DNA of 64,000 nt. It comes from Calditrichales bacterium MX18-03. GTDB lineage: Bacteria > Bacillota > Clostridia > Lutisporales > Lutisporaceae. The stretch covers positions 248,001-312,000 of the forward strand of contig JAJGRE010000004.1 of assembly GCA_021083345.1 (NCBI GenBank), given 5' to 3'. Under the pieces are notes generated by a model. It was not told where the DNA came from. It was given only the letters and a program-made list of their open reading frames with translations, and searched no databases. The position numbers and the translations under genes were made by a program. Positions within the stretch are counted from its first letter, which is position 1, and every line of letters begins with the position of its first letter. Positions 1-64,000 of the stretch are shown here, piece by piece.

Positions 1-374
1 CAGGTGGGTTCGTCCGCCAGAATGATACTGCCGGGACTGCTGAGGCATTGTGCAATCTTCAGCCGTGTTTTTTCTCCACCGCTCATATGCTCATCCATCA
101 GATCCGCAACGTTGAAGGTTTTCAGCAGCTGCCTGTCGGCCATGCCCTCCGCAGCGCCAAGCTGCGTGATATAGGCCATACTGCCGTATGACTTTGCGGC
201 TCCTTCATCCGGCATTGTTTTCCCCGCAATCATGTCCAGCAAAGTGGTTTTCCCGGCACCATTGGCGCCTACGATGCCTATGCGGCTCCCTTCATACAGC
301 TTCAGCCCATCGATTTTCAAGATAAGCCTGTCGCCGTAGTATTTTTTTATATCCGTCAGTTCAAGTAATAACAA
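1..374 (-). CDS. ABC-F family ATPase (ribosomal protection type), N-terminal part, runs off the left edge
   Basis: Only the first ~124 codons are in the window. The translation starts LLLELTDIKKYYGD, has a Walker A (GANGAGKTT, about residues 35-43), an ABC signature SGGEKTRLKIA and the Walker B end ILADEPT just before the edge. The Walker A to signature distance is short and there is no membrane segment. Both fit soluble ABC-F proteins, which bind the ribosome and often protect it from lincosamides, pleuromutilins or streptogramins. I chose TTG at 374 because GGAGGGG lies 5 nt upstream; an in-frame ATG at 392 has a poor site. The second ATPase domain and linker are outside the window, so the subfamily is undecided. 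Confidence 0.75.
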   Translation of the reverse strand, partial: MLLLELTDIKKYYGDRLILKIDGLKLYEGSRIGIVGANGAGKTTLLDMIAGKTMPDEGAAKSYGSMAYITQLGAAEGMADRQLLKTFNVADLMDEHMSGGEKTRLKIAQCLSSPGSIILADEPT

Positions 375-443
375 AAATACCCCTCCAGTCATGCTCCGGA
401 GAGGCGGTCCCAACGATATGCACCAAGGCGCAGAAAGGCAGCA

Positions 444-604
444 AGTACTCTGTTAACTCTAAACTATGTATTACTCGGCGAGGAAAATTTTCGTAGGACA
501 AGGCGAAGGAGTGAGTAATACTCTATGTATTACGAGTGACGACAACGCAGTACTACGGAAATTTAACCGGCGATAATATATAGAATTAGAGTTAACAGAG
601 TACT
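444..604. repeat. 161-bp imperfect palindrome with 19-bp perfect terminal inverted repeats (MITE-like)
   Basis: AGTACTCTGTTAACTCTAA at 444-462 is the exact reverse complement of 586-604. Inside, the left half (through GGAAAATTTTCG around 481-492) still matches the complement of the right half (through CGGAAATTTAACC around 556-568) with mismatches, so most of the element can fold on itself. There is no coding potential. I see no clear target-site duplication beyond A/T. It lies upstream of the ABC-F start and could be in that gene's transcript. A non-autonomous mobile element or a structured leader are both possible. Confidence 0.7.
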
Positions 605-960
605 AAACCCATCTGAACCCAACAAAAAAATAGCATCATCGATGAATGACCCATATCCTAACCGGAACAAAATCACTGCAGCACAATCAGGAGCTTTCTT
701 TCAAACCCCTCCATGCCTTGCCCGTGTATGGGCTGCTGCCACTTGTGTCTTGCTGTTCCAAATTAGAATATCATTCTCATCGGCTCTGCTACCTTAACCT
801 TTCATTCATGTCGCTTTTATTATATCCACCTGCCTTTTTGGTGTCAAGTTACATTTTAGTAACGGACGAATTGCATCCGCAAGCAGGGATATGGGACTAT
901 CCCGTCGAAATATAGGTATAATGCGACACGGTACACTGATTCTCATTTCGGAGGGATTAT
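605..960. other. Intergenic region upstream of the BrxD-like gene
   Basis: No convincing gene here: the one 89-codon frame has no ribosome binding site and no recognisable protein character. A TATAAT at 917-922, with a weak GGGACT 18 bp upstream, could be the promoter of the following gene. That gene has GGAGGG just ahead of its ATG. Confidence 0.5.
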
Positions 961-2187
961 ATGACGCTGACACAAGAAAAAACACGGCAGAAATCCATGC
1001 ATATCATCAACGCACTCAAAAATGGCGTCGTTCCTGACGAGGACCTGGAGCTTCTATGCGTAGGCCGAAGCAAGGAAATGCAGGAATTTGACCGGTGCCT
1101 TGAACTGACCGCCAGTGGGAGCGGTGTGGTGAAATTCGTCAAAGGCGAATACGGCGCCGGAAAAACCTTCATGCTGAATGCAGTCAAGCAAACCGCAGTC
1201 AAGAAGGGCTTCATCGTGTCCAAGTTTCAGGTGGACGGCGGCTTCCGTTTTAATCATATAGACCAGCTGTTTTATCATATTATGCATCATCTGTCCCTCA
1301 GCGTCACCGGACGGTCGGTGACCAGCTTTGAGGGCATATTCGACCTGTGGCTCAAAAAGCTCCAGGACGACCCTGACCGAAGCAAGGCTGCAGAGGAAAT
1401 CAACCGGGTCATCTCGGAGCTGAACCGCTACAACCTTTCCTTTTCACGGGCTTTCCTGGTCTTTATCAAAGCGCGGATAGAAAAGAACCAGGCTCTGTCC
1501 GACGCAGCCGCTTCCTGGCTGATGGGTGAGAAAAATATCCCTGCCGCTCTTAAGGCCAAGCTGGACATCGTGGGAAGCGTCGATAAGCTGAATTCCGTTG
1601 ACTTTCTGAAAGCCTTTATCCATCTCACCACCCTTCTTGGGTATCAAGGGCTTGTGGTGCTGATCGATGAAATGGAGCTGCTGCTCGGCGACCGTTCCGA
1701 TATCCGCAGAAGCTCCTACGAAAACCTTCGGAACCTGATTGATCTTTGCTGCTCCGGCGAAATGCCCCACTGCATGTTCGTCTTTGCTGCAACTGCAGAC
1801 TTTTTTGATAACCCGGAAAAAGGTCTGCGGACTTACGAAGCCCTTTCGCAGCGCCTTGGAGATGCCCTTGCCAAAGCGGGTACGGCTCTGTCCGATCTAC
1901 GGCAGCCCATCCTGCAGCTGCAGAAGCTGTCAGCGGAGGATTTCCTGACCCTGGCCGACAAGGTGATTGAAATATACAGGAGCGTCTACCCTTTGGAGCT
2001 TAAGATTACCAACGAATCTATCCGGAACTGGACCTTCGTCTCCTGCAAGAAATTCGGCTCAAAAATAGGTGAGCTGGGGATACGGGAGTATCTGACCAAG
2101 ATGATCGAGGTGCTGGACATCATGGAGCAGCATCCCGACAACAAGGTTTTCCGCGCCGAACTCAGCGTGATTAAGAAGACGGAATAG
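961..2187 (+). CDS. Orphan BREX-type ATP-binding protein (DUF2791, BrxD-like)
   Basis: A 408-residue soluble P-loop ATPase. Walker A is GEYGAGKTF (residues 62-70) and Walker B is LVVLIDEMELL (about 230). The N-terminal pattern (VGR..E...F...L, then VKFVKGEYGAGKT) and the later FVFAATADFF stretch recall the DUF2791/BREX ATP-binding domain family. Length matches BrxD-type proteins rather than the ~1200-residue BrxC. In BREX phage-defence loci BrxD is encoded with a helicase, a methyltransferase and a PglZ phosphatase. None of these is here: the neighbours are an ABC-F gene and the liv operon. ATG has GGAGGG upstream and the gene ends in a bidirectional terminator, so it is a single-gene unit. 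Family assignment is from memory of motifs; the role outside BREX is unknown. Confidence 0.7.
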   Translation: MTLTQEKTRQKSMHIINALKNGVVPDEDLELLCVGRSKEMQEFDRCLELTASGSGVVKFVKGEYGAGKTFMLNAVKQTAVKKGFIVSKFQVDGGFRFNHIDQLFYHIMHHLSLSVTGRSVTSFEGIFDLWLKKLQDDPDRSKAAEEINRVISELNRYNLSFSRAFLVFIKARIEKNQALSDAAASWLMGEKNIPAALKAKLDIVGSVDKLNSVDFLKAFIHLTTLLGYQGLVVLIDEMELLLGDRSDIRRSSYENLRNLIDLCCSGEMPHCMFVFAATADFFDNPEKGLRTYEALSQRLGDALAKAGTALSDLRQPILQLQKLSAEDFLTLADKVIEIYRSVYPLELKITNESIRNWTFVSCKKFGSKIGELGIREYLTKMIEVLDIMEQHPDNKVFRAELSVIKKTE

Positions 2188-2225
2188 AAAAAATACTTTC
2201 CGGCAAAAGCCGGAAAGTATTTTTT
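2188..2225. terminator. Bidirectional intrinsic terminator
   Basis: A 17-bp perfect stem, AAAAAATACTTTCCGGC at 2188-2204 with its complement at 2209-2225, closes on an AAAA loop. The A/T ends give a U-tract in either direction. It separates the convergent BrxD-like gene and livF. Confidence 0.9.
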
Positions 2226-2226
2226 T

Positions 2227-2943
2227 CTATTTATGAGCTGTATCTCCAAGATAAGCCTTCTTCACTTCCGGATTTGCCAGAAGCTCCTTACCGCTTCCCG
2301 CCATGGTGATGCGGCCGGTTTCCATGACATAGCCCTTGTCGGCTATATGCAGCGCCGCATTGGCATTCTGCTCAATCAGCAGGATGGTAACGCCCTGCTT
2401 GTTGACTTCCTTTATGATGTTGAAGATGTCTTTTATGATGAGAGGTGCCAGACCCAGCGACGGCTCATCCATCATCATCAGCTTGGGACGGGACATCAGC
2501 GCCCTGCCCACGGCCAGCATCTGCTGTTCACCGCCGGAAAGCGTCCCGGAAAGCTGCCAGGTCCTTTCCTTCAGCCTTGGGAACAGGCTGTACACCCATT
2601 CCATATCCTCTTTGATGTTTTTCTCGTCATTGCGGTAAAAGGCACCGATCTTCAGGTTCTCCAGCACCGTCAGATTGGGAAATACTCTCCTGCCTTCCGG
2701 CACCAGGGTAATCCCGTTCCTGACCATCTCCTGGGTCTTCATGACAAGCAAATTCATGCCCATATAGGTTATGGTGCCGGTTTTGGGCTTGGTGAGACCC
2801 ACCACGGAACGCAGGGTCGTGCTTTTGCCGGCGCCGTTCGCCCCTACCAGTGTGACGATCTTGCCTTCTTCCACCTCCAGGCTGATGCCCTTCAGCGCCT
2901 CTATCCCGCCGTAAGCAACGGTCAAGTTATCGATCTTAAGCAT
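2227..2943 (-). CDS. livF: Branched-chain amino acid ABC transporter ATP-binding protein LivF
   Basis: One of the two cytoplasmic ATPases that power branched-chain amino acid uptake. At 238 residues it is family length. It has Walker A GANGAGKST (34-42), signature LSGGEQQML (about 137) and Walker B LMMMDEPS (about 155), followed by the LivF-typical LGLAPLIIKDIF. Last gene of the livJHMGF operon; its start overlaps the end of livG by 8 nt, which implies translational coupling. A strong hairpin terminator follows. Identification is firm at family level; the exact substrate (Leu/Ile/Val or another amino acid) cannot be read from the sequence. Confidence 0.93.
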   Translation of the reverse strand: MLKIDNLTVAYGGIEALKGISLEVEEGKIVTLVGANGAGKSTTLRSVVGLTKPKTGTITYMGMNLLVMKTQEMVRNGITLVPEGRRVFPNLTVLENLKIGAFYRNDEKNIKEDMEWVYSLFPRLKERTWQLSGTLSGGEQQMLAVGRALMSRPKLMMMDEPSLGLAPLIIKDIFNIIKEVNKQGVTILLIEQNANAALHIADKGYVMETGRITMAGSGKELLANPEVKKAYLGDTAHK

Positions 2944-3706
2944 TCTCTTCCACCCCCAGATAAGCTTCTATGACTCTCTGGTTGTTTTGGATCTCGTAAG
3001 GCGTTCCTTGTGCAATGGTCACGCCGTAATCCAGAACATAGATCCTGTTTGAAATTCCCATAACAACCTGCATGTGATGTTCGATCATAAAGATGGTCAG
3101 ATTGAATTCATCCCTGATCTCTTTAATAAAGACTGTCAAATCATCCGTTTCCTTCGGGTTCATCCCTGCAGCCGGTTCGTCCAGCAGCAGCACCGCAGGA
3201 TCAGTTGCCAGAGCCCTTGCGATTTCCAGCCGCCTCTGCTTCCCGTAAGGAAGGGAGCTGGACTTCTCGTCCTTGAGATCGGCCAGGCCTACCTTTTCAA
3301 GAAGGTTCATGGATTTCTCAAACATTGCCTTCTCTTCCCGCCTGTAGCGCGGCAGCTTCAGGATTGCCTCCATGAAATTGGATTTAATCCGGAGATGGTT
3401 GGCGATCAATACATTGTCAAGTACACTCAGATCCTTGAAAAGCCTGATATTCTGGAAGGTCCGCGCCACACCCAGGACCGTGATCTGATCCGGCTTAAGG
3501 CCGGTAATGTTTTTATCATTAAAAATGACATTGCCTTTTGTGGGTTTATATACCCCCGTAATCATGTTGAAAGCTGTGGTCTTGCCTGCACCATTGGGTC
3601 CGATCAATGCAATGATCTCGCCTTTATTGAGCTCCAGGCTGAATTCCTTCACAGCCGTCAGACCGCCGAACTGCATGGTAATGCTATCGGTTCGCAGTAC
3701 ACTCAT
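2936..3706 (-). CDS. livG: Branched-chain amino acid ABC transporter ATP-binding protein LivG
   Basis: The second ATPase of the transporter, 256 residues. Walker A is GPNGAGKTT (36-44). The signature is LPYGKQRRLEIARAL, the LPYG variant characteristic of LivG rather than the canonical LSGG, and Walker B is LLLDEPAAGMN. The C-terminal extension after the H-loop (MIEHHM) is also LivG-like. Its start codon shares one base with the livM stop and its 3' end overlaps livF. Confidence 0.93.
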   Translation of the reverse strand: MSVLRTDSITMQFGGLTAVKEFSLELNKGEIIALIGPNGAGKTTAFNMITGVYKPTKGNVIFNDKNITGLKPDQITVLGVARTFQNIRLFKDLSVLDNVLIANHLRIKSNFMEAILKLPRYRREEKAMFEKSMNLLEKVGLADLKDEKSSSLPYGKQRRLEIARALATDPAVLLLDEPAAGMNPKETDDLTVFIKEIRDEFNLTIFMIEHHMQVVMGISNRIYVLDYGVTIAQGTPYEIQNNQRVIEAYLGVEENA

Positions 3707-4761
3707 TATTTCGTACCCCCTTTTGTCAGAGGCTTCTTTCTGTTGAAGAATCCAAAGATCATATCCCAGGTCAATTCCCTGGTTCCCATCAGGCCATGCC
3801 GGAAGAACAGGACCACCACCATGAGAAGTGCTGAAAAGACAACCATTCTGAGACCGGGAAGGGCCGGTGTGGTCAGGAATCCCAGTTTGATGGGTTCATC
3901 CAGGAACCGTAGCCATTCTGTGGCAATGGTGATGACGAAAGCCGATATGATGGTCCCGGAGATGCTGCCCATACCGCCAAGCACAATGATCAGGAGGATG
4001 TTGAAGGTCATGAAGAACCTAAACATCAACGGGTCAATGGTGCCCAGCAGGCTGCCCAGCAGACCGCCGCCAACACCGGCAAAGAAAGCTCCGATCATGA
4101 AGGAAAGCACCTTGTGCTTAAAAAGATTGATGCCCATACTCTCTGCAGCAATTTCATCTTCACGGATCGCTTTGAAAGCCCTTCCATAGCTGCTGTTGAT
4201 AAGGGATATCATAACAATGACGGTGAATAACGCAATACCGAAGCTCCACCACAAATTTGTGGTGGAAGGAATACCTTTCAGCCCCAGCGCACCGTTTGTT
4301 ACTCTCTGCGTGTTGGTGAATACGACACGGATGATCTCCGCAAAGCCAAGTGTCGCAATGGCAAGATAGTCACCCTTCAACCTTAGTGCAGGCGCCCCTA
4401 TTCCATACGCAACGATTACGGCTATGAGACCCGCAATGATGAGTGATATAAGAAAAGGCAGCACGATCTTGTCCAAAGGGGAAATCAAGGGTGCCAGAAA
4501 GAAGTTGGCCTGCTTGGTCTCTATGGACATGGTCAGTATGGCTGTGGCATAGGCCCCAACCGCCATAAAGCCTGCATGCCCCAGGGAAAACAGTCCCGTA
4601 AAGCCGTTGATCAGGTTCATGCTGAGGCCCAGGACCGTATAAATGGCACATAGGTTCAGTATTCTCACTATATATGAATCGAAATTATTGTCTGCATAAA
4701 CGAGGAATATCACCGACAGCAGCAAAAAAACAGCGGTTAAAATCAAATTCCTTCTTTTCAT
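3706..4761 (-). CDS. livM: Branched-chain amino acid ABC permease LivM
   Basis: An integral membrane permease of 351 residues with about ten hydrophobic segments. It has the LivM hallmark GLSMNLINGFTGLFSLGHAG in the N-terminal third and the EAA-like coupling loop AIREDEIAAESMGIN around the middle, which docks on LivF/LivG. Three bases separate it from livH upstream and it overlaps livG. The C-terminus is a short basic tail after the last helix. Confidence 0.93.
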   Translation of the reverse strand: MKRRNLILTAVFLLLSVIFLVYADNNFDSYIVRILNLCAIYTVLGLSMNLINGFTGLFSLGHAGFMAVGAYATAILTMSIETKQANFFLAPLISPLDKIVLPFLISLIIAGLIAVIVAYGIGAPALRLKGDYLAIATLGFAEIIRVVFTNTQRVTNGALGLKGIPSTTNLWWSFGIALFTVIVMISLINSSYGRAFKAIREDEIAAESMGINLFKHKVLSFMIGAFFAGVGGGLLGSLLGTIDPLMFRFFMTFNILLIIVLGGMGSISGTIISAFVITIATEWLRFLDEPIKLGFLTTPALPGLRMVVFSALLMVVVLFFRHGLMGTRELTWDMIFGFFNRKKPLTKGGTK

Positions 4762-4764
4762 TGT

Positions 4765-5658
4765 CTACACCTTCTCCGATATTTTTTCTCCCATTATACC
4801 GGTGGGTCTGAACAGGAGTATTACGATAAGCAGAATAAAGGCAAAGGCATCCCTGTAGCCGGTCAATTCCGGCAGGAAAGCAATCAGCATGATTTCGCCG
4901 ACCCCAAGTATGAAGCCGCCGTAAACAGCCCCTTTTATATTTCCGATACCGCCGATAACGGCTGCTATAAAGCACTTCAGCCCCGGAATTACGCCCATCA
5001 GAGGCAATATGCTGGGAAACTTTAATCCCCACATGATGCCGCCGACTGCAGCCAGCATGGAGCCGATGCCGAAGGTAAAGGAAATGGTTCTATTGACATC
5101 AATACCCATCAATCTGGCTGTTTCAATGTCTTTTGATACTGCTCTCATGGCCATTCCGCTTTTTGTATGGTTTATCAAATATAATAGTCCGATGAGAAGT
5201 GCGACGGTTATGACCGGGATCATGAAAGTCAGCATCTGGATGCGGACAGCACCTACATCCACCATCTTTGTAAACAGTTCAATCTGAGGAAAGGTTTTGG
5301 GCCTTCCGCCGAAAATAACGGTTGCCAGGTTCTCCAACAGGAAGGAAGCACCGATTGCAGATATGAGGATGGAAATCTTCGGCGCTTCACGGATCGGCTT
5401 ATATGCCGTTCTTTCCACCAGTATACCCAAGGCGCCTGTCAGGAGGATTGCCAGCAGGAACGCAGCATACCAGGGCATGCCAAAGGTTGCAACACCAAAG
5501 AAAGCAAAGTAGACCGACATCATGAAGATATCGCCATGGGCGAAGTTGATCAGCCGGAGTATCCCGTAAACCATGGTATACCCGATGGCGATCAATGCAT
5601 ACAAGCTGCCCAGGGATATGCCGTTGGTCAAGTGCTGCAGAAACAAATCAAGGGTCAT
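4765..5658 (-). CDS. livH: Branched-chain amino acid ABC permease LivH
   Basis: A 297-residue permease, partner of LivM. The N-terminal stretch LTNGISLGSLYALIAIGYTM and the following INFAHGD are classic LivH motifs; the coupling loop AVSKDIETARLMGIDV is present. ATG is preceded by AGGTGGTGAAC. It is the first gene after the hairpin that separates it from livJ, so transcription of the membrane genes probably depends on read-through from livJ. Confidence 0.93.
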   Translation of the reverse strand: MTLDLFLQHLTNGISLGSLYALIAIGYTMVYGILRLINFAHGDIFMMSVYFAFFGVATFGMPWYAAFLLAILLTGALGILVERTAYKPIREAPKISILISAIGASFLLENLATVIFGGRPKTFPQIELFTKMVDVGAVRIQMLTFMIPVITVALLIGLLYLINHTKSGMAMRAVSKDIETARLMGIDVNRTISFTFGIGSMLAAVGGIMWGLKFPSILPLMGVIPGLKCFIAAVIGGIGNIKGAVYGGFILGVGEIMLIAFLPELTGYRDAFAFILLIVILLFRPTGIMGEKISEKV

Positions 5659-5705
5659 AAGTTCACCACCTAAGTAAATTTTTATATTCCATATCGATTA
5701 AAAAC

Positions 5706-5733
5706 GCACTTCCTCCCTTGTGGGAGGAAATGC
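5706..5733 (-). terminator. Hairpin between livJ and livH (partial terminator or mRNA stabiliser)
   Basis: Read on the minus strand, GCATTTCCTCCC and GGGAGGAAGTGC form a 12-bp stem (one G-U) with an ACAA loop, followed by GTTTTTA. The U-run is short, so partial termination is likely. This fits the usual excess of binding protein over permease. Confidence 0.7.
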
Positions 5734-5791
5734 ATTTCTAATTTAAGTTCTTACTTTATTACACCAATGGGGAAGGTATTGTTTTTTCACT

Positions 5792-6979
5792 TTACTTTAT
5801 CGGCTCAACAACATCCATGAAGGTGAATTTGCCTTCTTTAACTGTCTTCAATACCGCGCTCTTTACAGCGTTTCTGTTCTCATCAAAGTTTACAACGCCT
5901 GCTGCACCTTGGAAATCCTTAGTTGCCAGCAATGCTTCCTGGATTTTGACAGAGTCTGCTGTTCCAGCTGCTTCTATCGCCTTTATGATAATCAGGTATG
6001 CATCATATGCAAGAGCTGTAACGGCTGCAGGCTCCTTGCCCGGGAATTCAGCCCTGTAGGCATCCAGGAATTTTGTTGATTCAGTTGTGATGGGTTTCTC
6101 CGTTGCAAAGAAGGTTGAGAATACAGAACCTTCAACTGCGTCCTGGCCGATCTCGATGAATTCCGGTGTTTCCCATGTATCGCCGCCAATGAAGGGTGTC
6201 TTGATGCCAAGCTGTCTGGCCTGCTTGATCAGTAATGCTGATTCTGTAAAGTTGCCGGGAGCGAAGATAACGTCCGGATTCTGGGCTTTGATGTTGGTCA
6301 GCTGAGCTGTGAAATCCTGATCCCCTGTATTGTAGTTGGCTACTGCTACGATGCAGTTTTCGTCGCCGGTCAGCTTCTTGAAGTTGTCTGTAAAGAACTT
6401 TGCAAGGCCAACGGCATAGTCATTGGATACTTCCTGAATGATGGCCGCTTTTTTTGCGCCCAATTTATTGAACGCATAGTTGGACATTACCGTCCCCTGG
6501 AACGGATCAATAAAGCAGACCCTGAAGTAGAAGGGGTTGCCCTGAGTTACAAGGGGATTGGTGCAGGATGTTCCAACTGCTGGAACCTTCGCATCCTTGA
6601 CGATATTTCCGGCTGCCATTGAAAGTGAGCTGCCCCAGCTTCCGATGATGGCAGAGACTTTGTCCTTTTCTACGAGCCTTGCTGCTGCTGTAGCCGCTTC
6701 AACCTTATCGGACTTGTTGTCAACGATAACAAGCTCGACTTTTTTGCCCAGAACTTCAGGATAGAGCTTATTGGCAAGCTTTATTCCTTCAACTTCCAGT
6801 TCGCCGCCTGCTGCGTTGGCACCTGTCATAGGTTCAAACACACCGATCTTGATAACATCTGAAGCAGGCTGTGCTGCCGGCTCTCCGCCCTGCGGGGCTT
6901 CTGCCTTCGGTGCACATCCGGTCAATCCCAGGGATAATACCAATACCACCACTAATGCCAATGATAATGCTTTTTTCAC
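5792..6979 (-). CDS. livJ: Branched-chain amino acid ABC transporter substrate-binding lipoprotein
   Basis: The extracellular binding protein of the operon, 395 residues. It has a lipoprotein signal peptide with lipobox LTGC (Cys22), a Gly/Pro/Ala-rich linker, then a type I periplasmic binding fold typical of LivJ/LivK: IKIGVFEPMTGANAAGGELEVEG near the start (shortened here: IKIGVFEPMTG) and GSWGSSLSMAAG for ligand binding. Start is GTG at 6979 with GGAGGA 6 nt upstream. First gene of the liv operon; expression is separated from the permeases by a hairpin. Confidence 0.9.
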   Translation of the reverse strand: MKKALSLALVVVLVLSLGLTGCAPKAEAPQGGEPAAQPASDVIKIGVFEPMTGANAAGGELEVEGIKLANKLYPEVLGKKVELVIVDNKSDKVEAATAAARLVEKDKVSAIIGSWGSSLSMAAGNIVKDAKVPAVGTSCTNPLVTQGNPFYFRVCFIDPFQGTVMSNYAFNKLGAKKAAIIQEVSNDYAVGLAKFFTDNFKKLTGDENCIVAVANYNTGDQDFTAQLTNIKAQNPDVIFAPGNFTESALLIKQARQLGIKTPFIGGDTWETPEFIEIGQDAVEGSVFSTFFATEKPITTESTKFLDAYRAEFPGKEPAAVTALAYDAYLIIIKAIEAAGTADSVKIQEALLATKDFQGAAGVVNFDENRNAVKSAVLKTVKEGKFTFMDVVEPIK

Positions 6980-7604
6980 TATTACTCCTCCTTCTCACTA
7001 TAAAACATGTCCAGCTATTGCTTCGTTCATTTGCCAAGCAAGATGTTCCTTCCCCATTACTTGCTCTCTAGTATCACCATTATTCGACAATTTAGTCATA
7101 CCCATACCAAACTAGTGACTTTACTTTCCCTACCTCATATTTACGGCAAAAACAAAAAAACCATCACCTCGAACCCCCATAAGGATAAGCACGCTAAAGC
7201 TTGATTTTTCAAAGCTATAGCCTGCTATCTCTTAATCAATAGAGACTCTCGACTCAGGTTTTTCACACGCCATACCAGCTATCATTGAGTTCCACCCGTA
7301 AAACAAAAAAAACAACAAATAAGCAACGAAGATTATTGTATATCCTATTAGCGAAATGTGATATGTTATATGACTATTTATTCAATAATATAACATATTT
7401 TTGGTTTAGTCAAACTTTTTTAGTAATTCAACCAATTGTGTAAATATTAATAATTGTTTCAATTATCCCATAATATCCGTTTTATAGACCTGTCATCATT
7501 TTATCCGCGCTTCCATACTTTTTTGTTGTATAATAGAGGTATAAGTGCGAAATTGCGGTGAGCCATGACGGGAGTTGCCAATAACAGAAAGCAGGTGGAT
7601 AAGC
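6980..7604 (-). other. Long non-coding leader/promoter region upstream of livJ
   Basis: More than 600 bp without a credible gene. The part from about 7320 to 7540 is very AT-rich. The part from about 7150 to 7300, read toward livJ, holds several possible short hairpins: TCTCT/AGAGA, AGCTTTGA/TCAAGCT, and two ATAGC copies that could compete for GCTAT. It ends in a T7 run at about 7156-7162. It does not match any riboswitch class I can recognise. On the plus strand a TATAAT at 7529-7534 may serve the ornithine-racemase-like gene. Confidence 0.35.
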
Positions 7605-8705
7605 ATGAAAAAGCACGTACACTACCCTCGGATCGAAATCAATACAAGCAAGCTCTATGAGAATGCAAAAAACGTCGTTGACTACTGCGGCAGCAAAGGG
7701 ATAACACTATCCGGCGTCATCAAGGGGTTCAACGGCATTCCCCATGTGGCTGAAGCACTGGGGAAGTCGGGCTGTGCCCACCTTGCCAGTTCAAGACTGG
7801 AACAGCTGGTCAGACTTCGGAAGCGCATGCCGGCGTTTCCCTTTATGCTGCTTCGTCTGCCCATGCTCTCTGAGTTGGAGATGATGGTGCGCCATGTGGA
7901 CATCAGTCTGAATTCAGAAATGGAAATCATCCTTCAAATTGAGCAGCATGCAGAAAAACTCGGCAAAAAGCACAGCATCGTGCTGATGCTGGATTTAGGC
8001 GACCTGCGTGAGGGGTTTTATAGCCCTGAAGAGCTGATTGAAGCGGCTTTACATATAGAAACGAACCTGAAGCATGTGCGGCTGGCAGGAATCGGTACCA
8101 ACCTGGGCTGTTATGGCTCAGTGGTTCCGACAGCAGAAAACCTCGGCGCACTATGCTCTGTAGCCTCTGAAATAGAAGAACGCATCGGCAGGAAACTGGA
8201 TTTTGTGTCCGGCGGCGGGACTACCTCCATTCCCTTACTCCTATCCGATAAGATGCCTGCAGGAATCAACCACCTGCGGGTTGGCGAAGAAATACTGCTG
8301 AACCGTGACTTGCCCGATCTATGGGGTTTCAGTCTGCCCGGCTTGCATCAGGATACTTTTACACTGAAGGCGCAGGTGATTGAAGTCAAGAATAAACCCA
8401 CATACCCCATGGGGGAATTGTTTCTGGATGCTTTCGGCAACAAGCCGGTTTACCAGGACCGGGGAGTTCGGCGCAGGGCTTTGCTAGCTGTCGGAAAAGG
8501 GGACTTCGCAATGCATGACAAGCTGATTCCGCTTACGGAGGGCGTGGAGATCATCGGCAGCAGCAGCGACCACTTGATCGTTGACGTGGAGGACTGCAAG
8601 GAAGCCGTCAAGGTAGGAGACATTCTGGCTTTCAACATGTATTATGCGCCCATGCTGTATTTGACAGCATCACAGAGTGTCAAAAAAGTCTACCTCAAGC
8701 GTTAG
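7605..8705 (+). CDS. Alanine/ornithine racemase family PLP enzyme (ornithine-racemase-like)
   Basis: A 366-residue fold-III PLP enzyme of the alanine racemase superfamily. The PLP lysine is in SGVIKGF (Lys40), and GGG.TS.P near residue 205 is the phosphate-binding loop. This architecture, with VIKGF in place of the VVKANAYG of Alr, belongs to the group containing ornithine racemase of amino-acid-fermenting clostridia. Start is ATG at 7605 with AGGTGG upstream; a TTG further upstream lacks a site. The usual partners of ornithine fermentation (aminomutase, 2-amino-4-ketopentanoate thiolase) are not adjacent, so the substrate is uncertain. A GGGGACGG hairpin begins at its stop codon. Confidence 0.75.
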   Translation: MKKHVHYPRIEINTSKLYENAKNVVDYCGSKGITLSGVIKGFNGIPHVAEALGKSGCAHLASSRLEQLVRLRKRMPAFPFMLLRLPMLSELEMMVRHVDISLNSEMEIILQIEQHAEKLGKKHSIVLMLDLGDLREGFYSPEELIEAALHIETNLKHVRLAGIGTNLGCYGSVVPTAENLGALCSVASEIEERIGRKLDFVSGGGTTSIPLLLSDKMPAGINHLRVGEEILLNRDLPDLWGFSLPGLHQDTFTLKAQVIEVKNKPTYPMGELFLDAFGNKPVYQDRGVRRRALLAVGKGDFAMHDKLIPLTEGVEIIGSSSDHLIVDVEDCKEAVKVGDILAFNMYYAPMLYLTASQSVKKVYLKR

Positions 8706-8769
8706 GAAAAAGGGGACGGTTCTTGAATTGAATGCCTCACATTCAATTCAAGAACCGTCCCCTTTTTCC
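8705..8769. repeat. GGGGACGG-type perfect hairpin repeat, copy 1
   Basis: A 30-bp perfect inverted repeat (8705-8734 and 8740-8769) around CCTCA. Its core GGGGACGGTTCTTGAATTG also occurs at 29262. It starts on the last base of the racemase stop codon and can act as a terminator in both directions (AAAAA and TTTTT outside the GC core). Such GGGGACGGTTCT repeats recur in many genomes and I associate them, from memory, with REP/RAYT-type elements. No transposase is encoded in this window. Confidence 0.85.
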
Positions 8770-8777
8770 CTTTACCT

Positions 8778-9656
8778 TTAAATCTTCTTCACTACTGCCA
8801 GGACAAGGGATGCCAACAGCAGCATGCCTCCAATGACACCGCCTGCCAGAATGGTCTCATGAAGTAAGGCGGAGGCCATGATCAATGTAAACAACGGCTC
8901 TCCCAGCAGAAGGATGCCGACGCTCTCAGGACTGGCTACCTTCTGCGCTTTTGTCTGGCAAAGCGTCACGATTCCTGTGCTCAGTATCCCGATGACCAGG
9001 ATCGGGATGATGCCTGCATGGATATGCTCCGGATTAAAGCCTTCGAACAGCATAACTGCCGCGATACTGCAGAGTGCAACGACAGCCAGCTGTATGAAAG
9101 TCAAAAGCATATCCTCCATGTCCTTTCCATACTTGTCCAACGTCAGGATATATGCCGTGTATGCAGCTGCACTTCCGATGGAAAGAAGGTCTCCATAGTT
9201 GAAGCCTTCTCCGTTCATCCCTGCTATAAGCCTCAATCCCACGATGGACATGCCCACACTTGCCAGCGTCCATCTGGAGGGCAGCCTTCTCTGCAGGAAG
9301 GTCTGTACGACAGGTATGAAAAGAACGGAAAGCGCAACCAGAAAGCCTGACTTGGATGCGCTGGTGTACTTCAAAGCAATGACCCCCAGGGCATAGGAAA
9401 CAAAAATCATCAACCCCATAGGAATTCCGATCAGTATATCCTGCTTTTTTATTCGCTGTACAAGGCTTGGCTGCATGGCCAGGATAAAGACCGCACCGAT
9501 TACAAACCGCCCCATCAAGAGATGGTAAGCCGGTATCGTCCCGATATAAAGCTTGATCAGGATGGTGCTCAAGGCCCAGCCAAAGGCTGAGGTCAGGAGC
9601 TGCGCATGGGCCTTTGCCTTAATGAACTGTGTTTCGTTTGCTGCAAGTTTTATCAT
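8778..9656 (-). CDS. DMT superfamily (EamA) exporter
   Basis: A 292-residue polytopic protein with ten predicted helices made of two EamA repeats. Motifs include SAFGWALSTILIKLYIG in the first helix, KYTSASKSGFLVALSVLFIP in the first repeat and PESVGILLLGEPLFT in the second. Such proteins export amino acids or metabolites; the substrate cannot be told. ATG at 9656 has AAAGGTG upstream. It is convergent with the racemase and monocistronic. Confidence 0.85.
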   Translation of the reverse strand: MIKLAANETQFIKAKAHAQLLTSAFGWALSTILIKLYIGTIPAYHLLMGRFVIGAVFILAMQPSLVQRIKKQDILIGIPMGLMIFVSYALGVIALKYTSASKSGFLVALSVLFIPVVQTFLQRRLPSRWTLASVGMSIVGLRLIAGMNGEGFNYGDLLSIGSAAAYTAYILTLDKYGKDMEDMLLTFIQLAVVALCSIAAVMLFEGFNPEHIHAGIIPILVIGILSTGIVTLCQTKAQKVASPESVGILLLGEPLFTLIMASALLHETILAGGVIGGMLLLASLVLAVVKKI

Positions 9657-9780
9657 CCATTCACCTTTATCCAGTATTGTGTTGCAATATGATTCAGCTG
9701 CTGAATACCTTATACATTATATCAGAGGTGTGTTTCAGTCCTCAACCTGTTAATAGGTTTTTTTCGCAATGCAAAAATAA

Positions 9781-9804
9781 GAGACTCCGGACATCCGGAG
9801 TCTC
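9781..9804 (-). terminator. Intrinsic terminator of the transporter gene
   Basis: GAGACTCCGG and CCGGAGTCTC form a 10-bp perfect stem with a 4-nt loop. On the minus strand it is followed by TTATTTTT. It lies 4 nt beyond the transporter stop. Confidence 0.85.
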
Positions 9805-9808
9805 ACTT

Positions 9809-11221
9809 CTATATCAACATCATTGCGATGATGGTCGTCACAACCAGGCCAATGGCGACAGGCTTCAGATTTCGCCTCGCCAGCTCGAAGGGGTCCACAC
9901 CGCAGATGGCGGCAGCAGGGATAACGGCCCAGGGGATCAAGGTCCCGCCGCCGACCCAGATTGCTGCAATCTGACCCATCGCCGTCAAGGTGGCAACCCC
10001 GGAACCGATGGCTGTCGAGAACAGCTTCGCTATGGAGCCCGCCAGGGAGATACCGGAGAAGCCGGAGCCGTCCAGACCGGTAATGGCGCCTACCACTGTG
10101 GAGGTTATGGCACCGATGCCGGCATTGAGGGGTACGGTGTGTGCCAATGCGATGCCCAGGTCGTTGACGAGCCCGGTGGAGCCTGCCGGCAGCACCTCGC
10201 CGAAAAGTTTGACAAAGGCAGAGTCACCCAGATAAAAGAAGGCAGCTATGGGAATGACGGGGCCGAATATTTTGAAGCCGAACTGGAAGCCTTCAATCAG
10301 ATGGCCTGTAATCTTTCCCAGTGCATCATCCTTATAGGCGCTCAACGAAACAATGATCAGGATAAACACGGACGTTCCACCTATAAGCGCCGTCGCATCC
10401 CCTCCCTGCAGCTTGGCAGTATACATCACAATGATGTCGATGGCAAAAAGCAGCGGTACCATTAAAGCCAGCAGTTTTTTTGCAGCGGGAGCAAGTAACT
10501 TCATCTCAGCCGCATTATCCATAGCGGTCTCTACCGTAGCCTTCCATTTCGAATCTGATGCTTCGACCTTCAATACCCCTTTTTTCAGATCCCTTCTCAG
10601 CAACCAGAATGCCGTTACCGTCGTTACGATACCCATGATGAAAACCAGGGGAATACTGGCTGATACTACATCACCCACAGGGATGCCTGCGCCATCGGCC
10701 GTCAGCTTTGGCGCGGCCTGTATGATAAAGTCTCCCGACAGGGCGATACCATGGCCGAACAGGTTCATCGCCATTGCCACCCCCAATGCCGGAAGCCCTG
10801 CCCTCACCGCCACCGGCAGCAATACGGCTCCCATCAGCGCCACGGCCGGAGAAGGCCAGAAGAACCAGGAAATGATCATCATCAGCATACCGATGGTCCA
10901 ATAAGCCAGTGTCGGTGTCCGGATCAGCCTGGCAAAAGGCTGTATCATCATCTCGTTGATACCCGCGGCCATCAGCGACTTGCTCATGCCTACGATGATC
11001 GAAATGATCAAAATCGTTCCCAACAGCTCCGATATGGCATAAATGAAGCTGTTGAATACACCCATGACCGACTGTGCGATGGAGGCGGTTGCGGCGATGC
11101 CCAGTATGAAAATGCCCAGAACACAGATAAGGCTTGTATCCTTCCGCATGACGATAAAGCCCAGGATCAGCAGAATAAATACCAGATAGATCCAATGCAG
11201 TGCGTTCAGTGTGATTCCCAT
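9809..11221 (-). CDS. Polytopic membrane transporter of unassigned substrate (ion-transporter superfamily type)
   Basis: About 470 residues with 11-13 hydrophobic segments. Long Gly/Ala-rich re-entrant-like stretches, such as NAGIGAITSTVVGAITGLDG and GMGVEM-free GQIAAIWVGGGTLIPWAV near the C-terminus, resemble DcuC/GntP/citrate-type carriers. I do not recognise the exact family. ATG at 11221 has AAAGGAGG 7 nt upstream; a longer frame upstream (to 11323) would run into the divergent MarR promoter and has no site. It is divergent from the MarR gene, so the MarR operator at 11348 could also control it. Confidence 0.7.
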   Translation of the reverse strand: MGITLNALHWIYLVFILLILGFIVMRKDTSLICVLGIFILGIAATASIAQSVMGVFNSFIYAISELLGTILIISIIVGMSKSLMAAGINEMMIQPFARLIRTPTLAYWTIGMLMMIISWFFWPSPAVALMGAVLLPVAVRAGLPALGVAMAMNLFGHGIALSGDFIIQAAPKLTADGAGIPVGDVVSASIPLVFIMGIVTTVTAFWLLRRDLKKGVLKVEASDSKWKATVETAMDNAAEMKLLAPAAKKLLALMVPLLFAIDIIVMYTAKLQGGDATALIGGTSVFILIIVSLSAYKDDALGKITGHLIEGFQFGFKIFGPVIPIAAFFYLGDSAFVKLFGEVLPAGSTGLVNDLGIALAHTVPLNAGIGAITSTVVGAITGLDGSGFSGISLAGSIAKLFSTAIGSGVATLTAMGQIAAIWVGGGTLIPWAVIPAAAICGVDPFELARRNLKPVAIGLVVTTIIAMMLI

Positions 11222-11316
11222 CGTAGCTCCTCCTTTCTTAAATACGGATATTACAGGATATGCAGCAGCACATACAAATGGCACTCTTTCAAAACGCTTG
11301 TCCGGAAAAAAAGTGG

Positions 11317-11363
11317 TTGACATACAAAAAATGGTTGTTTATACTTTAATTAGAGTTCTAACT
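11317..11363 (+). promoter_or_regulatory. Promoter and palindromic operator of the marR gene
   Basis: TTGACA (11317-11322) and TATACT (11340-11345) are 17 bp apart. Immediately downstream, AATTAGAGTTCTAACT (11348-11363) is a near-perfect palindrome. The same palindrome, perfect, recurs at the promoter of the next gene, so autoregulation by the encoded MarR protein is likely. Confidence 0.75.
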
Positions 11364-11384
11364 ATTAGACGGATGGAGAATAAC

Positions 11385-11831
11385 ATGAGCAAATTAACCC
11401 TGATGTCAAAGCTTGGCATCGTCTATCTGACTTGGACACGGCTGCTGCAAAAGAACCTGGTCCCTCATAAGATAACGCTGAAACAGCAATACGTCCTAGG
11501 CCAGCTTTCAAAAAACGAGTTTCTCTACCCTTCCCAGATTGCGGATATGCTTTTTTGTGACCGGCCTACAGCAACGGTCATCATCAAGAACATGGAGCGG
11601 CAAAAGTGGGTCAAAAGGGAAAAAGACGTTGAAAACGCCAAGCAGGTGCGCATTTATATCACGGAAGAAGGCAGGCAAAAGCGTGCTTCGCTGAAAGGGG
11701 TATCCGGCCTGGAGGACATGGACCGTTATGATCCGCTCCGCTGCCTGACAGATGACGAAAGAGCACAGCTGGATGTTCTGATGACAAAGGTGCTGACTCA
11801 TATCAAAGCCGGGAAAGATTATTTGAAATAA
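11385..11831 (+). CDS. MarR family transcriptional regulator
   Basis: A 148-residue winged-helix repressor. The helix-turn-helix is around YPSQIADMLFCDRPTATVII, with the wing KREKDVENAKQVRIYITEEG typical of MarR. ATG at 11385 has GGAG 6 nt upstream. Flanked on both sides by copies of an AATTAGA..TCTAATT palindrome, one over its own promoter and one over the promoter of the hydrolase cassette. This implies it represses both itself and that cassette until an inducer binds. The inducer is unknown; MarR proteins often sense phenolics or oxidants. Confidence 0.88.
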   Translation: MSKLTLMSKLGIVYLTWTRLLQKNLVPHKITLKQQYVLGQLSKNEFLYPSQIADMLFCDRPTATVIIKNMERQKWVKREKDVENAKQVRIYITEEGRQKRASLKGVSGLEDMDRYDPLRCLTDDERAQLDVLMTKVLTHIKAGKDYLK

Positions 11832-11862
11832 TTTTTTTGATGTTATAATTAGAATTCTAATT
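11823..11862 (+). promoter_or_regulatory. Promoter and perfect MarR operator of the hydrolase/nitroreductase cassette
   Basis: TTGAAA (11823-11828) and TATAAT (11845-11850) are 16 bp apart. The perfect 16-bp palindrome AATTAGAATTCTAATT (11847-11862) overlaps the -10 box, which is ideal placement for a repressor. Confidence 0.8.
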
Positions 11863-11890
11863 GTATAGAGATTATAAGGAGGTTCATTCA

Positions 11891-12736
11891 ATGGAATGTT
11901 GTGTCAAGGGTATTTCAGTCTATTACGAGGTGATCGGTCACGGGAAACCCCTTCTGATGATTCATGGTTTCTACCCTGATCACAGACTTATGAAGGGGTG
12001 TATGGAGCCGATTTTTGAAGGTGACAGCGGCTACAAAAGGATATATTTCGATTTGCCCGGTATGGGTAAAACAAAAGCTGAAAGCTGGATAAGCAATTCC
12101 GACGTGATGCTGGATATTGTTCTGGCATTTATCGATCAGGTCATACCCGGAGAGAACTTTTTACTTGCGGGTGAGTCCTATGGCGGGTATCTGTCGAGGG
12201 GCATTATCGCAAGAATCCCCGAGCGGGTCGACGGCCTCTTGATGATCTGTCCGCTGATTATTCCCGATGCCTCCAAGCGAAAGCTTCCGGAGAAACAGGT
12301 CATCCTTCGGAATGCTGCACTTTTATCAGGGCTGGATGCTGAGGCAGCAGAGAAGTATTCTTCGATATCTGTTGTTCAAAGTGAAGAGACATGGCATCGA
12401 TTCAGGGATGGCGTTCTTCCTGGGTTAAGGCTGGCAGATACCGAGTTCCTGGAAAGCTTAAGGTCCAGCGGGTATGGATTTTCATTTGATATAGAAAAGC
12501 ACGACAGGCGTTTTGACAAACCGGCGCTGATGCTGCTGGGCCGTCAAGATTCGGGCGTCGGCTACAAGGATGCGTGGGACATTCTGGATAACTACCCACG
12601 AGCGACCTTTGCCGTGCTTGATAGGGCTGGCCATTGTCTGGAATCCGAGCAGCATGAAATCTTCAACTGCATGGTAAGCGAATGGCTGCACAGGGTGGAA
12701 GAATATCTGCAGCAGGAAAAGGGGGCGGCGGTATGA
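11891..12736 (+). CDS. Alpha/beta hydrolase
   Basis: A 281-residue cytoplasmic alpha/beta-hydrolase-fold protein. The nucleophile elbow is GESYGG (Ser96), with an oxyanion-hole motif MIHGF (23-27), a likely acid in LLGRQDSG and the catalytic His in AGHCLESEQ near the C-terminus. No signal peptide. ATG follows AAGGAGG by 8 nt. First gene of the MarR-controlled cassette; its stop overlaps the next start (ATGA). Probably an esterase or C-C hydrolase acting on a small aromatic or lactone; the substrate is not readable. Confidence 0.85.
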   Translation: MECCVKGISVYYEVIGHGKPLLMIHGFYPDHRLMKGCMEPIFEGDSGYKRIYFDLPGMGKTKAESWISNSDVMLDIVLAFIDQVIPGENFLLAGESYGGYLSRGIIARIPERVDGLLMICPLIIPDASKRKLPEKQVILRNAALLSGLDAEAAEKYSSISVVQSEETWHRFRDGVLPGLRLADTEFLESLRSSGYGFSFDIEKHDRRFDKPALMLLGRQDSGVGYKDAWDILDNYPRATFAVLDRAGHCLESEQHEIFNCMVSEWLHRVEEYLQQEKGAAV

Positions 12737-13494
12737 ACGATACCTTGAAAACCATATTCAGCCTGCACTCTACCCATGGGCATTTTTCCAATCGTGAAAT
12801 CACCGCGGAGGATCTGAACATCATAATTAAAGCTGCCGTAAGAGCTTCCAATGCTTCGGCGCGGCAAAGCTACTCCATCGTTGTCGTAGACGATAAAGCC
12901 GTCATGAAAGAATACTTTGAATATGCAGGAAGCAAGGCATTGCTGTTCTGCCTGGACTTCACCCGTTTGAAGGATACCGCCGAATACTTGGACCATCCCT
13001 TTGATTGCGGAGGCGTTTTGGATTTTATAACAGCACACACAGATACGGCACTGTCAGCTCAGACTGCAGCCATAGCTGCCCAATCCTTGGGAATAGACTA
13101 TCTGTTTACCAACAGTGTCCACCGCGGTGATATGAAGAGATTTTATGAGAAATTCAAACTCCCTCAAAAACACTGTTTCCCTGTGATCGCACTAATTCTC
13201 GGCTATTCGGAAAGTGATGATGCTGATTCCCGAGGACGCTTGGACGGTCCAGGTCTCGTGCATTTCCATGAATATCACAGGCTGGACCCATCTGAGTTAC
13301 AGGCTCAGGTAGACGAATATGATATAACCGAAAAAAATATGGGTGTTGTGTTCTTCAAACGTGGCGTTGAACAGACTTACAGCCGATATCTGGACTGGTT
13401 TTATCGTGTCTGGTGCAAACCCAATTCGGAGCTCAGAAAACGCAGGATGCGTGAAATCGGCAGCCTGTTGAAGGAAATCGGATTTATTGAATAA
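12733..13494 (+). CDS. Nitroreductase-like FMN protein
   Basis: A 253-residue protein of the nitroreductase/FMN oxidoreductase fold. The N-terminal half shows the family pattern (DLNIIIKAAVRASNASARQSY, with the FMN phosphate-binding R/S/N region) and TALSAQTAAIAAQSLGIDY in the dimer helix. The C-terminus has an unusual basic extension (PNSELRKRRMREIGSLLKEI). Translationally coupled to the hydrolase by a 4-nt ATGA overlap. Such enzymes reduce nitro groups, quinones or enones with NAD(P)H. Confidence 0.75.
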   Translation: MNDTLKTIFSLHSTHGHFSNREITAEDLNIIIKAAVRASNASARQSYSIVVVDDKAVMKEYFEYAGSKALLFCLDFTRLKDTAEYLDHPFDCGGVLDFITAHTDTALSAQTAAIAAQSLGIDYLFTNSVHRGDMKRFYEKFKLPQKHCFPVIALILGYSESDDADSRGRLDGPGLVHFHEYHRLDPSELQAQVDEYDITEKNMGVVFFKRGVEQTYSRYLDWFYRVWCKPNSELRKRRMREIGSLLKEIGFIE

Positions 13495-13512
13495 AGGATG
13501 GGAGGAATTCAA

Positions 13513-14142
13513 ATGGAGTTTTATGAAGCAGTAAGTTCAAGAAGGACCGTACGGGATTTTCAGAAAAAGGAAATCGAAGCGAATATCGTGCAAAGAATTA
13601 TTGAAGCCGGGCTGCAGGCACCAACCAACGACCATATGCGCCAGTGGGAATTTGTCATCGTTAATGACAAGCCGACAAGATTAAGGATCATTGGCAAGCT
13701 CAATCAGAACCGCACTGAGTCAGATGCTGTTGCAGCCGTGGACAGCTGGGGGTTCAGGGATGACTGTCAGCGCGAAATGTATATTGATGCCATTCCAAAG
13801 CAGCATAAAATGCTTCTAAATGCCGGTTGCCTGATAATACCCTGCTTTCGCCAGAAAACGCCCTTGCTGCAGCCGGTCAATCTATCTGCGCTGAACGGTT
13901 TTGCCTCCATCTGGTGCTGTATTGAGAACATACTGCTTGCCGCAGCGGCGGAAGGGATTTACGGCGTAACGAGGATTCCCTCCATCAGTGGGGAAAGTGA
14001 GCTGATAAAGGAAACGCTGAAATTACCGGAAGGCTATGAGATTCCTTGCTATGTCGCATTGGGCTATCCAACTGAAAATGCAAAACAGATCGAGCAGCAT
14101 CGTCCTAAAGCAGAAGACAGAATTCATGTCGATAAATGGTAA
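13513..14142 (+). CDS. Nitroreductase family protein
   Basis: A 209-residue FMN-dependent nitroreductase homologue. It starts with MEFYEAVSSRRTVRDF, the classical N-terminal FMN-binding SRRxxRxF motif, followed by IIEAGLQAPTNDHMRQWEF. Near the C-terminus it has LAAAAEGIYGV, the family's cofactor-contact helix. ATG follows GGGAGGAATTCAA. Third gene of the MarR cassette and distinct in sequence from the preceding nitroreductase-like gene, so the two are not a recent duplication. Confidence 0.88.
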   Translation: MEFYEAVSSRRTVRDFQKKEIEANIVQRIIEAGLQAPTNDHMRQWEFVIVNDKPTRLRIIGKLNQNRTESDAVAAVDSWGFRDDCQREMYIDAIPKQHKMLLNAGCLIIPCFRQKTPLLQPVNLSALNGFASIWCCIENILLAAAAEGIYGVTRIPSISGESELIKETLKLPEGYEIPCYVALGYPTENAKQIEQHRPKAEDRIHVDKW

Positions 14143-14196
14143 ATATCAGGCCGGCTTCATCCGATAAATATATTGAAGTTTGGAAGGGGGATGCCT

Positions 14197-14688
14197 ATGC
14201 CGGTATTGATAAGGGAAGCCTTGGACCAGGACAAGGATGTTTTTGTAGAATTTGCGCTGTCGTTGAGCCGGTTTAACCGCAGCATGCATCATGAGCCATG
14301 CCATTATGACGATTTTAACAAGGTTCTGGACGCCATAAGAAAAAACGCTGAGAAGGCCTTTGACGAGAGAAACGAGGACACTTATATTCTGATTGCCTTT
14401 GCGGAGAGGAAGCCGGTGGGCTATGCCCTAGGCTCCATATTCACGCAGGAAGAGACAGCCGATAACGGAACAGGCCGGATGGGGCTCTTTGACCAGCTCT
14501 TTCTAAATGATGCCGCAAGAGGCCTGGGTATCGGAAAGCAGCTGATGGACCAGGTCATGGATTGGTTTAAGAAGAAAGATATCCATAGGGTCAAGCTTCA
14601 TGCTTATTCATGGAATACAAAGGCAAGAAGCATCTACGAGACCTATGGGTTTCAGGAGTATGCGGTTTCCTATGAAAAGTTCATATAA
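14197..14688 (+). CDS. GNAT family N-acetyltransferase
   Basis: A 163-residue acetyltransferase. The acetyl-CoA pyrophosphate loop is ARGLGIGKQLM (motif A), followed by motif B LHAYSWNTKARSIYETYGFQ. The second ATG (14197) was chosen because GGAAGGGGG lies 6 nt upstream, while the first ATG (14191) touches that site. Last gene of the MarR cassette, ending in a bidirectional terminator. Substrate unknown. Confidence 0.85.
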   Translation: MPVLIREALDQDKDVFVEFALSLSRFNRSMHHEPCHYDDFNKVLDAIRKNAEKAFDERNEDTYILIAFAERKPVGYALGSIFTQEETADNGTGRMGLFDQLFLNDAARGLGIGKQLMDQVMDWFKKKDIHRVKLHAYSWNTKARSIYETYGFQEYAVSYEKFI

Positions 14689-14723
14689 AGAGAGGTTGGC
14701 ACAACGCCAACCTCTCTTTATAT
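14683..14723. terminator. Bidirectional intrinsic terminator
   Basis: An 18-bp perfect stem, ATATAAAGAGAGGTTGGC at 14683-14700 with its complement at 14706-14723, has a 5-nt loop and A/U-rich ends. It overlaps both the GNAT stop and the stop of the convergent RuBisCO-like gene. Confidence 0.9.
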
Positions 14724-15857
14724 GTCGATCATGTTCCTGAAATACTTGCTATTCTCCACCAAATCTGGGCCCTGCTTGAAAAGTCCGCCGCCCACAAGAA
14801 AGATGACATCTTTTCCGTAGGTCTCCAGCATGTCCGGCACCTTGTCTCCCGTCATGCCGCCCCCCGGGCTGGGGAATATGGGCTTGATATGACCCATTTC
14901 GTCGGAGGTTCCGGCAGCAATCTGCTTGCACTCTTCCTTGGAAAAGGAGAACCGGCCGCCATAGTTGGGATAAATGGTGGCATCCGCTCCGGCCAGCCGT
15001 GCAAGCTGTCCGAAAAGTGCATAGTGAGACATGCCGTAACTGCCGGTGACAAAGCTGCCCTGAAAAGCCGGGTGGCTCATGATTGGTAAGTCGATCTCGT
15101 CGGAATCCGCTATAGTCCGGATTGCATCCAAGCCCACAAGCCCCGGAGAAATTAGCAAGCCCCCGGCTCCCAGGCTGCGTGCCTGCTTTGCCCTTTCAAA
15201 GAGCTTATCGTAGGGTGCGGTGATATTAGGAACGTAGATGCAGTTCAGGCCGGTTTGCCTGTTTGCCTTAGACACCGCCTCTGCACAAAGGGCGGCTCTC
15301 TCTTCAAAGGGAGAAAACCGCTGATCGGAAATCCCATGGTCATCCTTGATGATATCGATTCCACCCAAAGCAAATTGGTATGCCAAATCAGCCAACGCCT
15401 GCGAAGACAGGCCCATGGGCTTCAGCGCCGTGGCGAGAATGGGCCGCGACGGTATCCCAAGCCGCTGCCGGATACCCTGCCGCCCGAACCTGGGTCCCTT
15501 GAAAGCAGCCAGCAGGGACGGACACAGCTCAAGCCTTTCCACTCTGATCTTCGGTTTGATGCTTATATTGCCGAATACCACGTTCAAGAGTTGCGTCAGC
15601 TCAAAGGCCGTGGTATCGACATGATAGCTGATGACCACCCGCCAGCACTGGGGCTCCTGCTGTCCAAAGACTTCTATCCGGCCCAGCACATGGTCCCGGA
15701 TGATCCCCTCCGGCACCAACTCCTCCGGGAATTCCACCGTTTGTTCCACACAGATATCCCATGCCCTGGCACGGGCTTCAGCCTCTTCCCCGTCGATCAG
15801 GTAGGTAACCTTGAAACGGTCCTCTTTCATATCAAAGGCTGCATTATCCTTTATCAT
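14718..15857 (-). CDS. RuBisCO-like protein (form IV type)
   Basis: A 379-residue RuBisCO large-subunit homologue, shorter than true RuBisCO (~475). It keeps the equivalent of Lys175 (ATALKPMGLS, Lys146) and the carbamylated Lys201 (GGIDIIKDDHG, Lys171) with Asp203. Glu204 is replaced by His174, the second KPK lysine is lost, and the HRAMH segment is SHPAF (His262). Carboxylase activity is therefore not expected. Form IV proteins act as enolases/isomerases or, in apionate catabolism, as decarboxylases of branched sugar acids; KDDHG fits the non-methionine-salvage group as I recall it. Its start overlaps the end of the transketolase C-terminal subunit gene, placing it in a sugar-phosphate operon. 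Exact reaction unknown. Confidence 0.82.
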   Translation of the reverse strand: MIKDNAAFDMKEDRFKVTYLIDGEEAEARARAWDICVEQTVEFPEELVPEGIIRDHVLGRIEVFGQQEPQCWRVVISYHVDTTAFELTQLLNVVFGNISIKPKIRVERLELCPSLLAAFKGPRFGRQGIRQRLGIPSRPILATALKPMGLSSQALADLAYQFALGGIDIIKDDHGISDQRFSPFEERAALCAEAVSKANRQTGLNCIYVPNITAPYDKLFERAKQARSLGAGGLLISPGLVGLDAIRTIADSDEIDLPIMSHPAFQGSFVTGSYGMSHYALFGQLARLAGADATIYPNYGGRFSFSKEECKQIAAGTSDEMGHIKPIFPSPGGGMTGDKVPDMLETYGKDVIFLVGGGLFKQGPDLVENSKYFRNMIDI

Positions 15858-16864
15858 TATAACGCCTCCGGTTTTGCCATACTATGCACGGGTGCGATAT
15901 AGGTCGCGGCCAAGTCCGCTTCGGTAATGCCGAACCGCTGCCCCACTGCATGCTCCACTTCACTTATCAAAGCCATGGCATCGATGCCGTATTCCCGCAT
16001 CAGATAGCCTTTGCTGGCACCATGGGCATAGGTATCCTTCAAGCCCATCCGCCTGAGCTTGCAGCCCAGACCTTCCTCGGCTATCTTTTCCGCTATGATG
16101 CTGCCCAAGCCGCCGATAACGGTGTGGTTCTCCATGGTGATGACGCCATGCTTAGACCGGGCGATTGCCTCTATGATCTCAGGATCGTCGAAGGGCTTCA
16201 GTGTGGAAACATGCATGTGCTGAACCGAAACGCCTTGTTTCTCCAGCACCTGGACCGCCCGCATCGCTTCCTCCGTGCAGATGCCGCTGCTGACGACGGT
16301 GATATCGCTGCCGATGCTGAGCGTCCTGGATCTGCCCAGCTGCATGGGCTCCGACCGGTCAAACAGCCTCGGGATCTCCCCCCTCAGCATGCGGATATAG
16401 ACCGGTCCATTGACGCTGTGAGCAGCATCCAGCACCGTCTCCACCTCCGTGGCATCGCCGCACTCCAATATCGTCATGTTGGGCAGTGCCCGCATGACGG
16501 CAATATCTTCGATTGCCTGATGGGTGGCGCCTCCCGGCGTGGTAATCCCCGGCAGAAAGCCAAACATCCTCACAGGAAGGTTGGGATAGGAAATGGACAT
16601 GGAAATCTGGTCATAAGCCCTCCTGTAAATAAAAACAGCAAAGGTGTGTATGAAGGGATAATAGCCTTCCCTGGCAAGTCCTCCGGCAAAGCTCAGCATA
16701 TTCTGCTCAGCAATGCCCATGGAGAAAAAGCGGTCCGGGTAGGTATCCCTGAATAAATCGATTTCCGTTGAGCTGGTCAGATCTGCCGACAGCACCAGCA
16801 CTTCCGGTTTGTCTTTGGCCCATTCAACCAGGTTCCTGGCATGAACCCTGGATACTATCTCCAT
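15857..16864 (-). CDS. Transketolase, C-terminal subunit
   Basis: A 335-residue protein equal to the pyrimidine-binding plus C-terminal domains of transketolase. FSMGIAEQNMLSFAGGLA carries the Glu that activates thiamine diphosphate, and RMFGFLPGITTPGGATHQAIED matches the phosphate-binding region of the family (given here as GITTPGGATHQ). It works as a heterotetramer with the N-terminal subunit encoded just upstream, 14 nt away. Split transketolases serve pentose metabolism in many anaerobes; dedicated ones such as apulose-4-phosphate transketolase also exist. Confidence 0.9.
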   Translation of the reverse strand: MEIVSRVHARNLVEWAKDKPEVLVLSADLTSSTEIDLFRDTYPDRFFSMGIAEQNMLSFAGGLAREGYYPFIHTFAVFIYRRAYDQISMSISYPNLPVRMFGFLPGITTPGGATHQAIEDIAVMRALPNMTILECGDATEVETVLDAAHSVNGPVYIRMLRGEIPRLFDRSEPMQLGRSRTLSIGSDITVVSSGICTEEAMRAVQVLEKQGVSVQHMHVSTLKPFDDPEIIEAIARSKHGVITMENHTVIGGLGSIIAEKIAEEGLGCKLRRMGLKDTYAHGASKGYLMREYGIDAMALISEVEHAVGQRFGITEADLAATYIAPVHSMAKPEAL

Positions 16865-16878
16865 CTATATGTCCTCCT

Positions 16879-17823
16879 CTAAATCATATTCCCGCTGTAC
16901 ATCGTTTGAAGGAAAGCCTTGTAGCTCTCTTTCTCTTCTTCCCCCGTGAAGCGCAGATAATGATATTTTGGTTCCCTGGACTTCAATATGCCGATGCCCT
17001 CGCACGGGTTGGTATCGGCCAATATGACGGTGGGCCTTCCTTCGGGTTTCAGGCTGCCCAATGCGGCCAAAGCCTCTATATTATGCCCGTCAATTCTGAA
17101 GGTCCGCATGCCGAAGGCTTCAAGGCGCTTGTCGAAGGGCTCGATGTTCATGACCCCCTCCATCCTGCCGTCACACTGGCAGCCGTTTACATCCACATAG
17201 ATCCAGATATTGTCCAGCTTGTGGAAGGCCATGGCCTGGATCGCCTCCCAGGTCTGACCGGACTGGAACTCCCCGTCCGACATGAAAATAAATACCCTGC
17301 CTGTGTCGCCCCTCAGCTTCCTTGCCATGGCAATACCTGCCGCCTGGCTGATTCCCTGGCCCAGTGAGCCCGTCATGACTTCCATGCCCGGCGAGTGCTC
17401 CGCCCCTATCATTTCCACAACGCTGCCGTCCCGGTTGAATTCCCGAAGCCCCTCCGGATGCATCCGATCCACTTCGATCAGCGCTGCATACAAGACCAGT
17501 GCGTATTGTGCCGGAGACAGGAAAAAGCGGTCCAACTCCGGGCTTTTGGGGCCGTTAAAATCAGCACCCGTAAAATAGCCGGGGTTCGCAGGTCCCGGGA
17601 CGCCGGGAAAGGCTTTGGGCATCAAAGGTGATTCTGCCTTTCCAAGTTTCATTATTTTTACATAAAGTGTTGCCAGGATTTCTGCCGCTGAGCAGGCCTG
17701 GCTCACATACCCTCCGTTGTTTGCAATGGTGTGCTCAAGCACTCTCCTTCTGATCCCCTCCGCCACGTGCCGGACCTCGTTTTTCCAAAGCGTGTCCCTG
17801 TCAGCTGCATATCGTTCTTTCAT
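16879..17823 (-). CDS. Transketolase, N-terminal (ThDP pyrophosphate-binding) subunit
   Basis: A 314-residue thiamine-diphosphate-binding half of transketolase. The motif SDGEFQSGQTWEA begins the Mg/ThDP GDG-like site (SDGE for GDGE), and AEHSPGMEVMTGSLGQGISQ is the conserved substrate/cofactor His-containing stretch (within it, GSLGQGIS). ATG at 17823 is preceded by AGGAGG at a 9-nt distance. The longer frame to 17895 has no site and would cover the upstream palindrome. First gene of the three-gene operon with the RuBisCO-like protein. Confidence 0.9.
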   Translation of the reverse strand: MKERYAADRDTLWKNEVRHVAEGIRRRVLEHTIANNGGYVSQACSAAEILATLYVKIMKLGKAESPLMPKAFPGVPGPANPGYFTGADFNGPKSPELDRFFLSPAQYALVLYAALIEVDRMHPEGLREFNRDGSVVEMIGAEHSPGMEVMTGSLGQGISQAAGIAMARKLRGDTGRVFIFMSDGEFQSGQTWEAIQAMAFHKLDNIWIYVDVNGCQCDGRMEGVMNIEPFDKRLEAFGMRTFRIDGHNIEALAALGSLKPEGRPTVILADTNPCEGIGILKSREPKYHYLRFTGEEEKESYKAFLQTMYSGNMI

Positions 17824-17843
17824 AGCGGCTATCCTCCTAATCC

Positions 17844-17857
17844 ATTGAATATTCAAT
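17844..17857 (-). promoter_or_regulatory. 14-bp perfect palindrome just upstream of the transketolase/RuBisCO-like operon (candidate operator)
   Basis: ATTGAATATTCAAT lies between a TATAAA-like element and the AGGAGG ribosome binding site of the first gene. A perfect palindrome at this spot is a plausible repressor site; no regulator gene is adjacent. Confidence 0.45.
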
Positions 17858-17905
17858 TTATAGGTTAGCATTTTTAATCCTGCAATGCAACGCACGCATT
17901 AAAAA

Positions 17906-17935
17906 AACCGGAGACGGCTTTGTCCGGCTCCGGTT
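17906..17935 (-). terminator. Intrinsic terminator of the Pro/Gly-rich protein gene
   Basis: AACCGGAG and CTCCGGTT form an 8-bp stem with extra pairing inside the loop. On the minus strand it is followed by a T7 run. It separates this gene from the transketolase operon. Confidence 0.85.
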
Positions 17936-17952
17936 CTCCATTCCCTATTAGT

Positions 17953-18438
17953 CTAGTAGCACTCGAAGGATTCAATGTTTCTCAGATCAACCCCGAAGTA
18001 AACCCAACGGTATCCATTCCACCGCCAGCCCGAAGCCGACCGCGGCCCCACAAAAACCAGCCAAGCCCAGAACTCCCGGCCGCTTCTCATCCACAGATAG
18101 ACAAAGCGGAAGGTGCAGGGCCTAATGGCGCCCGGATCAACTGCTTTCAGCGTCGGTCCTTTGCTGACAGGTTGTTTGGGCGTTGCTTTCGGCGGCGGCC
18201 CTGAAGGGGGGCCCGAGTCACCCTTCTTGGGCGGCTGCGGAGGACCGAAGCCCGGTCCGTACGGCGGCCCGAAGGGCGGTCCAAAGCCCGGTCCGGATGG
18301 CTGACCGAAGGGCGGTCCGAAGCCCGGTCCGGATGGCTGACCGAAGGGCGGTCCGAAGGGCGGCCTCTGCCGGTACATGGGACAATAAGGGCAATATGGT
18401 GTAAAGAACTGGTCGTCATCGTCATCGAAATCGTACAT
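17953..18438 (-). CDS. Pro/Gly-rich repeat protein with aromatic C-terminal domain, function unknown
   Basis: A 161-residue protein in three parts. The N-terminus is MYDFDDDDDQFF followed by a CPYCP pair of cysteines. The middle is low-complexity with 12-residue repeats of the form FGPPFGQPSGPG (about residues 28-70). The C-terminal ~60 residues are rich in Trp, Tyr, Phe and Arg, with RFVYLWM, GWRWNGYRWVYFGVD and a final ECY. I recall similar aromatic C-terminal domains behind variable low-complexity heads in other clostridia, mostly unannotated. No signal peptide or transmembrane helix. ATG follows GGGAG; a terminator follows the gene. A spore or surface-structure role is only a guess. Confidence 0.7.
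   Translation of the reverse strand: MYDFDDDDDQFFTPYCPYCPMYRQRPPFGPPFGQPSGPGFGPPFGQPSGPGFGPPFGPPYGPGFGPPQPPKKGDSGPPSGPPPKATPKQPVSKGPTLKAVDPGAIRPCTFRFVYLWMRSGREFWAWLVFVGPRSASGWRWNGYRWVYFGVDLRNIESFECY
18269..18340 (-). repeat. 36-bp tandem repeat inside the Pro/Gly-rich gene
   Basis: Two adjacent 36-bp units (18269-18304 and 18305-18340) differ at a single base. Degenerate partial units lie on both sides (about 18233-18366). Each encodes 12 residues (FGPPFGQPSGPG), so unit loss or gain keeps the frame. Confidence 0.85.
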
Positions 18439-18514
18439 GCACGTTCACTCCCACACAAATTTATTACCATTTTATTCTGTGGCAGCATCATCCGTGCTTG
18501 TCCCGCTGCAATTT

Positions 18515-19693
18515 CTATTCTCTTGCCTCCGCTTCCGGAATCACGATGTTTCTGGTCAGCAGCAGGTTTATGAATGCAACTGCCGCTGCAGCCAGAAATA
18601 CATATTCATACCCGAAGGCATTCCATACCAGGCTGCCCAGCCACGGTACCACCATGGAAACCCCATGGTCAATACTGATGCCCATGGAAAGCGTCGGGGA
18701 TACATCCTCCGGGCTCAGGGCGATTTTCTTCAGATAGGTGGACCTGGCCATTCCGGCGGCCATTAGCAGCTGATCTATGACAAAACAGGCACTGGTCAGT
18801 AAAAGTGCGATATCATCCAGGTGTAAGCTGCCACGAAGCATTCCGGCAAACGCATAGCCCAGGCAAATAAGGATCAGCAGAACCGCCTCTCCTGCCAAGA
18901 CAAAGCGCTCGCCTTTCTTGTCGATCAGATGGCCCACATAGGGCTTGAAGAACATGCCGATTCCCGCGATGATAAAGCCAAGCACCGCAAAGGTGCTGAC
19001 CCCCTGTCCGAATATCTTGATCAGCACCCAGGGTCCGAAGGTGATGAAAACCTGCTTCCTGGCACCGAATATAATCGATAGCAGATAAAAAAGCTTATAT
19101 TCCTTTCTCAGGATGAACCGTTCCTTGCGGATACCGCGTTTTTGCGGTGTCATCATAAAAATCATCACTGCTGAAGCGATGAAAGCGGCAGCACCTACAA
19201 AAAATGCAACCCGATAATTGACCTTGACAAACCGGAAAACAGCTGCCGTCAGCAGGCTGGTAACCAGGAAGGCTGCCGTGTTCAGTCCGTTGATCCTGCC
19301 CAGCACCTTTCCCATGTTCCCTTTCCCGGCCAGGCTCATGCCGATGCTATTGGATACCGGCATGAACAAATGCTGCCCCATGCTGTAAACCGTCATCCAG
19401 ACCACCATGGTCGCAAAATCGCCGGACAGGAATCCCAGGCTGGCCATACCTACAGCTGCAAAAACATTGGCTAACGCCGCCACCCGGGTATCTCCCAGAA
19501 ACAACAGCAGCCCTGAAACAAAAACCACAATAAACCCCGGAAACTCCCGGGGGAACTCCAGTAGTGTCCGCTGGGACACCGTGATATGAAACACGTCGTT
19601 CAAATAGTTGTTGAATACCGCCGAGTCAATGCTCTGGCTGACACCTACACAGGCACTGGCTATCAGAAAGAGCACCAGATCCTTGTTTTTCAA
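18515..19693 (-). CDS. Major facilitator superfamily transporter
   Basis: A 392-residue membrane protein with about 12 helices in two halves. It has an MFS-like loop GKVLGRINGLN between helices and PYVGHLIDKKGERFVLAGE, a good match to the second-half G-x3-D-R/K-x-G-R motif A, around residue 255. Drug or metabolite export is likely, but no substrate can be inferred. It starts at an ATG preceded by GAGGGGG and stands between the Pro/Gly-rich gene and mutY, all on the minus strand. Confidence 0.85.
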   Translation of the reverse strand: MKNKDLVLFLIASACVGVSQSIDSAVFNNYLNDVFHITVSQRTLLEFPREFPGFIVVFVSGLLLFLGDTRVAALANVFAAVGMASLGFLSGDFATMVVWMTVYSMGQHLFMPVSNSIGMSLAGKGNMGKVLGRINGLNTAAFLVTSLLTAAVFRFVKVNYRVAFFVGAAAFIASAVMIFMMTPQKRGIRKERFILRKEYKLFYLLSIIFGARKQVFITFGPWVLIKIFGQGVSTFAVLGFIIAGIGMFFKPYVGHLIDKKGERFVLAGEAVLLILICLGYAFAGMLRGSLHLDDIALLLTSACFVIDQLLMAAGMARSTYLKKIALSPEDVSPTLSMGISIDHGVSMVVPWLGSLVWNAFGYEYVFLAAAAVAFINLLLTRNIVIPEAEARE

Positions 19694-19730
19694 TGTATAA
19701 CCCCCTCAAACCATCTTTAATGCCTTATAT

Positions 19731-20795
19731 TCACGATTCCTCTATATATTCCAGCAGCTTCTTGAAGGCTGTCGGCAGGGCGTATTTTTTCAGTTCTTCC
19801 ATGTCAACCCACCGTACCTCAGGGTAATCCAGGGCGCCTTCCCTTTGCAGCCGCAGCTCATACAGCTTCAGCAGCCATTTGATATGGGTAAACACATGAA
19901 CCTTCTCTCCCAGATATCCATGCAAACCGGTCTCCATGTTATAGGCTGTTTCCAGTTCCTGCCGTATGCTGCTTCCATCCTGCTGCCCCTCATCCTTTTG
20001 TACGCTGGGAAAAGCCCACAGGCTTGCCAGAAGCCCCTCGGCCGGTCTTTTTACAATCAATACCCTATTACCCTTTCTCACCACAGCAGCTTCAATCACG
20101 ACTTCCTTCTGCTTTTCTTTCTTCTTTTTTACCGGAAGCTGCTTCTCTATGCCTTCCTTCCGTGCCTCACAAAAACATTGGACCGGGCATTGCGTACATT
20201 TGGGAGATAAGGGCGTGCAAACCAAAGCGCCCAATTCCATCAGACCCTGATTGAAGGATGACGGCTCTGATTTGGAGACCAACCGGCTTCCAATCTCCTG
20301 CATCAGCCTTTTGGTATCCGGCAGGGCTATGTCGCCGTGCAGGGAGAACAACCTGGAAAACACCCGCATGACATTGCCGTCCACAGCCGGCACCGGCCGG
20401 TTATAGGCAATACTGGCTACCGCTCCGGCAGTATAAGGACCTACCCCCGGCAATGCAAGCAGTTCCTCATAGCTTTCAGGCATTCTTCCCCCGTATTGCG
20501 CCATGATCATCATAGCTGCCCGTCGCAGGTTCCTTGCCCTTGAGTAGTAACCCAGCCCTTCCCAAGCCTTGAGTACAGCATCCTCATCTGCTTCCGCCAG
20601 TGCCTGGATAGTGGGGAACCGCTCAATAAAAGCCCTATAATAACCTGTCACCGTATCCACCTGTGTCTGCTGCAGCATGATCTCAGAAATCCAGATATGA
20701 TAAGGATCCCGCGATTCCCGCCAGGGAAGCTGTCTTTTCACTGCTTCGTACCAGCCGGTCAGTTTGTCGGCTATTGCTTCATCACTCGTTTTCAT
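19731..20795 (-). CDS. mutY: A/G-specific adenine DNA glycosylase MutY
   Basis: Removes adenine mispaired with 8-oxoguanine. It has the catalytic Glu in SEIMLQQTQ (Glu38), a helix-hairpin-helix LPGVGPYTAGA (115-125), the catalytic Asp in VDGNVMRV (Asp139) and the 4Fe-4S cluster ligands with C-x6-C-x2-C-x5-C spacing (within CTPLSPKCTQCPVQCFC). A C-terminal NUDIX-like domain (about 230-354) recognises 8-oxoG. Length of 354 is typical. It appears monocistronic. Confidence 0.95.
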   Translation of the reverse strand: MKTSDEAIADKLTGWYEAVKRQLPWRESRDPYHIWISEIMLQQTQVDTVTGYYRAFIERFPTIQALAEADEDAVLKAWEGLGYYSRARNLRRAAMMIMAQYGGRMPESYEELLALPGVGPYTAGAVASIAYNRPVPAVDGNVMRVFSRLFSLHGDIALPDTKRLMQEIGSRLVSKSEPSSFNQGLMELGALVCTPLSPKCTQCPVQCFCEARKEGIEKQLPVKKKKEKQKEVVIEAAVVRKGNRVLIVKRPAEGLLASLWAFPSVQKDEGQQDGSSIRQELETAYNMETGLHGYLGEKVHVFTHIKWLLKLYELRLQREGALDYPEVRWVDMEELKKYALPTAFKKLLEYIEES

Positions 20796-20947
20796 CTATC
20801 GTTCCCGCTTTTCTTCATATTTTTTTGCTGCTGTTAGTCTGCATCCGGTGCTTTGGCATGTAAGCAAAAAACGCTATTAAAGTTAAGAAGGATACAGTTT
20901 ATGTACCCTTTTAGTCATTCATGTCCTGGTTTTAAGAATTTCCTCCA

Positions 20948-23098
20948 TCAGATCCCATCCAAAGGGGACTTTCCTTCCCGCTTGTCTTCATACATCCTTT
21001 TGTCTGCTGCTTTCAGCAGCTCATCCATGGGATATTCATCCGAATGCCGAACGGCATAGCCAAAGGCCGCTTCAGGGTATACCCGCTCACCACTGTCCGT
21101 GACCACCGGCTTATGAGTCTTGAGCCTTTTTATCCGTTCTATGATCTCTTTTCCTGCTCCTTCATCGCTTCCGGTCAGTACGATGATAAACTCATCGCCG
21201 CCCAAACGGATAATAATACTGTCCTCCGGGCATCCTTCGCGAAAAGCTTCTGCCAGGGATTTCAGCAGTTCGTCCCCTATATGGTGCCCGTACGCATCAT
21301 TTATGGGCTTCAGGTTGTTCATATCACAGGCAATAACTGTCTGGGGAAACGGCTGTTGGTTGAGGGTATCCCGTACTTTCCGCTTATAGTAATTCCGGTT
21401 GTGGAGCCCTGTCAGTGCATCGGTATAAAGAAACTGCTCCCGCTGGCGCAGAAGCTCTGTCTCAGTACGCTCCTTCACCAGATCCCGTATCAGCTTCATA
21501 ACGTATAGAGTGACGCCTATCAAGAGGATGATGGAGCCCACCAAGGCCACAACAAGCGTCACATAGGATTCCTTGTTTCTGCTGTGGGGCACCTCTTCGT
21601 AGCCCTTACGGGTCAATACCTCCAGGTCCAGCAGCGGTATGGCTTTATCGATGATGCCCGCCAGCTCGGGCTGAAGCTTGGTAACACCGTAGTACAGGAA
21701 GGAGTCGGCACTAGTGACACCCTTCTCGACCAGATCATAATTCTGAAGCTCTTCCACATAGTACCTGACCACCGAAGGGTTCTCAATCATATAGTCGGCC
21801 TTTCCCTGGCGGATCAGCTTCATGGACTCCTGAACATTTTTCGTATCCAGTATCGTAACCTTAATCAGATTTTTCGTCAGATGCTCATAATGCCAATAGC
21901 CTTTAACCACGGCCACCCGTTTTCCTTCCAGCCCATACACGTCCACAACGTCCGCGCTGTTTCTCTTTCCTACAATGATATCCCGTTCTTTGCTGAAGGA
22001 CTGCGGATACAGGAAGTAGCGCTGCCGTTCCTCGGTCTTTGCTATGTTCATGACATCAATTTCACCGCGTTTCAGCGCTTCCAGCAAAACATCGAACTCG
22101 CCTCTTCTGTTACTGAAGCGGATACCGGTTATCTTGGATATTCCCTTGATCATCTGTCCGCTGATTCCCTTGTATTCACCATCCTCATAATAATCAAAGG
22201 GCAGGTAGTCATCCGGGACCCCGACAACAGCTTCCCCGTCGTTTTCAAGCCAGGCCAGTTCCTCAGGGGTCAAGCCCATGATTTTCCGGTAGTAGTCTAT
22301 TTGTGCCTGCTCAATCAGCCTTGGGATAACGGATTCACTTAGGAGCGCAATCTCTTTATCCAGGATGCCTGCCAGTATTTTATCTGCTTTCCTGGTAGAC
22401 AGCGTAATATCTGATGTTATGTTGTTGATCTTCGAGACCTGCTTCAACTGGGGGTATTGATAAATAAAGTCAAAAACGACCGCCCCGCCCGATATGATGA
22501 AAGCGTCGATCTCCTTGCCAACCAATGCTATAATACCTTCTTCATGGGAGTAGTAAAGCTTTTGGTTATACTTGATATTCTTATAGACCTGTGGCAGTGC
22601 ATCAGCCACCATGTCTCCTTCAATAAAACCTATGGTCTTTCCGTCAATATCGCCGATAGTATGGATACTGTCATCCTTGGGGGCAATAATTGAATAGGGG
22701 TATTTTGTGATGGGCCGGGTAAATTCCATATATACCTTACGCTCAGGTGTCTCATTGGCTCCATACAAAATATCCACCTCACCGGTTTTCAGCCCGTTCA
22801 GTATCTCTCCCCAGCTTTTTCTGGACTCAAGCTGGATATCGATTCCCAAATCCTCTTCTATTGCCTTGATCAGATCGAGAACATAGCCTTTTTCCTCACC
22901 ATGGCTGATATAGTAATCCATTCCGATATAAGGATCTATGCCCAGCACAAAAACACGGTCCTTGTTGTTTTCCAGCCATGCCGCTTCCTCTGAGGTCAGC
23001 TTCAAATCGCTTTTATCCTCACCAGCGGCATAACCGGTACAAACCATCCATATCAGGATGAGTCCCACACAGATTATCTTTCGTATCCGTTTTGTCAT
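20948..23098 (-). CDS. Diguanylate cyclase with two extracellular solute-binding sensor domains
   Basis: A 716-residue membrane sensor. A signal/anchor segment (about 5-25) is followed by two tandem family-3 solute-binding domains (about 35-270 and 275-510). Each is introduced by the same phrase (SEEAAWLENNKDRV and PEELAWLENDGEAV). Then come one transmembrane helix (about 520-545), a short coiled coil and a GGDEF domain with intact RLGGDEF and DALTGLHNR. The RxxD inhibitory I-site is not present at the usual place. It should make c-di-GMP in response to an amino-acid-like ligand. The second of two close ATGs was chosen (GAGGGAG 6 nt upstream). Confidence 0.88.
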   Translation of the reverse strand: MTKRIRKIICVGLILIWMVCTGYAAGEDKSDLKLTSEEAAWLENNKDRVFVLGIDPYIGMDYYISHGEEKGYVLDLIKAIEEDLGIDIQLESRKSWGEILNGLKTGEVDILYGANETPERKVYMEFTRPITKYPYSIIAPKDDSIHTIGDIDGKTIGFIEGDMVADALPQVYKNIKYNQKLYYSHEEGIIALVGKEIDAFIISGGAVVFDFIYQYPQLKQVSKINNITSDITLSTRKADKILAGILDKEIALLSESVIPRLIEQAQIDYYRKIMGLTPEELAWLENDGEAVVGVPDDYLPFDYYEDGEYKGISGQMIKGISKITGIRFSNRRGEFDVLLEALKRGEIDVMNIAKTEERQRYFLYPQSFSKERDIIVGKRNSADVVDVYGLEGKRVAVVKGYWHYEHLTKNLIKVTILDTKNVQESMKLIRQGKADYMIENPSVVRYYVEELQNYDLVEKGVTSADSFLYYGVTKLQPELAGIIDKAIPLLDLEVLTRKGYEEVPHSRNKESYVTLVVALVGSIILLIGVTLYVMKLIRDLVKERTETELLRQREQFLYTDALTGLHNRNYYKRKVRDTLNQQPFPQTVIACDMNNLKPINDAYGHHIGDELLKSLAEAFREGCPEDSIIIRLGGDEFIIVLTGSDEGAGKEIIERIKRLKTHKPVVTDSGERVYPEAAFGYAVRHSDEYPMDELLKAADKRMYEDKREGKSPLDGI

Positions 23099-23128
23099 CT
23101 GCATCTCCCTCTCAAGGCAAACTGAACT

Positions 23129-24058
23129 CTACTTCTCAAGGCAAGGCATTTGCTCCAGGGTCTTGATCATTCTGAACAAAGTCTCGTTGACAGGCGTACT
23201 GACACCATATTTCTTTCCCAGCGCGCACAATACACCGGACAGCATTTCTACTTCTGTTTTCCGCCCTGCCTCCATATCCTGAAGCATGGAGGTCTTCCCA
23301 CCTGCCGACAAGGTCCCCAATACCTTGTGAACCTCCGGGATATCCTGCTCTCGCAGTCCGACCCCCACTTTCTCAGAAACGGCAATAACCTCCTTCATGA
23401 CGGCTTCCATCAGTTCACGGGCTTCAGGGACGGTCTGGAACACGCCATAAGGCGCCTTCAAGACGGCGGAAGCCTGGTTGACCGCCACATTGACCATATA
23501 TTTCCACCAGATTGCCCGGATCATATCTTCCGGTATGATATAAGGCAGTTTTGCTTTGTCAAATAAAGCCTTGACCTGTGCTACTCTTTCACTGATGACT
23601 GTGTTCTTGCTTTCTCCGAAATGAAGCTTGCCGAAGGTGGTATAGCGGATGTTGCTTCCGGAACGGACCGCATCAATACCGATGCAGACTGCATACAGCA
23701 TCCGTTCCTTCCCCAATTCCCCTCCGAGGATTTCTTCACTGTCAATCCCATTCAAGAGGGACATGACGACCGTATCAGGGCCGATGCACTTCTTCAGCGC
23801 CTCAACGGTTTGCGCCAGATGATGGTATTTGACCGCAACCATGATGAGGTCCGGCGCTACAACCTGCTCACCTGGCTTGACATAGCGAAAACCATATGCT
23901 TTTCCGTTTATGCTGACACCTTCAGCAGAATACCTGGCTATCCGGTCTTCATCGGCAATCACCGTCACACAGCCCGGATCCATGTCATAGAGCTTTGCTG
24001 CATAAACAGCCCCGATGGCACCCAGTCCCATTACCGATACATTGCGAACCGCTTTCAT
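23129..24058 (-). CDS. 2-dehydropantoate 2-reductase (PanE/ApbA family)
   Basis: A 309-residue NADPH-dependent reductase. The N-terminal Rossmann motif is VMGLGAIGAVYAAKL and the C-terminal helical domain has WWKYMVNVAVNQASAVL (Lys-x3-Asn type catalytic region). Family enzymes reduce ketopantoate for coenzyme A synthesis, but many clostridial paralogues act on other 2-keto acids. No other pantothenate gene is nearby. ATG has GGGAG 8 nt upstream; it may be co-transcribed with the downstream GGDEF gene, 30 bp away. Confidence 0.85.
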   Translation of the reverse strand: MKAVRNVSVMGLGAIGAVYAAKLYDMDPGCVTVIADEDRIARYSAEGVSINGKAYGFRYVKPGEQVVAPDLIMVAVKYHHLAQTVEALKKCIGPDTVVMSLLNGIDSEEILGGELGKERMLYAVCIGIDAVRSGSNIRYTTFGKLHFGESKNTVISERVAQVKALFDKAKLPYIIPEDMIRAIWWKYMVNVAVNQASAVLKAPYGVFQTVPEARELMEAVMKEVIAVSEKVGVGLREQDIPEVHKVLGTLSAGGKTSMLQDMEAGRKTEVEMLSGVLCALGKKYGVSTPVNETLFRMIKTLEQMPCLEK

Positions 24059-24145
24059 ATGCTCAACTCCCGTTTATATAATCATGCCTTTGTAAGGTTA
24101 TACATACATTATACTATAATTCCACCTGACCGGTTGGAAAAAAAC

Positions 24146-24179
24146 AGGAACAGCCGGGGGGTAGCCCTGCACTGCTCCT
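24146..24179 (-). terminator. Intrinsic terminator of speD
   Basis: On the minus strand AGGAGCAG and CTGTTCCT pair (one G-U) around a GC-rich loop, followed by GTTTTTTT. Confidence 0.75.
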
Positions 24180-24188
24180 GGTCTCGCC

Positions 24189-25007
24189 TTATACTTTCGG
24201 CACATTGATGCCATAAAATATCTCTGTAATTTCCTTTTCCAGCTTCATTCTGATGATCTGTTTTTCCTTTTCACTCAGATCTTCTTCCTTGATTTCGAAA
24301 AGGTAATTGTCCAGCTTCATATCCGCAATCCGCATTTTTGTATGGAATATATTGGATTGGTATATGTTCATGTCGATCAGCGAATACCGGTTCTTAGTCT
24401 CCCGCTCTATATAATTCTGTATGGAATTGATTTTGTGGTCTATAAAGTGCTTTTTCCCGTGGACATCACGGGTAAAGCCCCGCACCCTGTAGTCAATGGT
24501 GATGATATCGGAATCAAAGCTCCCGATCAGGTAGTTCAAAGCCTTCAGTGGGGAAATGGTACCACAGGTTGAAACATCTATATCCACTCTGAAGGTGCTG
24601 ATTTCATTCTGCGGATGGCTTTCCGGATAGGTATGGACTGTGACATGGCTTTTATCCAGGTGTCCCACGATATTGTTGCGGGGCGGTGTCAGAATGCCTC
24701 TGTTGCAGGATGGATCCAGCACGTACAGCGGCACCTCTTCCTCTGAAATCAGGAGGGTCACGCTGGCGCCCTGAGGATCGTAATCCTGCTTGGCGATGTT
24801 CAGTATACTGGCACCGATGATGTCGGTGACACCCGTCAGTATCTTGGTCAGACGGTCAGAGTTGTACTGATCGTCAATATAGTCGATATATTTTTTTCGG
24901 TCCTCTTCCGTCTTGGTGTAGCATATATCATATATATTAAAGCTCAAAGACTTGGTGAGATTGTTAAACCCGTATAGTTTCAGCTTATTGTTGATGATTT
25001 TTGCCAT
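24189..25007 (-). CDS. speD: S-adenosylmethionine decarboxylase proenzyme (E. coli-type, class 1A)
   Basis: A 272-residue proenzyme that self-cleaves to form a pyruvoyl cofactor and decarboxylates SAM for spermidine synthesis. The cleavage site motif [18 protein letters not shown] places the pyruvoyl-forming Ser at about 120, with the same context as the E. coli enzyme. Length rules out the short (~125 aa) Bacillus/archaeal type. ATG at 25007 has only a modest site (AAGGGTAGG). No spermidine synthase gene adjoins it. Ends at a terminator. Confidence 0.93.
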
Positions 25008-25120
25008 TTCACTACCTACCCTTCCGTCTGCTTGTATCATCCTTCTATATAATAGCAAACTGCAGCAAAAAAATACAGTCAAATATCTTGCAAATCCATG
25101 TTATTTCAATGAATTCTCCG

Positions 25121-25441
25121 TCAAAAAACATCCTCCGGTGCCCACAGATGCTGCTTCATATCGATCCGTCCGTCACAGAGAAAGCCGATGCCCTCTGCTT
25201 CCAGCCACACACGCTGGTTCTCGCTGCCTCCGAAAGCATAACCCGGTGCCAGCATCCCGCTCTTGTTTACTACCCTGTGGCAAGGCAGATTCAAATAGGA
25301 AGGCGCGGCCTGCATTGCCCAGCCTACTGTCCTGGCTCCCCTGGGATTGCCCAGCATGGCTGCAATCTGTCCGTATGTTGCCACCTTGCCTTCAGGAATC
25401 TGTGCGACGATCCGGTATACCCTTTGAAAAAAATCCTGCAT
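25121..25441 (-). CDS. Short MGMT-family DNA-binding methyltransferase-like protein
   Basis: A 106-residue protein equal to the DNA-binding/active-site domain of O6-alkylguanine-DNA alkyltransferase. It keeps the acceptor cysteine (LPCHRVVN, Cys54), the arginine finger region (GNPRGARTVG) and the helix-turn-helix VATYGQIAAMLGNP. The N-terminal domain of full-length Ogt/AdaB (~60 residues) is absent. Alkyltransferase-like proteins of this size usually have Trp in place of Cys; here Cys is retained, so real methyl transfer remains possible. Confidence 0.85.
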   Translation of the reverse strand: MQDFFQRVYRIVAQIPEGKVATYGQIAAMLGNPRGARTVGWAMQAAPSYLNLPCHRVVNKSGMLAPGYAFGGSENQRVWLEAEGIGFLCDGRIDMKQHLWAPEDVF

Positions 25442-25593
25442 TCAGGCACCCCTCTACACATTGCTTCTCATTTATACTAGAGCACTTTTTGTTGAATTTC
25501 AAGCGGCGAAAGCAATTGTCAATTTATTGTCAAAAAAATAACCGATGATGCATTCCCGCTCACCGGCCATTTTTCTGTGTATTCAGATTTTCC

Positions 25594-26154
25594 TTATAAC
25601 AATTCTTTTACGGCACTCCACAAGACATCGCACAGCTCCGCTCCCTCATGGTCGTTGCCGTAAGATTGGTATTCCACGATCTCCCTTCCCACACCGTAAT
25701 GATTGTCTTCCTGAATGTCCAGATAGAAGTTTCCGTTGCCATAGCCGCACTTTTTCAGAAGCGCAATCATCTGCCCCATGTTTAGAAGGGGCAGGCAATC
25801 CTCTTTGCTGTATGAATCCGGTCTGCAGTATTCAAAATCAAAGTCAAAGTCTTCCTCGCCCTCTTCCGCGTCGTCGGCTTCCATTTCTTCCTCTTCCTCT
25901 GCCGCTTCCTGCTCTGCAAGCCTGCTGGCAATATGTGCCAGATTCCACAGTGTCATGTGATAGCCGCTTCTATGCTCTGTCAGCTGCACTGCCCCAACGA
26001 CAAATTCAAAAATATCAAATTCATTGGTCTCGGCATTTTTGCACAGCACACCGGCAGCCAGGTCATATTTCTGAGGCAGCCAGAGGTTGTTCAGATTATC
26101 CCTTTGATCCGTGGTTAGACCCATCAAATCCTCAATGGTAATGTGTTGCTTCAT
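25594..26154 (-). CDS. Conserved acidic protein of unknown function
   Basis: A 186-residue cytoplasmic protein with no family I recognise. Residues about 83-108 are almost entirely Glu/Asp/Ala with FDFDFE, forming an acidic low-complexity linker between two ordered parts: MKQHITIEDLMGLTTDQRDN at the start and CLPLLNMGQMIALLKKCGYG after it. ATG has GGGAGGAATG upstream. It lies 29 bp after the preceding membrane-anchored gene on the same strand, so the two are probably one operon. Confidence 0.65.
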   Translation of the reverse strand: MKQHITIEDLMGLTTDQRDNLNNLWLPQKYDLAAGVLCKNAETNEFDIFEFVVGAVQLTEHRSGYHMTLWNLAHIASRLAEQEAAEEEEEMEADDAEEGEEDFDFDFEYCRPDSYSKEDCLPLLNMGQMIALLKKCGYGNGNFYLDIQEDNHYGVGREIVEYQSYGNDHEGAELCDVLWSAVKELL

Positions 26155-26183
26155 TTTACATTCCTCCCGCGTATTTTCTCAGC

Positions 26184-27665
26184 TCATTCCACTCCCGCCG
26201 TGAGCTGTTCTTCTATAAGTTGCCCTTCCTCAAAGCGGTAATGCTGCTTTTCCTTCACCACGCCCTGCTGCAGCCTGCCGGTTTCAATAAGCCATTTTTC
26301 CCTGTCTCCCACTGTTCTGCTGAAAACCACTGCATAGTCGCATCCTGTCTGCTCGGCAATATTGGCTCTTCCAAATCCTTGCCCGTCCCACTGATACATT
26401 TCCACATAAGTGGGAATACTGCCGGCCGAAGCTGCCACCAGCACCTCTTTACCTCCGCTTTTCAAATCTGTGGCTTGTGGTGTCCCCATCCTTAGAATAT
26501 TTAACCACTTGCCCTTTTCAAAGTCATAACTGATTATCTTTTGTTCAATATAGGTTGAGCCCAAAGGTCCGGTAATCACGATTTCCTTCGTGCCGTCATA
26601 GGTCTTGTCGGCAATCTCCGCGCTGATTTCCTTCAAGCCAAAGCTGCTTACATCACCGACTAGCCAGAACACCCCGCTATCTTGAATACAGGCCATGACA
26701 TCTGCACTTTCAGCCGGTTTCCCACTAGCAGAATCAATATATAGCTGCAGTGCCGCTTCTTTCTTTCCGTTGATTATATCACACTTGATGCTTTTTGCTA
26801 ATATCCAATCTTCCTCCGGCTTGCATTCCTTCAGAGCTTCAACCGGGATGGGAGCGAATCTCAGCTCTATGGTCCCATCTGCGCCTGCCTGCTTTGCATG
26901 TTCATGGTCGTCAATATAGGAGCCGAAGACTGCTTCATCCTCATTCCAGGACAAACTGTAGGCATAGTCCCATACATAATCCGGTATGACTCCGCCGTCA
27001 TCCTTCTTAGGCAGCAATTTTCGTTTTCGCACCCGGAGCCCGTATTGATCGAATTCGATGGCTTTGTTTTGCCAGTATTCATCCGTTTCCGGCCATTTTT
27101 TCTTCCATGGGGCCCCGGCCTCCCAGAGTCCGCCGTCCCACTCCGTCAAGCCATTATAAGTTACACTCCCGGCAAAAAAAACGTAATCTTTGTCCCGGCT
27201 TTGGAAAATTTTATAGCTGCCGTGGTCGGCAAAGAAATGGGCGGTTTCACTCAGCATGCTGCCGCGCTCATTATCAAACACCGCCATGTACAGATGGTAG
27301 AAGCCTTCTGCGTGGGCAGTGCCGGGTCTGTAGACAACAGCCAGCAATTCATTGCGGCCTTTGTCGATGAAGGTTCCCGGGATAATGCTTTCGATACGGT
27401 AGCTCTGCCCACCTCCGGTTTTGGTCAGGTACCATCTGCCCTTCTTTTCGAAGTTCTCTTCAGGAAACATGGCTTTCATTATTTTATCCGTATTTATCAT
27501 GAAGGCAGCGGGCTGCATCGTTTGTGTTGCGCCGGCACTTGCTTGCCTGTCATTGCCTGTGTGTGTGTCAAGCTTTGCAAAACCAAGTATCAATACGCTT
27601 GCAAAGCAGACAGACATAATAAGCAGCCACTTATATTTCACTATGGCACCCAGATTTCCATTCAT
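26184..27665 (-). CDS. Membrane-anchored extracellular protein of unknown function
   Basis: A 493-residue protein with one N-terminal hydrophobic segment (about 12-30) that is a signal anchor or uncleaved signal, then a soluble extracellular part rich in Trp, Tyr and Gly. Short repeated phrases such as GTFIDKGRNELLAVVY, YIDSASGK and GGKEVLVAASAG resemble beta-propeller-like VCBS/FG-GAP proteins (statements on values computed by blades), but I cannot assign the family. First gene of a two-gene unit with the acidic protein. Confidence 0.6.
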   Translation of the reverse strand: MNGNLGAIVKYKWLLIMSVCFASVLILGFAKLDTHTGNDRQASAGATQTMQPAAFMINTDKIMKAMFPEENFEKKGRWYLTKTGGGQSYRIESIIPGTFIDKGRNELLAVVYRPGTAHAEGFYHLYMAVFDNERGSMLSETAHFFADHGSYKIFQSRDKDYVFFAGSVTYNGLTEWDGGLWEAGAPWKKKWPETDEYWQNKAIEFDQYGLRVRKRKLLPKKDDGGVIPDYVWDYAYSLSWNEDEAVFGSYIDDHEHAKQAGADGTIELRFAPIPVEALKECKPEEDWILAKSIKCDIINGKKEAALQLYIDSASGKPAESADVMACIQDSGVFWLVGDVSSFGLKEISAEIADKTYDGTKEIVITGPLGSTYIEQKIISYDFEKGKWLNILRMGTPQATDLKSGGKEVLVAASAGSIPTYVEMYQWDGQGFGRANIAEQTGCDYAVVFSRTVGDREKWLIETGRLQQGVVKEKQHYRFEEGQLIEEQLTAGVE

Positions 27666-27796
27666 CCGGCTTCATCTCCCCGCATCCAATAATTGAATAA
27701 AATGGCATTATTTAAATTCGTCATGCCGAATCAAAATCCTCTTGAATCAGAAAAAAGCAAAATAAAATCCTACCCGCTTTTGAGCTGTGAAATATT

Positions 27797-27829
27797 ATAG
27801 TTGACTTTGTCAACTATTTATTCTAGAAT
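27797..27829 (+). promoter_or_regulatory. Promoter with overlapping palindromic operator upstream of the MarR-GNAT fusion gene
   Basis: A 21-bp site (27797-27817) has perfect 9-bp arms, ATAGTTGAC and GTCAACTAT, around TTT. It covers the -35 box TTGACT (27801-27806). TAGAAT (27824-27829) lies 17 bp further on as the -10. Placement suggests autorepression by the MarR half of the encoded protein. Confidence 0.75.
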
Positions 27830-27861
27830 AAGGATATAAAATCCATTTACGAGGTGAGCTT

Positions 27862-28779
27862 ATGAGTCAGAATCAGGGAAAATACATTTCCGACATAAGA
27901 AAATTCAACCGCTTTTATACCCAGGTACTGGGGTTGGTCAACCGACACATATTGGACAGTCCCTACTCCCTTACGGAAGCTCGGATTATCTATGAAATTG
28001 CCAATGCAAAAAACTGCACCGCCAGCATGCTGATGGATAAGCTGGGCATAGACCGGGGATATATGAGCCGGATCATCAAGCGTTTTGAGGCGGATGGTCT
28101 GATCTGCCGGAAAAGTGCCCCCCACGACAACCGTGTCTATTACCTTTGTCTTGGTCCGCAGGGTGAGGATGCCTACGCTTTCATTGATAAGCAATCCATT
28201 CTGCAGATTGAAGGGCTTCTGTCAGAGCTGAAGCCGGAGAAGCAGGCGGAGCTGCTCCAGGCCATGAAAACCATAGAGGATATCCTGGCGCCTGCCTCCA
28301 AGCAGGTCAAAATCCGAAGCTTCCGAAAGGAAGACACTCAGCACATTATCGACAGGCATGAAGTGCTCTATGCATCTGAATATGGTCTCAATTCAGAGTT
28401 TAAAGACTATGTGGCCGATGCGATGTATCAGTTTGCCGACAGCTTTAATGCGCAGGATGAGAATATCTGGATTGCAGAGTACGACGGCGCTTTTGCCGGC
28501 TGTATCGCACTTGTAAAAATCGACAAGCAAACGGCTCAGCTTCGCTGGTTTCTCGCTGAACCTGAAATGCGGGGCAAGGGAATCGGAAATCTGCTGATGA
28601 AGACAGCTGTGGAATTTTGCAAGGAGAAGGGGTACACCCGTGTCATCTTATGGACGCTCAGCATGCTGGCGGCCGCACGCCACTTGTATGACCGGTTCGG
28701 ATTCAAGCTTAAAGAAACAAAAGAGCATCAGATCTGGGGGCAGGATCTGGTGGAAGAGTGCTGGGAGCTGACACTATGA
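27862..28779 (+). CDS. Bifunctional MarR-type HTH regulator / GNAT acetyltransferase
   Basis: A 305-residue fusion. Residues 1-150 form a MarR winged helix ([20 protein letters not shown], then [20 protein letters not shown]). Residues about 155-305 form a GNAT domain with acetyl-CoA loop [12 protein letters not shown] and the motif B region [14 protein letters not shown]. This domain order is a known architecture in many bacteria. ATG has GAGGTGAGCTT upstream. The palindrome over its promoter indicates self-control. Its stop overlaps the next GNAT start. Confidence 0.88.
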
Positions 28780-29276
28780 GCCGCATCACGCTTGAATATG
28801 TCTATGAAAACGATAAGCTGGATGAGATCAAGAAGCTGTTCATTGAATACGTCCAATCGCTGGGCGTTGACCTTTCCTTTCAGGGTTTTCAAGAGGAGCT
28901 TCAGTCATTGCCGGGGAAATACGCCCCTCCTGACGGCATACTGCTTCTGGCTGAGGTGGAAGGCAAGGCCGCCGGTTGTGTCGCCCTGCGAAAAATCGAC
29001 CAGGATATTTGCGAGATGAAAAGGCTGTATGTCCGCCCAGCGTACCGCGGACTCGGAATCGGCAAAAGCTTGGTGGAGCGGATTATACGGGAAGGCAGTA
29101 GACTGGGTTATGGCTTTATGAGGCTGGATACGCTGCCCTCCATGGGAAATGCGCAATCCCTCTACCAAGGCTTTGGTTTTTATGATATCGAACCATATAT
29201 TTTTAATCCCGTCGAAGGTACCCGGTATATGGAGTTAAAGCTGAACAACGCCGGTCAAATTGGGGACGGTTCTTGA
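28776..29276 (+). CDS. GNAT family N-acetyltransferase with repeat-derived C-terminus
   Basis: A 166-residue acetyltransferase. Motif A is [17 protein letters not shown] and motif [21 protein letters not shown] overlaps the TGA of the MarR-GNAT gene (ATGA), so it is translated in tandem with it. The natural family end is near TRYMELKL; the last residues (GDGS) and the stop codon come from the GGGGACGGTTCTTGA repeat inserted at the 3' end. Confidence 0.85.
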
Positions 29277-29328
29277 ATTGAATGCCTGGATGAAAATCAT
29301 CCAGGCATTCAATTCAAGAACCGTCCCC
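29262..29328. repeat. GGGGACGG-type perfect hairpin repeat, copy 2
   Basis: A 32-bp perfect inverted repeat (29262-29293 and 29297-29328) around AAA. It shares the core GGGGACGGTTCTTGAATTG and AATGCCT with copy 1 at 8705, while the apex differs (CTGGATGA here). It provides the stop codon of the GNAT gene on the left and ends 7 bp before the stop of the convergent GH30 gene, so it probably also terminates transcription from both sides. Confidence 0.85.
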
Positions 29329-29335
29329 GTTTTAC

Positions 29336-30673
29336 TTACTCATAGAGCAGCGTCACGATGGATCGAGCGGGTGCCTCCACCTCAACGCTCCCTTTGTCCG
29401 ACTTCAAGGTATATTCGATATCGCTGTCACCTGAATTCATGACAACCACAACGATTGTGCCGTCAGGATTCTTGAAAGCCGTTGCTTCAAGCTTCCCTTC
29501 CATGCTGCACCTGCACCCGATCCGCACTGCTCCCGGCACAAGGTATTTGCTGAAATGGCCTATATAGTAATAGGAGCTTTCATAGATTACCTCATCGGTT
29601 CGGGTATCGGCCACAACCGGGGCATCGCAGTAATTCTCCACGTGGTTGGGACCGCCGATCTCATTCAGCACAAGATTCCAGTCAATCCAGCCTACCGTCC
29701 AGTTGTTGAAGTCGTTAATGATATTATGGCCGTAGCGCTCCCCTACGTCCCAGGATTCAACATGCAGCCCTTCCTGGCACCCCTCTGTGAAAAGCAGCTT
29801 CTTGTCCGGAAAAGCTTCATGTGTCTTTGACAGGTTCTCAAACTGGTCTCCCGAATACCAATGGAAGCCAACTCCCCAGACATAGGCCGCGCAGGCTTCG
29901 TCCTCCAGTATGACCTTGGCCCGGTCATAGACCTGATCGGTATTGTGGTCCCACACGATGATCTTGATATCCTCCAGGCCTTCCTCCTTAAGCGTCGGTC
30001 CCAGATAATCCCGCACAAAATCCCTTTCCTCTTCATGGCTGTAGATGCAGGAGTCCCAAGTCTGCACGGCATCCGGTTCATTCTGGACCGATATACCCCA
30101 GATTGCAACACCTTCCTCGGCATAAGCCTTGATATACTTGGCGTAATACCTGGCCCAGCTTTTTCTGTACTCGTTCTTCAGCTTTCCGCCATGGTTCATC
30201 TCGCCGTTTGTCTTCATCCAGTATGGGGGGCTCCAGGGAGAAGCTAACAACCTTAACCGGCCTCCCCTATGCGCGATGGCTTCCTTGATCATCGGAAGCA
30301 GCAGCTTTCGGTCCCTCTCGATAGTGAAATGCTCCAGTGCCTCATCGCCTTCCACTTCGTCATAAGCATAATTCCCCAACGCGAAGTCACAGCTGTTGAT
30401 ATGTGTCCGGCAGAAGGTATAGTTCAAGCCTGCCTCGGTGAAATAGGCATCCAGTATCTCCCGCCGCTTTTCCTGGCTCATTTTGTAAAATGTATCCGCT
30501 GCCGCTTCTGTAAATGCACCGCCAAATCCCTCATATACCTGATATGACTTTCTTGGATCGATTTCCACCGTCACCCCCGCTTGCTTTTCCGAGGCGGATA
30601 AATAAAGGGGCTGCTTTTTATTCAAACGGTCTCCCGTGTTTTTGGCAGTTTGAAACCTTTCAACCCGAATCAT
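29336..30673 (-). CDS. Glycoside hydrolase family 30 enzyme (glucosylceramidase / beta-1,6-glucanase type)
   Basis: A 445-residue retaining glycosidase. It has the GH30 start YEGFGGAFTEAA, the acid/base Glu in WGISVQNEP (about residue 200) and the nucleophile Glu in LLFTEGC (about 297). A C-terminal beta domain (AFKNPDGTIVVVVMNSGDSD) completes the family fold. No signal peptide is present, so it acts inside the cell on imported oligosaccharides. AAGGAGG precedes both ATG (10 nt) and an adjacent TTG. Downstream of two sugar ABC permease genes, it probably degrades what they import. Which beta-glucoside or beta-xyloside is not readable. Confidence 0.88.
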   Translation of the reverse strand: MIRVERFQTAKNTGDRLNKKQPLYLSASEKQAGVTVEIDPRKSYQVYEGFGGAFTEAAADTFYKMSQEKRREILDAYFTEAGLNYTFCRTHINSCDFALGNYAYDEVEGDEALEHFTIERDRKLLLPMIKEAIAHRGGRLRLLASPWSPPYWMKTNGEMNHGGKLKNEYRKSWARYYAKYIKAYAEEGVAIWGISVQNEPDAVQTWDSCIYSHEEERDFVRDYLGPTLKEEGLEDIKIIVWDHNTDQVYDRAKVILEDEACAAYVWGVGFHWYSGDQFENLSKTHEAFPDKKLLFTEGCQEGLHVESWDVGERYGHNIINDFNNWTVGWIDWNLVLNEIGGPNHVENYCDAPVVADTRTDEVIYESSYYYIGHFSKYLVPGAVRIGCRCSMEGKLEATAFKNPDGTIVVVVMNSGDSDIEYTLKSDKGSVEVEAPARSIVTLLYE

Positions 30674-30710
30674 CAATGTTTTACCTCCTTCAAAATGTAG
30701 TTTCTTCGTT

Positions 30711-31565
30711 TCAGCCTTTTAAGGCGCCGTCCGTTACGCCCTTCGTAATGTGTTCGTTCATCACTACATAAACCAGCAGTGACGGCAAAGCAACCAGATT
30801 CATCACAGCAAACTGCACAGCGTAGTTCGAAGCATATTGACCGGCAAAATTGTAAACCGCAAAGGGCAGTGTTCTGAAAGTGTTGCTGGAAAGAAACGTT
30901 GCAGCCATAATAAACTCGTTCCAGGTATTCAGGAACGTCATAATCAGTATGGTCACCACAGCCGGCTTTGTCAGCGGCAGGATTATGGAAAAAACAATCC
31001 GGAGGATGCTGCAGCCGTCAATCACTGCTGCTTCTTCAACCGACCTGGGTATCGACTCCATAAAGCCTGTCATGAGATATACCGCTTGGGGTAAGGAAAA
31101 AGCAACATAGGGTATGATGAGCGCCAGGTAGGAATCATCAATGCCCACATACGAAAAAGACATGTAATTCGGCAGCAGCGTTGCATGAATCGGTATCATC
31201 AGCCCCAGCAGCACGAAGGTCAGCGTGCTTTTTTTCAGTTTCCATTCCATCCGGGTAAAAGCGTAGCCCATCATCAGCGAAAACAAAACAGTAAAAAAAC
31301 CGGCAGAAACATTTACAATCAGGCTGTTTATGAAATACTGAAAAATATTTCCGTCCACCCAAGCCGTCACGTAGTTGTTCCACTGTGGCGGGTCAGGCCA
31401 TTTCAGGATATTGGCGCCGAAAAGGTCCCCGCTTTTGCAAAGCGAAAAGTCGATCAGCCAAACCAGCGGAAACAGCTGTCCTACAGAGAAAAGTACCAGA
31501 ATGCCGTATAAAAACAATTTTGAGAAACGTGATCTTCGTTTGCTTATTTCAATATTTGTCATCAT
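30711..31565 (-). CDS. Carbohydrate ABC transporter permease (MalG-type)
   Basis: A 284-residue permease with six helices. The coupling loop is EEAAVIDGCSILRIVF, followed by LPLTKPAVVTILI, typical of CUT1-family MalG homologues. It ends KGVTDGALKG. Start ATG follows AGGAG. It sits 11 bp from the MalF-type gene upstream and 37 bp before GH30. Confidence 0.9.
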   Translation of the reverse strand: MMTNIEISKRRSRFSKLFLYGILVLFSVGQLFPLVWLIDFSLCKSGDLFGANILKWPDPPQWNNYVTAWVDGNIFQYFINSLIVNVSAGFFTVLFSLMMGYAFTRMEWKLKKSTLTFVLLGLMIPIHATLLPNYMSFSYVGIDDSYLALIIPYVAFSLPQAVYLMTGFMESIPRSVEEAAVIDGCSILRIVFSIILPLTKPAVVTILIMTFLNTWNEFIMAATFLSSNTFRTLPFAVYNFAGQYASNYAVQFAVMNLVALPSLLVYVVMNEHITKGVTDGALKG

Positions 31566-31576
31566 TCCATCCGCTC

Positions 31577-32464
31577 CTAGTATTCTATCGCTTCACGCTT
31601 CAGCAGCCTGTTCAATAGGATCATGGCAATCAGGCAAGCTGCCGCGAACAAAACCGAAATCGCATTGCCGTAGCCGTATTCAAAGGAATTGAAGGCCTTG
31701 ATATACAGGTAGTTTGCAAGAAACTGGCTTGCGTTGCCCGGTCCACCGTTGGTGGTCAGAAAGATCGTTTCCATCTGCTTAAGCGCCGCGATGACGGCTA
31801 AAGTCATGTTGATCCGTATGACCGGCTGCAGCAGTGGTATGGTTATGCTGGTATACAGTTTGATCCCGCTGGCGCCGTCCATACGGGCCGCTTCATACAA
31901 TTCCTCAGGAATCCCCTTGATGCCGGCATAATAGATCATCATCCCCCATCCGAAGCCCTGCCACATGATGATGACCAGCAAGGACCAAAGCACCAGCCTG
32001 GGGTTTCCCAGCCACTCCTGTTTAAGGGCCCCCAGTCCGAACAGATCCAATACCTTGTTCAGCAGCCCGTATTGGGGATCATAGATGCCGACCCACATCC
32101 TGGATGTGACAACCACGGAAATCACACAGGGTATGAAAAATATCGTACGGAATATCTTTTCCGCCGTACCGCCGAGCCTGTCAAGAATGATCGCTGCCGC
32201 CAGGCAAATGGGATGCTGGATCACTATATAGCCTATCCCCAAGAAGATCGCATTCCTCAGCGACATCCAGAAGGTCTTGTCATGAAAAAGCAGTTTTCTG
32301 AAATTGTCAAAGCCTATGAATTCCGGTTTTCCGATTCCCGACCAACTTGTCATGCCATAATAAAAGCTTAGAACGATGGGAAGAAAAACGGCAAAGGTAA
32401 AAACCAACAGACCCGGAAGAACAAGTACGGCGATTATTTTTTTATCACGCAGCAGTTTATGCAT
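31577..32464 (-). CDS. Carbohydrate ABC transporter permease (MalF-type)
   Basis: A 295-residue permease with six helices; the coupling loop is EAARMDGASGIKLYTSIT and the C-terminus KRE. The ATG at 32464 follows GAGGAGGAAATTCG; a longer frame would begin inside the intergenic palindrome and is not a gene start. Partner of the MalG-type permease. No ATPase is encoded here, as is usual for CUT1 systems that share a housekeeping MsmX-type ATPase. Confidence 0.9.
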   Translation of the reverse strand: MHKLLRDKKIIAVLVLPGLLVFTFAVFLPIVLSFYYGMTSWSGIGKPEFIGFDNFRKLLFHDKTFWMSLRNAIFLGIGYIVIQHPICLAAAIILDRLGGTAEKIFRTIFFIPCVISVVVTSRMWVGIYDPQYGLLNKVLDLFGLGALKQEWLGNPRLVLWSLLVIIMWQGFGWGMMIYYAGIKGIPEELYEAARMDGASGIKLYTSITIPLLQPVIRINMTLAVIAALKQMETIFLTTNGGPGNASQFLANYLYIKAFNSFEYGYGNAISVLFAAACLIAMILLNRLLKREAIEY

Positions 32465-32489
32465 CGAATTTCCTCCTCTCGATAAAGCT

Positions 32490-32519
32490 GATGCAGGGGA
32501 GGGTACCCTCCCCTGCATC
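32490..32519 (-). other. 30-bp perfect palindrome between binding protein and permease genes
   Basis: The site is two perfect 15-bp arms (GATGCAGGGGAGGGT and its complement) with no spacer. It is GC-rich and lacks a following U-run on the minus strand, so it is more likely a 3' stabiliser of the binding-protein mRNA or a partial pause than a full terminator. Confidence 0.7.
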
Positions 32520-32535
32520 TTATATAAATGATATT

Positions 32536-33885
32536 CTATTTTCCGGAGGCTTCTGCTACTGCCTTGTCTGCTGCTTCCAGGAACTGTTCCGGTGTCAGCA
32601 TGCCTGCTGCCAGCTCCTGGCTGATGTTTTCAGATGCTGTCTTGAAGTCCGGCGTCAGGCTGTCATTCCAGCTGGTGCCGCTGATGGAGGTACTGCTGCT
32701 CAGTATGTCTGTCAGCTTTTTCTGCAGATTTGTCTCATTGCCGGTCAGGAAGCTATCATATTTTTGACCCGGTACCACAAGGCCCTCCTGCCAGCCGTTT
32801 TTAACCCAGTTTTCAGGTTTCATCATGTAGTTCAAAAGCTTGATGGCTTCATCCTTGACGGGAGAGTTGGCAGAGACCGCATAACCGCCGCCATTCCAGG
32901 CAAGAAGGTCTGTATTTTTTCCTGCGCCAGTCTGCAATCCGGGGAAAGGAACCACATCAACATTCTTCTTGAAGGCGTCTGAGAAATCCGGGTTGCTGTC
33001 CATACCGACTTCCCATGCACCCATGTAATACATGGCTGCTTTCTCCTGTGCGAACAGGTTGTTGGCAGCGCCGTAATCGGCGGCAACAAAGGAGTCCTGG
33101 AAGCCCTTCACGTCCATCAGGAGCTTGACATCTTCCGCTGCCTTCTTCAGAACAGCATTTTCAGTGAATTTTGCTTTTCCATTCAGAGCATCGTAGATCA
33201 GCTTCTGGTCTCCGCCTTCTTTGATGACCAGATCCTGATAAAGCAGTGAAATTGCCCATTTATCCTTGCCGTTCATGGCGATAGGGGCGATCCCTTTGGC
33301 TCTGAAGCTCTTTGCTGCTTCAATCAGCTCTTCATAGCTGGTGGGAACCTTGACCCCATTGCTCTCAAAGATTGCTTTGTTATAATATAGGACCATATAG
33401 TCCGTGTTTCTTGGGAGTCCAAATAACCTGCCGTCCATACTGAAGCCGTCCAAAGCGCCGTTGAAGAAGCCGTAGTCTTTATAATCCGCTGCGTTCAGTT
33501 CTGCCGCATAGCCTGCCTTCATAACAGGATTGAAGAAGGATGGCTGGCCCCATACCGAGAAAAGATCGGGAAGCTGATTGCCTGAAGCATAGGCCTTGAA
33601 CTTCTGCTTGTAAGGCTCATCCTGAAGTGCCTCCACTTCTATGACCACATTGGGATTTTCCTTCATGTAATTGTCGAGCAGCAGCTGCTCCAGCTTGCCC
33701 TGACGTGATGCCCTATCCGGAAGGTTGGTAAAAAGTTTGATGGTTACTTTGGTGTCCTTTGGTGTTTCTTTCGGTGTTTCTTCGACAGATGCGGCCGGTG
33801 TCGGCTTTGAACACCCCACCAGACTGATCATGAATATAAAAGCCAGCATCAAACTGATCCATTTTAACCCAGTCGCCTTTTTCAT
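32536..33885 (-). CDS. Carbohydrate ABC transporter substrate-binding lipoprotein
   Basis: A 449-residue extracellular binding protein of the family-1 (MalE/UgpB) class. A lipoprotein signal peptide has lipobox LVGC (about Cys25). It then has KVTIKLFTNLPD at the N-terminus, the family motif GLPRNTDYMVLYYNKAIFE in the middle and AAMYYMGAWEVG. ATG at 33885 has GAGGGGAA 5 nt upstream. First gene of the sugar uptake operon, divergent from the two-component genes that probably regulate it. Confidence 0.9.
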   Translation of the reverse strand: MKKATGLKWISLMLAFIFMISLVGCSKPTPAASVEETPKETPKDTKVTIKLFTNLPDRASRQGKLEQLLLDNYMKENPNVVIEVEALQDEPYKQKFKAYASGNQLPDLFSVWGQPSFFNPVMKAGYAAELNAADYKDYGFFNGALDGFSMDGRLFGLPRNTDYMVLYYNKAIFESNGVKVPTSYEELIEAAKSFRAKGIAPIAMNGKDKWAISLLYQDLVIKEGGDQKLIYDALNGKAKFTENAVLKKAAEDVKLLMDVKGFQDSFVAADYGAANNLFAQEKAAMYYMGAWEVGMDSNPDFSDAFKKNVDVVPFPGLQTGAGKNTDLLAWNGGGYAVSANSPVKDEAIKLLNYMMKPENWVKNGWQEGLVVPGQKYDSFLTGNETNLQKKLTDILSSSTSISGTSWNDSLTPDFKTASENISQELAAGMLTPEQFLEAADKAVAEASGK

Positions 33886-34204
33886 TGATATTCCCCTCTC
33901 CACCTATTCAATTTAATTTATGTCTCATCCATCATGCTTCCTGCATGGATACATAAGTCAAATGTTTGTGAGACCTTGACGATTCAGCCTATGGATCCTC
34001 TAGACCGGTTCGTCTCGCCCGTTTGAGCTATCTTTATTATAGCTTCCATTTATTTTCCATAGTAGTATATAAATTTCATAAATGGTTTAAATTTTTAATA
34101 AGCTGGGGCATGTCCCGTCCAACATATTGCTTTGGCCTATTTTATCAAATAGAATAGGTATATATTGGGATAAAATTTTTAAAGAACGAAGTTGGTTGTA
34201 AGCT
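33886..34204. promoter_or_regulatory. Divergent promoter region between the sugar ABC operon and the sensor kinase
   Basis: A 319-bp AT-rich region. On the minus strand a TATAAT (34036-34041) is a likely -10 of the ABC operon, with no good -35 at 16-18 bp, as expected for an activator-dependent promoter. I see no strong palindrome. The sensor kinase ATG has a weak ribosome binding site. Confidence 0.5.
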
Positions 34205-36022
34205 ATGAATATCGTGAAGCGTTTCCACAATAACATACACACCGCCTATATGAATCTCAGTTTCAAGCACAAGATCATGCTGTTTTTTTATACCATTATC
34301 ATTCTGGTCGTCTTTATATTAGGCACCTACGCCTACGCCATATCCTCCCACATTACCCAGAGCAATGTAGCTGCAGTCAATCTGCGGGATATCAAGCAAA
34401 CCGCACGCAGCCTGGAATTCCTTCAAAAGGACATATACGATCTGTCTACCTTCGTATGCCTGAATCCGGCGGTCCAAGCCTTTATACAAGCAAGCGACCC
34501 CCACGCCGGGGCCTCCCTGGAGCCCTTGAACACCCTGCTGGCTTCCAAGGATTATATCAGCTTCATGGCGTTATACAATAAGAACGGAGAGGTCTATTAC
34601 ATCAGCAGCGACCGCAGTACCGGACCCGAAAGCTATGTATCCCTGAGGAGCAACAGCATCTATGAACGTGTCTCCGCTTTGAAAGGTGCACCCATGTGGC
34701 TGAACTTAAACGCAGAAAACCAGATTTTCATCCAGGATAACCGCGCTCCCAAAATCGCCATGCTCAGGACGCTGCTTGACAACAATAGCTTTGAAGTCTC
34801 CGGATTAATGGTGATCTGTATCAACCATGCCGTTTTGAAGAATATTCTGTACGACAGCAACCCTACACCCGGTACCATCGCCCTGATGGATGAGGGCAAC
34901 GGTGTCATTGTGTCCCGGTCTTCGGAAGAGGATCAAGCCTTCAGTGAATACTTGGAACATCTTTTACCTCATATTGGCCAGGTTAGCGGCAGTAAGCTGA
35001 TCCGACTCAGTGGAAAAAAGCTGCTGCTGATTCACGATACGGTGAGCCAAAGCAAGTGGAAGATTGTTTCTGTTGCACCGGTGGAAATGCTTCTTAAAAG
35101 CCTGCAATTCATCATGGCCATGACGCTGGGCGTCTTGCTGGCATGTCTGATCATCGCTTTCATATTCTCAGTTTATACCTCCTCCATCTTGAGCTCCCCT
35201 ATCAAGCGCCTCCTGTCTTCCATGGAAAAGGCAAAAAAAGGGGACTTCAAAGAAAAGGTGGACTTCAAATACAACGATGAAATCGGAATGCTGGGCGCCC
35301 AATATAATGATACCATCGACAATATCAATACGCTCATCAAAAAGGTGTACAAGCTTCAGATAAAGGAAAGAGAGGCAGAGTTGAAGGCGCTTCAGGCACA
35401 GATCAACCCGCACTTTCTATACAACACGCTGGATGCAATATTCTGGAAAGCTGAGAAAAACAAGCAAGCAGACATCAGCGAGATGGTCTATGCACTTTCC
35501 CGGCTATTCCGCATCACTTTAAGCCGGGGGAATGAGTTCATCAAAGCAGGGGAGGAAAAGGAGTTTATCGAGCACTACCTCCTGCTGCAGGGCTACCGCT
35601 TTAAAAGCCGCCTGACTTACAACCTTGACTTTGATCCGGCGCTGCTGGACTGTTCCATCCCCAAGCTGATCATTCAGCCTTTTGTTGAAAATGCGATCAT
35701 CCACGGCATGGAAGCGCTGGGCTGCATCTGTCATATCAAAGTAACCGGCTTGCTGGCAGGTGATAAAATCGTTATCACCATTGAGGATAACGGTTCGGGG
35801 ATGAGCCAGGATAGAGCCAATGCATTATTAAGCCCTCGCTCCGGGGAAGGTCAGAACGCTGCAGCCGACCAGGGATATGCCATCAGCAATGTCAACCAGC
35901 GGCTGGCGCTGTATTACGATAATGATTATAAACTGAACATAACCAGCACAATAGGCATCGGAACAAAAGTGGAGATTGTCATACCCATGGAGCTGAAAAG
36001 GAATTTTGTGAGTGAAGAGTAA
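34205..36022 (+). CDS. Sensor histidine kinase (YesM-like)
   Basis: A 605-residue membrane kinase. TM1 is about 22-45, followed by an extracellular sensing domain (about 46-300), TM2 (about 302-327), a HAMP segment (SSPIKRLLSSMEKAKKGDF) and a His_kinase domain with the phosphorylated His in QINPHFLYNTLDAIFWKAE (given as QINPHFLYN). The ATPase motifs are FVENAIIHGM and DNGSGM. This architecture pairs with AraC-type regulators and senses extracellular carbohydrates. The response regulator is 35 bp downstream. The start has no good ribosome binding site. Confidence 0.92.
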   Translation: MNIVKRFHNNIHTAYMNLSFKHKIMLFFYTIIILVVFILGTYAYAISSHITQSNVAAVNLRDIKQTARSLEFLQKDIYDLSTFVCLNPAVQAFIQASDPHAGASLEPLNTLLASKDYISFMALYNKNGEVYYISSDRSTGPESYVSLRSNSIYERVSALKGAPMWLNLNAENQIFIQDNRAPKIAMLRTLLDNNSFEVSGLMVICINHAVLKNILYDSNPTPGTIALMDEGNGVIVSRSSEEDQAFSEYLEHLLPHIGQVSGSKLIRLSGKKLLLIHDTVSQSKWKIVSVAPVEMLLKSLQFIMAMTLGVLLACLIIAFIFSVYTSSILSSPIKRLLSSMEKAKKGDFKEKVDFKYNDEIGMLGAQYNDTIDNINTLIKKVYKLQIKEREAELKALQAQINPHFLYNTLDAIFWKAEKNKQADISEMVYALSRLFRITLSRGNEFIKAGEEKEFIEHYLLLQGYRFKSRLTYNLDFDPALLDCSIPKLIIQPFVENAIIHGMEALGCICHIKVTGLLAGDKIVITIEDNGSGMSQDRANALLSPRSGEGQNAAADQGYAISNVNQRLALYYDNDYKLNITSTIGIGTKVEIVIPMELKRNFVSEE

Positions 36023-36057
36023 TATCCAGGCTTGTTAGAGAAAGGGGATGGGAATGG

Positions 36058-37665
36058 ATGTACAGGCTTTTGATTGTTGACGATGAAGCGGAAATCATCG
36101 ACGGACTGAAAACCATCATCGATTGGGAAAGCTATGGCATCACATTATGCGGCAGTGCCGACAACGGAGCTACTGCCTTTGAATACATGAAGGAGCTGTC
36201 TCCCGACATCGTCATCATGGACATCCGGATGCCTGTTTTGGACGGTATCGGTCTGCTGAAGAAAATCGCAGAAAACGCCATCCCGGTAAAAAGCATCATC
36301 CTCAGCGGCTATGATGATTTCAATTATGCACAAAAAGCGATGGACCTCAATGCAACCGGCTATTTGCTGAAGCCTTGCAGACCCAAGGATATCCTGGATG
36401 CAGTCCTCAAAGTGAAAGCCTTGTTGGATGACGAGCGGCAAAAAGAAAGCCTGCTGCACAGCTACAAGCAGCAGTTCCTTGAAAATCAGCCGATTTTGAG
36501 GGAGAAGTTTTTAAGGGAAGTTCTTTACGGAAAAACGGGAGATTTCATTAAAGCAAAGTCCAAAATCCACCTTTACGATATCGGACTCCCCTTCGAGCAC
36601 CTGCAGACAGTTTTGCTTCGAATTGACAATATGGATGCCCTTTATGAGACACACGGCGGTCTTGACGTCGAAGCGCTCAAGATTGCTGCAGCCGAGCTTT
36701 CCCGCAAAGCCTTTACCGATGTCTATCATCACGAGGTTTTTCAAAACGGAGACGATATTGTGATCCTCTTGTCCTTTTCACAGCAACCTGAAAGGGGGGA
36801 CACCATCGTCCGCTGCCTTGATACGCTGCGGAGCCAAGTGCAAGAATCCCTTGGCATTACTGCAACGCTGGGGGTCGGAAATCCGGTGGTCGGGATTGAA
36901 AGCCTTTGGTTATCCTACAAAGAAGCGGTTTCCGCCGCCGAAGCAAAGTTTTTTCTTGGAGACAATCGGGTTATCGTTTTCAGTGATATCACACTGGCTT
37001 CAGAGCAGCCCGGCAGCTATCCCCGCAGTGAAGAAATAGCAATAATCAACTGCCTGAACACCGGCAATACTGCGCATATGGCTGAAAAGGTGGACAGCTT
37101 CTACAAAAGCCTTCAAAGCCGAGGCAGCCAATCAAAGCAATACCTGCAGCGGGCTACCTTTGCCCTGCTGGGCCGTATTTATCAATTCTGCATGGACAAT
37201 CACATCGATACGACGGACATCATGGGTGAAGAGCTGAAGCTCTTTGAAAGCGTCCAAAAATGTGAAACCCATATGGCGCTTCAAGAAAAAATCAACCTCA
37301 TTCTGAGTACCATTCTGGGTAAGGCAGCCGAGCGGGAAAAAACCGGAAAACTGATCAAGTCCGCCATCGACTATATCTTCCGGTATTATGCAGAGGATAT
37401 CAGTCTGGATGCCGTTGCAAAGCATGTTTTCATTTCCCCCGGCTACTTAAGCCAGCTTTTTAAACTGGAAGTCGGCATCAACTTCCTGGACTTCCTCAAC
37501 CAGTACAGAATCCAGAAGTCAAAGGAGCTGCTTGAAAAGACCTTTCTCAAAAACTATGAGATTGCGCAGCTGGTGGGCTTCAATGATGAGAAATACTACT
37601 CCCAGGTGTTCAAACGGTATATCGGCCTGACGCCCTCCCAGTACCGGGAAAGCTGTAAGAATTAG
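36058..37665 (+). CDS. AraC-type response regulator (YesN-like)
   Basis: A 535-residue regulator. The receiver domain (1-120) has DDE (9-11), the phosphoacceptor Asp55 (VIMDIRMP) and the Lys of LLKPC near 104. A central linker spans about 125-420. The C-terminal AraC/XylS helix-turn-helix pair ends ...FKRYIGLTPSQYRES. Partner of the YesM-like kinase; together they probably activate the divergent sugar ABC/GH30 operon. It is convergent with the next gene, 6 bp apart, with no visible terminator. Confidence 0.92.
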   Translation: MYRLLIVDDEAEIIDGLKTIIDWESYGITLCGSADNGATAFEYMKELSPDIVIMDIRMPVLDGIGLLKKIAENAIPVKSIILSGYDDFNYAQKAMDLNATGYLLKPCRPKDILDAVLKVKALLDDERQKESLLHSYKQQFLENQPILREKFLREVLYGKTGDFIKAKSKIHLYDIGLPFEHLQTVLLRIDNMDALYETHGGLDVEALKIAAAELSRKAFTDVYHHEVFQNGDDIVILLSFSQQPERGDTIVRCLDTLRSQVQESLGITATLGVGNPVVGIESLWLSYKEAVSAAEAKFFLGDNRVIVFSDITLASEQPGSYPRSEEIAIINCLNTGNTAHMAEKVDSFYKSLQSRGSQSKQYLQRATFALLGRIYQFCMDNHIDTTDIMGEELKLFESVQKCETHMALQEKINLILSTILGKAAEREKTGKLIKSAIDYIFRYYAEDISLDAVAKHVFISPGYLSQLFKLEVGINFLDFLNQYRIQKSKELLEKTFLKNYEIAQLVGFNDEKYYSQVFKRYIGLTPSQYRESCKN

Positions 37666-37671
37666 AGTGGC

Positions 37672-38571
37672 TTATGATTTTAAATCATATCTATAGCATA
37701 CAGAGGCTTCGACTTCTCCGAAGCCCTCCTGGAGATACAATGCCTTTGCCCTCTCGTTTTCAGCATTGACACATAGGATTGTCCTCTTGTATCCGATTTC
37801 CTTTGCAAAACGCAGCGAAGCCCTAAACAAGCTCCGCCCCAAGCCTTTGCCCTGATACTCCGGTATGATGGCAAGAGGTCCGATGCACATGATAGGTGAA
37901 CCCTCATAATCATCCTTCGTTCCTCTTACCACCCCCACAGGCCTGTCGTTGTGGTACAGGATCATAGAACCGCCCTCTATATTGTCTTCGGCTGCCATAT
38001 CATCTGCAATCTGCTTCGGTGTCCTTGGCGTCTCACTTCCTTTAAGCCTGGCAAAGCTTGCATTTCTGACCGTACACCATGCCTCCTCGTCCTGCCCTGG
38101 TCTGAATTCTCTGACCTCATAGCCTTCTGGCAAGCCGGTTGCCGGTACTTCATCATTCCCCCGGACCATCAGAAAGGAGTACCTCTCTGCAGTGAACTTG
38201 AGATTCTCCATGAGCGCCATCATTTTTTTGCTGGCCATGGATACAAAAACAATGACCTTATCCAACCCCTCCGTATGCTTCAGAATACACTGCAGCAGCC
38301 CGTCATAAAGCTGAATATCCTCATGCTCCGAATGGAATATCCTGAAGCGCCCCATTCTGCCGTTTCTATAGTAATCATTGATGATGAGTGAAGCACCTGC
38401 TATGATATCCCCTGCCTCATTTTCAGCAATATAAGTGGGATTCTCTTCACTGAATTTGAAATCCTTGAAATCCTCGTCATGCAGGAATGTTTCATCAACC
38501 TCCGTTTTATGCCTTTTACAGTAATTTACAAATTCCTGTATCCTCTCATTTTTCAAAGCTTCGATTTTCAT
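37672..38571 (-). CDS. Tandem GNAT acetyltransferase
   Basis: A 299-residue protein with two GNAT-like halves. The N-terminal half (about 40-135) is degenerate, while the C-terminal half (about 150-299) has an intact acetyl-CoA loop IIPEYQGKGLGRSLFRASLR (given as YQGKGLGRSLF) and NAENERAKALYLQEGF. This resembles mycothiol-synthase-like tandem GNATs. ATG at 38571 is used, as AAAGGA sits 11 nt upstream. Substrate unknown. Confidence 0.8.
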   Translation of the reverse strand: MKIEALKNERIQEFVNYCKRHKTEVDETFLHDEDFKDFKFSEENPTYIAENEAGDIIAGASLIINDYYRNGRMGRFRIFHSEHEDIQLYDGLLQCILKHTEGLDKVIVFVSMASKKMMALMENLKFTAERYSFLMVRGNDEVPATGLPEGYEVREFRPGQDEEAWCTVRNASFARLKGSETPRTPKQIADDMAAEDNIEGGSMILYHNDRPVGVVRGTKDDYEGSPIMCIGPLAIIPEYQGKGLGRSLFRASLRFAKEIGYKRTILCVNAENERAKALYLQEGFGEVEASVCYRYDLKS

Positions 38572-38699
38572 ATTTACGCACATCCTTTACTAAAACATTT
38601 TGAAAGCACTGTCACCGCCTGTCATGCAGTTATAATTCTAACACTGCAGCCGACGCTTCAAAAGGTAAAAGACATTTCTACCCCATTTTATACACAAAA

Positions 38700-38724
38700 G
38701 CTACCGCCCTATTGATGCGGTAGC
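38700..38724 (-). terminator. Intrinsic terminator of the CD3324-family gene
   Basis: GCTACCGC and GCGGTAGC pair over an 9-nt loop; on the minus strand TTTTGTG follows. It is directly downstream of the stop. Confidence 0.75.
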
Positions 38725-38731
38725 CTCTGAT

Positions 38732-39031
38732 TCATCGATTCTTCGCATATACGATTTTTTTGATGCTGTCAACAGAGAGAAAAAACTCTTCTGCCAGGCT
38801 TGCTATTGCATATCCATTCTTATACTTGCTGCATATAGCTTCGTTCCTTATCCGGATGCATTCACGGCTGCCGGTGTTCTCTCCCCATCCTTTCCTTACG
38901 TCAGGTTGGGAAGGGATATATAGGTATCCACCCTGTACATACTTTTGAATCTCCCTGACCAGATTATCCGGCAGGATCTTTTCTGCTTTTACATATCTCA
39001 CTAAGCTCAGCTCCTTAAATTCATGTTTCAA
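38732..39031 (-). CDS. CD3324 family protein (small HTH protein)
   Basis: A 99-residue protein. The core VQGGYLYIPSQPDVRKGWGE, then TGSRECIRIRNEAI and a C-terminal helix-turn-helix (NGYAIASLAEEFFLSVDSIKKIV), match the family named after Clostridioides difficile CD3324. That family is related to Mor-type activators. Function is unproven; DNA binding is likely. Ends at a hairpin terminator. Confidence 0.85.
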   Translation of the reverse strand: MKHEFKELSLVRYVKAEKILPDNLVREIQKYVQGGYLYIPSQPDVRKGWGENTGSRECIRIRNEAICSKYKNGYAIASLAEEFFLSVDSIKKIVYAKNR

Positions 39032-39079
39032 ATCAAGGAGGCAAAGCCTGTAATCGTATGAAATATAGTTGGCGACGGA

Positions 39080-39175
39080 TTATTTATCTCTGTGCAAGTT
39101 GTCGCCGTAAGCCATACCTACAGACTTTGCACAGAGCATATCCAGCAATTCACGGTTGCTGAGTTCATACCTCAT
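39080..39175 (-). CDS. Possible 31-residue small ORF
   Basis: ATG with GGAG 9 nt upstream encodes MRYELSNRELLDMLCAKS and 13 further residues ending in RDK. It looks like a helical fragment (LSNRELLDMLCAK is amphipathic). It may be a genuine micropeptide or the N-terminal stub of a decayed small regulator. No homologue is known to me. Confidence 0.3.
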   Translation of the reverse strand: MRYELSNRELLDMLCAKSVGMAYGDNLHRDK

Positions 39176-39289
39176 ATTATCACGCTCCAAAAGTATATTT
39201 ATAGTATAATAATATCAAGATTGGGTTGAATTGGCAATTAAATAAATCAGGAACCCTCCCAGGAACATAATGGGGCACTTGTCTTTGTT

Positions 39290-39805
39290 TTATACCGGTT
39301 TGACCAACGCCCAGCTGATCAAATCCTGCTCTCGTTTAACCTCTCTCATCCCAACTTTCTCCAGTATTCTTACAGAAGGCTCGTTGCTTATCAAACAATC
39401 TGCCCTTATGACTTTAACATTGTCCTGTGAAATTGCCCAATCAATCATTGCCTTTAGTGCTTCAAAACCGAAGCCTTTTCCTCTTTCCTTCTCTACCAAT
39501 CCGTACCCGATTTCAACCTCTCCCTTTTCATCGGGTTTTCCGTGAAAACCAATATCCCCGATTATCTGCATGTTTTCTTTTTTTATGATCATCCAGAATT
39601 CAAAGCCGCTTGGCAGCTTGTTCTCTTCCAATGACTTGTTTACGATAGGTAAAATATCTTTGGTAGCCTCAGTGGGCCATTTCTCATTTGTTTTAATTCC
39701 CATTTTCTCAAATTCCCCATGGTTTCCATCTATTAATGCTCTGGTTATTTCCAGTGTTACCGGCATCAAGACGAGCCTGTCTGTATGGATGCTTGCTAAA
39801 CTCAT
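39290..39805 (-). CDS. GNAT acetyltransferase, RimJ/RimL type
   Basis: A 171-residue acetyltransferase of the acetyltransf_3 group. It has TDRLVLMPVT at the N-terminus, IIGDIGFHGKPDEKGEVEIG, the acetyl-CoA loop EKERGKGFGFEALKA and SVRILEKVGM. These proteins acetylate ribosomal protein N-termini or small molecules. Its ATG abuts the stop of the upstream iron-sulfur protein gene, so the two are translated from one message. Confidence 0.85.
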   Translation of the reverse strand: MSLASIHTDRLVLMPVTLEITRALIDGNHGEFEKMGIKTNEKWPTEATKDILPIVNKSLEENKLPSGFEFWMIIKKENMQIIGDIGFHGKPDEKGEVEIGYGLVEKERGKGFGFEALKAMIDWAISQDNVKVIRADCLISNEPSVRILEKVGMREVKREQDLISWALVKPV

Positions 39806-41125
39806 TTAATTACCGCCTTTCATATACCGGCTGATCAGCCGTTCCAGGTAAACCGACTTCATCTGCTTGCTGGCCATGGCCTGCTTAACGGGCGGCAGCT
39901 TCAATATGGCCGAAAGGACGGCTGCCATCGCCCTGTGGCTGGCAAAAGCCTGATTGTCGAAGATCAGGTTCTGAAGCTGCCCCTTCTCAACGGCCATCAG
40001 CAAGGTCCGGTGAACGGAGTTCACCGGTGTGACCACGCGGCTCTGCCGCTGCTTCAGCCCGATGCACTTCGTCGGGCAGCTGCGGACACAGACGCCGCAG
40101 CCCAGGCAAATGCCCTCGTCCACCTGCGCCAGCCTGCGATTGGGGGCAGCACCGGCGGGTACACTGCCGGATTCATCGGCAGCCGCCGGTGCATCCACAA
40201 TCGAGATGGCCTCGATGGGGCAGGTCCTGGCGCATTTGCCGCAGCCGGTGCAGCCGGCAGCATCAATTTCCGGTAGGAAATTGGTGGTATTCACCGGCTG
40301 GAGCATGCCGAACTTCCTGGCGGCCACCAGCGCCTCGCAGCAGCAGCTACAGCAGTTGCATATGAAGTTAACGCCCTCGCGCACATTTTCGCCGCACTGC
40401 ACCAGATTGTGCTCATAAGCTTTTGCCAGAAGTTCCAAACCTTCAGAAGCATCTACCCTGCGGGCATATCCGTGCTTGATAAGAGAGGCAGCCACATTGC
40501 CGAAGGACATGCAGATGTCCATCGGCGCATCGCAAGCCAAGTCCATGTGCTGCATCTTATGCCGGCAGTAGCACATGCTGATGCCCATATGGGGTGTAGC
40601 TTTGATGATATGGCTGGCTCTTTCATAATCCAGTACGTGAACGGCATTTTCGTTACTTAGCACCCTCTCCTGGACGTATACCCTGCCCAGACGGGTCTCC
40701 GTACCGAAAAACAGCTCCTTGATGAAATCCTCCTCCACATTCAGATACTGATAATACAGCCGGCTCAAAAGCTTCTGGTCGATATCGCCTCTGGTGCGCA
40801 TGATGGAGAATTCAATGAATCCTGCCATAGGTGGCGGCAGTACATACCTCTGTACGCCCTCATGCTCCATATCCAGAAGCAGTGCCCGACTCGCCAGCTG
40901 TTCCAGTATGCGGTGCGCCTCCACTTCTTCCAGCTTCCAGATCCTCGCCGCTGTTTTCACCGTGAAAGGTTTAATAGGCAGTTGGGCCACCAGTGCAGCC
41001 TCTTTTTCGGTGAAGAGCAGGCTCAATATCCGATACAGCGTTTCCGATGGCGGTGCCCCCTGCGGAAATCGGTTCAGCCGTTCCGAAAGCTTCCTATAGC
41101 TTTCCTTTATGGAATGATGTGACAT
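39806..41125 (-). CDS. Cys-rich 4Fe-4S protein with N-terminal winged-helix-like domain
   Basis: A 439-residue cytoplasmic protein. The N-terminal ~120 residues look like a winged helix (FTVKTAARIWKLEEVEAHRI). The middle holds extra cysteines in the patterns CYCRHKMQHMDLACDAP..DIC and CNCCSCCC. The C-terminal half has two ferredoxin clusters, CTGCGKCARTCP and CLGCGVCVRSCP, separated by an Ala/Pro-rich linker. I do not recognise a named family. It may be a redox-responsive regulator or electron carrier for an unseen partner. ATG at 41125 has GAGGAG 9 nt upstream. Followed without a gap by the GNAT gene. Confidence 0.75.
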   Translation of the reverse strand: MSHHSIKESYRKLSERLNRFPQGAPPSETLYRILSLLFTEKEAALVAQLPIKPFTVKTAARIWKLEEVEAHRILEQLASRALLLDMEHEGVQRYVLPPPMAGFIEFSIMRTRGDIDQKLLSRLYYQYLNVEEDFIKELFFGTETRLGRVYVQERVLSNENAVHVLDYERASHIIKATPHMGISMCYCRHKMQHMDLACDAPMDICMSFGNVAASLIKHGYARRVDASEGLELLAKAYEHNLVQCGENVREGVNFICNCCSCCCEALVAARKFGMLQPVNTTNFLPEIDAAGCTGCGKCARTCPIEAISIVDAPAAADESGSVPAGAAPNRRLAQVDEGICLGCGVCVRSCPTKCIGLKQRQSRVVTPVNSVHRTLLMAVEKGQLQNLIFDNQAFASHRAMAAVLSAILKLPPVKQAMASKQMKSVYLERLISRYMKGGN

Positions 41126-41450
41126 AACCATCAACTCCTCTGTATACAATCGTCAGAAATTTCTCCATAATGGTATTCTCTGAAGTCTATATCCATAATT
41201 CAACAGTCATATGCCTAAACCCTTCCAACTATTACAAAAAAGCCCTCCTCCAACCGCCGCTTTGTGGAGCTGTTTGGGATGTATGAAGGAAAGCCGATTC
41301 ATGTAGATCCCTGCGACACCGGATACTTTTGTACGTTATACCAACAACTGGATGGGAAGCTTTGAGGGTTTCATTCCCATAATGGAAACTTCCATATGAT
41401 CGGCCAATGGGTGCAGCCCGGCGGCGGACTGCCTACTTCTGCCCACTTTC
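41126..41450. other. Gene-poor stretch with a short open fragment of unknown origin
   Basis: On the plus strand 41252-41365 is an open frame with no start, reading NRRFVELFGMYEGKPIHVDP and on to a TGA. The residue composition looks protein-like and could be the tail of a decayed gene. I cannot name it. The remaining sequence shows nothing I can support. Confidence 0.35.
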
Positions 41451-41687
41451 CTACTTGCTGTACTTTTGTATCCCCAGCATATCCTCGACACAGTCTCCCA
41501 TATACCTGTAGGCATCAAAAACGCCTATATTATAAAATTCCGGTGCCATTTTTTCAACAAAAAAATCCAACATAAGCAAAGCAGCCAGATCACCCAGATC
41601 TTCACCGCGCTCCTTTTTAAAATATTGCTGGATCAGACCGATCATATGCTCTTGCATCGCTTTGGTCAACTCAATCTTCTTGCTCAT
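41451..41687 (-). CDS. DUF2164 family protein
   Basis: A 78-residue protein. YFKKERGEDLGDLAALLMLDFF, then GVFDAYRYMGDCVEDML, match the small DUF2164 family of Firmicutes, whose function is unknown. The ATG at 41687 starts MSKKIELTK; GAGGG lies about 10 nt upstream. Apparently a single-gene unit. Confidence 0.8.
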   Translation of the reverse strand: MSKKIELTKAMQEHMIGLIQQYFKKERGEDLGDLAALLMLDFFVEKMAPEFYNIGVFDAYRYMGDCVEDMLGIQKYSK

Positions 41688-41854
41688 CCTCTTGCATCCC
41701 TCTTTCTGTATTTCAGTAACTGTCAAATATATTATACGTCAATGGTGTCATGAAAAAAAGAAAAGTATTAGCTCACATAGGAAGGATTTGGACAGCTTTG
41801 GCCAATACGCAAAGGTATTGCATATTAATGCGTTTTCAATGCATAATAATACCC

Positions 41855-41883
41855 TTTACTTTTTGCGTGACCCATGCTACAAT
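41855..41883 (+). promoter_or_regulatory. Likely lysA promoter
   Basis: TTTACT (41855-41860) and TACAAT (41878-41883) are 17 bp apart, about 70 bp before the lysA start. Upstream, imperfect inverted segments around 41806-41866 could fold. Confidence 0.5.
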
Positions 41884-41956
41884 TATGAACAACTTCATTT
41901 TGATCCCCATCTCACAAGAGTTTGTTTAGAGGCGCGGTGCGGAAGGAGCGGGAGAT

Positions 41957-43270
41957 ATGCATTTATCCGGAACAAAAAAATTGAATGAAAAAGGCCACCT
42001 GACCATAGGCGGCTGTGATACGGTGGAGCTGGCAAAACGGTTCGGAACACCTCTCTATATTTTTGACGAGGCAGGTATCCGCAGCAATTGCAGACGGCTC
42101 TGTGAAACATTGAAGAAACAACCTGTCCAAGGTCAGATCATCTATGCCGGTAAGGCTTTCCTGACATTGGCCATGTGCAAACTGATCCAGGAGGAGGGCT
42201 TGGGCTTGGATGTCGTCTCGGGCGGTGAGCTCTATACCGCACTGGCTGCGGGTTTCCCCATGGAAAAGATTTATTTCCACGGCAACAATAAGACGCCGGA
42301 TGAGCTGATCATGGCGCTTGAGGCAGGCGTTGGAAGATACGTAGTTGATAACTGCTATGAGTTGGACCTTCTCAGCAAACTGTCAGGCAGAATGAATATT
42401 CAGGCAAAAGTCTTACTGCGCCTGACACCTGGTGTCAGCGCTCATACCCACCATTACATCCAAACGGGGCATGAGGAATCCAAATTCGGTTTCAATCTTA
42501 GCAACGGACAAGCCCTGGAGGCTACGAAGAAAGCTCTGGGCTTCACAAGTATAGACCTCCTGGGTTATCACTGCCATATCGGCTCCCAGATCTTTTGCGA
42601 AGATTCCTTTGCTCTGGCAGCCCGGATCATGGTTGACTATATCAAGCAGGTATCCCTGGAAACCGGTTGGACTGCAGAAGAACTGAACCTTGGCGGAGGC
42701 CTGGGGATCCGGTATACCGAAGAAGACACCCCGATTTCCTTTGAGCGGTATGTGGCGCTAATCTCGGAAGCCGTCGTTTCGCATTGCAGGGAAGTTCAGC
42801 TGCCGCTGCCCAGGATCGTCATGGAGCCGGGACGCTCCATTATCGGTGAAATGGGGACGACCCTCTACACGGTGGGCTCCATCAAGCAGGTATCCGGCGG
42901 CAAGACTTATCTTGCTGTGAACGGAGGCATGTGCGACAATCCCAGGACTGCCCTTTACCAGGCACAGTATGAAGCCGCCCTTGCCAACAAAGCTGCTGCT
43001 GAATCCGAAAACACCTATACCGTTGTGGGCAAATGCTGCGAGTCCGGCGATATCCTGATTCATGAAATTGTGCTGCCCAAGGCAAAGAAAGGTGATCTCC
43101 TCGCCGTCTTCTGCACAGGAGCCTACAATTACTCCATGGCCAGCAACTACAACCGGATTCCCCGTCCGGCAGCAGTTTTGGTAAACAACGGAGAAGCTGC
43201 ACTCATCATACGCCGCGAGTGCTTTGAGGACATCCTAAGCAATGACATCATCCCTGAGCATATGAAATAA
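41957..43270 (+). CDS. lysA: Diaminopimelate decarboxylase
   Basis: A 437-residue fold-III PLP decarboxylase catalysing the last step of lysine synthesis, meso-diaminopimelate to lysine. The PLP lysine is in YAGKAF (Lys66), the phosphate loop in LNLGGGLGIRY, and EPGRSI plus the Cys/Glu pair CCESGD are conserved. ATG follows GGAAGGAGCGGGAGAT. No other lysine gene is adjacent. It ends at a strong bidirectional terminator. Confidence 0.95.
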   Translation: MHLSGTKKLNEKGHLTIGGCDTVELAKRFGTPLYIFDEAGIRSNCRRLCETLKKQPVQGQIIYAGKAFLTLAMCKLIQEEGLGLDVVSGGELYTALAAGFPMEKIYFHGNNKTPDELIMALEAGVGRYVVDNCYELDLLSKLSGRMNIQAKVLLRLTPGVSAHTHHYIQTGHEESKFGFNLSNGQALEATKKALGFTSIDLLGYHCHIGSQIFCEDSFALAARIMVDYIKQVSLETGWTAEELNLGGGLGIRYTEEDTPISFERYVALISEAVVSHCREVQLPLPRIVMEPGRSIIGEMGTTLYTVGSIKQVSGGKTYLAVNGGMCDNPRTALYQAQYEAALANKAAAESENTYTVVGKCCESGDILIHEIVLPKAKKGDLLAVFCTGAYNYSMASNYNRIPRPAAVLVNNGEAALIIRRECFEDILSNDIIPEHMK

Positions 43271-43272
43271 TA

Positions 43273-43327
43273 TTTAAATAAATGAGAGGACATGTCAATG
43301 GTTGATATGTCCTCTCATTTATTTAAA
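43273..43327. terminator. Bidirectional intrinsic terminator
   Basis: A 21-bp perfect stem (43273-43293 with 43307-43327) has GAGAGGACAT at its apex side and A/T-rich outer arms, around a 13-nt loop. It lies between lysA and the convergent TPR gene and overlaps the latter's stop. Confidence 0.9.
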
Positions 43328-44236
43328 CAGCTTTTTATATGCGTCCAACTGTCTGATAGCGTCCAGCTCCCTGTCTTCTTTCATATATTCCACAAGTCCG
43401 GGATCCAGTTCTGTGGCCTTCACCACATCACGGAGCGCTTTTGGCAGCTTGCCCAGTTGAGCGAAGCAGCAAGCCCTGTTGTAGTATAGGAAGGCTGCGT
43501 CTGGATTTCCTTCAATCCCTTGGGTAAAGACCTTCACTGCTTTCTCATAGGCCTTTTCCTCAATATAGATGACCCCCAGGTTCAGAAACGTATAGGGGTG
43601 GTACTGCCACTCCTCAATGGACTGCTCATAGTACGAAACCGCCTCATCCCTGCGCCCCAGCTTTTTAAAGATCACGCCCATATTGAAAAGCGCCTTGTAG
43701 TTTTCCGGCTCCAACGCCAATCCCTTCTCCGTCAGCTCCAGTGCCGTATCATTCTTGTCCATTTCCTCATATATGACACCCAGATTGATATAAGCCCAGA
43801 AGTCCTCCGGATTCAATTCGATGGCTTTCCTGTAGTATTCGATGGCCCGGTCTTTATCCCCCGTTACATCATAGAGATTCGCCAGAAAGAAATACGCTTT
43901 CTGGTACTCAGGATCCTTATGGATTGCTTTTTTGTAATAGGCTTCGGCATTCTCATAGTCAGCGTTATTATCATAAAGCGTCGCTATCCCGTAGTAGGCA
44001 CTGGCTTCATCGGGATCAACCGCGAGGATTTCGTCATACTTCTCCCTTGCCTTTGCTTCATCGCCCATTTCATCATACAGGAGCGCCATGTCCAAGAGCA
44101 GCGCCACATCCCGCTTTCCGCCCTCACAATGATAGGCCCGCTCATAAAAAGTCATGGCCTTCTCCGCTTCATTCCGGTCAAGGCAGTTTTCCGCCAGAAT
44201 CCTATAATTATTCCGCATATAGTTCTTCGTTTTCAT
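43319..44236 (-). CDS. Tetratricopeptide repeat protein
   Basis: A 305-residue protein made almost wholly of eight TPR units of 34 residues (for example AYYGIATLYDNNADYENAEA and AYFFLANLYDVTGDKDRAIE). No signal peptide or membrane helix. TPR solenoids bind other proteins; no partner is evident. The ATG at 44236 has AAAGG 7 nt upstream, whereas the longer frame begins with TTG. Confidence 0.88.
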   Translation of the reverse strand: MKTKNYMRNNYRILAENCLDRNEAEKAMTFYERAYHCEGGKRDVALLLDMALLYDEMGDEAKAREKYDEILAVDPDEASAYYGIATLYDNNADYENAEAYYKKAIHKDPEYQKAYFFLANLYDVTGDKDRAIEYYRKAIELNPEDFWAYINLGVIYEEMDKNDTALELTEKGLALEPENYKALFNMGVIFKKLGRRDEAVSYYEQSIEEWQYHPYTFLNLGVIYIEEKAYEKAVKVFTQGIEGNPDAAFLYYNRACCFAQLGKLPKALRDVVKATELDPGLVEYMKEDRELDAIRQLDAYKKLFK

Positions 44237-44316
44237 GCTTCTACCTTTCAAAGTCCTGTTTCATCCAGATTTTTCAATATTGATGTCATTTCTATATTAT
44301 ACCACACACGATATAT

Positions 44317-45255
44317 TTAAAATGCTTCAAATTTTGTGAGCTTGATCCGTCCCATCCAATAATCCGCCTGCTCACGGCTTGCCATCAAGGTCCCTACGTT
44401 GCCGACGCTGCCCGTCGCTGCCGCTGCAGCCAGCCGGGCGCCCTCCTCAAAGAGCATTCCGCTGCTCATTGCATAAGCAAGCCCTCCTACCATTGAGTCC
44501 CCTGCCCCCACTGTACTCTTGACATCAGTCTTGACTGCTTCAGCCATATATGCGACTTGACCTGATAGAAAAACACTCCCTTTTTCGCCCATGGAAACAA
44601 CAACATGCTCGGTGCCATAAGTCAGCAAGCGCCGGGCACATTCCACAGTCTTTTCCACTGTATCCAGCCGCAGTCCGAACAGACGCTCTAGCTCATGAAT
44701 ATTCGGTTTCACCAGATATGGGCCTGCCTGAACGCCTTCCTTTAGCAGCGCGCCATCTGCATCCAGCACTGTCCTTACGCCCATCGTTTTCGCAGCCTTG
44801 ATCCAACCTGCATAGATTCCCCTGTCCACACCATCCGGTACACTGCCTGAAAGCACAAGGATGCCCGTGCTGCCCAAAAGGCTGAACACGGCCTGCTTCA
44901 GAGCGGACAACGCTTCCTGTGTTGGGGAAATGCCCGGTTCGTTGATGTCGGTGTAAGTACTGTTCTTGAGGTCAACCAGCTTGGTGTTGGTTCTGGTGCT
45001 GCCTTCTATCTCAATAAAGTGATGGCAAATGTCCAAGGCGTCCAGCTGCTCACGGATGAAGGCGCCTGACGGCCCTCCGAGAAAGCCTGTGGCAGTGGTC
45101 AAGCCCCCCAGCGCCTTAACCTGCTTGGAAACATTGATCCCTTTGCCGCCGGCATCCAGTCTCAGCTTGCTAACACGGTTGACATTGCTCAGCTTCAGTT
45201 CATCCAATATCAATGTTTTGTCCACTGCGGGATTCATCGTAACCGTTACAATCAT
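44317..45255 (-). CDS. PfkB-family sugar-phosphate kinase (1-phosphofructokinase type)
   Basis: A 312-residue kinase of the 1-phosphofructokinase/tagatose-6-phosphate kinase group. The N-terminus is MIVTVTMNPAVDKTL, with GGKGINVSK for sugar binding and the catalytic Asp in STVGAGDSMVGG near the C-terminus. It is the last gene of the PTS operon, separated from mtlA by a hairpin. Since mannitol-1-phosphate dehydrogenase makes fructose-6-phosphate, a 6-phosphate kinase would fit the operon. A 1-phosphofructokinase would imply that fructose also enters. Confidence 0.85.
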   Translation of the reverse strand: MIVTVTMNPAVDKTLILDELKLSNVNRVSKLRLDAGGKGINVSKQVKALGGLTTATGFLGGPSGAFIREQLDALDICHHFIEIEGSTRTNTKLVDLKNSTYTDINEPGISPTQEALSALKQAVFSLLGSTGILVLSGSVPDGVDRGIYAGWIKAAKTMGVRTVLDADGALLKEGVQAGPYLVKPNIHELERLFGLRLDTVEKTVECARRLLTYGTEHVVVSMGEKGSVFLSGQVAYMAEAVKTDVKSTVGAGDSMVGGLAYAMSSGMLFEEGARLAAAAATGSVGNVGTLMASREQADYWMGRIKLTKFEAF

Positions 45256-45318
45256 CCGTTTGCCCTCCGTCTTGCTTAATCTTCCTGCCCCTTAGATCTC
45301 CTGCCCATATCATAGCAT

Positions 45319-45373
45319 AAAAACAGCCCTTGAGGTAATGCATTATCACTAATGCGGCTCAAAAGCTGTTTTA
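45319..45373 (-). terminator. Hairpin between mtlA and the PfkB gene (attenuator or terminator)
   Basis: On the minus strand AAAACAGC...TTTGAG pairs with CTCAAGGGCTGTTTT, with an inner stem GCATTA/TAATGC. TTTTTA follows. It could reduce kinase expression relative to the upstream PTS genes. Confidence 0.55.
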
Positions 45374-45409
45374 TAGCTGTTCCAATTCTATCTGAATGAA
45401 TTCAGTGTC

Positions 45410-46861
45410 TTATTTTGTCTTGAACCTTGCAAGGAGCTCATCATACACCGGTGTTTCCACAAAGTTCTCAATCGAGATGTGCTCTGCATTGGGAGCTGCG
45501 GCTTTTGCTCTGGATGTCAGGCTGGAGTGTGTGATCACGATGTCGGTATCATTAGGGATATCATCCAGTGATGTATTCAACACAGTGATGTCAAAGCCGG
45601 CTTTTTTGAGCTTGTTCCGGAGCACCGACGCGCCCATTGCGCTTGAGCCCATTCCTGCATCACAGGCTACAACAATTTTTCTGACGTTGACTTTTTTCAT
45701 GCCCTTGCTTTCTGCTTTCATTTCCTGAACTGCAGCCTTGGCATCGCTTAACTCTTTACCGGAGAATTCTTTTGATCTCTTGATCAATACTGCTCCAACA
45801 AGGAACGATACGGCACAGGATAGCAGGACGCCTAACAGTACAGGAAGAAGGCCGCCTTTAGGTGCCATGATGACATACATCATGATGCTTCCCGGTGAGG
45901 GTGGTCCCACAAGACCGGCACCCAACATGCTGAAGGTGGCTACGCCGGTCATACCGCCTGCTATTACAGCGAGCAGCATTACAGGGTTCATTAGTATATA
46001 TGGGAAATAAATTTCATGAATACCACCAAAGAAGTGGATAAGTATTGCGCCTGGAGCAGACTGTTTTGCCATGCCCTTTGAGAATATCATGTAAGCAAGC
46101 AGTACGCCAAGACCCGGGCCAGGGTTTGATTCCAGCATGAAGAAGATGGACTTTCCAACTTCTGCGGCCTGCTGTGCCCCCAATGGGGTGAATACGCCCT
46201 GGTTGATGGCATTGTTCAGGAACAGAATTTTTGCAGGTTCTATGATAATGCTGGCCAAAGGTATCAATCCGGCATTAACGATTGCAGCAACGCCATTACC
46301 TAATGCGATACTCATTGCACTTACTACAGGACCTATGGCCACTAATCCGGTGCAAGCCAATACCAAACCCAACAGACCGTCACCGAAGTTATTGACAAGC
46401 ATTTCAAATCCTGCAGGAATCTTACCTTCCACTAGCTGGTTGAACTTCTTAACGAGGTATCCGCCAAGAGGACCGACGATCATTGCTCCCAGGAACATCG
46501 GGGTACCTGCATCTGTCGGCAGGTTCACAGGTAATGTCGGGTCTGAGGCACCGGCGCCCATGATGACACCAAAGGTTGCAACTGCGCCGACAACAGCTCC
46601 ACGCTGTCCGCCTACCGCTCTACCGCCTGTATAACCAATCAGGACCGGCAACAGCTTCTTCAACATTGTACCTACCAAGCCGGAAGCTAAAGTTGCATTG
46701 GGCAGCCAGCCCGGACCTATGAATAAGGCCGTAATAAATCCCCATGCCATGAAGGCTCCGATATTTGGTATAACCATACCGCTTAAGAATCGTCCCATTG
46801 CCTGGATACGATCCTTCAGACCGGCAACGGCTGTCGGACTTTCGTTATACTTGTAGCTCAT
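45410..46861 (-). CDS. mtlA: PTS mannitol transporter subunit IICB
   Basis: A 483-residue membrane permease. The EIIC domain (about 1-350) has the conserved MVIPNIGAFMAWGFITALF start and GGIHEIYFPYILM. The C-terminal EIIB domain (about 388-483) carries the phosphocysteine in VACDAGMGSSAMGASVLR (given as ACDAGMGSSAMG). There is no EIIA, which is encoded separately as mtlF in the same operon, the Gram-positive arrangement. It takes up mannitol as mannitol-1-phosphate. ATG has GGGGG upstream. Placed after the chemoreceptor gene rather than next to mtlR, which is unusual. Confidence 0.93.
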   Translation of the reverse strand: MSYKYNESPTAVAGLKDRIQAMGRFLSGMVIPNIGAFMAWGFITALFIGPGWLPNATLASGLVGTMLKKLLPVLIGYTGGRAVGGQRGAVVGAVATFGVIMGAGASDPTLPVNLPTDAGTPMFLGAMIVGPLGGYLVKKFNQLVEGKIPAGFEMLVNNFGDGLLGLVLACTGLVAIGPVVSAMSIALGNGVAAIVNAGLIPLASIIIEPAKILFLNNAINQGVFTPLGAQQAAEVGKSIFFMLESNPGPGLGVLLAYMIFSKGMAKQSAPGAILIHFFGGIHEIYFPYILMNPVMLLAVIAGGMTGVATFSMLGAGLVGPPSPGSIMMYVIMAPKGGLLPVLLGVLLSCAVSFLVGAVLIKRSKEFSGKELSDAKAAVQEMKAESKGMKKVNVRKIVVACDAGMGSSAMGASVLRNKLKKAGFDITVLNTSLDDIPNDTDIVITHSSLTSRAKAAAPNAEHISIENFVETPVYDELLARFKTK

Positions 46862-46949
46862 TCTGTTTCCCCCTTAACTTTATGATTTTTTCATTATCTT
46901 AAACAGTCACGCTTTATCTAGAATCAGTGACTATATTAAGCCCTGCGGA

Positions 46950-48002
46950 TCAACTTGCCAGACTTTGGCTCAGTTCAACCGCCAAACCGCACATTTCCTT
47001 GGCGGCTTGATCCATTTCCTTCATAACATCCTTCTGCACCAGTATTTTGGCATTGACATCCTCGGTAGCTGCAGCTATTTGCTGGGATGCCGCAGAGATA
47101 TTATGTACTGCATCAACAGTCTTGTTTTTATTGTCCTCCATCGCTGCGATTGATTCTTCCATCTGCCGGATATCGCTGAGAAGCTCTTCCATATATCCCG
47201 ATAATTCAGTGAACGCATGCTTTACCGTACTCACGATATCGTCCTGCTCTACTATGACTCTTCCTACGGTCTCCATGGTAAGGACCGCTTTGCTATATTC
47301 ACGCTGTATCCCTTGCATTGCTTTACCGATCTCAACAGAGGCCTCCTTGCTGGAATTTGCCAGCTTTCCGACCTCTTCCGCCACAACGGCGAAGCCTCTT
47401 CCGGCCTCCCCTGCCCTGGCAGCTTCGATGGATGCATTCAAGGATAACAGCTTCGTTTGTTCTGCTATACTTTTGATAACATCTGTAAAACGCCATATGC
47501 TCTTTAACTCGGTTCCAAAGGTATTCAGCGTTTGGATCACTTCATTCAGCTCACCTTTATTGGACCGGTTTTTCTCTTCCAATTTGAGAATGGTCCGTTT
47601 CCCATCCTCATTGGCGGATTGAATACGGCTGATTTTTGAGTTGGTCTCATAAAACTTTTCATGTGCCGATTGGATGTGGTCCGATAAGCCGATCATCATC
47701 CGGGTACACATTTCTGCCTCGCCGGCAAGGGATTCAGCGTTCTCGGCGATATCTCCAACAGATACCGTCACATGGTCCAGAGAGTGATTGCTTTCTTCGG
47801 ATTTATATGCTACGGTCTCACTGGTATCAATTAACTGCATAGAAACCATATTGATCACGGTCATCATTACTTCGAATTTTTTAACCCTTGCTTCCATAGC
47901 CGACAGCTTTGCCTTTGCGGTTTCAATCTCACTGCTGCATTCCTTGCTCCCGGCCTGCACTTTCTTCCCCAGAGTCTTTTCTATCAGACCAAATCCCAAC
48001 AC
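46950..48002 (-). CDS. Soluble methyl-accepting chemotaxis protein in the PTS operon
   Basis: A 350-residue MCP signalling protein with no transmembrane helix and no recognisable sensor domain. The hairpin-tip motif [20 protein letters not shown] and the following [16 protein letters not shown] are intact, so it should bind CheW/CheA. The N-terminal ~60 residues ([19 protein letters not shown]) form a short coiled coil. It lies between ptsH and mtlA and may report the phosphorylation state or PTS flux to the chemotaxis machinery. The start at 48002 is close to GGGGGATGG. Confidence 0.87.
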
Positions 48003-48051
48003 GAGAGCCCATCCCCCTTATTTATTTCATGCATCGGCAGCCTCTGTTTGG

Positions 48052-48318
48052 TTACAGATTCCGTATTTCTTCCTCGAAGAAGCTTTCCAGCCGCTTCATG
48101 GCCGCCTCCTGATCTTCCCCGTTTACCATGACCTCAATACTGCCTCCCGTTTCAACGCCTAAAGCCATGACGCCAATGATGCTTTTGGCAGACATTTCTC
48201 TCCCTTTATATCTTAAGACGATCTCGGACTTGTATTTTTCCGCTTCGCTTACCAGAACTGCAGCCGGCCTTGCATGCAACCCCACCGGACAGTTGATTTC
48301 AAAAGTCCTTACCAGCAT
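48052..48318 (-). CDS. ptsH: Phosphocarrier protein HPr
   Basis: An 88-residue HPr. The PEP-derived phosphate site is His15 in GLHARPA and the regulatory Ser46 is in AKSIIGVM, so it can be phosphorylated by HPr kinase. Its start overlaps the ptsI stop by 20 nt. With ptsI on the 5' side and a chemoreceptor and mtlA downstream, it is a private copy for the mannitol system or the only general PTS set. Confidence 0.95.
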   Translation of the reverse strand: MLVRTFEINCPVGLHARPAAVLVSEAEKYKSEIVLRYKGREMSAKSIIGVMALGVETGGSIEVMVNGEDQEAAMKRLESFFEEEIRNL

Positions 48319-50032
48319 AAAACCCCTCCTTCATACATTGCATGATATCCTGACTATCCGCCATATTGATAACTTTACCGGCAATCTCTGCCGCAGCTTC
48401 ATAGGAGGACTTGAGGACTGCCTCCTTCACATAAGGAATCGCTGCAGGGACCATCGAAAGCTCATCCATTCCCATTCCCAGAAGCAGAACGGCATTAACC
48501 GGATCCGATGCCATCTCCCCGCACATCCCTACTTTTATACCGTTCTCGTGAGCTGCATCGATTACTTTCTTAATCAGCCTCAATACGCCTACATTCAGCG
48601 GATCATACAAGTGGCTGATCCTTTCGTTCATTCTATCAACCGCCAGCGTATACTGGCACAAGTCATTGGTTCCTATGCTGAAAAAATCCGACTCTTTTGC
48701 CAGCAGGTCAGCAGCAACAGCCGCTGAAGGAATCTCTATCATAATGCCCACTTGTATATCCTGCCTATATGCTATCCCTTTGCGCTGCAGCTCTGCTTTC
48801 GCTTCTTCCAGGATGCGCTTCGCTGCCCTTAGTTCGGATACGCCCGAAATCATCGGAAACATGATTTTCAGATTTCCGTAGATGCTCGCCCTCAATATTG
48901 CTCTTAACTGTGTCTTGAACAGCTCGGTCTCATTGAGACAGATTCGGATGGCTCTGTATCCCAGGAAAGGATTTTCTTCATGCTGCAGATTGATTGACGG
49001 CAGCTTCTTATCGCCGCCAATATCCATGGTCCTGACGATGCAGGGGTTTCCGCCCATCAGTTCTGCCGTTTTTTTGTAAGCCTCGAATTGCTCATCCTCT
49101 GTGGGAAGACTGTTTCTATCCAAGTACAGGAATTCAGTCCTAAAGAGGCCTATGCCGGTTCCACCTTTCTCCAGCACGCAGGCAGCGTCTTCCGGCTTGG
49201 CAATATTTCCAAAGAGTTCAAGATGCCTGCCGTCTGTTGTGACCGGCTCCAAGTCCTTCAAGCGTTTTACCCGCTCTTTTTTCTCCATATCTGTATGATA
49301 TTTGGCCGTGTATGCTTCCACTTCACAGGGTATGGGATGATGGATAAGGCAGCCTGTTTCCCCGTCGATAATCACAGGATCTCCGGCTGCAATCTTGAAA
49401 ATATCGGGGCCGCAACCCACCAATGCCGGAATTTCCAATGTCCTTGCCATAATAGCGGTGTGGGAGGTTTCCCCGCCTTTCTCAATTGCAAAGCCTTTCA
49501 CATGCTTGCGGTCCAAGGATACTGTATCGCCAGGTGCAAGGTCTTTGGCTATGACAATCGTGTCCTCATCCAGATGGAAAAGATCCACCTGTGCCTTACC
49601 CAGCAGCTGGTTGATCAGGCTTTTTCCCACATGCCCTATATCTTCTGCTCTTTGCCTCATATAGTCATTGCTGATGCTCAGGAACATGGCTTTTATCTCA
49701 TCCACTGCACGTAAAACTGCTGCTTCTGCAGAGTAATGCCCATTGTTCATCTTTCCCGTAACGGTACTAATAAATACGGGATCCCTGAGAACCATCCGGT
49801 ATGCCTCAAACACCTGCGCTTCAGCTTCACCCATTATCTCAGCCGCTTTTGCTTTTGCTGCTTCCATGGTCTTTTCTGTTTGTGCCAGTGCATTCTTGAA
49901 TCTGGCTGTTTCATTCTCTATTTCCGGCTCTGATACAGTTTTTCCAGCCAAATTCTGCAGATCATCCATTTCCCGCAACACTGCAGCCTTGCCTATACCG
50001 ATCCCCTTCGAGGCAGCTATCCCCTTTAGCAT
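48299..50032 (-). CDS. ptsI: Phosphoenolpyruvate-protein phosphotransferase (Enzyme I)
   Basis: A 577-residue Enzyme I. The phospho-His motif is GGETSHTAIMAR, the PEP-binding part has GLFRTEFLYLDR, FFSIGTNDLCQYTLAVDR and the catalytic Cys in GMCGEMASD. It takes phosphate from PEP and passes it to HPr. ATG at 50032 has AAGGTGAT upstream. Order in the operon is mtlF-mtlD-ptsI-ptsH. Confidence 0.96.
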   Translation of the reverse strand: MLKGIAASKGIGIGKAAVLREMDDLQNLAGKTVSEPEIENETARFKNALAQTEKTMEAAKAKAAEIMGEAEAQVFEAYRMVLRDPVFISTVTGKMNNGHYSAEAAVLRAVDEIKAMFLSISNDYMRQRAEDIGHVGKSLINQLLGKAQVDLFHLDEDTIVIAKDLAPGDTVSLDRKHVKGFAIEKGGETSHTAIMARTLEIPALVGCGPDIFKIAAGDPVIIDGETGCLIHHPIPCEVEAYTAKYHTDMEKKERVKRLKDLEPVTTDGRHLELFGNIAKPEDAACVLEKGGTGIGLFRTEFLYLDRNSLPTEDEQFEAYKKTAELMGGNPCIVRTMDIGGDKKLPSINLQHEENPFLGYRAIRICLNETELFKTQLRAILRASIYGNLKIMFPMISGVSELRAAKRILEEAKAELQRKGIAYRQDIQVGIMIEIPSAAVAADLLAKESDFFSIGTNDLCQYTLAVDRMNERISHLYDPLNVGVLRLIKKVIDAAHENGIKVGMCGEMASDPVNAVLLLGMGMDELSMVPAAIPYVKEAVLKSSYEAAAEIAGKVINMADSQDIMQCMKEGFYAGKDF

Positions 50033-50066
50033 TATCATCACCTTAATTCGCTTATTTTTGTGCCAC

Positions 50067-51245
50067 TTAGTTCTTTTTTTCCTTTTTCGTGCTTGTTTCC
50101 AGGAAGTAATAGTTTTCCATGATTTTTTCTATGATATGGGATTCCCGGTCCAGCCCGGTTGCGGTCATGATTGCATTCCTGAGTCCGGTCTTTCGGATCA
50201 GCGCCTGCAGCTCTACGGACTGGAGATCGTTGTCAACCTGGAATCGAAATGCTGCTGCTGCTCCTATCATCAGGTTTTTAGGTTCTATGCCAAAGGTTTC
50301 CGCCAGCAGGATAGGTTTAATCAGCCTGTCGCTCTGCGAAAGCTTTCTGAGCGGTTCCCTTCCTACGCGATCTACGCTATCATCCAGGTACGGATTTTTA
50401 AATCTTTTGAGTATTTTCTCAATGTATGCCTGATGTGCATCCTTGTCAAAGCCATGTTTTCGAACCAATGCTGCACCGCTTTCCGTCATAGCGCCCAACA
50501 CGCATTCTTGAATATGCTCATCCATGATGCTCTGCCTTATGGACTCATGGCCGAAAATCTTTCCAAGGTAGGCCGTTACGGCATGCCCGGTATTCAGCGT
50601 CAGCAGCTTCCTTTCAACATAGGAAAGCAGCTTATCGGTAGTGATCATCCCCGATATTTCAGGTATTTTTCCTTTAAAGCCGGCGCCATCTACGATCCAT
50701 TCGTAAAACGGCTCCACCCTGACTGACAAAATGTTTTTCTCGTCGGCCGCCCCGGGCGGAACGATCCGGTCCACCACCGAATTCGGGAAGCCTGCATACG
50801 TCTCCGCATACTGTTTTTCTTCATCATCCAGAAAACCCATCACGGCATTTTTCAGTACCTCTGAAGCACCGAACATGTTTTCACATGCAATGATATTGAT
50901 AGGTGTCTGAATGCTTTGTACCTTGCGCCGTCTGATGCACTGGGAGATACAGGCTGCTATCTTCGGCAGCGCTACCGGTCCTACAGCGGTAGTAATCAGC
51001 TCCGCTTCCTCCGACACGCGGATCAGTGTCTCATCTTCCACCAACAGCCCCGACACGTTTTCGATGACCTGTTCCTCCATGATTTCATCAACGATAAAAA
51101 TGCTGTACTTTTTTTCTTCGTTCAATTTGCCGATAATCGCTTGATTGATGTCTGCAAACACGACATGATAGCCTGAGCGTGACAGGAGTCCGCCTATAAA
51201 TCCTCTACCGATATTTCCGGCTCCGAAATGAATAGCTGTATTCAT
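50067..51245 (-). CDS. mtlD: Mannitol-1-phosphate 5-dehydrogenase
   Basis: A 392-residue NAD-dependent polyol dehydrogenase. The NAD site is AIHFGAGNIGRGFIGGLL and the family motif KLLTLNTGHAVTAYLG carries the catalytic Lys/His region. It oxidises mannitol-1-phosphate to fructose-6-phosphate. Next to mtlF, 30 bp downstream of it. Confidence 0.95.
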   Translation of the reverse strand: MNTAIHFGAGNIGRGFIGGLLSRSGYHVVFADINQAIIGKLNEEKKYSIFIVDEIMEEQVIENVSGLLVEDETLIRVSEEAELITTAVGPVALPKIAACISQCIRRRKVQSIQTPINIIACENMFGASEVLKNAVMGFLDDEEKQYAETYAGFPNSVVDRIVPPGAADEKNILSVRVEPFYEWIVDGAGFKGKIPEISGMITTDKLLSYVERKLLTLNTGHAVTAYLGKIFGHESIRQSIMDEHIQECVLGAMTESGAALVRKHGFDKDAHQAYIEKILKRFKNPYLDDSVDRVGREPLRKLSQSDRLIKPILLAETFGIEPKNLMIGAAAAFRFQVDNDLQSVELQALIRKTGLRNAIMTATGLDRESHIIEKIMENYYFLETSTKKEKKN

Positions 51246-51275
51246 TTGTCCCTCCCCCTACTTTTACTCCCTCTG

Positions 51276-51788
51276 CTATAGCTTACTGGTAAACGCTTTG
51301 TATAGCTTATCCTTTTCCTTTGTTGCGAACAGCTCCTTCAGGAGATCTCCCTCCATTATGAATTCAGCCAGATTGCTCAGTATTTTCATATGCTCGTTGC
51401 CCTTGCCGGCTATCCCTACCACCAGGAAAGCCTTTTTGCCGTCTCCGAATTCAACACCTTCCGGGTATTGAATGACGGAAATCCCGCTCTTCAATATTTT
51501 ATCCTTTGCTGCGCCTACACCGTGAGGAATGGCAATTCCGTTTCCGATATAGGTCGTCAACATTTTTTCCCTTTCCTTCATGGCCTGTATATACTCAGGC
51601 ATGACATAGCCGCCGTCAACCAGCAGCTGCCCTGCCATTTCAATCGCCGTATCCTTGCTTACGCTTTTCTGTCCTATAAGGATGTTGCCGTGAACCAATA
51701 CATCGCTTGTCGTATCTTTGGGCTGTTCCTCCGGCAGGTTTGCTGCCTCTTGCTGATTCTTATTTTTGCTGAAAAAAGTAAAGCTCAT
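51276..51788 (-). CDS. mtlF: PTS mannitol EIIA component
   Basis: A 170-residue EIIA. The phospho-His is in GNGIAIPHG (His89), and GGYVMPEYIQAMKERE is family typical. An unusual ~25-residue charged N-terminal extension (KNKNQQEAANLPEEQ) precedes the domain. It phosphorylates the IICB permease and MtlR. Confidence 0.92.
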   Translation of the reverse strand: MSFTFFSKNKNQQEAANLPEEQPKDTTSDVLVHGNILIGQKSVSKDTAIEMAGQLLVDGGYVMPEYIQAMKEREKMLTTYIGNGIAIPHGVGAAKDKILKSGISVIQYPEGVEFGDGKKAFLVVGIAGKGNEHMKILSNLAEFIMEGDLLKELFATKEKDKLYKAFTSKL

Positions 51789-51830
51789 TTCTCCCTCTCC
51801 TTAAGTTGAATTTAATAAATATTAGAATGC

Positions 51831-53951
51831 TTATGCATGCAATTGTGTTCTCCACTCGTAGAGCTTCGTCATGTACAGTTCACTGAGCAGCTCATACAGC
51901 CTTTTACTGATCTCTTCCTCACCAGACGATTTGAGAAGCTTTTTCATATTGGAGCGACTGCTTATGAAGAGATAAAAGTCCCGCACGATGCTCTGGTACA
52001 CCATCCTTTTCGTTTCCGGCATCAACAGCACAACCACCATTTCTGCACTTCGTTCACAATATTGCTTCATCAGTTCTTTGTTGGTCCGGCACAGCAGCAG
52101 TGTATTATGGGTCCCACTCTCCAGATAGCAGCTCATTATGACACAGTCCTCCGCCAGCCGAAGTCCGTTCTTATTCAATAACTGTTTTGCTATCAGCTCT
52201 CTGTCATCCGCATCTTCGGAAAGCGCTTCGGATAGGGCTGTTATTAACTGCGCTTCATTTTTTATTTTCGGATCCGCCAGTATCCTATGGTTTTCCAATA
52301 TCTCTGTCACAAAGCTGCTATAGCTGACAATATGGGTAATATTGCTCTTTAAAAAATCCACGCTGACATTGCTGACGCTTGCTTTCTTATCCTCCGGCCC
52401 GCTCCGTCTCAACGCTTGATGGATCAGCAGCTTATCCTCCTCCAGGAGCAGTGGGTTGACGCAGATATTCTTTACAGGGCAGTTTTCAATCGGTAATGTG
52501 GAAATCACCAAATCAGCCTGCTTCTCAGAAATCAATTGGTCGGATACTTCATATGTGGACACGGTATCAGCTATCTCTATATCCTTGAATTCTTTTTCCA
52601 GACGGACGGAAAGCAGTCTTGACGAACCGATTCCACTAGGACAGGCTACGATAACCTTATACTGCCTTTTTGCGGCCGGTCTGCTTTTTTCTATAGCCGC
52701 CCCGAAGTGCATCGCGATAAAGCCGATTTCAGACTCCGGTATGTCTCTGCCCACACGCTGTTTCAACACTTCTGAAGCTCTTTCGCTGATTCTGTATATA
52801 TCGGGAAAAAGCTGCTTCAACTGCTCCAGCAGCGGGTTCCGTATATCCAGGTTCAACTCCAGCCGCCGGAGTGCCGGGTCAAGGTGACAGGCCAGGTCGT
52901 ACAGCAGCTTGTCGTTTTGCTTCAAATCGACGCCGAACTCTCTTTCAACGGTATCAATCATTTCCCAGGCTATCTGCATAAGTTCCTGCTTTGATATGGA
53001 GCCGTTTTCCCTTACTGTACCGTTATATACCCTGGCTCCTTTCAAATGCATCGTAATATAGCCTATTTCATCAATGGGTATCTCTATATCGAATTCAGAT
53101 GCTACCTTATCTGCCAGCTCACTTGCAAATACAAACTCGTTGATCCCCTTCAGCTCTTCAAGCAGCACTGGGTCGATGGAAATCTTCTCGTTATTCTTGA
53201 TTCTTTGTATTGCCAGGGCCAAATGGACCATGAGGCCTATGCTCGCACTCTCTGCCAGCCTGTATTCCAATCTCTTTTCCAGGCCGTATACGATGCCCTC
53301 AATCTTTTCTATGGAGCCCCTGTCTATCAGGTTCAACAGCCGGTTCCTGACATTGACCTGCAATACATTGGCTTTCATTCTCTTATTTGGTACGGTATCC
53401 TTAATGATCTGGATCAGTTCCTCTTCACTCAGGTTCTCATAAAGCAGGCTGATCATGGCTCTGCGGAAATCCTTCTCCTCGCCTGTTATATAGACGCCAA
53501 GTCCCGTTTTTCTGACCAGGGACAGATTGTACTTTTCCAGCCATCCCTCGACTTTATCCAGGTCATTGCTGATGGTACTGGCACTGACGCCCAGCTTGGA
53601 GGTAAAATAGTACAGCTTGGAAGGCTCTTTCTGCTGGAGCAGCTCAACCAGGAGCATTTTCTGACGGTCCTTGGGGATGTTCACAATAACGGACATATTC
53701 CCGCTGAGGATTTCCTTCAGCCTGATGCGGGTATCCTCATCGCCTGCCAGCTGAATACCCTGCCCCTGCTTTTTGATCAGCTCAAAATTATTCTTCTTCA
53801 GCCACGTCTCTACTTCAGGAATCTCTCTCAGAATGGTCCTTCTGGATACGCCGATTTCATCGGCAATTTGCTGGATAGTGACAACTGCATTTGCATCTGC
53901 AAGAAAGTGTAGAATGGATTTCAGCCTTAATTCCGGAATCATATCATTCAT
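51831..53951 (-). CDS. mtlR: Mannitol operon transcriptional activator MtlR
   Basis: A 706-residue PTS-regulated activator. Two N-terminal winged helices (VVTIQQIADEIGVSRRTILRE), two PRD domains (second ends ESEIGFIAMHFGAA), a GatB-like EIIB domain (IVACPSGIGSSRLLSVRL, phospho-Cys) and a C-terminal EIIA-like domain. Phosphorylation by HPr at the PRDs activates it and by the EII domains inhibits it. Start is ambiguous between ATG at 53951 and TTG at 53963; neither has a perfect site. First gene of the operon. Confidence 0.93.
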   Translation of the reverse strand: MNDMIPELRLKSILHFLADANAVVTIQQIADEIGVSRRTILREIPEVETWLKKNNFELIKKQGQGIQLAGDEDTRIRLKEILSGNMSVIVNIPKDRQKMLLVELLQQKEPSKLYYFTSKLGVSASTISNDLDKVEGWLEKYNLSLVRKTGLGVYITGEEKDFRRAMISLLYENLSEEELIQIIKDTVPNKRMKANVLQVNVRNRLLNLIDRGSIEKIEGIVYGLEKRLEYRLAESASIGLMVHLALAIQRIKNNEKISIDPVLLEELKGINEFVFASELADKVASEFDIEIPIDEIGYITMHLKGARVYNGTVRENGSISKQELMQIAWEMIDTVEREFGVDLKQNDKLLYDLACHLDPALRRLELNLDIRNPLLEQLKQLFPDIYRISERASEVLKQRVGRDIPESEIGFIAMHFGAAIEKSRPAAKRQYKVIVACPSGIGSSRLLSVRLEKEFKDIEIADTVSTYEVSDQLISEKQADLVISTLPIENCPVKNICVNPLLLEEDKLLIHQALRRSGPEDKKASVSNVSVDFLKSNITHIVSYSSFVTEILENHRILADPKIKNEAQLITALSEALSEDADDRELIAKQLLNKNGLRLAEDCVIMSCYLESGTHNTLLLCRTNKELMKQYCERSAEMVVVLLMPETKRMVYQSIVRDFYLFISSRSNMKKLLKSSGEEEISKRLYELLSELYMTKLYEWRTQLHA

Positions 53952-54031
53952 CAGCAGCTTCAACTCTTTTCAATAAAGTGAGGAACATTGAAACTTAGTG
54001 CCAAATCTAAATAGTCAATTTTCTTACTTTA

Positions 54032-54099
54032 ATTATAAATGGGCTATGTATGGTATTTCAACACATAGTACTGCGTTATTGTCACTATCACTAAGTGAC
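54032..54099 (-). promoter_or_regulatory. Promoter and candidate MtlR site of the mannitol operon
   Basis: On the minus strand TTGAAA (54056-54061) and TATAAT (54032-54037) are 18 bp apart. About 20 bp upstream of the -35, GTCACT and AGTGAC (54081-54086, 54094-54099) form an inverted repeat around 7 nt, a typical activator position. It resembles the GTCAC-type MtlR sites of Bacillus relatives. Confidence 0.6.
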
Positions 54100-54146
54100 A
54101 TCTCTCAATATTAAGGTGACAGAGCTGCTTAGCCCCTTTTGTTATA

Positions 54147-54175
54147 TAGACATATCGTTATTATTTTCTTATAAT
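54147..54175 (+). promoter_or_regulatory. Promoter of the small unknown gene at 54225
   Basis: TAGACA (54147-54152) and TATAAT (54170-54175) are 17 bp apart and point to the small gene 50 bp further on. Confidence 0.6.
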
Positions 54176-54224
54176 AGAAATAGAATTATTATACGAAGAC
54201 TATCCTTCATTCAGGGGTGATTTT

Positions 54225-54551
54225 ATGAATAAATGCCGCGAAGCCGCAGCTGCTGGTTCCAGCCCTTCTGTGGAAGCTATTCTTTACTGCAAGCTGGATC
54301 AGGCAGCCGTCTCAGATTTGGATCAGGCAAGAGCCCGGTTGATGACCCTAACCGACTTTGCCTATAGGCAGCTCTGCCCATGTGAAGAGAACCCTTTTTT
54401 GCCTGCCATTCTTGACGCCGAAACGACAGCTGCCTGCAAAGCAATGGTATGCGAGATCAAAACGGACCTTGGGAAACGCCTGCGCGAAGGGCATAAACCG
54501 GATAGCCCCGAAGCTTTGAAAGAAACAGCAGACTTGTTGGCACTATTGTAA
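54225..54551 (+). CDS. Small protein of unknown function
   Basis: A 108-residue soluble helical protein with cysteines at about positions 4, 22, 51, 53, 70 and 75. Phrases such as DLDQARARLMTLTDFAYRQL, and RLREGHKPDSPEALKETADL, indicate helices. I do not recognise a family. ATG is preceded by CAGGGGTGATTTT and the gene has its own promoter and terminator, so it is probably real. Confidence 0.6.
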   Translation: MNKCREAAAAGSSPSVEAILYCKLDQAAVSDLDQARARLMTLTDFAYRQLCPCEENPFLPAILDAETTAACKAMVCEIKTDLGKRLREGHKPDSPEALKETADLLALL

Positions 54552-54602
54552 AGAGCATAAAAAATTAACCTGGAATATATCCAGGTTAATTTTTTATGCT
54601 CT
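54552..54602. terminator. Bidirectional intrinsic terminator
   Basis: A 23-bp perfect stem (54552-54574 with 54580-54602), apex AACCTGGA and outer AAAAAA/TTTTTT segments, around a 5-nt loop. Convergent genes end on both sides. Confidence 0.92.
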
Positions 54603-54947
54603 CTATTCCCTTGCAAACCATACATTCTGTATCAATCCATCCCGCACCTCATAGATGGCAATGGCCTTCACCATTTCATTTTCCTTTAACCCGCGCACAT
54701 GCTCAAAATCAAGGATGAAATTGCCCAATACCATTCTATTTGCAATATCCGCATGCAGCTCCGGAATGGAAAACCGCTTCATATACCGTTCCCTCAGCGC
54801 TTCCTGCCCGGTCAGAAACGGCTGCGCTTCTCCCTGATTATACAGCTTGATATCCGCACTGTAAGTTGAAACAAAGCCTTCAATATCATGGGCGTTATAA
54901 TACGCCAACTGCATATCCACGACCTGTTCGGCTGTGGGCATCGACAT
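54603..54947 (-). CDS. SnoaL/NTF2-like fold protein
   Basis: A 114-residue protein with the polyketide-cyclase/steroid-isomerase-like cone fold: QLAYYNAHDIEGFVSTYSAD (first helices) and IAIYEVRDGLIQNVWFARE at the end. Members are small-molecule isomerases or binding proteins; no function can be assigned. The ATG at 54947 was chosen because GAGGAGG is 7 nt upstream, closer than two flanking ATGs. Confidence 0.82.
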   Translation of the reverse strand: MSMPTAEQVVDMQLAYYNAHDIEGFVSTYSADIKLYNQGEAQPFLTGQEALRERYMKRFSIPELHADIANRMVLGNFILDFEHVRGLKENEMVKAIAIYEVRDGLIQNVWFARE

Positions 54948-55036
54948 GTCCATCCCTCCTCTATTCATTATTCCTTTTCCTCTTAGTCTCATTGTAGCTT
55001 ACACACCGTTTGATATCAAACAGTACCTGCAAAATG

Positions 55037-55945
55037 CTAGCTGATTTCACCGGCCACCTTCTTTATCGTGTTGCTTTCGGCTTTTTCGCTGCATATATAG
55101 ACTGCACCTATAACCAATGCGCCTCCAAACAACTGTAGCAGTGTCACTTTTTCTTTTAGAATGATGCAGCTGGCTGTCACCGCCACCACAGGCACCAGGT
55201 TCATAATCACGGAGCACAGGCTGATCCCCAGGGCATCCATGGCATACACATAAAAATAGGTTGCCAGTGCGGAACAAAAGATACCCAGAAAGATCAAATT
55301 CAGGGCAATCGGTACCGTGACCGCTGCCCAATCAGTCTTTTCCAGCATGGCAAATGGGATCGTGAGGAGGGTGCCGAAAACCGTCTGGTAAAATACGATG
55401 ACCAACTCCGAGTATTTGTCAAAAAGTGCCTTGGTTGCCAGTGTATAGACAACCCATGCGACAGTAGCACCGAACATCATGGCATAGCCTGCCCAATCAC
55501 CCGTTCCGCCTTCGCCCCATAGCCCTGACTGTACAATAAAATACGTGCCTAAGACGGACAAGAGGACACTGGTCCACTTTCTGCCTGACAACCGGCTTTT
55601 ATAGGCGACTGCATCCGCCAGTATGGTCAGTACCGGTACGGTTGCAACAATCAACGAGGCAGAGGACGCCGTAATGCGTTTCATCCCGTTGTTCTCAAAG
55701 AAAAAGTATAGTGTGATTCCCAGGGCACCGGCGACAATCAGCAGCGGCAGATCCTTCTTATCCGGTCTCACCGCTGTTTTGTCAAACAATAACATGGCCA
55801 GCAGGACAAGAGAGGCGATAATAAACCGGAGCAGGGCTTGGGTCATAGGCGGAAGTACGGCCACCGTTACCTTTATGCTGAGGAAGGATAACCCCCACAT
55901 GGTTACTGCCGTAATAATCGCTAACAAAGGATAATGTTTTTTCAT
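55037..55945 (-). CDS. DMT superfamily (EamA) exporter, divergent from a MocR gene
   Basis: A 302-residue protein with ten helices in two EamA repeats: AIITAVTMWGLSFLSIKVTV at the N-terminus, NNGMKRITASSASLIVATVP in the first repeat and SVIMNLVPVVAV in the second. Exports an amino acid or related compound. It shares its promoter region (141 bp) with the MocR-type regulator, so it is the natural target of that regulator. Confidence 0.87.
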   Translation of the reverse strand: MKKHYPLLAIITAVTMWGLSFLSIKVTVAVLPPMTQALLRFIIASLVLLAMLLFDKTAVRPDKKDLPLLIVAGALGITLYFFFENNGMKRITASSASLIVATVPVLTILADAVAYKSRLSGRKWTSVLLSVLGTYFIVQSGLWGEGGTGDWAGYAMMFGATVAWVVYTLATKALFDKYSELVIVFYQTVFGTLLTIPFAMLEKTDWAAVTVPIALNLIFLGIFCSALATYFYVYAMDALGISLCSVIMNLVPVVAVTASCIILKEKVTLLQLFGGALVIGAVYICSEKAESNTIKKVAGEIS

Positions 55946-56017
55946 ATAAAGACACCTTCACATATTGATTTTGCGGACTTCACAACAGGAGCCCGGTATG
56001 CTACCCTAATAGCATAA

Positions 56018-56029
56018 GTCAAATTTGAC
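56018..56029. promoter_or_regulatory. 12-bp perfect palindrome in the EamA/MocR divergent region
   Basis: GTCAAATTTGAC lies between the divergent starts of the exporter and the MocR-type gene. It may be an operator; MocR regulators often bind direct rather than inverted repeats, so the match is only suggestive. Confidence 0.4.
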
Positions 56030-56085
56030 CCTGTTTTAAGCTGCAGTTCGTGATAATTTTATGGGGTCAGTTCAGGAGCAAGGTT

Positions 56086-57495
56086 ATGATTGAATTTACT
56101 TTCACCTTGAAAAAGGATGCTGCAGATCCACTGTATGTTCAGCTCTATCGTTATATCAAGCACGCTGTTCAGAACAGAAAAATTGCCGCTGATACCCGGC
56201 TTCCCTCGGTCAGAAAGCTATCACAGCACCTGAAGGTCGGAAAAAACACGGTGGAGACCGCCTACCATCAGCTTTTAGCTGAGGGCTATATTGAAAGCAG
56301 GCCTCGAAGCGGTTATTATACCTGCTGTCTGGATGACAGCCTTGCTTTGCGAGCCGGTATGAGGCCTGAGGTGCATCCCCCGGCGCTCCGGAAAAGCACT
56401 TTGCCCTGCCATTATGACTTCCGGTACGGTCAGATCGATCCTGAGCAGTTCCCAGCAAAAACCTGGCGCAGGCTGGTTATCAAGTCAATCAGCCCGGAAG
56501 ACGCCAGTCTGTATGATTACGGGGACCGCCAGGGCGAATACGGTCTGCGTATGGAGATTGCAAAATATATCTATCCTGCAAGGGGTGCCGCCTGTTCCCC
56601 GGAACAAATCATCGTTACGGCAGGCACACAGCAGGCTCTGGACCTCATTTGCAAACTGACCCGGTCATCCAACAAACGTGCTGCAGTGGAGGATCCCGGA
56701 TATGCAGGCGGAAGACTTATTTTAGAAAGCAACGGTCTCGAGCTACGCCCCATTCCCTTGACAGCATCGGGTATCAATCTGGAAAAGCTAGCTGAAAGCC
56801 AGGCCCAGATGGTCCTGGTTTCCCCTTCGCGCCAGTTCCCGTACGGCATCAGTATGCCTATCTCAAAGCGCTTGGCACTGCTGAATTGGGCCGAGAAAAC
56901 CGGTGCCTTGATCATCGAGAATGATTACGAAGGCGAGTTCGGGTACAACAGCAGACCGATACCGGCTTTGCAAGGTCTGGACCAGAACGGCAATGTCGTC
57001 TACCTGTACACCTTTTCCAACTCATTTCTACCATCGATCCGCATCAGCTTCATCATATTGCCGGAACCTCTGCTAAAACGATATCATGATCATTTCGCCA
57101 TTCTCGAGCAATCTGTTTCAAGAATGCAGCAGAAAACCCTACAGTTTTTTATGGCAGAGGGGTATTGGGAAAGGCATATTCGAAAAATGAAAAAGCTCTA
57201 CAAGAGAAAATGCCAGCTGCTTATCGATTCCCTGTCCCTCTGCCTTGGAGATAGGGCAGAAGTAGTTGGTAGCAGTGCCGGCATGCATCTCCTTCTGAGG
57301 GTAAAAAACGGCATGGGAGAAGCGGAATTAATAGAAAAGGCTTGGGAAGCCGGCGTGAAGATCTACCCTGTTTCCAATCTTTGGATGTACCCTTCTGATG
57401 CTGAGGAAAGCCTGATACTATTGGGCTTTGGCGGGATGAAGGAAGATCAGATGGCACAGGGAGTCCGGCTGTTGAAAAAAGCTTGGTCGGTATAA
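56086..57495 (+). CDS. MocR/GabR-type regulator with the PLP lysine replaced by Asn
   Basis: A 469-residue GntR-aminotransferase fusion. The winged helix (about 1-80) has LPSVRKLSQHLKVGKNTVET. The aminotransferase-like domain has VTAGTQQALDLICKL, SPSRQFPYGISM, IIENDYEGEF and PSIRISFIILPEPLL. In the motif TFSNSFLPSIR the residue that normally forms the PLP Schiff base is Asn312 (codon AAC at 57019-57021), so no internal aldimine can form. ATG at 56086 has AGGAGCAAGG upstream. Divergent from an EamA exporter and followed by a YczE-like gene, a neighbourhood typical of MocR regulators. Confidence 0.88.
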   Translation: MIEFTFTLKKDAADPLYVQLYRYIKHAVQNRKIAADTRLPSVRKLSQHLKVGKNTVETAYHQLLAEGYIESRPRSGYYTCCLDDSLALRAGMRPEVHPPALRKSTLPCHYDFRYGQIDPEQFPAKTWRRLVIKSISPEDASLYDYGDRQGEYGLRMEIAKYIYPARGAACSPEQIIVTAGTQQALDLICKLTRSSNKRAAVEDPGYAGGRLILESNGLELRPIPLTASGINLEKLAESQAQMVLVSPSRQFPYGISMPISKRLALLNWAEKTGALIIENDYEGEFGYNSRPIPALQGLDQNGNVVYLYTFSNSFLPSIRISFIILPEPLLKRYHDHFAILEQSVSRMQQKTLQFFMAEGYWERHIRKMKKLYKRKCQLLIDSLSLCLGDRAEVVGSSAGMHLLLRVKNGMGEAELIEKAWEAGVKIYPVSNLWMYPSDAEESLILLGFGGMKEDQMAQGVRLLKKAWSV

Positions 57496-57504
57496 CCGCC
57501 AAGC

Positions 57505-58182
57505 CTATTCTGCATTTATATCCTTCTTTTTATCCGAAAACAAAACAGCAAGCAGCTTTATATCATCGTCAATGAAACGATGCTGCACTGATTTGACATT
57601 AAACTTGAAAAGCTTGAAAGCAAACTGTACGAAATATCCCACGGCTAAAGCCATAAAAAGTGTCCCGAAGCCCACAAAGCCGCCCAGAAAATAGCCGATG
57701 ACCAAGACGCACAGCTCTATGGCATTCCGGATAAATCGGACAGATCTTCCGGTTTTTTTGGTCAGTGCCACCATCATACCGTCCCTGGGACCGGAGCCCA
57801 GTCCTGCGCCGATATAGAAGTAACTGGCTATCCCGATGACAAACATGCCCGATGAAGCCATGAGTAAGCCTGGAACGATTCCTTTGCTAACCGGAATGAT
57901 GCCGTTCAACATTAACAGATCCATGAAAAGCCCGATAAACAGCATATTGCAGAGTGTTCCCCAGCCAATCCGCTCGCCCAGCAGGCTGTCTGCAATGACA
58001 AGGATCAGGCCCACACCGATGCTGGCCTGCCCCATGGTAATGCCCAGCACATTGGAAAGTCCCTGGTGGAATACGTCCCACGGTGAAAGCCCCAGGCTGG
58101 CGTTGATGGTCAGGACAATCCCCACCGCATAGAGGAAAAGTCCGGTAAACAGTCTCAGCAAACGCTGCAATACAGTCTTCAT
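57505..58182 (-). CDS. YczE/YitT-type membrane protein
   Basis: A 225-residue protein with 5-6 helices. NASLGLSPWDVFHQGLSNVL near the N-terminus and GAGLGSGPRDGMMVALTKKT in the middle are signatures of the YczE family. YczE-like genes frequently neighbour MocR regulators (as with ycxD-yczE in Bacillus), as here, where the MocR gene ends 9 bp away. A membrane role linked to secondary metabolites or transport is assumed but unproven. Confidence 0.85.
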   Translation of the reverse strand: MKTVLQRLLRLFTGLFLYAVGIVLTINASLGLSPWDVFHQGLSNVLGITMGQASIGVGLILVIADSLLGERIGWGTLCNMLFIGLFMDLLMLNGIIPVSKGIVPGLLMASSGMFVIGIASYFYIGAGLGSGPRDGMMVALTKKTGRSVRFIRNAIELCVLVIGYFLGGFVGFGTLFMALAVGYFVQFAFKLFKFNVKSVQHRFIDDDIKLLAVLFSDKKKDINAE

Positions 58183-58299
58183 TAGGCTCTACCTTTCCAC
58201 GCTTCAAATTTCTGGCTACTTAGATTATAACCCAAAGCCGCTGCCTCAGCAACGGCTTTGTTTTGGATGGGGTTAATACCATCCATGCAGGATGCTGCC

Positions 58300-59220
58300 T
58301 TACTCGTGCGAATCCCTCTTAAGCATGGTTAACCCTTTCATGTATTGCAGCAGCACGCCGAATACAATAACGCTCAGGCCGATAAAAGAGCTTAGCAGTA
58401 TTTCCTCTTTCAGAAAAATGGCAATATAAATAAGCGATATGAACGGTGTCAGGTAAAGAAGATTGGAAATGATGTGGGTCTCGCCGCCTTCCAATGCTTT
58501 AAACCAGAAGACATAGGTCACGCCGTTGATCAAAACGCCGTTCAGGATCAGCCACAGCCAAGCTCTGAAGCTGGGCAGCACAAAGCTGGAGAATACCGCC
58601 ACTGTTGGAAGCAGGAAAATCAATGCCGAAAAGAAATAGATAAAGACGCTGATGGTATTGTCGAAGCTGTACTTCTTTCCCAGTACCGAAAATAATGCAA
58701 ATATAAAGGCACCGCAGACAGCAAGCAGATCCCCGCTGAGGCTGGTTAAGCTGAGCCCTGCGATATCTCCCTTGGTCGTAATGATAATAATACCTGAAAA
58801 GCTGATCAGAACACCGATCAGCTTTTTTGCCGTTACCTTTTCCTTCAGAATGATGAAGGACAGGACCAGTACCAGCATGGGCCAGGTATATGCCAGCACG
58901 AAGCCTTCCGAAGCCGTTGTCCGCTCAAAAGCGCCGTATAAAAGGACATAATAAAGGTAATTGCCTAGAAATCCTAAAAATGCCATGATGAGATACTCCT
59001 TGCGGCTATGCTTTTTCATTTCCAATACTTTGTTCTGCGTCAGCATCAAAACCGCCATAACAAGGCAGGAAAAAACGGTGGAATAAAACAGCGTCTGCAA
59101 GTTGTCCAGCTCTATAAGGATTTTTTTCGTCACAACCGGAATGGCAGCCCAAAGCAGGATGCACAAAGCCAGGTTGAAATAGGCAATTTGCTTCTTTCTC
59201 TTTATTAATAGGTCATCCAT
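58300..59220 (-). CDS. DMT superfamily (EamA) exporter
   Basis: A 306-residue ten-helix exporter: LALCILLWAAIPVVTKKILI at the start, ERTTASEGFVLAYTWPMLV in the first repeat and ALEGGETHIISNLLYLTP in the second. ATG at 59220 has GGGGAG 7 nt upstream. Apparently monocistronic; a GC-rich hairpin (AAAGCCG/CGGCTTT, about 58235-58260) lies downstream without a clear U-run. Confidence 0.83.
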   Translation of the reverse strand: MDDLLIKRKKQIAYFNLALCILLWAAIPVVTKKILIELDNLQTLFYSTVFSCLVMAVLMLTQNKVLEMKKHSRKEYLIMAFLGFLGNYLYYVLLYGAFERTTASEGFVLAYTWPMLVLVLSFIILKEKVTAKKLIGVLISFSGIIIITTKGDIAGLSLTSLSGDLLAVCGAFIFALFSVLGKKYSFDNTISVFIYFFSALIFLLPTVAVFSSFVLPSFRAWLWLILNGVLINGVTYVFWFKALEGGETHIISNLLYLTPFISLIYIAIFLKEEILLSSFIGLSVIVFGVLLQYMKGLTMLKRDSHE

Positions 59221-59272
59221 CTCAATCTCCCCCATTATAGATAAGCTACCCTATGTGACTTCAAAAATTTAG

Positions 59273-59318
59273 GGCAGTAGAAATTCCGCTGCTTAACAAG
59301 CTGCGGATCTCTACTGCC
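59273..59318 (-). terminator. Terminator of the phosphorylase operon
   Basis: GGCAGTAGA (59273-59281) and TCTACTGCC (59310-59318) pair, with an inner CCGC/GCGG stem. On the minus strand CTAAATTTTTG follows. Confidence 0.7.
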
Positions 59319-59356
59319 TCTATTATATACTAAATAGAAGTATAATCAAAATCCCA

Positions 59357-62300
59357 TTACATTTCTACAAGTATTTTACTGACCTCACCTTCTCTGATAT
59401 GTCTTGAATAAGGCTCCTGTATGCTATGCCCTTCTATGTTTGCTTCACGGCCGTCAGAATAGAAAAGCCGCATTTCCCGGATTTCCGATGCTTCATCATA
59501 GGTGTTCAGCCTTTTGTCATTATGATAAACTACACGGGTTCTGCCTAAAAAGTTAAATGTTACCTGATCCTGCTCATCAAAAATCCACTCAGGAAGAATC
59601 GGCTTCAACTGAAGCACCAGCTGCCCGTCACGCACCGCAAAGGGCTTCTCGCCCGCCATCATAATTTGCCAAATACTGATGAACTCAGCAGTAGCTCCGC
59701 TCAGCCGTGCCGCAAAGCCTCTGCCATGAAGCGTTTTATCCGGGTTGGCGCTGCTGACAATGAAAGAGCTGTTCTCCAAGGGGCTCCTCCCATAGCTTTC
59801 CGGGTTGAGGAAAGGGATCATCACCTGCCTGAAATCCCGGAAAAATACTTCATATAACCGGCTTTTCAATAGTGCCAGCATGTATTTGTATTCCATGTGA
59901 AGCCAAACCGTCTCATTTTCAAACCATCCCGGTGTAAAAGCCCTTATACGTCCAATATGCATGGATTCCCCTTCCAGTGATTCATTGTTCTTATACATAT
60001 TGAGCTTCGCATCATAAAGGCTGCTTTGCCTGACCCGGTCATAGACTGCCTTTGCTTCTTCTTTCCCGTTTTGGAGCTTCATTGCCCTGACAATGCCTTC
60101 AAGAAAAATTGGCAGCTTTTTCTGACGGAAGCCCTTGATGCGGATAAGGGGTGACCCATCCCTGTCAAAACACTGCTTCCCTTTGTTGTCGAAGAGATAC
60201 TCATAATCCTCTGCTTCATAATAAAAATAGGTCGGATACATGCCGTTATTCTCTATCCACGCTTTTTCGATTGCAGTTGTCAGCTTGTGATGATAGGTTA
60301 TCAGTATATGTGCCAGCTCCGCAAGTTTTACCTGAATCTCCTGACCGCAGAAGCCTAAGCGGATTTTTTCCCGGTATTCCTCTCTCGCTGAAGCCACCGA
60401 GTCCCAGTATACGAAATCCTTGTTATCATCCGATTCTCGATGGTACCGCTCAATGCATTTGGCGACCGCCTGCACTAACGCCCATATTTCGATGGGAATT
60501 TCTATACTATCCACCCCATACCGCTCCATTGTTCCCGTTATAAAGCGCAGCAATCTGGCAAGCTCATAGCTTTCTGCCATGGAGGAACCAAATAATCCGG
60601 GCAAGCCGTTCAATGCATCATTCCAACCGGGTTTTCCGGCTTCCATTTCCACTCCCATGCCCATAGGATCAAGGGTGGAAAACTTGTTGACCGCCAGCAC
60701 CACCAACTTTACCAGCAAAGTACTATTGCATCCCCTAGCCTGTTTTCCCTCACACGGCTCAACTGTGTTCTGCTGCCTGGCCTCCCCTTTTATCAGTACA
60801 TATTTGTGCTCCCGTTTCCGGACGGCCCATTTGCTTTCATGATAGGTGTAGGTCTTGTCTTCCAACAGAAGCCGCCTCTCTTGGTCCGGATATACGGCAA
60901 GATAACTCTCAATCAAGTCCAAATTGTATGTCCAGTGGTCCGTCCAATACCCTTCATGATGCGACGCTTCGATAATCTGCCTGCATCCGGACAAAATGCT
61001 GCCTGCCAATTCATCCCGCTCCTGCGGCTTGATGTTGTCATGCGCCAATAGCAATGCATATAGCTTACCCAATGTAAACGGTTGTGACAAAAGCTTATCC
61101 AGTTCAGACTTAAGACCGTCTTCCGTGGAACCGGAATATACCCTGTCTGCATCCGGCTCAAGCATAAACTTCTGTCCGTTAAGGACCAGCGGATTGTATC
61201 CGTCCGCTTGGATCAGGTTCATGAATACCTTGATATTGAAGTCTCCGATTTCAGGGTGAAAGAAAACATCGCCCCGCCGATTTTGATTGACATCCCTGAA
61301 GTTGCCGTTGCCTGTGGAAAAGAACTCCGGCTCCGTTGCAAAGAAATTGTAATCCCGCTCCAGATCGCCGTGCTTTCTGGAATATACATAATGCACATGC
61401 TGTTTTCCACCCTGAGTCAAAAGCAACGGATATCCGCCCCGGATTAAATTGTCCAGATAGGTTTGCCTGCAGTAAGCATCAAAAGTCCGGCTTGCGGTAT
61501 GCGTGTACACTTCATCCGTCATTGGCTGTAACAGGGACTTTGCCTCGTAAGCCTTCTGCTCTATGAAGCCCGGCCGGGCAATTTTGTCTTTTATTGTGTT
61601 CAGATGCTGCATGCTTGAGACATGGCCGGCTAATGCGGACAATTGCAGCACTTGCTTGCTCTTCAACCGCTTTGAGGTACCAAAGAAAGCACAGGGTATT
61701 TTATTGACCACCGCCTGCGGCTCCCGGTACACCTCAGCAAGGCCGCCCTCAGCAAACCGCGCCGGATATCCGAAGCCTGTACGGTTCCCGAACACATTAT
61801 CCGGATCGACAACCGGTTTTAGGAGGGCAGCCTCATCCTTATCCATACAAAAGTAAAAATGACCGCCTTCAATCGGCGCCACATGATCTGTATCCTTGGT
61901 GCCTGCCCTAAGCTTGAAGAGCGGGATCCTGCTATCGGTGTTTTCTGCTGCCATCCATGCTTTCAAGGTGTTGCCCATTTCCTTTAGTTCCGCATCGGTA
62001 ATACCATAAGGAATCAGTGACGGCATACCATCCAGAACCTCAATCGTTTGCTCGTTGCCTGATATGTTTTGAATGCTTACTTGCCTTACCAAAGCAGCCA
62101 GGGGTTCATTGGGCAATACAAAATATCGGACCGTCGTCTTTATTCCCAGCCGTAAGTTGATATCTTCAAGCGTCAGATCATTGAAACCAATTATCATCCT
62201 GGTTTTTCTGCCTGAAACCGGACAAATATCCGAAAAGGGTTCGTAATGACAGGCAGCTGTGCCGCCACCCACCTTGATAAAGGTTCTGAAGCCGGAGTAC

Positions 62301-62545
62301 TCTACGTTTTGATAGCTTTTGTAGGCAGGAAAGAACTCCATGATGGGTTTATCCTTGTCTCTGATGCCGAAGGAGCAGATCCCCTGGCCGCGATTGACAT
62401 AAAATGCCCAGATGGGTATGCCTTTAAGCCCTGCGATTCCGGGCAGGAAGCTGGAAAAAGTCTTCTTTTCAGAATAGTTTTCTATGATAAACCCGTCTTC
62501 CCGGTCCAAGTAATGATCCACTCCAATTTCTAGCAAGTCTTCCAT
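59357..62545 (-). CDS. Glycoside phosphorylase of the GH94/GH149/GH161 type
   Basis: A 1062-residue cytoplasmic enzyme, longer than ordinary cellobiose phosphorylase (~800). The beta-sandwich N-terminus carries FGIRDKD and YSGFRTFIKVGGG. The (alpha/alpha)6 domain has FFSTGNGNFRDVNQNRRGD, LIQADGYNP and the probable general-acid Asp in KPGWNDALNGLPGLFG. It should split a beta-linked oligosaccharide with phosphate, giving a sugar-1-phosphate. Length and the GWNDALNG context could equally fit the beta-1,3-oligoglucan phosphorylase families, so the linkage is unassigned. Encoded after a cupin and a second phosphorylase. Confidence 0.85.
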   Translation of the reverse strand: MEDLLEIGVDHYLDREDGFIIENYSEKKTFSSFLPGIAGLKGIPIWAFYVNRGQGICSFGIRDKDKPIMEFFPAYKSYQNVEYSGFRTFIKVGGGTAACHYEPFSDICPVSGRKTRMIIGFNDLTLEDINLRLGIKTTVRYFVLPNEPLAALVRQVSIQNISGNEQTIEVLDGMPSLIPYGITDAELKEMGNTLKAWMAAENTDSRIPLFKLRAGTKDTDHVAPIEGGHFYFCMDKDEAALLKPVVDPDNVFGNRTGFGYPARFAEGGLAEVYREPQAVVNKIPCAFFGTSKRLKSKQVLQLSALAGHVSSMQHLNTIKDKIARPGFIEQKAYEAKSLLQPMTDEVYTHTASRTFDAYCRQTYLDNLIRGGYPLLLTQGGKQHVHYVYSRKHGDLERDYNFFATEPEFFSTGNGNFRDVNQNRRGDVFFHPEIGDFNIKVFMNLIQADGYNPLVLNGQKFMLEPDADRVYSGSTEDGLKSELDKLLSQPFTLGKLYALLLAHDNIKPQERDELAGSILSGCRQIIEASHHEGYWTDHWTYNLDLIESYLAVYPDQERRLLLEDKTYTYHESKWAVRKREHKYVLIKGEARQQNTVEPCEGKQARGCNSTLLVKLVVLAVNKFSTLDPMGMGVEMEAGKPGWNDALNGLPGLFGSSMAESYELARLLRFITGTMERYGVDSIEIPIEIWALVQAVAKCIERYHRESDDNKDFVYWDSVASAREEYREKIRLGFCGQEIQVKLAELAHILITYHHKLTTAIEKAWIENNGMYPTYFYYEAEDYEYLFDNKGKQCFDRDGSPLIRIKGFRQKKLPIFLEGIVRAMKLQNGKEEAKAVYDRVRQSSLYDAKLNMYKNNESLEGESMHIGRIRAFTPGWFENETVWLHMEYKYMLALLKSRLYEVFFRDFRQVMIPFLNPESYGRSPLENSSFIVSSANPDKTLHGRGFAARLSGATAEFISIWQIMMAGEKPFAVRDGQLVLQLKPILPEWIFDEQDQVTFNFLGRTRVVYHNDKRLNTYDEASEIREMRLFYSDGREANIEGHSIQEPYSRHIREGEVSKILVEM

Positions 62546-62594
62546 CCTTCATCCTCCATTCTCTTATACTATACAAAAGGCAGCCCCTGCTGCC

Positions 62595-63002
62595 TTAACC
62601 GATAAGCTCAATAAGTATTTTCCGCTGTTCTTTGCTTAGAAAGATTTCCGGTGAGTTTGCTGCCGAGGTATCCCTGTTTTCTATGATCAGTACGGAGCTT
62701 CCCTTCGTCAATGTATGGGTGTGCCATACACCTTTCTTTACGTTATAGCATTTCAGCGGCTCCAGTTTCACTGCGTGAATGCTTTCAACCGTCGCATGGC
62801 CTTCTCCGATATAGAGTATGAAGCTGCCATTCAAGAGCACAAACACCTCATCTGTTTCGTCATGGCGCTGCATTCTGGTGATGTTTTCAGGCAGCAGCTC
62901 CTCACAGTAGTTCAGAACCGCTACCCGCCAGCTTTCATAGTCTATGACCGGCGCGTAGCCTTCTTCCGTATAGGCTTTGACTTCCAGCAATTTATCCAGC
63001 AT
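62595..63002 (-). CDS. Small cupin-fold protein
   Basis: A 135-residue single-domain cupin. Metal-binding motif 1 is MQRHDETDEVFVLLNGS and motif 2 resembles YNVKKGVWHTHTL. No enzymatic partner domain. It overlaps the end of the upstream phosphorylase gene (stop at 62992) and lies 50 bp before the second one, so it is probably co-expressed; a sugar isomerase/epimerase or sensor role is possible. The ATG at 63002 is used; an in-frame GTG at 63011 sits only 3 nt after AGGAGG. Confidence 0.8.
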   Translation of the reverse strand: MLDKLLEVKAYTEEGYAPVIDYESWRVAVLNYCEELLPENITRMQRHDETDEVFVLLNGSFILYIGEGHATVESIHAVKLEPLKCYNVKKGVWHTHTLTKGSSVLIIENRDTSAANSPEIFLSKEQRKILIELIG

Positions 63003-64000
63003 GCTCCACACCTGCCTCCTGCAGCATCGGTTCTAATACTGCCACAATATGGATCAGCTCATCGGGCGGCAGTGCAGTAAGTTTATCCCTTTCAATCTCC
63101 ATGCCTCCGACGCCGGCATTTTCTAGCAATGCATCACCCATTTGAACAGCCCGGATACGGTATTCGCCATAGTCCAACCCGTCGGGATTTTTATAAACTA
63201 CCCGAAGCTGTCTGCCTGCAAAAGCAGTGTAAACCGAAGCTTCACCGGCCTCATCAAACTGTTGCCTCATCAATTTGGGCTCCAGTGCAAGATTCCCAAG
63301 CCGACCCTTGACGCCATAGGCCTCGTTCAGCAGCGTCAGCAGAAGCCAGCTGGCGGAGCCGGTAAGATAATGATACATGCCCCTTCCTTTTTCATTAATA
63401 TACTCGGGTATGCCGGGATAAATCCTGCTCTTTTCAAAATCCCTGCAGTGCCCGTAAATGCCGTTGATTACTTCAAAGCCCTGCCGTGCAAAGCCTCTCT
63501 TATACAGGGCATTTCCGTACATGACTGCCATGTGGCTGAACATTGCGCCGTTCTCTTTGTGTCCGAAAGCGAAGCCGAAGCACCTGCCCATATTCAGCTT
63601 TACCTCGTGGAAGTCGGTATTCAGCCTGTAGCCGCCTACCTTCGCATCCTTCAGGTATCGGTCACATGCGGCAGCCAGCATCCCGACCTGCTCATCGGTG
63701 GCCACATTCCCCATGGTCGTGAATGTCTGCCCGGTCAAGGTCATCCTCACACCGGTCTCAGAATCGCCCTCTAACCGTTCTCCTGCGTTATCGTAATAAC
63801 CATTGAACCAGCCAATGCCCTCAGCGTTTTCAAGCCACTCATTGCACCTTATGTGATTGATCAGCCATGTGCCTTTTCTCTCCAAGTCATCGGCCAACCT
63901 TTTTAAGGATAACCCTGTCTTTTTACCGGAAACGCGGTGTGTACAAAGATCAAAATACTGCGCCAGCTTCTTGTTTTTTTCCTCAACAGAATCGTAATCC
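62992..64000 (-). CDS. Second GH94-type glycoside phosphorylase/hydrolase, C-terminal part, runs off the right edge
   Basis: An open frame of 335 codons continues to the window edge without a start; the coding region begins outside. The sequence reads WLENAEGIGWFNGYYDNAGE, then VRMTLTGQTFTTMGNVATDE, HKENGAMFSHMAVMYGNALY and GSASWLLLTLLNEAYGVKG. These are typical of the C-terminal (alpha/alpha)6 barrel and C-terminal sheet of GH94-like phosphorylases. Domain type is the same as the 1062-residue protein but the sequence is clearly different, so two enzymes with different linkages or chain lengths are likely. First visible gene of the operon. Confidence 0.8.
   Translation of the reverse strand, partial: DYDSVEEKNKKLAQYFDLCTHRVSGKKTGLSLKRLADDLERKGTWLINHIRCNEWLENAEGIGWFNGYYDNAGERLEGDSETGVRMTLTGQTFTTMGNVATDEQVGMLAAACDRYLKDAKVGGYRLNTDFHEVKLNMGRCFGFAFGHKENGAMFSHMAVMYGNALYKRGFARQGFEVINGIYGHCRDFEKSRIYPGIPEYINEKGRGMYHYLTGSASWLLLTLLNEAYGVKGRLGNLALEPKLMRQQFDEAGEASVYTAFAGRQLRVVYKNPDGLDYGEYRIRAVQMGDALLENAGVGGMEIERDKLTALPPDELIHIVAVLEPMLQEAGVEHAG

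What the first reader, a model, noticed from the sequence alone, without database searches (positions are those of the whole stretch)
57019..57021. MocR-type regulator lacks the PLP-binding lysine (Asn312)
The conserved TFSK motif of MocR proteins is TFSN here, with codon AAC. The numbering equals that of the PLP lysine in GabR. The rest of the aminotransferase-like domain and the HTH look intact and the gene has no frameshift, so the protein may sense a ligand or bind PLP non-covalently in a different way.
Basis: partly seen in the sequence, partly recalled or inferred. Interest (0 to 1): 0.65.

Follow-up and report, generated by a model that had tools for sequence, protein, structure and literature searches.

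The report
Regulator stripped of its vitamin-B6 anchors
A bacterial gene switch of a family thought to need vitamin B6 has lost both amino acids that normally hold the vitamin yet otherwise looks intact, and related switches in other bacteria have lost one of the same anchors several times, in one lineage clearly under natural selection to stay working.

Summary
Confirmed: codon 57019-57021 is AAC (Asn312), aligned with the Schiff-base Lys312 of GabR, in an open MocR-type gene (56086-57495, +, 469 aa). The HTH, Arg319 and the aromatic cage (Tyr206, Phe251, Tyr281) are kept. Among 131 surveyed MocR loci (a biased sample), residue 312 is K in 113, R in 9, Q in 8 and N only here; residue 279 is D in 130. 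Lysine loss arose several times. A Gln clade in Paenibacillus/Brevibacillus is under purifying selection, beside one GNAT gene family, with a conserved intergenic dyad; six of nine Arg forms sit beside pdxST or ECF S-component genes. A 2019 survey calls Asp279 and Lys312 conserved across all clusters, and I found no report of such proteins in the searched library, which lacks key subscription papers. Most likely this is a working regulator of the divergent EamA transporter that cannot use an internal aldimine; effector, DNA target and PLP binding are untested. New variant of a known kind.

The parts
56086..57495 (+). MocR-type regulator gene, 469 aa, GntR wHTH plus aminotransferase-like domain
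   Evidence: (PF00392 residues 16-78, PF00155 residues 140-429)
57019..57021 (+). codon 312 AAC (Asn) in place of the Schiff-base lysine
56920..56922 (+). codon 279 AAT (Asn) in place of the Asp that contacts the PLP pyridine nitrogen
   Evidence: role of Asp279 from PMC6917764 Table 2
57007..57009 (+). codon 308 TAC (Tyr) where 106 of 128 relatives have Gly and none has Tyr
56929..56931 (+). codon 282 GAA (Glu) where 125 of 128 relatives have Asp and none has Glu
57040..57042 (+). codon 319, Arg kept (phosphate contact in GabR by PMC6917764 Table 2)
55997..56016 (.). candidate operator dyad TATGCTA-N6-TAGCATA in the divergent intergenic region
   Evidence: an arm of 7 or more in 6% of 5000 resampled sequences
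56018..56029 (.). candidate operator dyad GTCAAATTTGAC next to the first
   Evidence: two dyads, one with an arm of 7 or more, in 1% of 5000 resampled sequences
55037..55945 (-). EamA-family transporter, divergent from the regulator; likely target (inference)
   Evidence: (PF00892, 161.7 bits)
57505..58182 (-). YczE-like membrane protein, convergent with the regulator
   Evidence: NF052291 172.4 bits, under its cut-off of 205; no Pfam match
58300..59235 (-). second EamA-family transporter upstream of the YczE-like gene
   Evidence: PF00892, 132.7 bits

Best explanation
The gene encodes a working MocR-type DNA-binding regulator whose aminotransferase-like domain can no longer form the usual internal aldimine with PLP. 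It most likely binds the dyads between itself and the divergent EamA transporter gene and controls both. Its signal is probably a ligand held without a Schiff base in a remodelled pocket, where Arg319 and the aromatic cage remain but Lys312 and Asp279 do not. Shown: the substitutions, the open frame, the conserved HTH, the concentration of changes at the PLP anchors, repeated lysine loss in relatives. Inferred: that the gene works, its DNA target, transporter control, the non-covalent ligand.
For: Of 34 columns at least 97% conserved in 111 lysine-bearing relatives, the protein departs only at D279N, D282E and K312N, and at none of the 6 in the HTH. Overall divergence is ordinary (mean identity 0.383 against 0.397). 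Kept: R319, Y206, F251, Y281, and also G180 and T309 (that the last two belong to the phosphate site is recalled from aspartate aminotransferase). Predicted fold matches GabR and PdxR (aminotransferase-like domain to 7pq9, TM 0.93-0.95 by target, 1.6-1.7 A). Two dyads in the 140-base divergent intergenic region. Relatives without the lysine are maintained: Gln clade dN/dS 0.074-0.277 in the pairs that could be measured, GNAT partner, intergenic dyad.
Against: No close orthologue in what I could search (best identity 46%), so selection on this gene itself was not measured. Its end branch is about twice the median (1.07-1.08 against 0.46-0.53). AlphaFold confidence is low at residues 281-290 (mean 59) and 311-320 (mean 74), from an alignment of 12 rows. 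The dyads are short and only modestly significant. No EamA was found beside any other surveyed MocR. EnuR Lys302His is a constitutive repressor (PMC8739950), which favours the ligand-free rival.
Confidence: 0.45

Rival explanations
1. Ligand-free constitutive regulator: the aminotransferase-like domain now serves only for dimerisation, and the protein represses or activates without an effector, like the EnuR Lys302His mutant.
For: EnuR Lys302His does not incorporate PLP, still dimerises, and acts as a constitutive repressor (PMC8739950 passages). Both PLP anchors are gone here and Gly308 is Tyr.
Against: Arg319 and the aromatic cage remain, which a purely structural domain would not need to keep. 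The Gln clade, which has also lost Arg319 and Gly180, fits this case better than the window protein does.
Confidence: 0.25
2. Still a B6 sensor: it binds PLP, PMP or another B6 vitamer reversibly without a Schiff base, as the Arg312 forms may do.
For: Six of nine Arg312 forms sit beside pdxST (L017, L042) or an ECF S component (L049, L117, L130 by Pfam; L139 by tblastn). The window protein keeps R319, Y206, Y281, F251. K-type relatives L026, L067, L068, L078 have a pyridoxamine-phosphate-oxidase-like gene nearby.
Against: Asp279 is also lost, unlike in all 9 Arg forms. No pdxS match in the genome and no B6 gene among the neighbours scanned.
Confidence: 0.15
3. Early decay: the gene is under relaxed selection and the anchor losses are among its first hits.
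For: Singleton; long end branch (1.07-1.08); 3 departures at 97%-conserved columns of the domain, reached by 2 of 111 lysine rows, z 3.8 for its identity; at 90% six departures, reached by 11 of 111, z 2.0.
Against: Two of the three departures are exactly the two PLP anchors among 34 columns and none is in the HTH; at 90% the HTH has one (I28V). Open frame, ribosome-binding site, codon usage like its neighbours (GC3 0.56 against 0.55-0.60).
Confidence: 0.13
4. Sequencing or assembly error.
For: K to N and D to N each need one base.
Against: Three or four separate codons would have to be wrong (279, 282, 308, 312), and Tyr308 needs at least two base changes if the ancestor had Gly; no frameshift.
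Confidence: 0.02

Closest known systems
PdxR of Bacillus clausii (7pq9, 7zn5)
   Same: Best solved relative by sequence (344 bits) and a closely matching fold of the aminotransferase-like domain; NCBIfam PdxR model 503 bits over a cut-off of 320.
   Different: PdxR 7pq9 has Lys and Asp at the aligned positions; the window gene is not beside pdxST and no pdxS was found in the genome.
GabR of Bacillus subtilis (4n0b, 4mgr)
   Same: Architecture, numbering at 279-319, 279 bits.
   Different: Lacks Lys312, Asp279 and GABA-carboxylate residues (H114 is Y114, R207 is G208).
EnuR Lys302His (laboratory mutant, PMC8739950)
   Same: A MocR regulator without the PLP lysine that still dimerises (passages).
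   Different: Man-made; in the wild type the lysine is needed for induction.
Gln312 MocR-GNAT clade of Paenibacillus/Brevibacillus (found here)
   Same: Natural MocR proteins without the lysine; Q clade and window protein fall in one 18-row group of the 131-row tree, but without firm support for a joint clade.
   Different: Gln not Asn; Asp279 kept; Arg319 and Gly180 lost; partner gene is GNAT, not EamA.
Arg312 MocR proteins, several PdxR-like, of Clostridia (found here)
   Same: Natural MocR proteins without the lysine; Arg319 kept.
   Different: Asp279 kept; six of nine beside pdxST or ECF S-component genes.

Membership tests
MocR/GabR subfamily of GntR regulators (by architecture) | N-terminal GntR winged helix-turn-helix of about 60 residues | tested here: met
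   PF00392 residues 16-78, 45 bits over 27
MocR/GabR subfamily of GntR regulators (by architecture) | C-terminal domain with the fold type-I aminotransferase architecture | tested here: met
   PF00155 58.9 bits over 19.7; Foldseek to 7pq9 and GabR structures
PLP-dependent MocR regulators (functional sense) | Lysine at GabR position 312 for the internal aldimine | tested here: not met
   Asn312
PLP-dependent MocR regulators (functional sense) | Aspartate at GabR position 279 at the pyridine nitrogen | tested here: not met
   Asn279
PLP-dependent MocR regulators (functional sense) | Arginine 319 at the phosphate and aromatic cage Tyr205, Phe250, Tyr281 | tested here: met
   R319, Y206, F251, Y281 (roles from PMC6917764)
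PLP-dependent MocR regulators (functional sense) | Binds PLP | not testable with these tools
   needs purified protein
PdxR | NCBIfam NF052282 over its curated cut-off | tested here: met
   503.4 bits, cut-off 320; own paralogues L143 and L144 also pass, so the model is broad
PdxR | Adjacent pdxST or B6 salvage genes | tested here: not met
   neighbours are EamA, YczE-like, EamA, SnoaL-like beyond; no pdxS match in the genome
YczR (MocR linked to divergent yczE) | yczE gene divergently transcribed from the regulator (PMC4944035) | tested here: not met
   YczE-like gene is convergent and under the model's cut-off; NF052290 YczR 137 bits against cut-off 487

The most novel reading that the evidence does not exclude
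MocR regulators have abandoned covalent PLP chemistry several times in evolution while keeping a working DNA switch. The window protein is the most extreme at the anchor pair, having replaced both Lys312 and Asp279 and put a tyrosine at Gly308, and it reads a new non-covalent ligand to control a transporter.
Probability: 0.4. Interest if true: 0.72.

Novelty: new variant of a known kind. Interest (0 to 1): 0.55.

Why it matters
MocR proteins are described as PLP-dependent, with Asp279 and Lys312 conserved across all clusters (PMC6677901, passage seen). Natural forms without the lysine, maintained under selection or lying beside B6 genes, would show that Schiff-base formation is dispensable for this regulator family. 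They would be ready natural controls for how much of MocR signalling is covalent chemistry and how much is ordinary ligand binding. The NCBIfam model already names the window protein a PdxR, so annotation by family name hides such cases.

Tried and rejected
Lysine moved to another pocket position: the query lysines rare at their columns (103, 133, 234, 369, 452) lie outside 279-319; without coordinates this is not a complete exclusion. Single origin of all lysine loss: rejected on a 43-row subset that holds 13 of the 18 lysine-free rows (p-AU 6.8e-43). Window protein as a member of the Gln clade: not supported, but not firmly rejected (p-AU 0.052). PdxR identity: rejected on context. Close relatives by a single-protein scan of genome contigs: none. 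Genus and order searches: the genus holds only this genome, the order 22 genomes. dN/dS for the window gene: not possible for want of close relatives. Papers not held: Belitsky 2014 and El Qaidi 2013 on PdxR, Bramucci 2011, Milano 2015 and the Tramonti 2018 review. A search for the B. clausii PdxR cryo-EM paper listed none. A search of plasmids by tblastn (723 records, best identity 43%) was made but its residues at 279 and 312 were not read. PlmA (PMC5083789, passages) was looked at and is a separate GntR subfamily.

Survey bias: matches were kept at E 1e-60, 1e-100 and 1e-90, with four candidates scored per genome. The alignment that seeded it held R and Q forms. So the share of lysine-free rows is not a frequency estimate. 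Two pairs of rows were identical in the tree columns. Flanks were 1.5 kb for loci from the genome search and up to 3.5 kb for genome contigs, so absent neighbours are weak evidence.

Full report
Observation. The gene lies at 56086-57495 on the + strand, 469 codons from the ATG, with AGGAG seven bases before it. Codon 312 (57019-57021) is AAC, Asn. phmmer against the PDB puts it opposite the lysine of TFSK in GabR, residue 312 in both, and of B. clausii PdxR. Pfam finds GntR (residues 16-78) and Aminotran_1_2 (140-429); NCBIfam ranks PdxR first with 503 bits over a cut-off of 320.

A second anchor is missing. In GabR Asp279 contacts the pyridine nitrogen, Tyr205 and Tyr281 stack on the ring, Phe250 lies at its phenolate side, and Arg319 contacts the phosphate (PMC6917764 Table 2, passages seen). 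In the window protein 279 is Asn (codon AAT), while Y206, F251, Y281 and R319 are kept. Asp282 is Glu and Gly308 is Tyr; D279N, D282E, G308Y and K312N occur in none of 128 relatives (the window copy and the two most distant rows, L002 and L005, left out). H114 and R207 of GabR, which hold GABA, are Tyr and Gly here.

Survey. I read residues in 131 MocR loci: 2 of the own genome (window gene and one paralogue), 49 from family, class and phylum searches and 80 named loci from genome contigs. Ten wider copies of loci already counted were left out. Position 312: K 113, R 9, Q 8, N 1. Position 279: D 130, N 1. Position 319: R 122, C 4, G 3, K 1, H 1. In the own genome, 9 of 11 other loci could be scored and all 9 have D279 and K312. 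The genus is held as this genome alone; the closest relatives, L025 and L026, are 45-46% identical and have K and D. The sample is biased, as told under Tried and rejected, so these are not frequencies.

Not general decay. At the 34 columns at least 97% conserved in 111 lysine-bearing rows, the window protein departs at D279N, D282E and K312N only, none of them in the HTH; 2 of 111 lysine rows have as many departures in this domain. At the 75 columns conserved to 90% it has six departures in the domain (reached by 11 of 111 rows) and one in the HTH, I28V. So it is somewhat, not grossly, more divergent at conserved sites, and the departures gather at the PLP site. GC3 is like its neighbours'. 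AlphaFold gives mean pLDDT 82.9 and pTM 0.72 from 12 rows, with weak stretches at the linker (83-104) and around 281-290 and 311-320. Foldseek ranks GabR and PdxR first; the aminotransferase-like domain matches 7pq9 at TM 0.93-0.95 by target length.

Lysine loss is recurrent. On a tree of 131 rows built without columns 279, 312 and 319, the states need 8 changes, and well-supported branches force at least 7 for K against the rest (quick search, several long branches, 35 of 126 inner branches open). On a 43-row careful tree with 13 of the 18 lysine-free rows, one origin for all of them is rejected (p-AU 6.8e-43); window protein plus Gln clade held together is borderline (p-AU 0.052).

Gln clade. 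In that genus 17 of 75 genomes have a match at E 1e-150; all 17 have Q312, C319 and D279, and the 28 of 136 pairs with dS under 1.5 give dN/dS 0.079-0.277. B. porteri against B. fortis gives 0.074. A GNAT gene matched by two clade queries lies beside 7 of these 7 survey rows and 17 of 17 genus rows (two loci are in both sets), and beside 0 of 113 K rows and 0 of 9 R rows. GNAT proteins of other kinds do lie beside K rows: L062, L050 and L026 (read in their wider copies L061 and L053). The GNAT-MocR intergenic region holds a conserved block with the dyad ACTGTATA-N8-TATACAGT, exact in 9 of 17 and within three mismatches in 17 of 17. The eighth Q row (L120) stands apart, keeps R319 and lacks the GNAT.

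Arg forms. Of nine R rows, two are beside pdxST (L017, L042) and four beside an ECF S component (L049, L117, L130 by Pfam; L139 by tblastn). For L012 the neighbours scanned were a ribonucleotide reductase and DUF134; for L136 and L141 tblastn found no such gene. The same genes also lie beside K rows: pdxS 25 of 113, ECF S component 8 of 113 over three queries, so the Arg forms look like their lysine-bearing kin in context. That these S components carry B6 is inference; the predicted PdxU permease of group A streptococcus, under a PdxR, is a parallel (PMC11619246, passage seen). One measurable pair of Arg forms (L117, L139) gives dN/dS 0.24.

Neighbourhood of the window gene. EamA transporter divergent at 55037-55945; YczE-like gene convergent at 57505-58182 (172 bits, under the cut-off of 205); a second EamA at 58300-59235. 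The 140-base divergent intergenic region has two adjacent dyads, TATGCTA-N6-TAGCATA and GTCAAATTTGAC; two dyads, one as long as the first, occur in 1% of 5000 first-order resampled sequences. No pdxS match in the genome. The two window EamA proteins as queries found no EamA beside any other of the surveyed MocR loci.

Mechanism. Without Lys312 the usual internal aldimine cannot form. In EnuR the Lys302His change abolishes PLP incorporation, leaves the dimer, and gives a constitutive repressor (PMC8739950, passages seen). The window protein keeps Arg319 and the aromatic cage, while the Gln clade has lost Arg319; this argues for a ligand that is still bound here, without a Schiff base. I put 0.45 on that, 0.25 on a ligand-free regulator, 0.15 on a reversible B6 sensor, 0.13 on early decay and 0.02 on sequence error.

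Known or new. PMC6677901 states that Asp279 and Lys312 are conserved across all clusters (passage seen), and PMC4944035 says YczR proteins keep both residues (passage seen). Six library searches showed no title or abstract start about natural lysine-free MocR proteins; two searches listed 40 of 309 and 15 of 197 papers. Of the papers opened I saw passages only. Bramucci 2011, Milano 2015 and the Tramonti 2018 review are not held, so earlier mention cannot be excluded.

Taxon. No name is attached to the genome. Its class code is shared by loci whose sequences equal those of named Acetobacterium and Clostridium records in the tree columns, so Clostridia is likely (inference).

Noticed in passing
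L045, L046, L074, L077, L081, L082, L138 and L154-L170: Gln312 MocR clade of Paenibacillus/Brevibacillus that has also lost Arg319 and Gly180, beside one GNAT family in every locus examined, under purifying selection, with a conserved intergenic dyad.
   Followed up: partly
L017, L042, L049, L117, L130, L139: MocR proteins with Arg in place of the PLP lysine beside pdxST or ECF S-component genes: possible PLP sensors without a Schiff base.
   Followed up: partly
window 62992-63897, 62595-63011 and 59357-62545 (-): GH94 match in a 301-aa frame followed by a 138-aa frame and a 1062-aa frame without a Pfam match; possibly one large protein split by a frameshift, or several genes.
   Followed up: no
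window 46950-48002 (-): A 350-aa protein with a chemotaxis signalling domain lies inside a cluster of PTS IIC/IIB, PTS enzyme I, mannitol dehydrogenase, PfkB kinase and PRD regulator genes (44317-53963).
   Followed up: no
own genome (G000): No pdxS (PF01680) match in a genome listed as 100% complete, so PLP presumably comes by another route or by salvage.
   Followed up: no
L064 and L015: MocR proteins that keep the lysine but have Lys or His in place of Arg319.
   Followed up: no
window 57505-58182 (-): YczE-like membrane protein convergent with a MocR gene; the published MocR-YczE pairs are divergent (PMC4944035).
   Followed up: no
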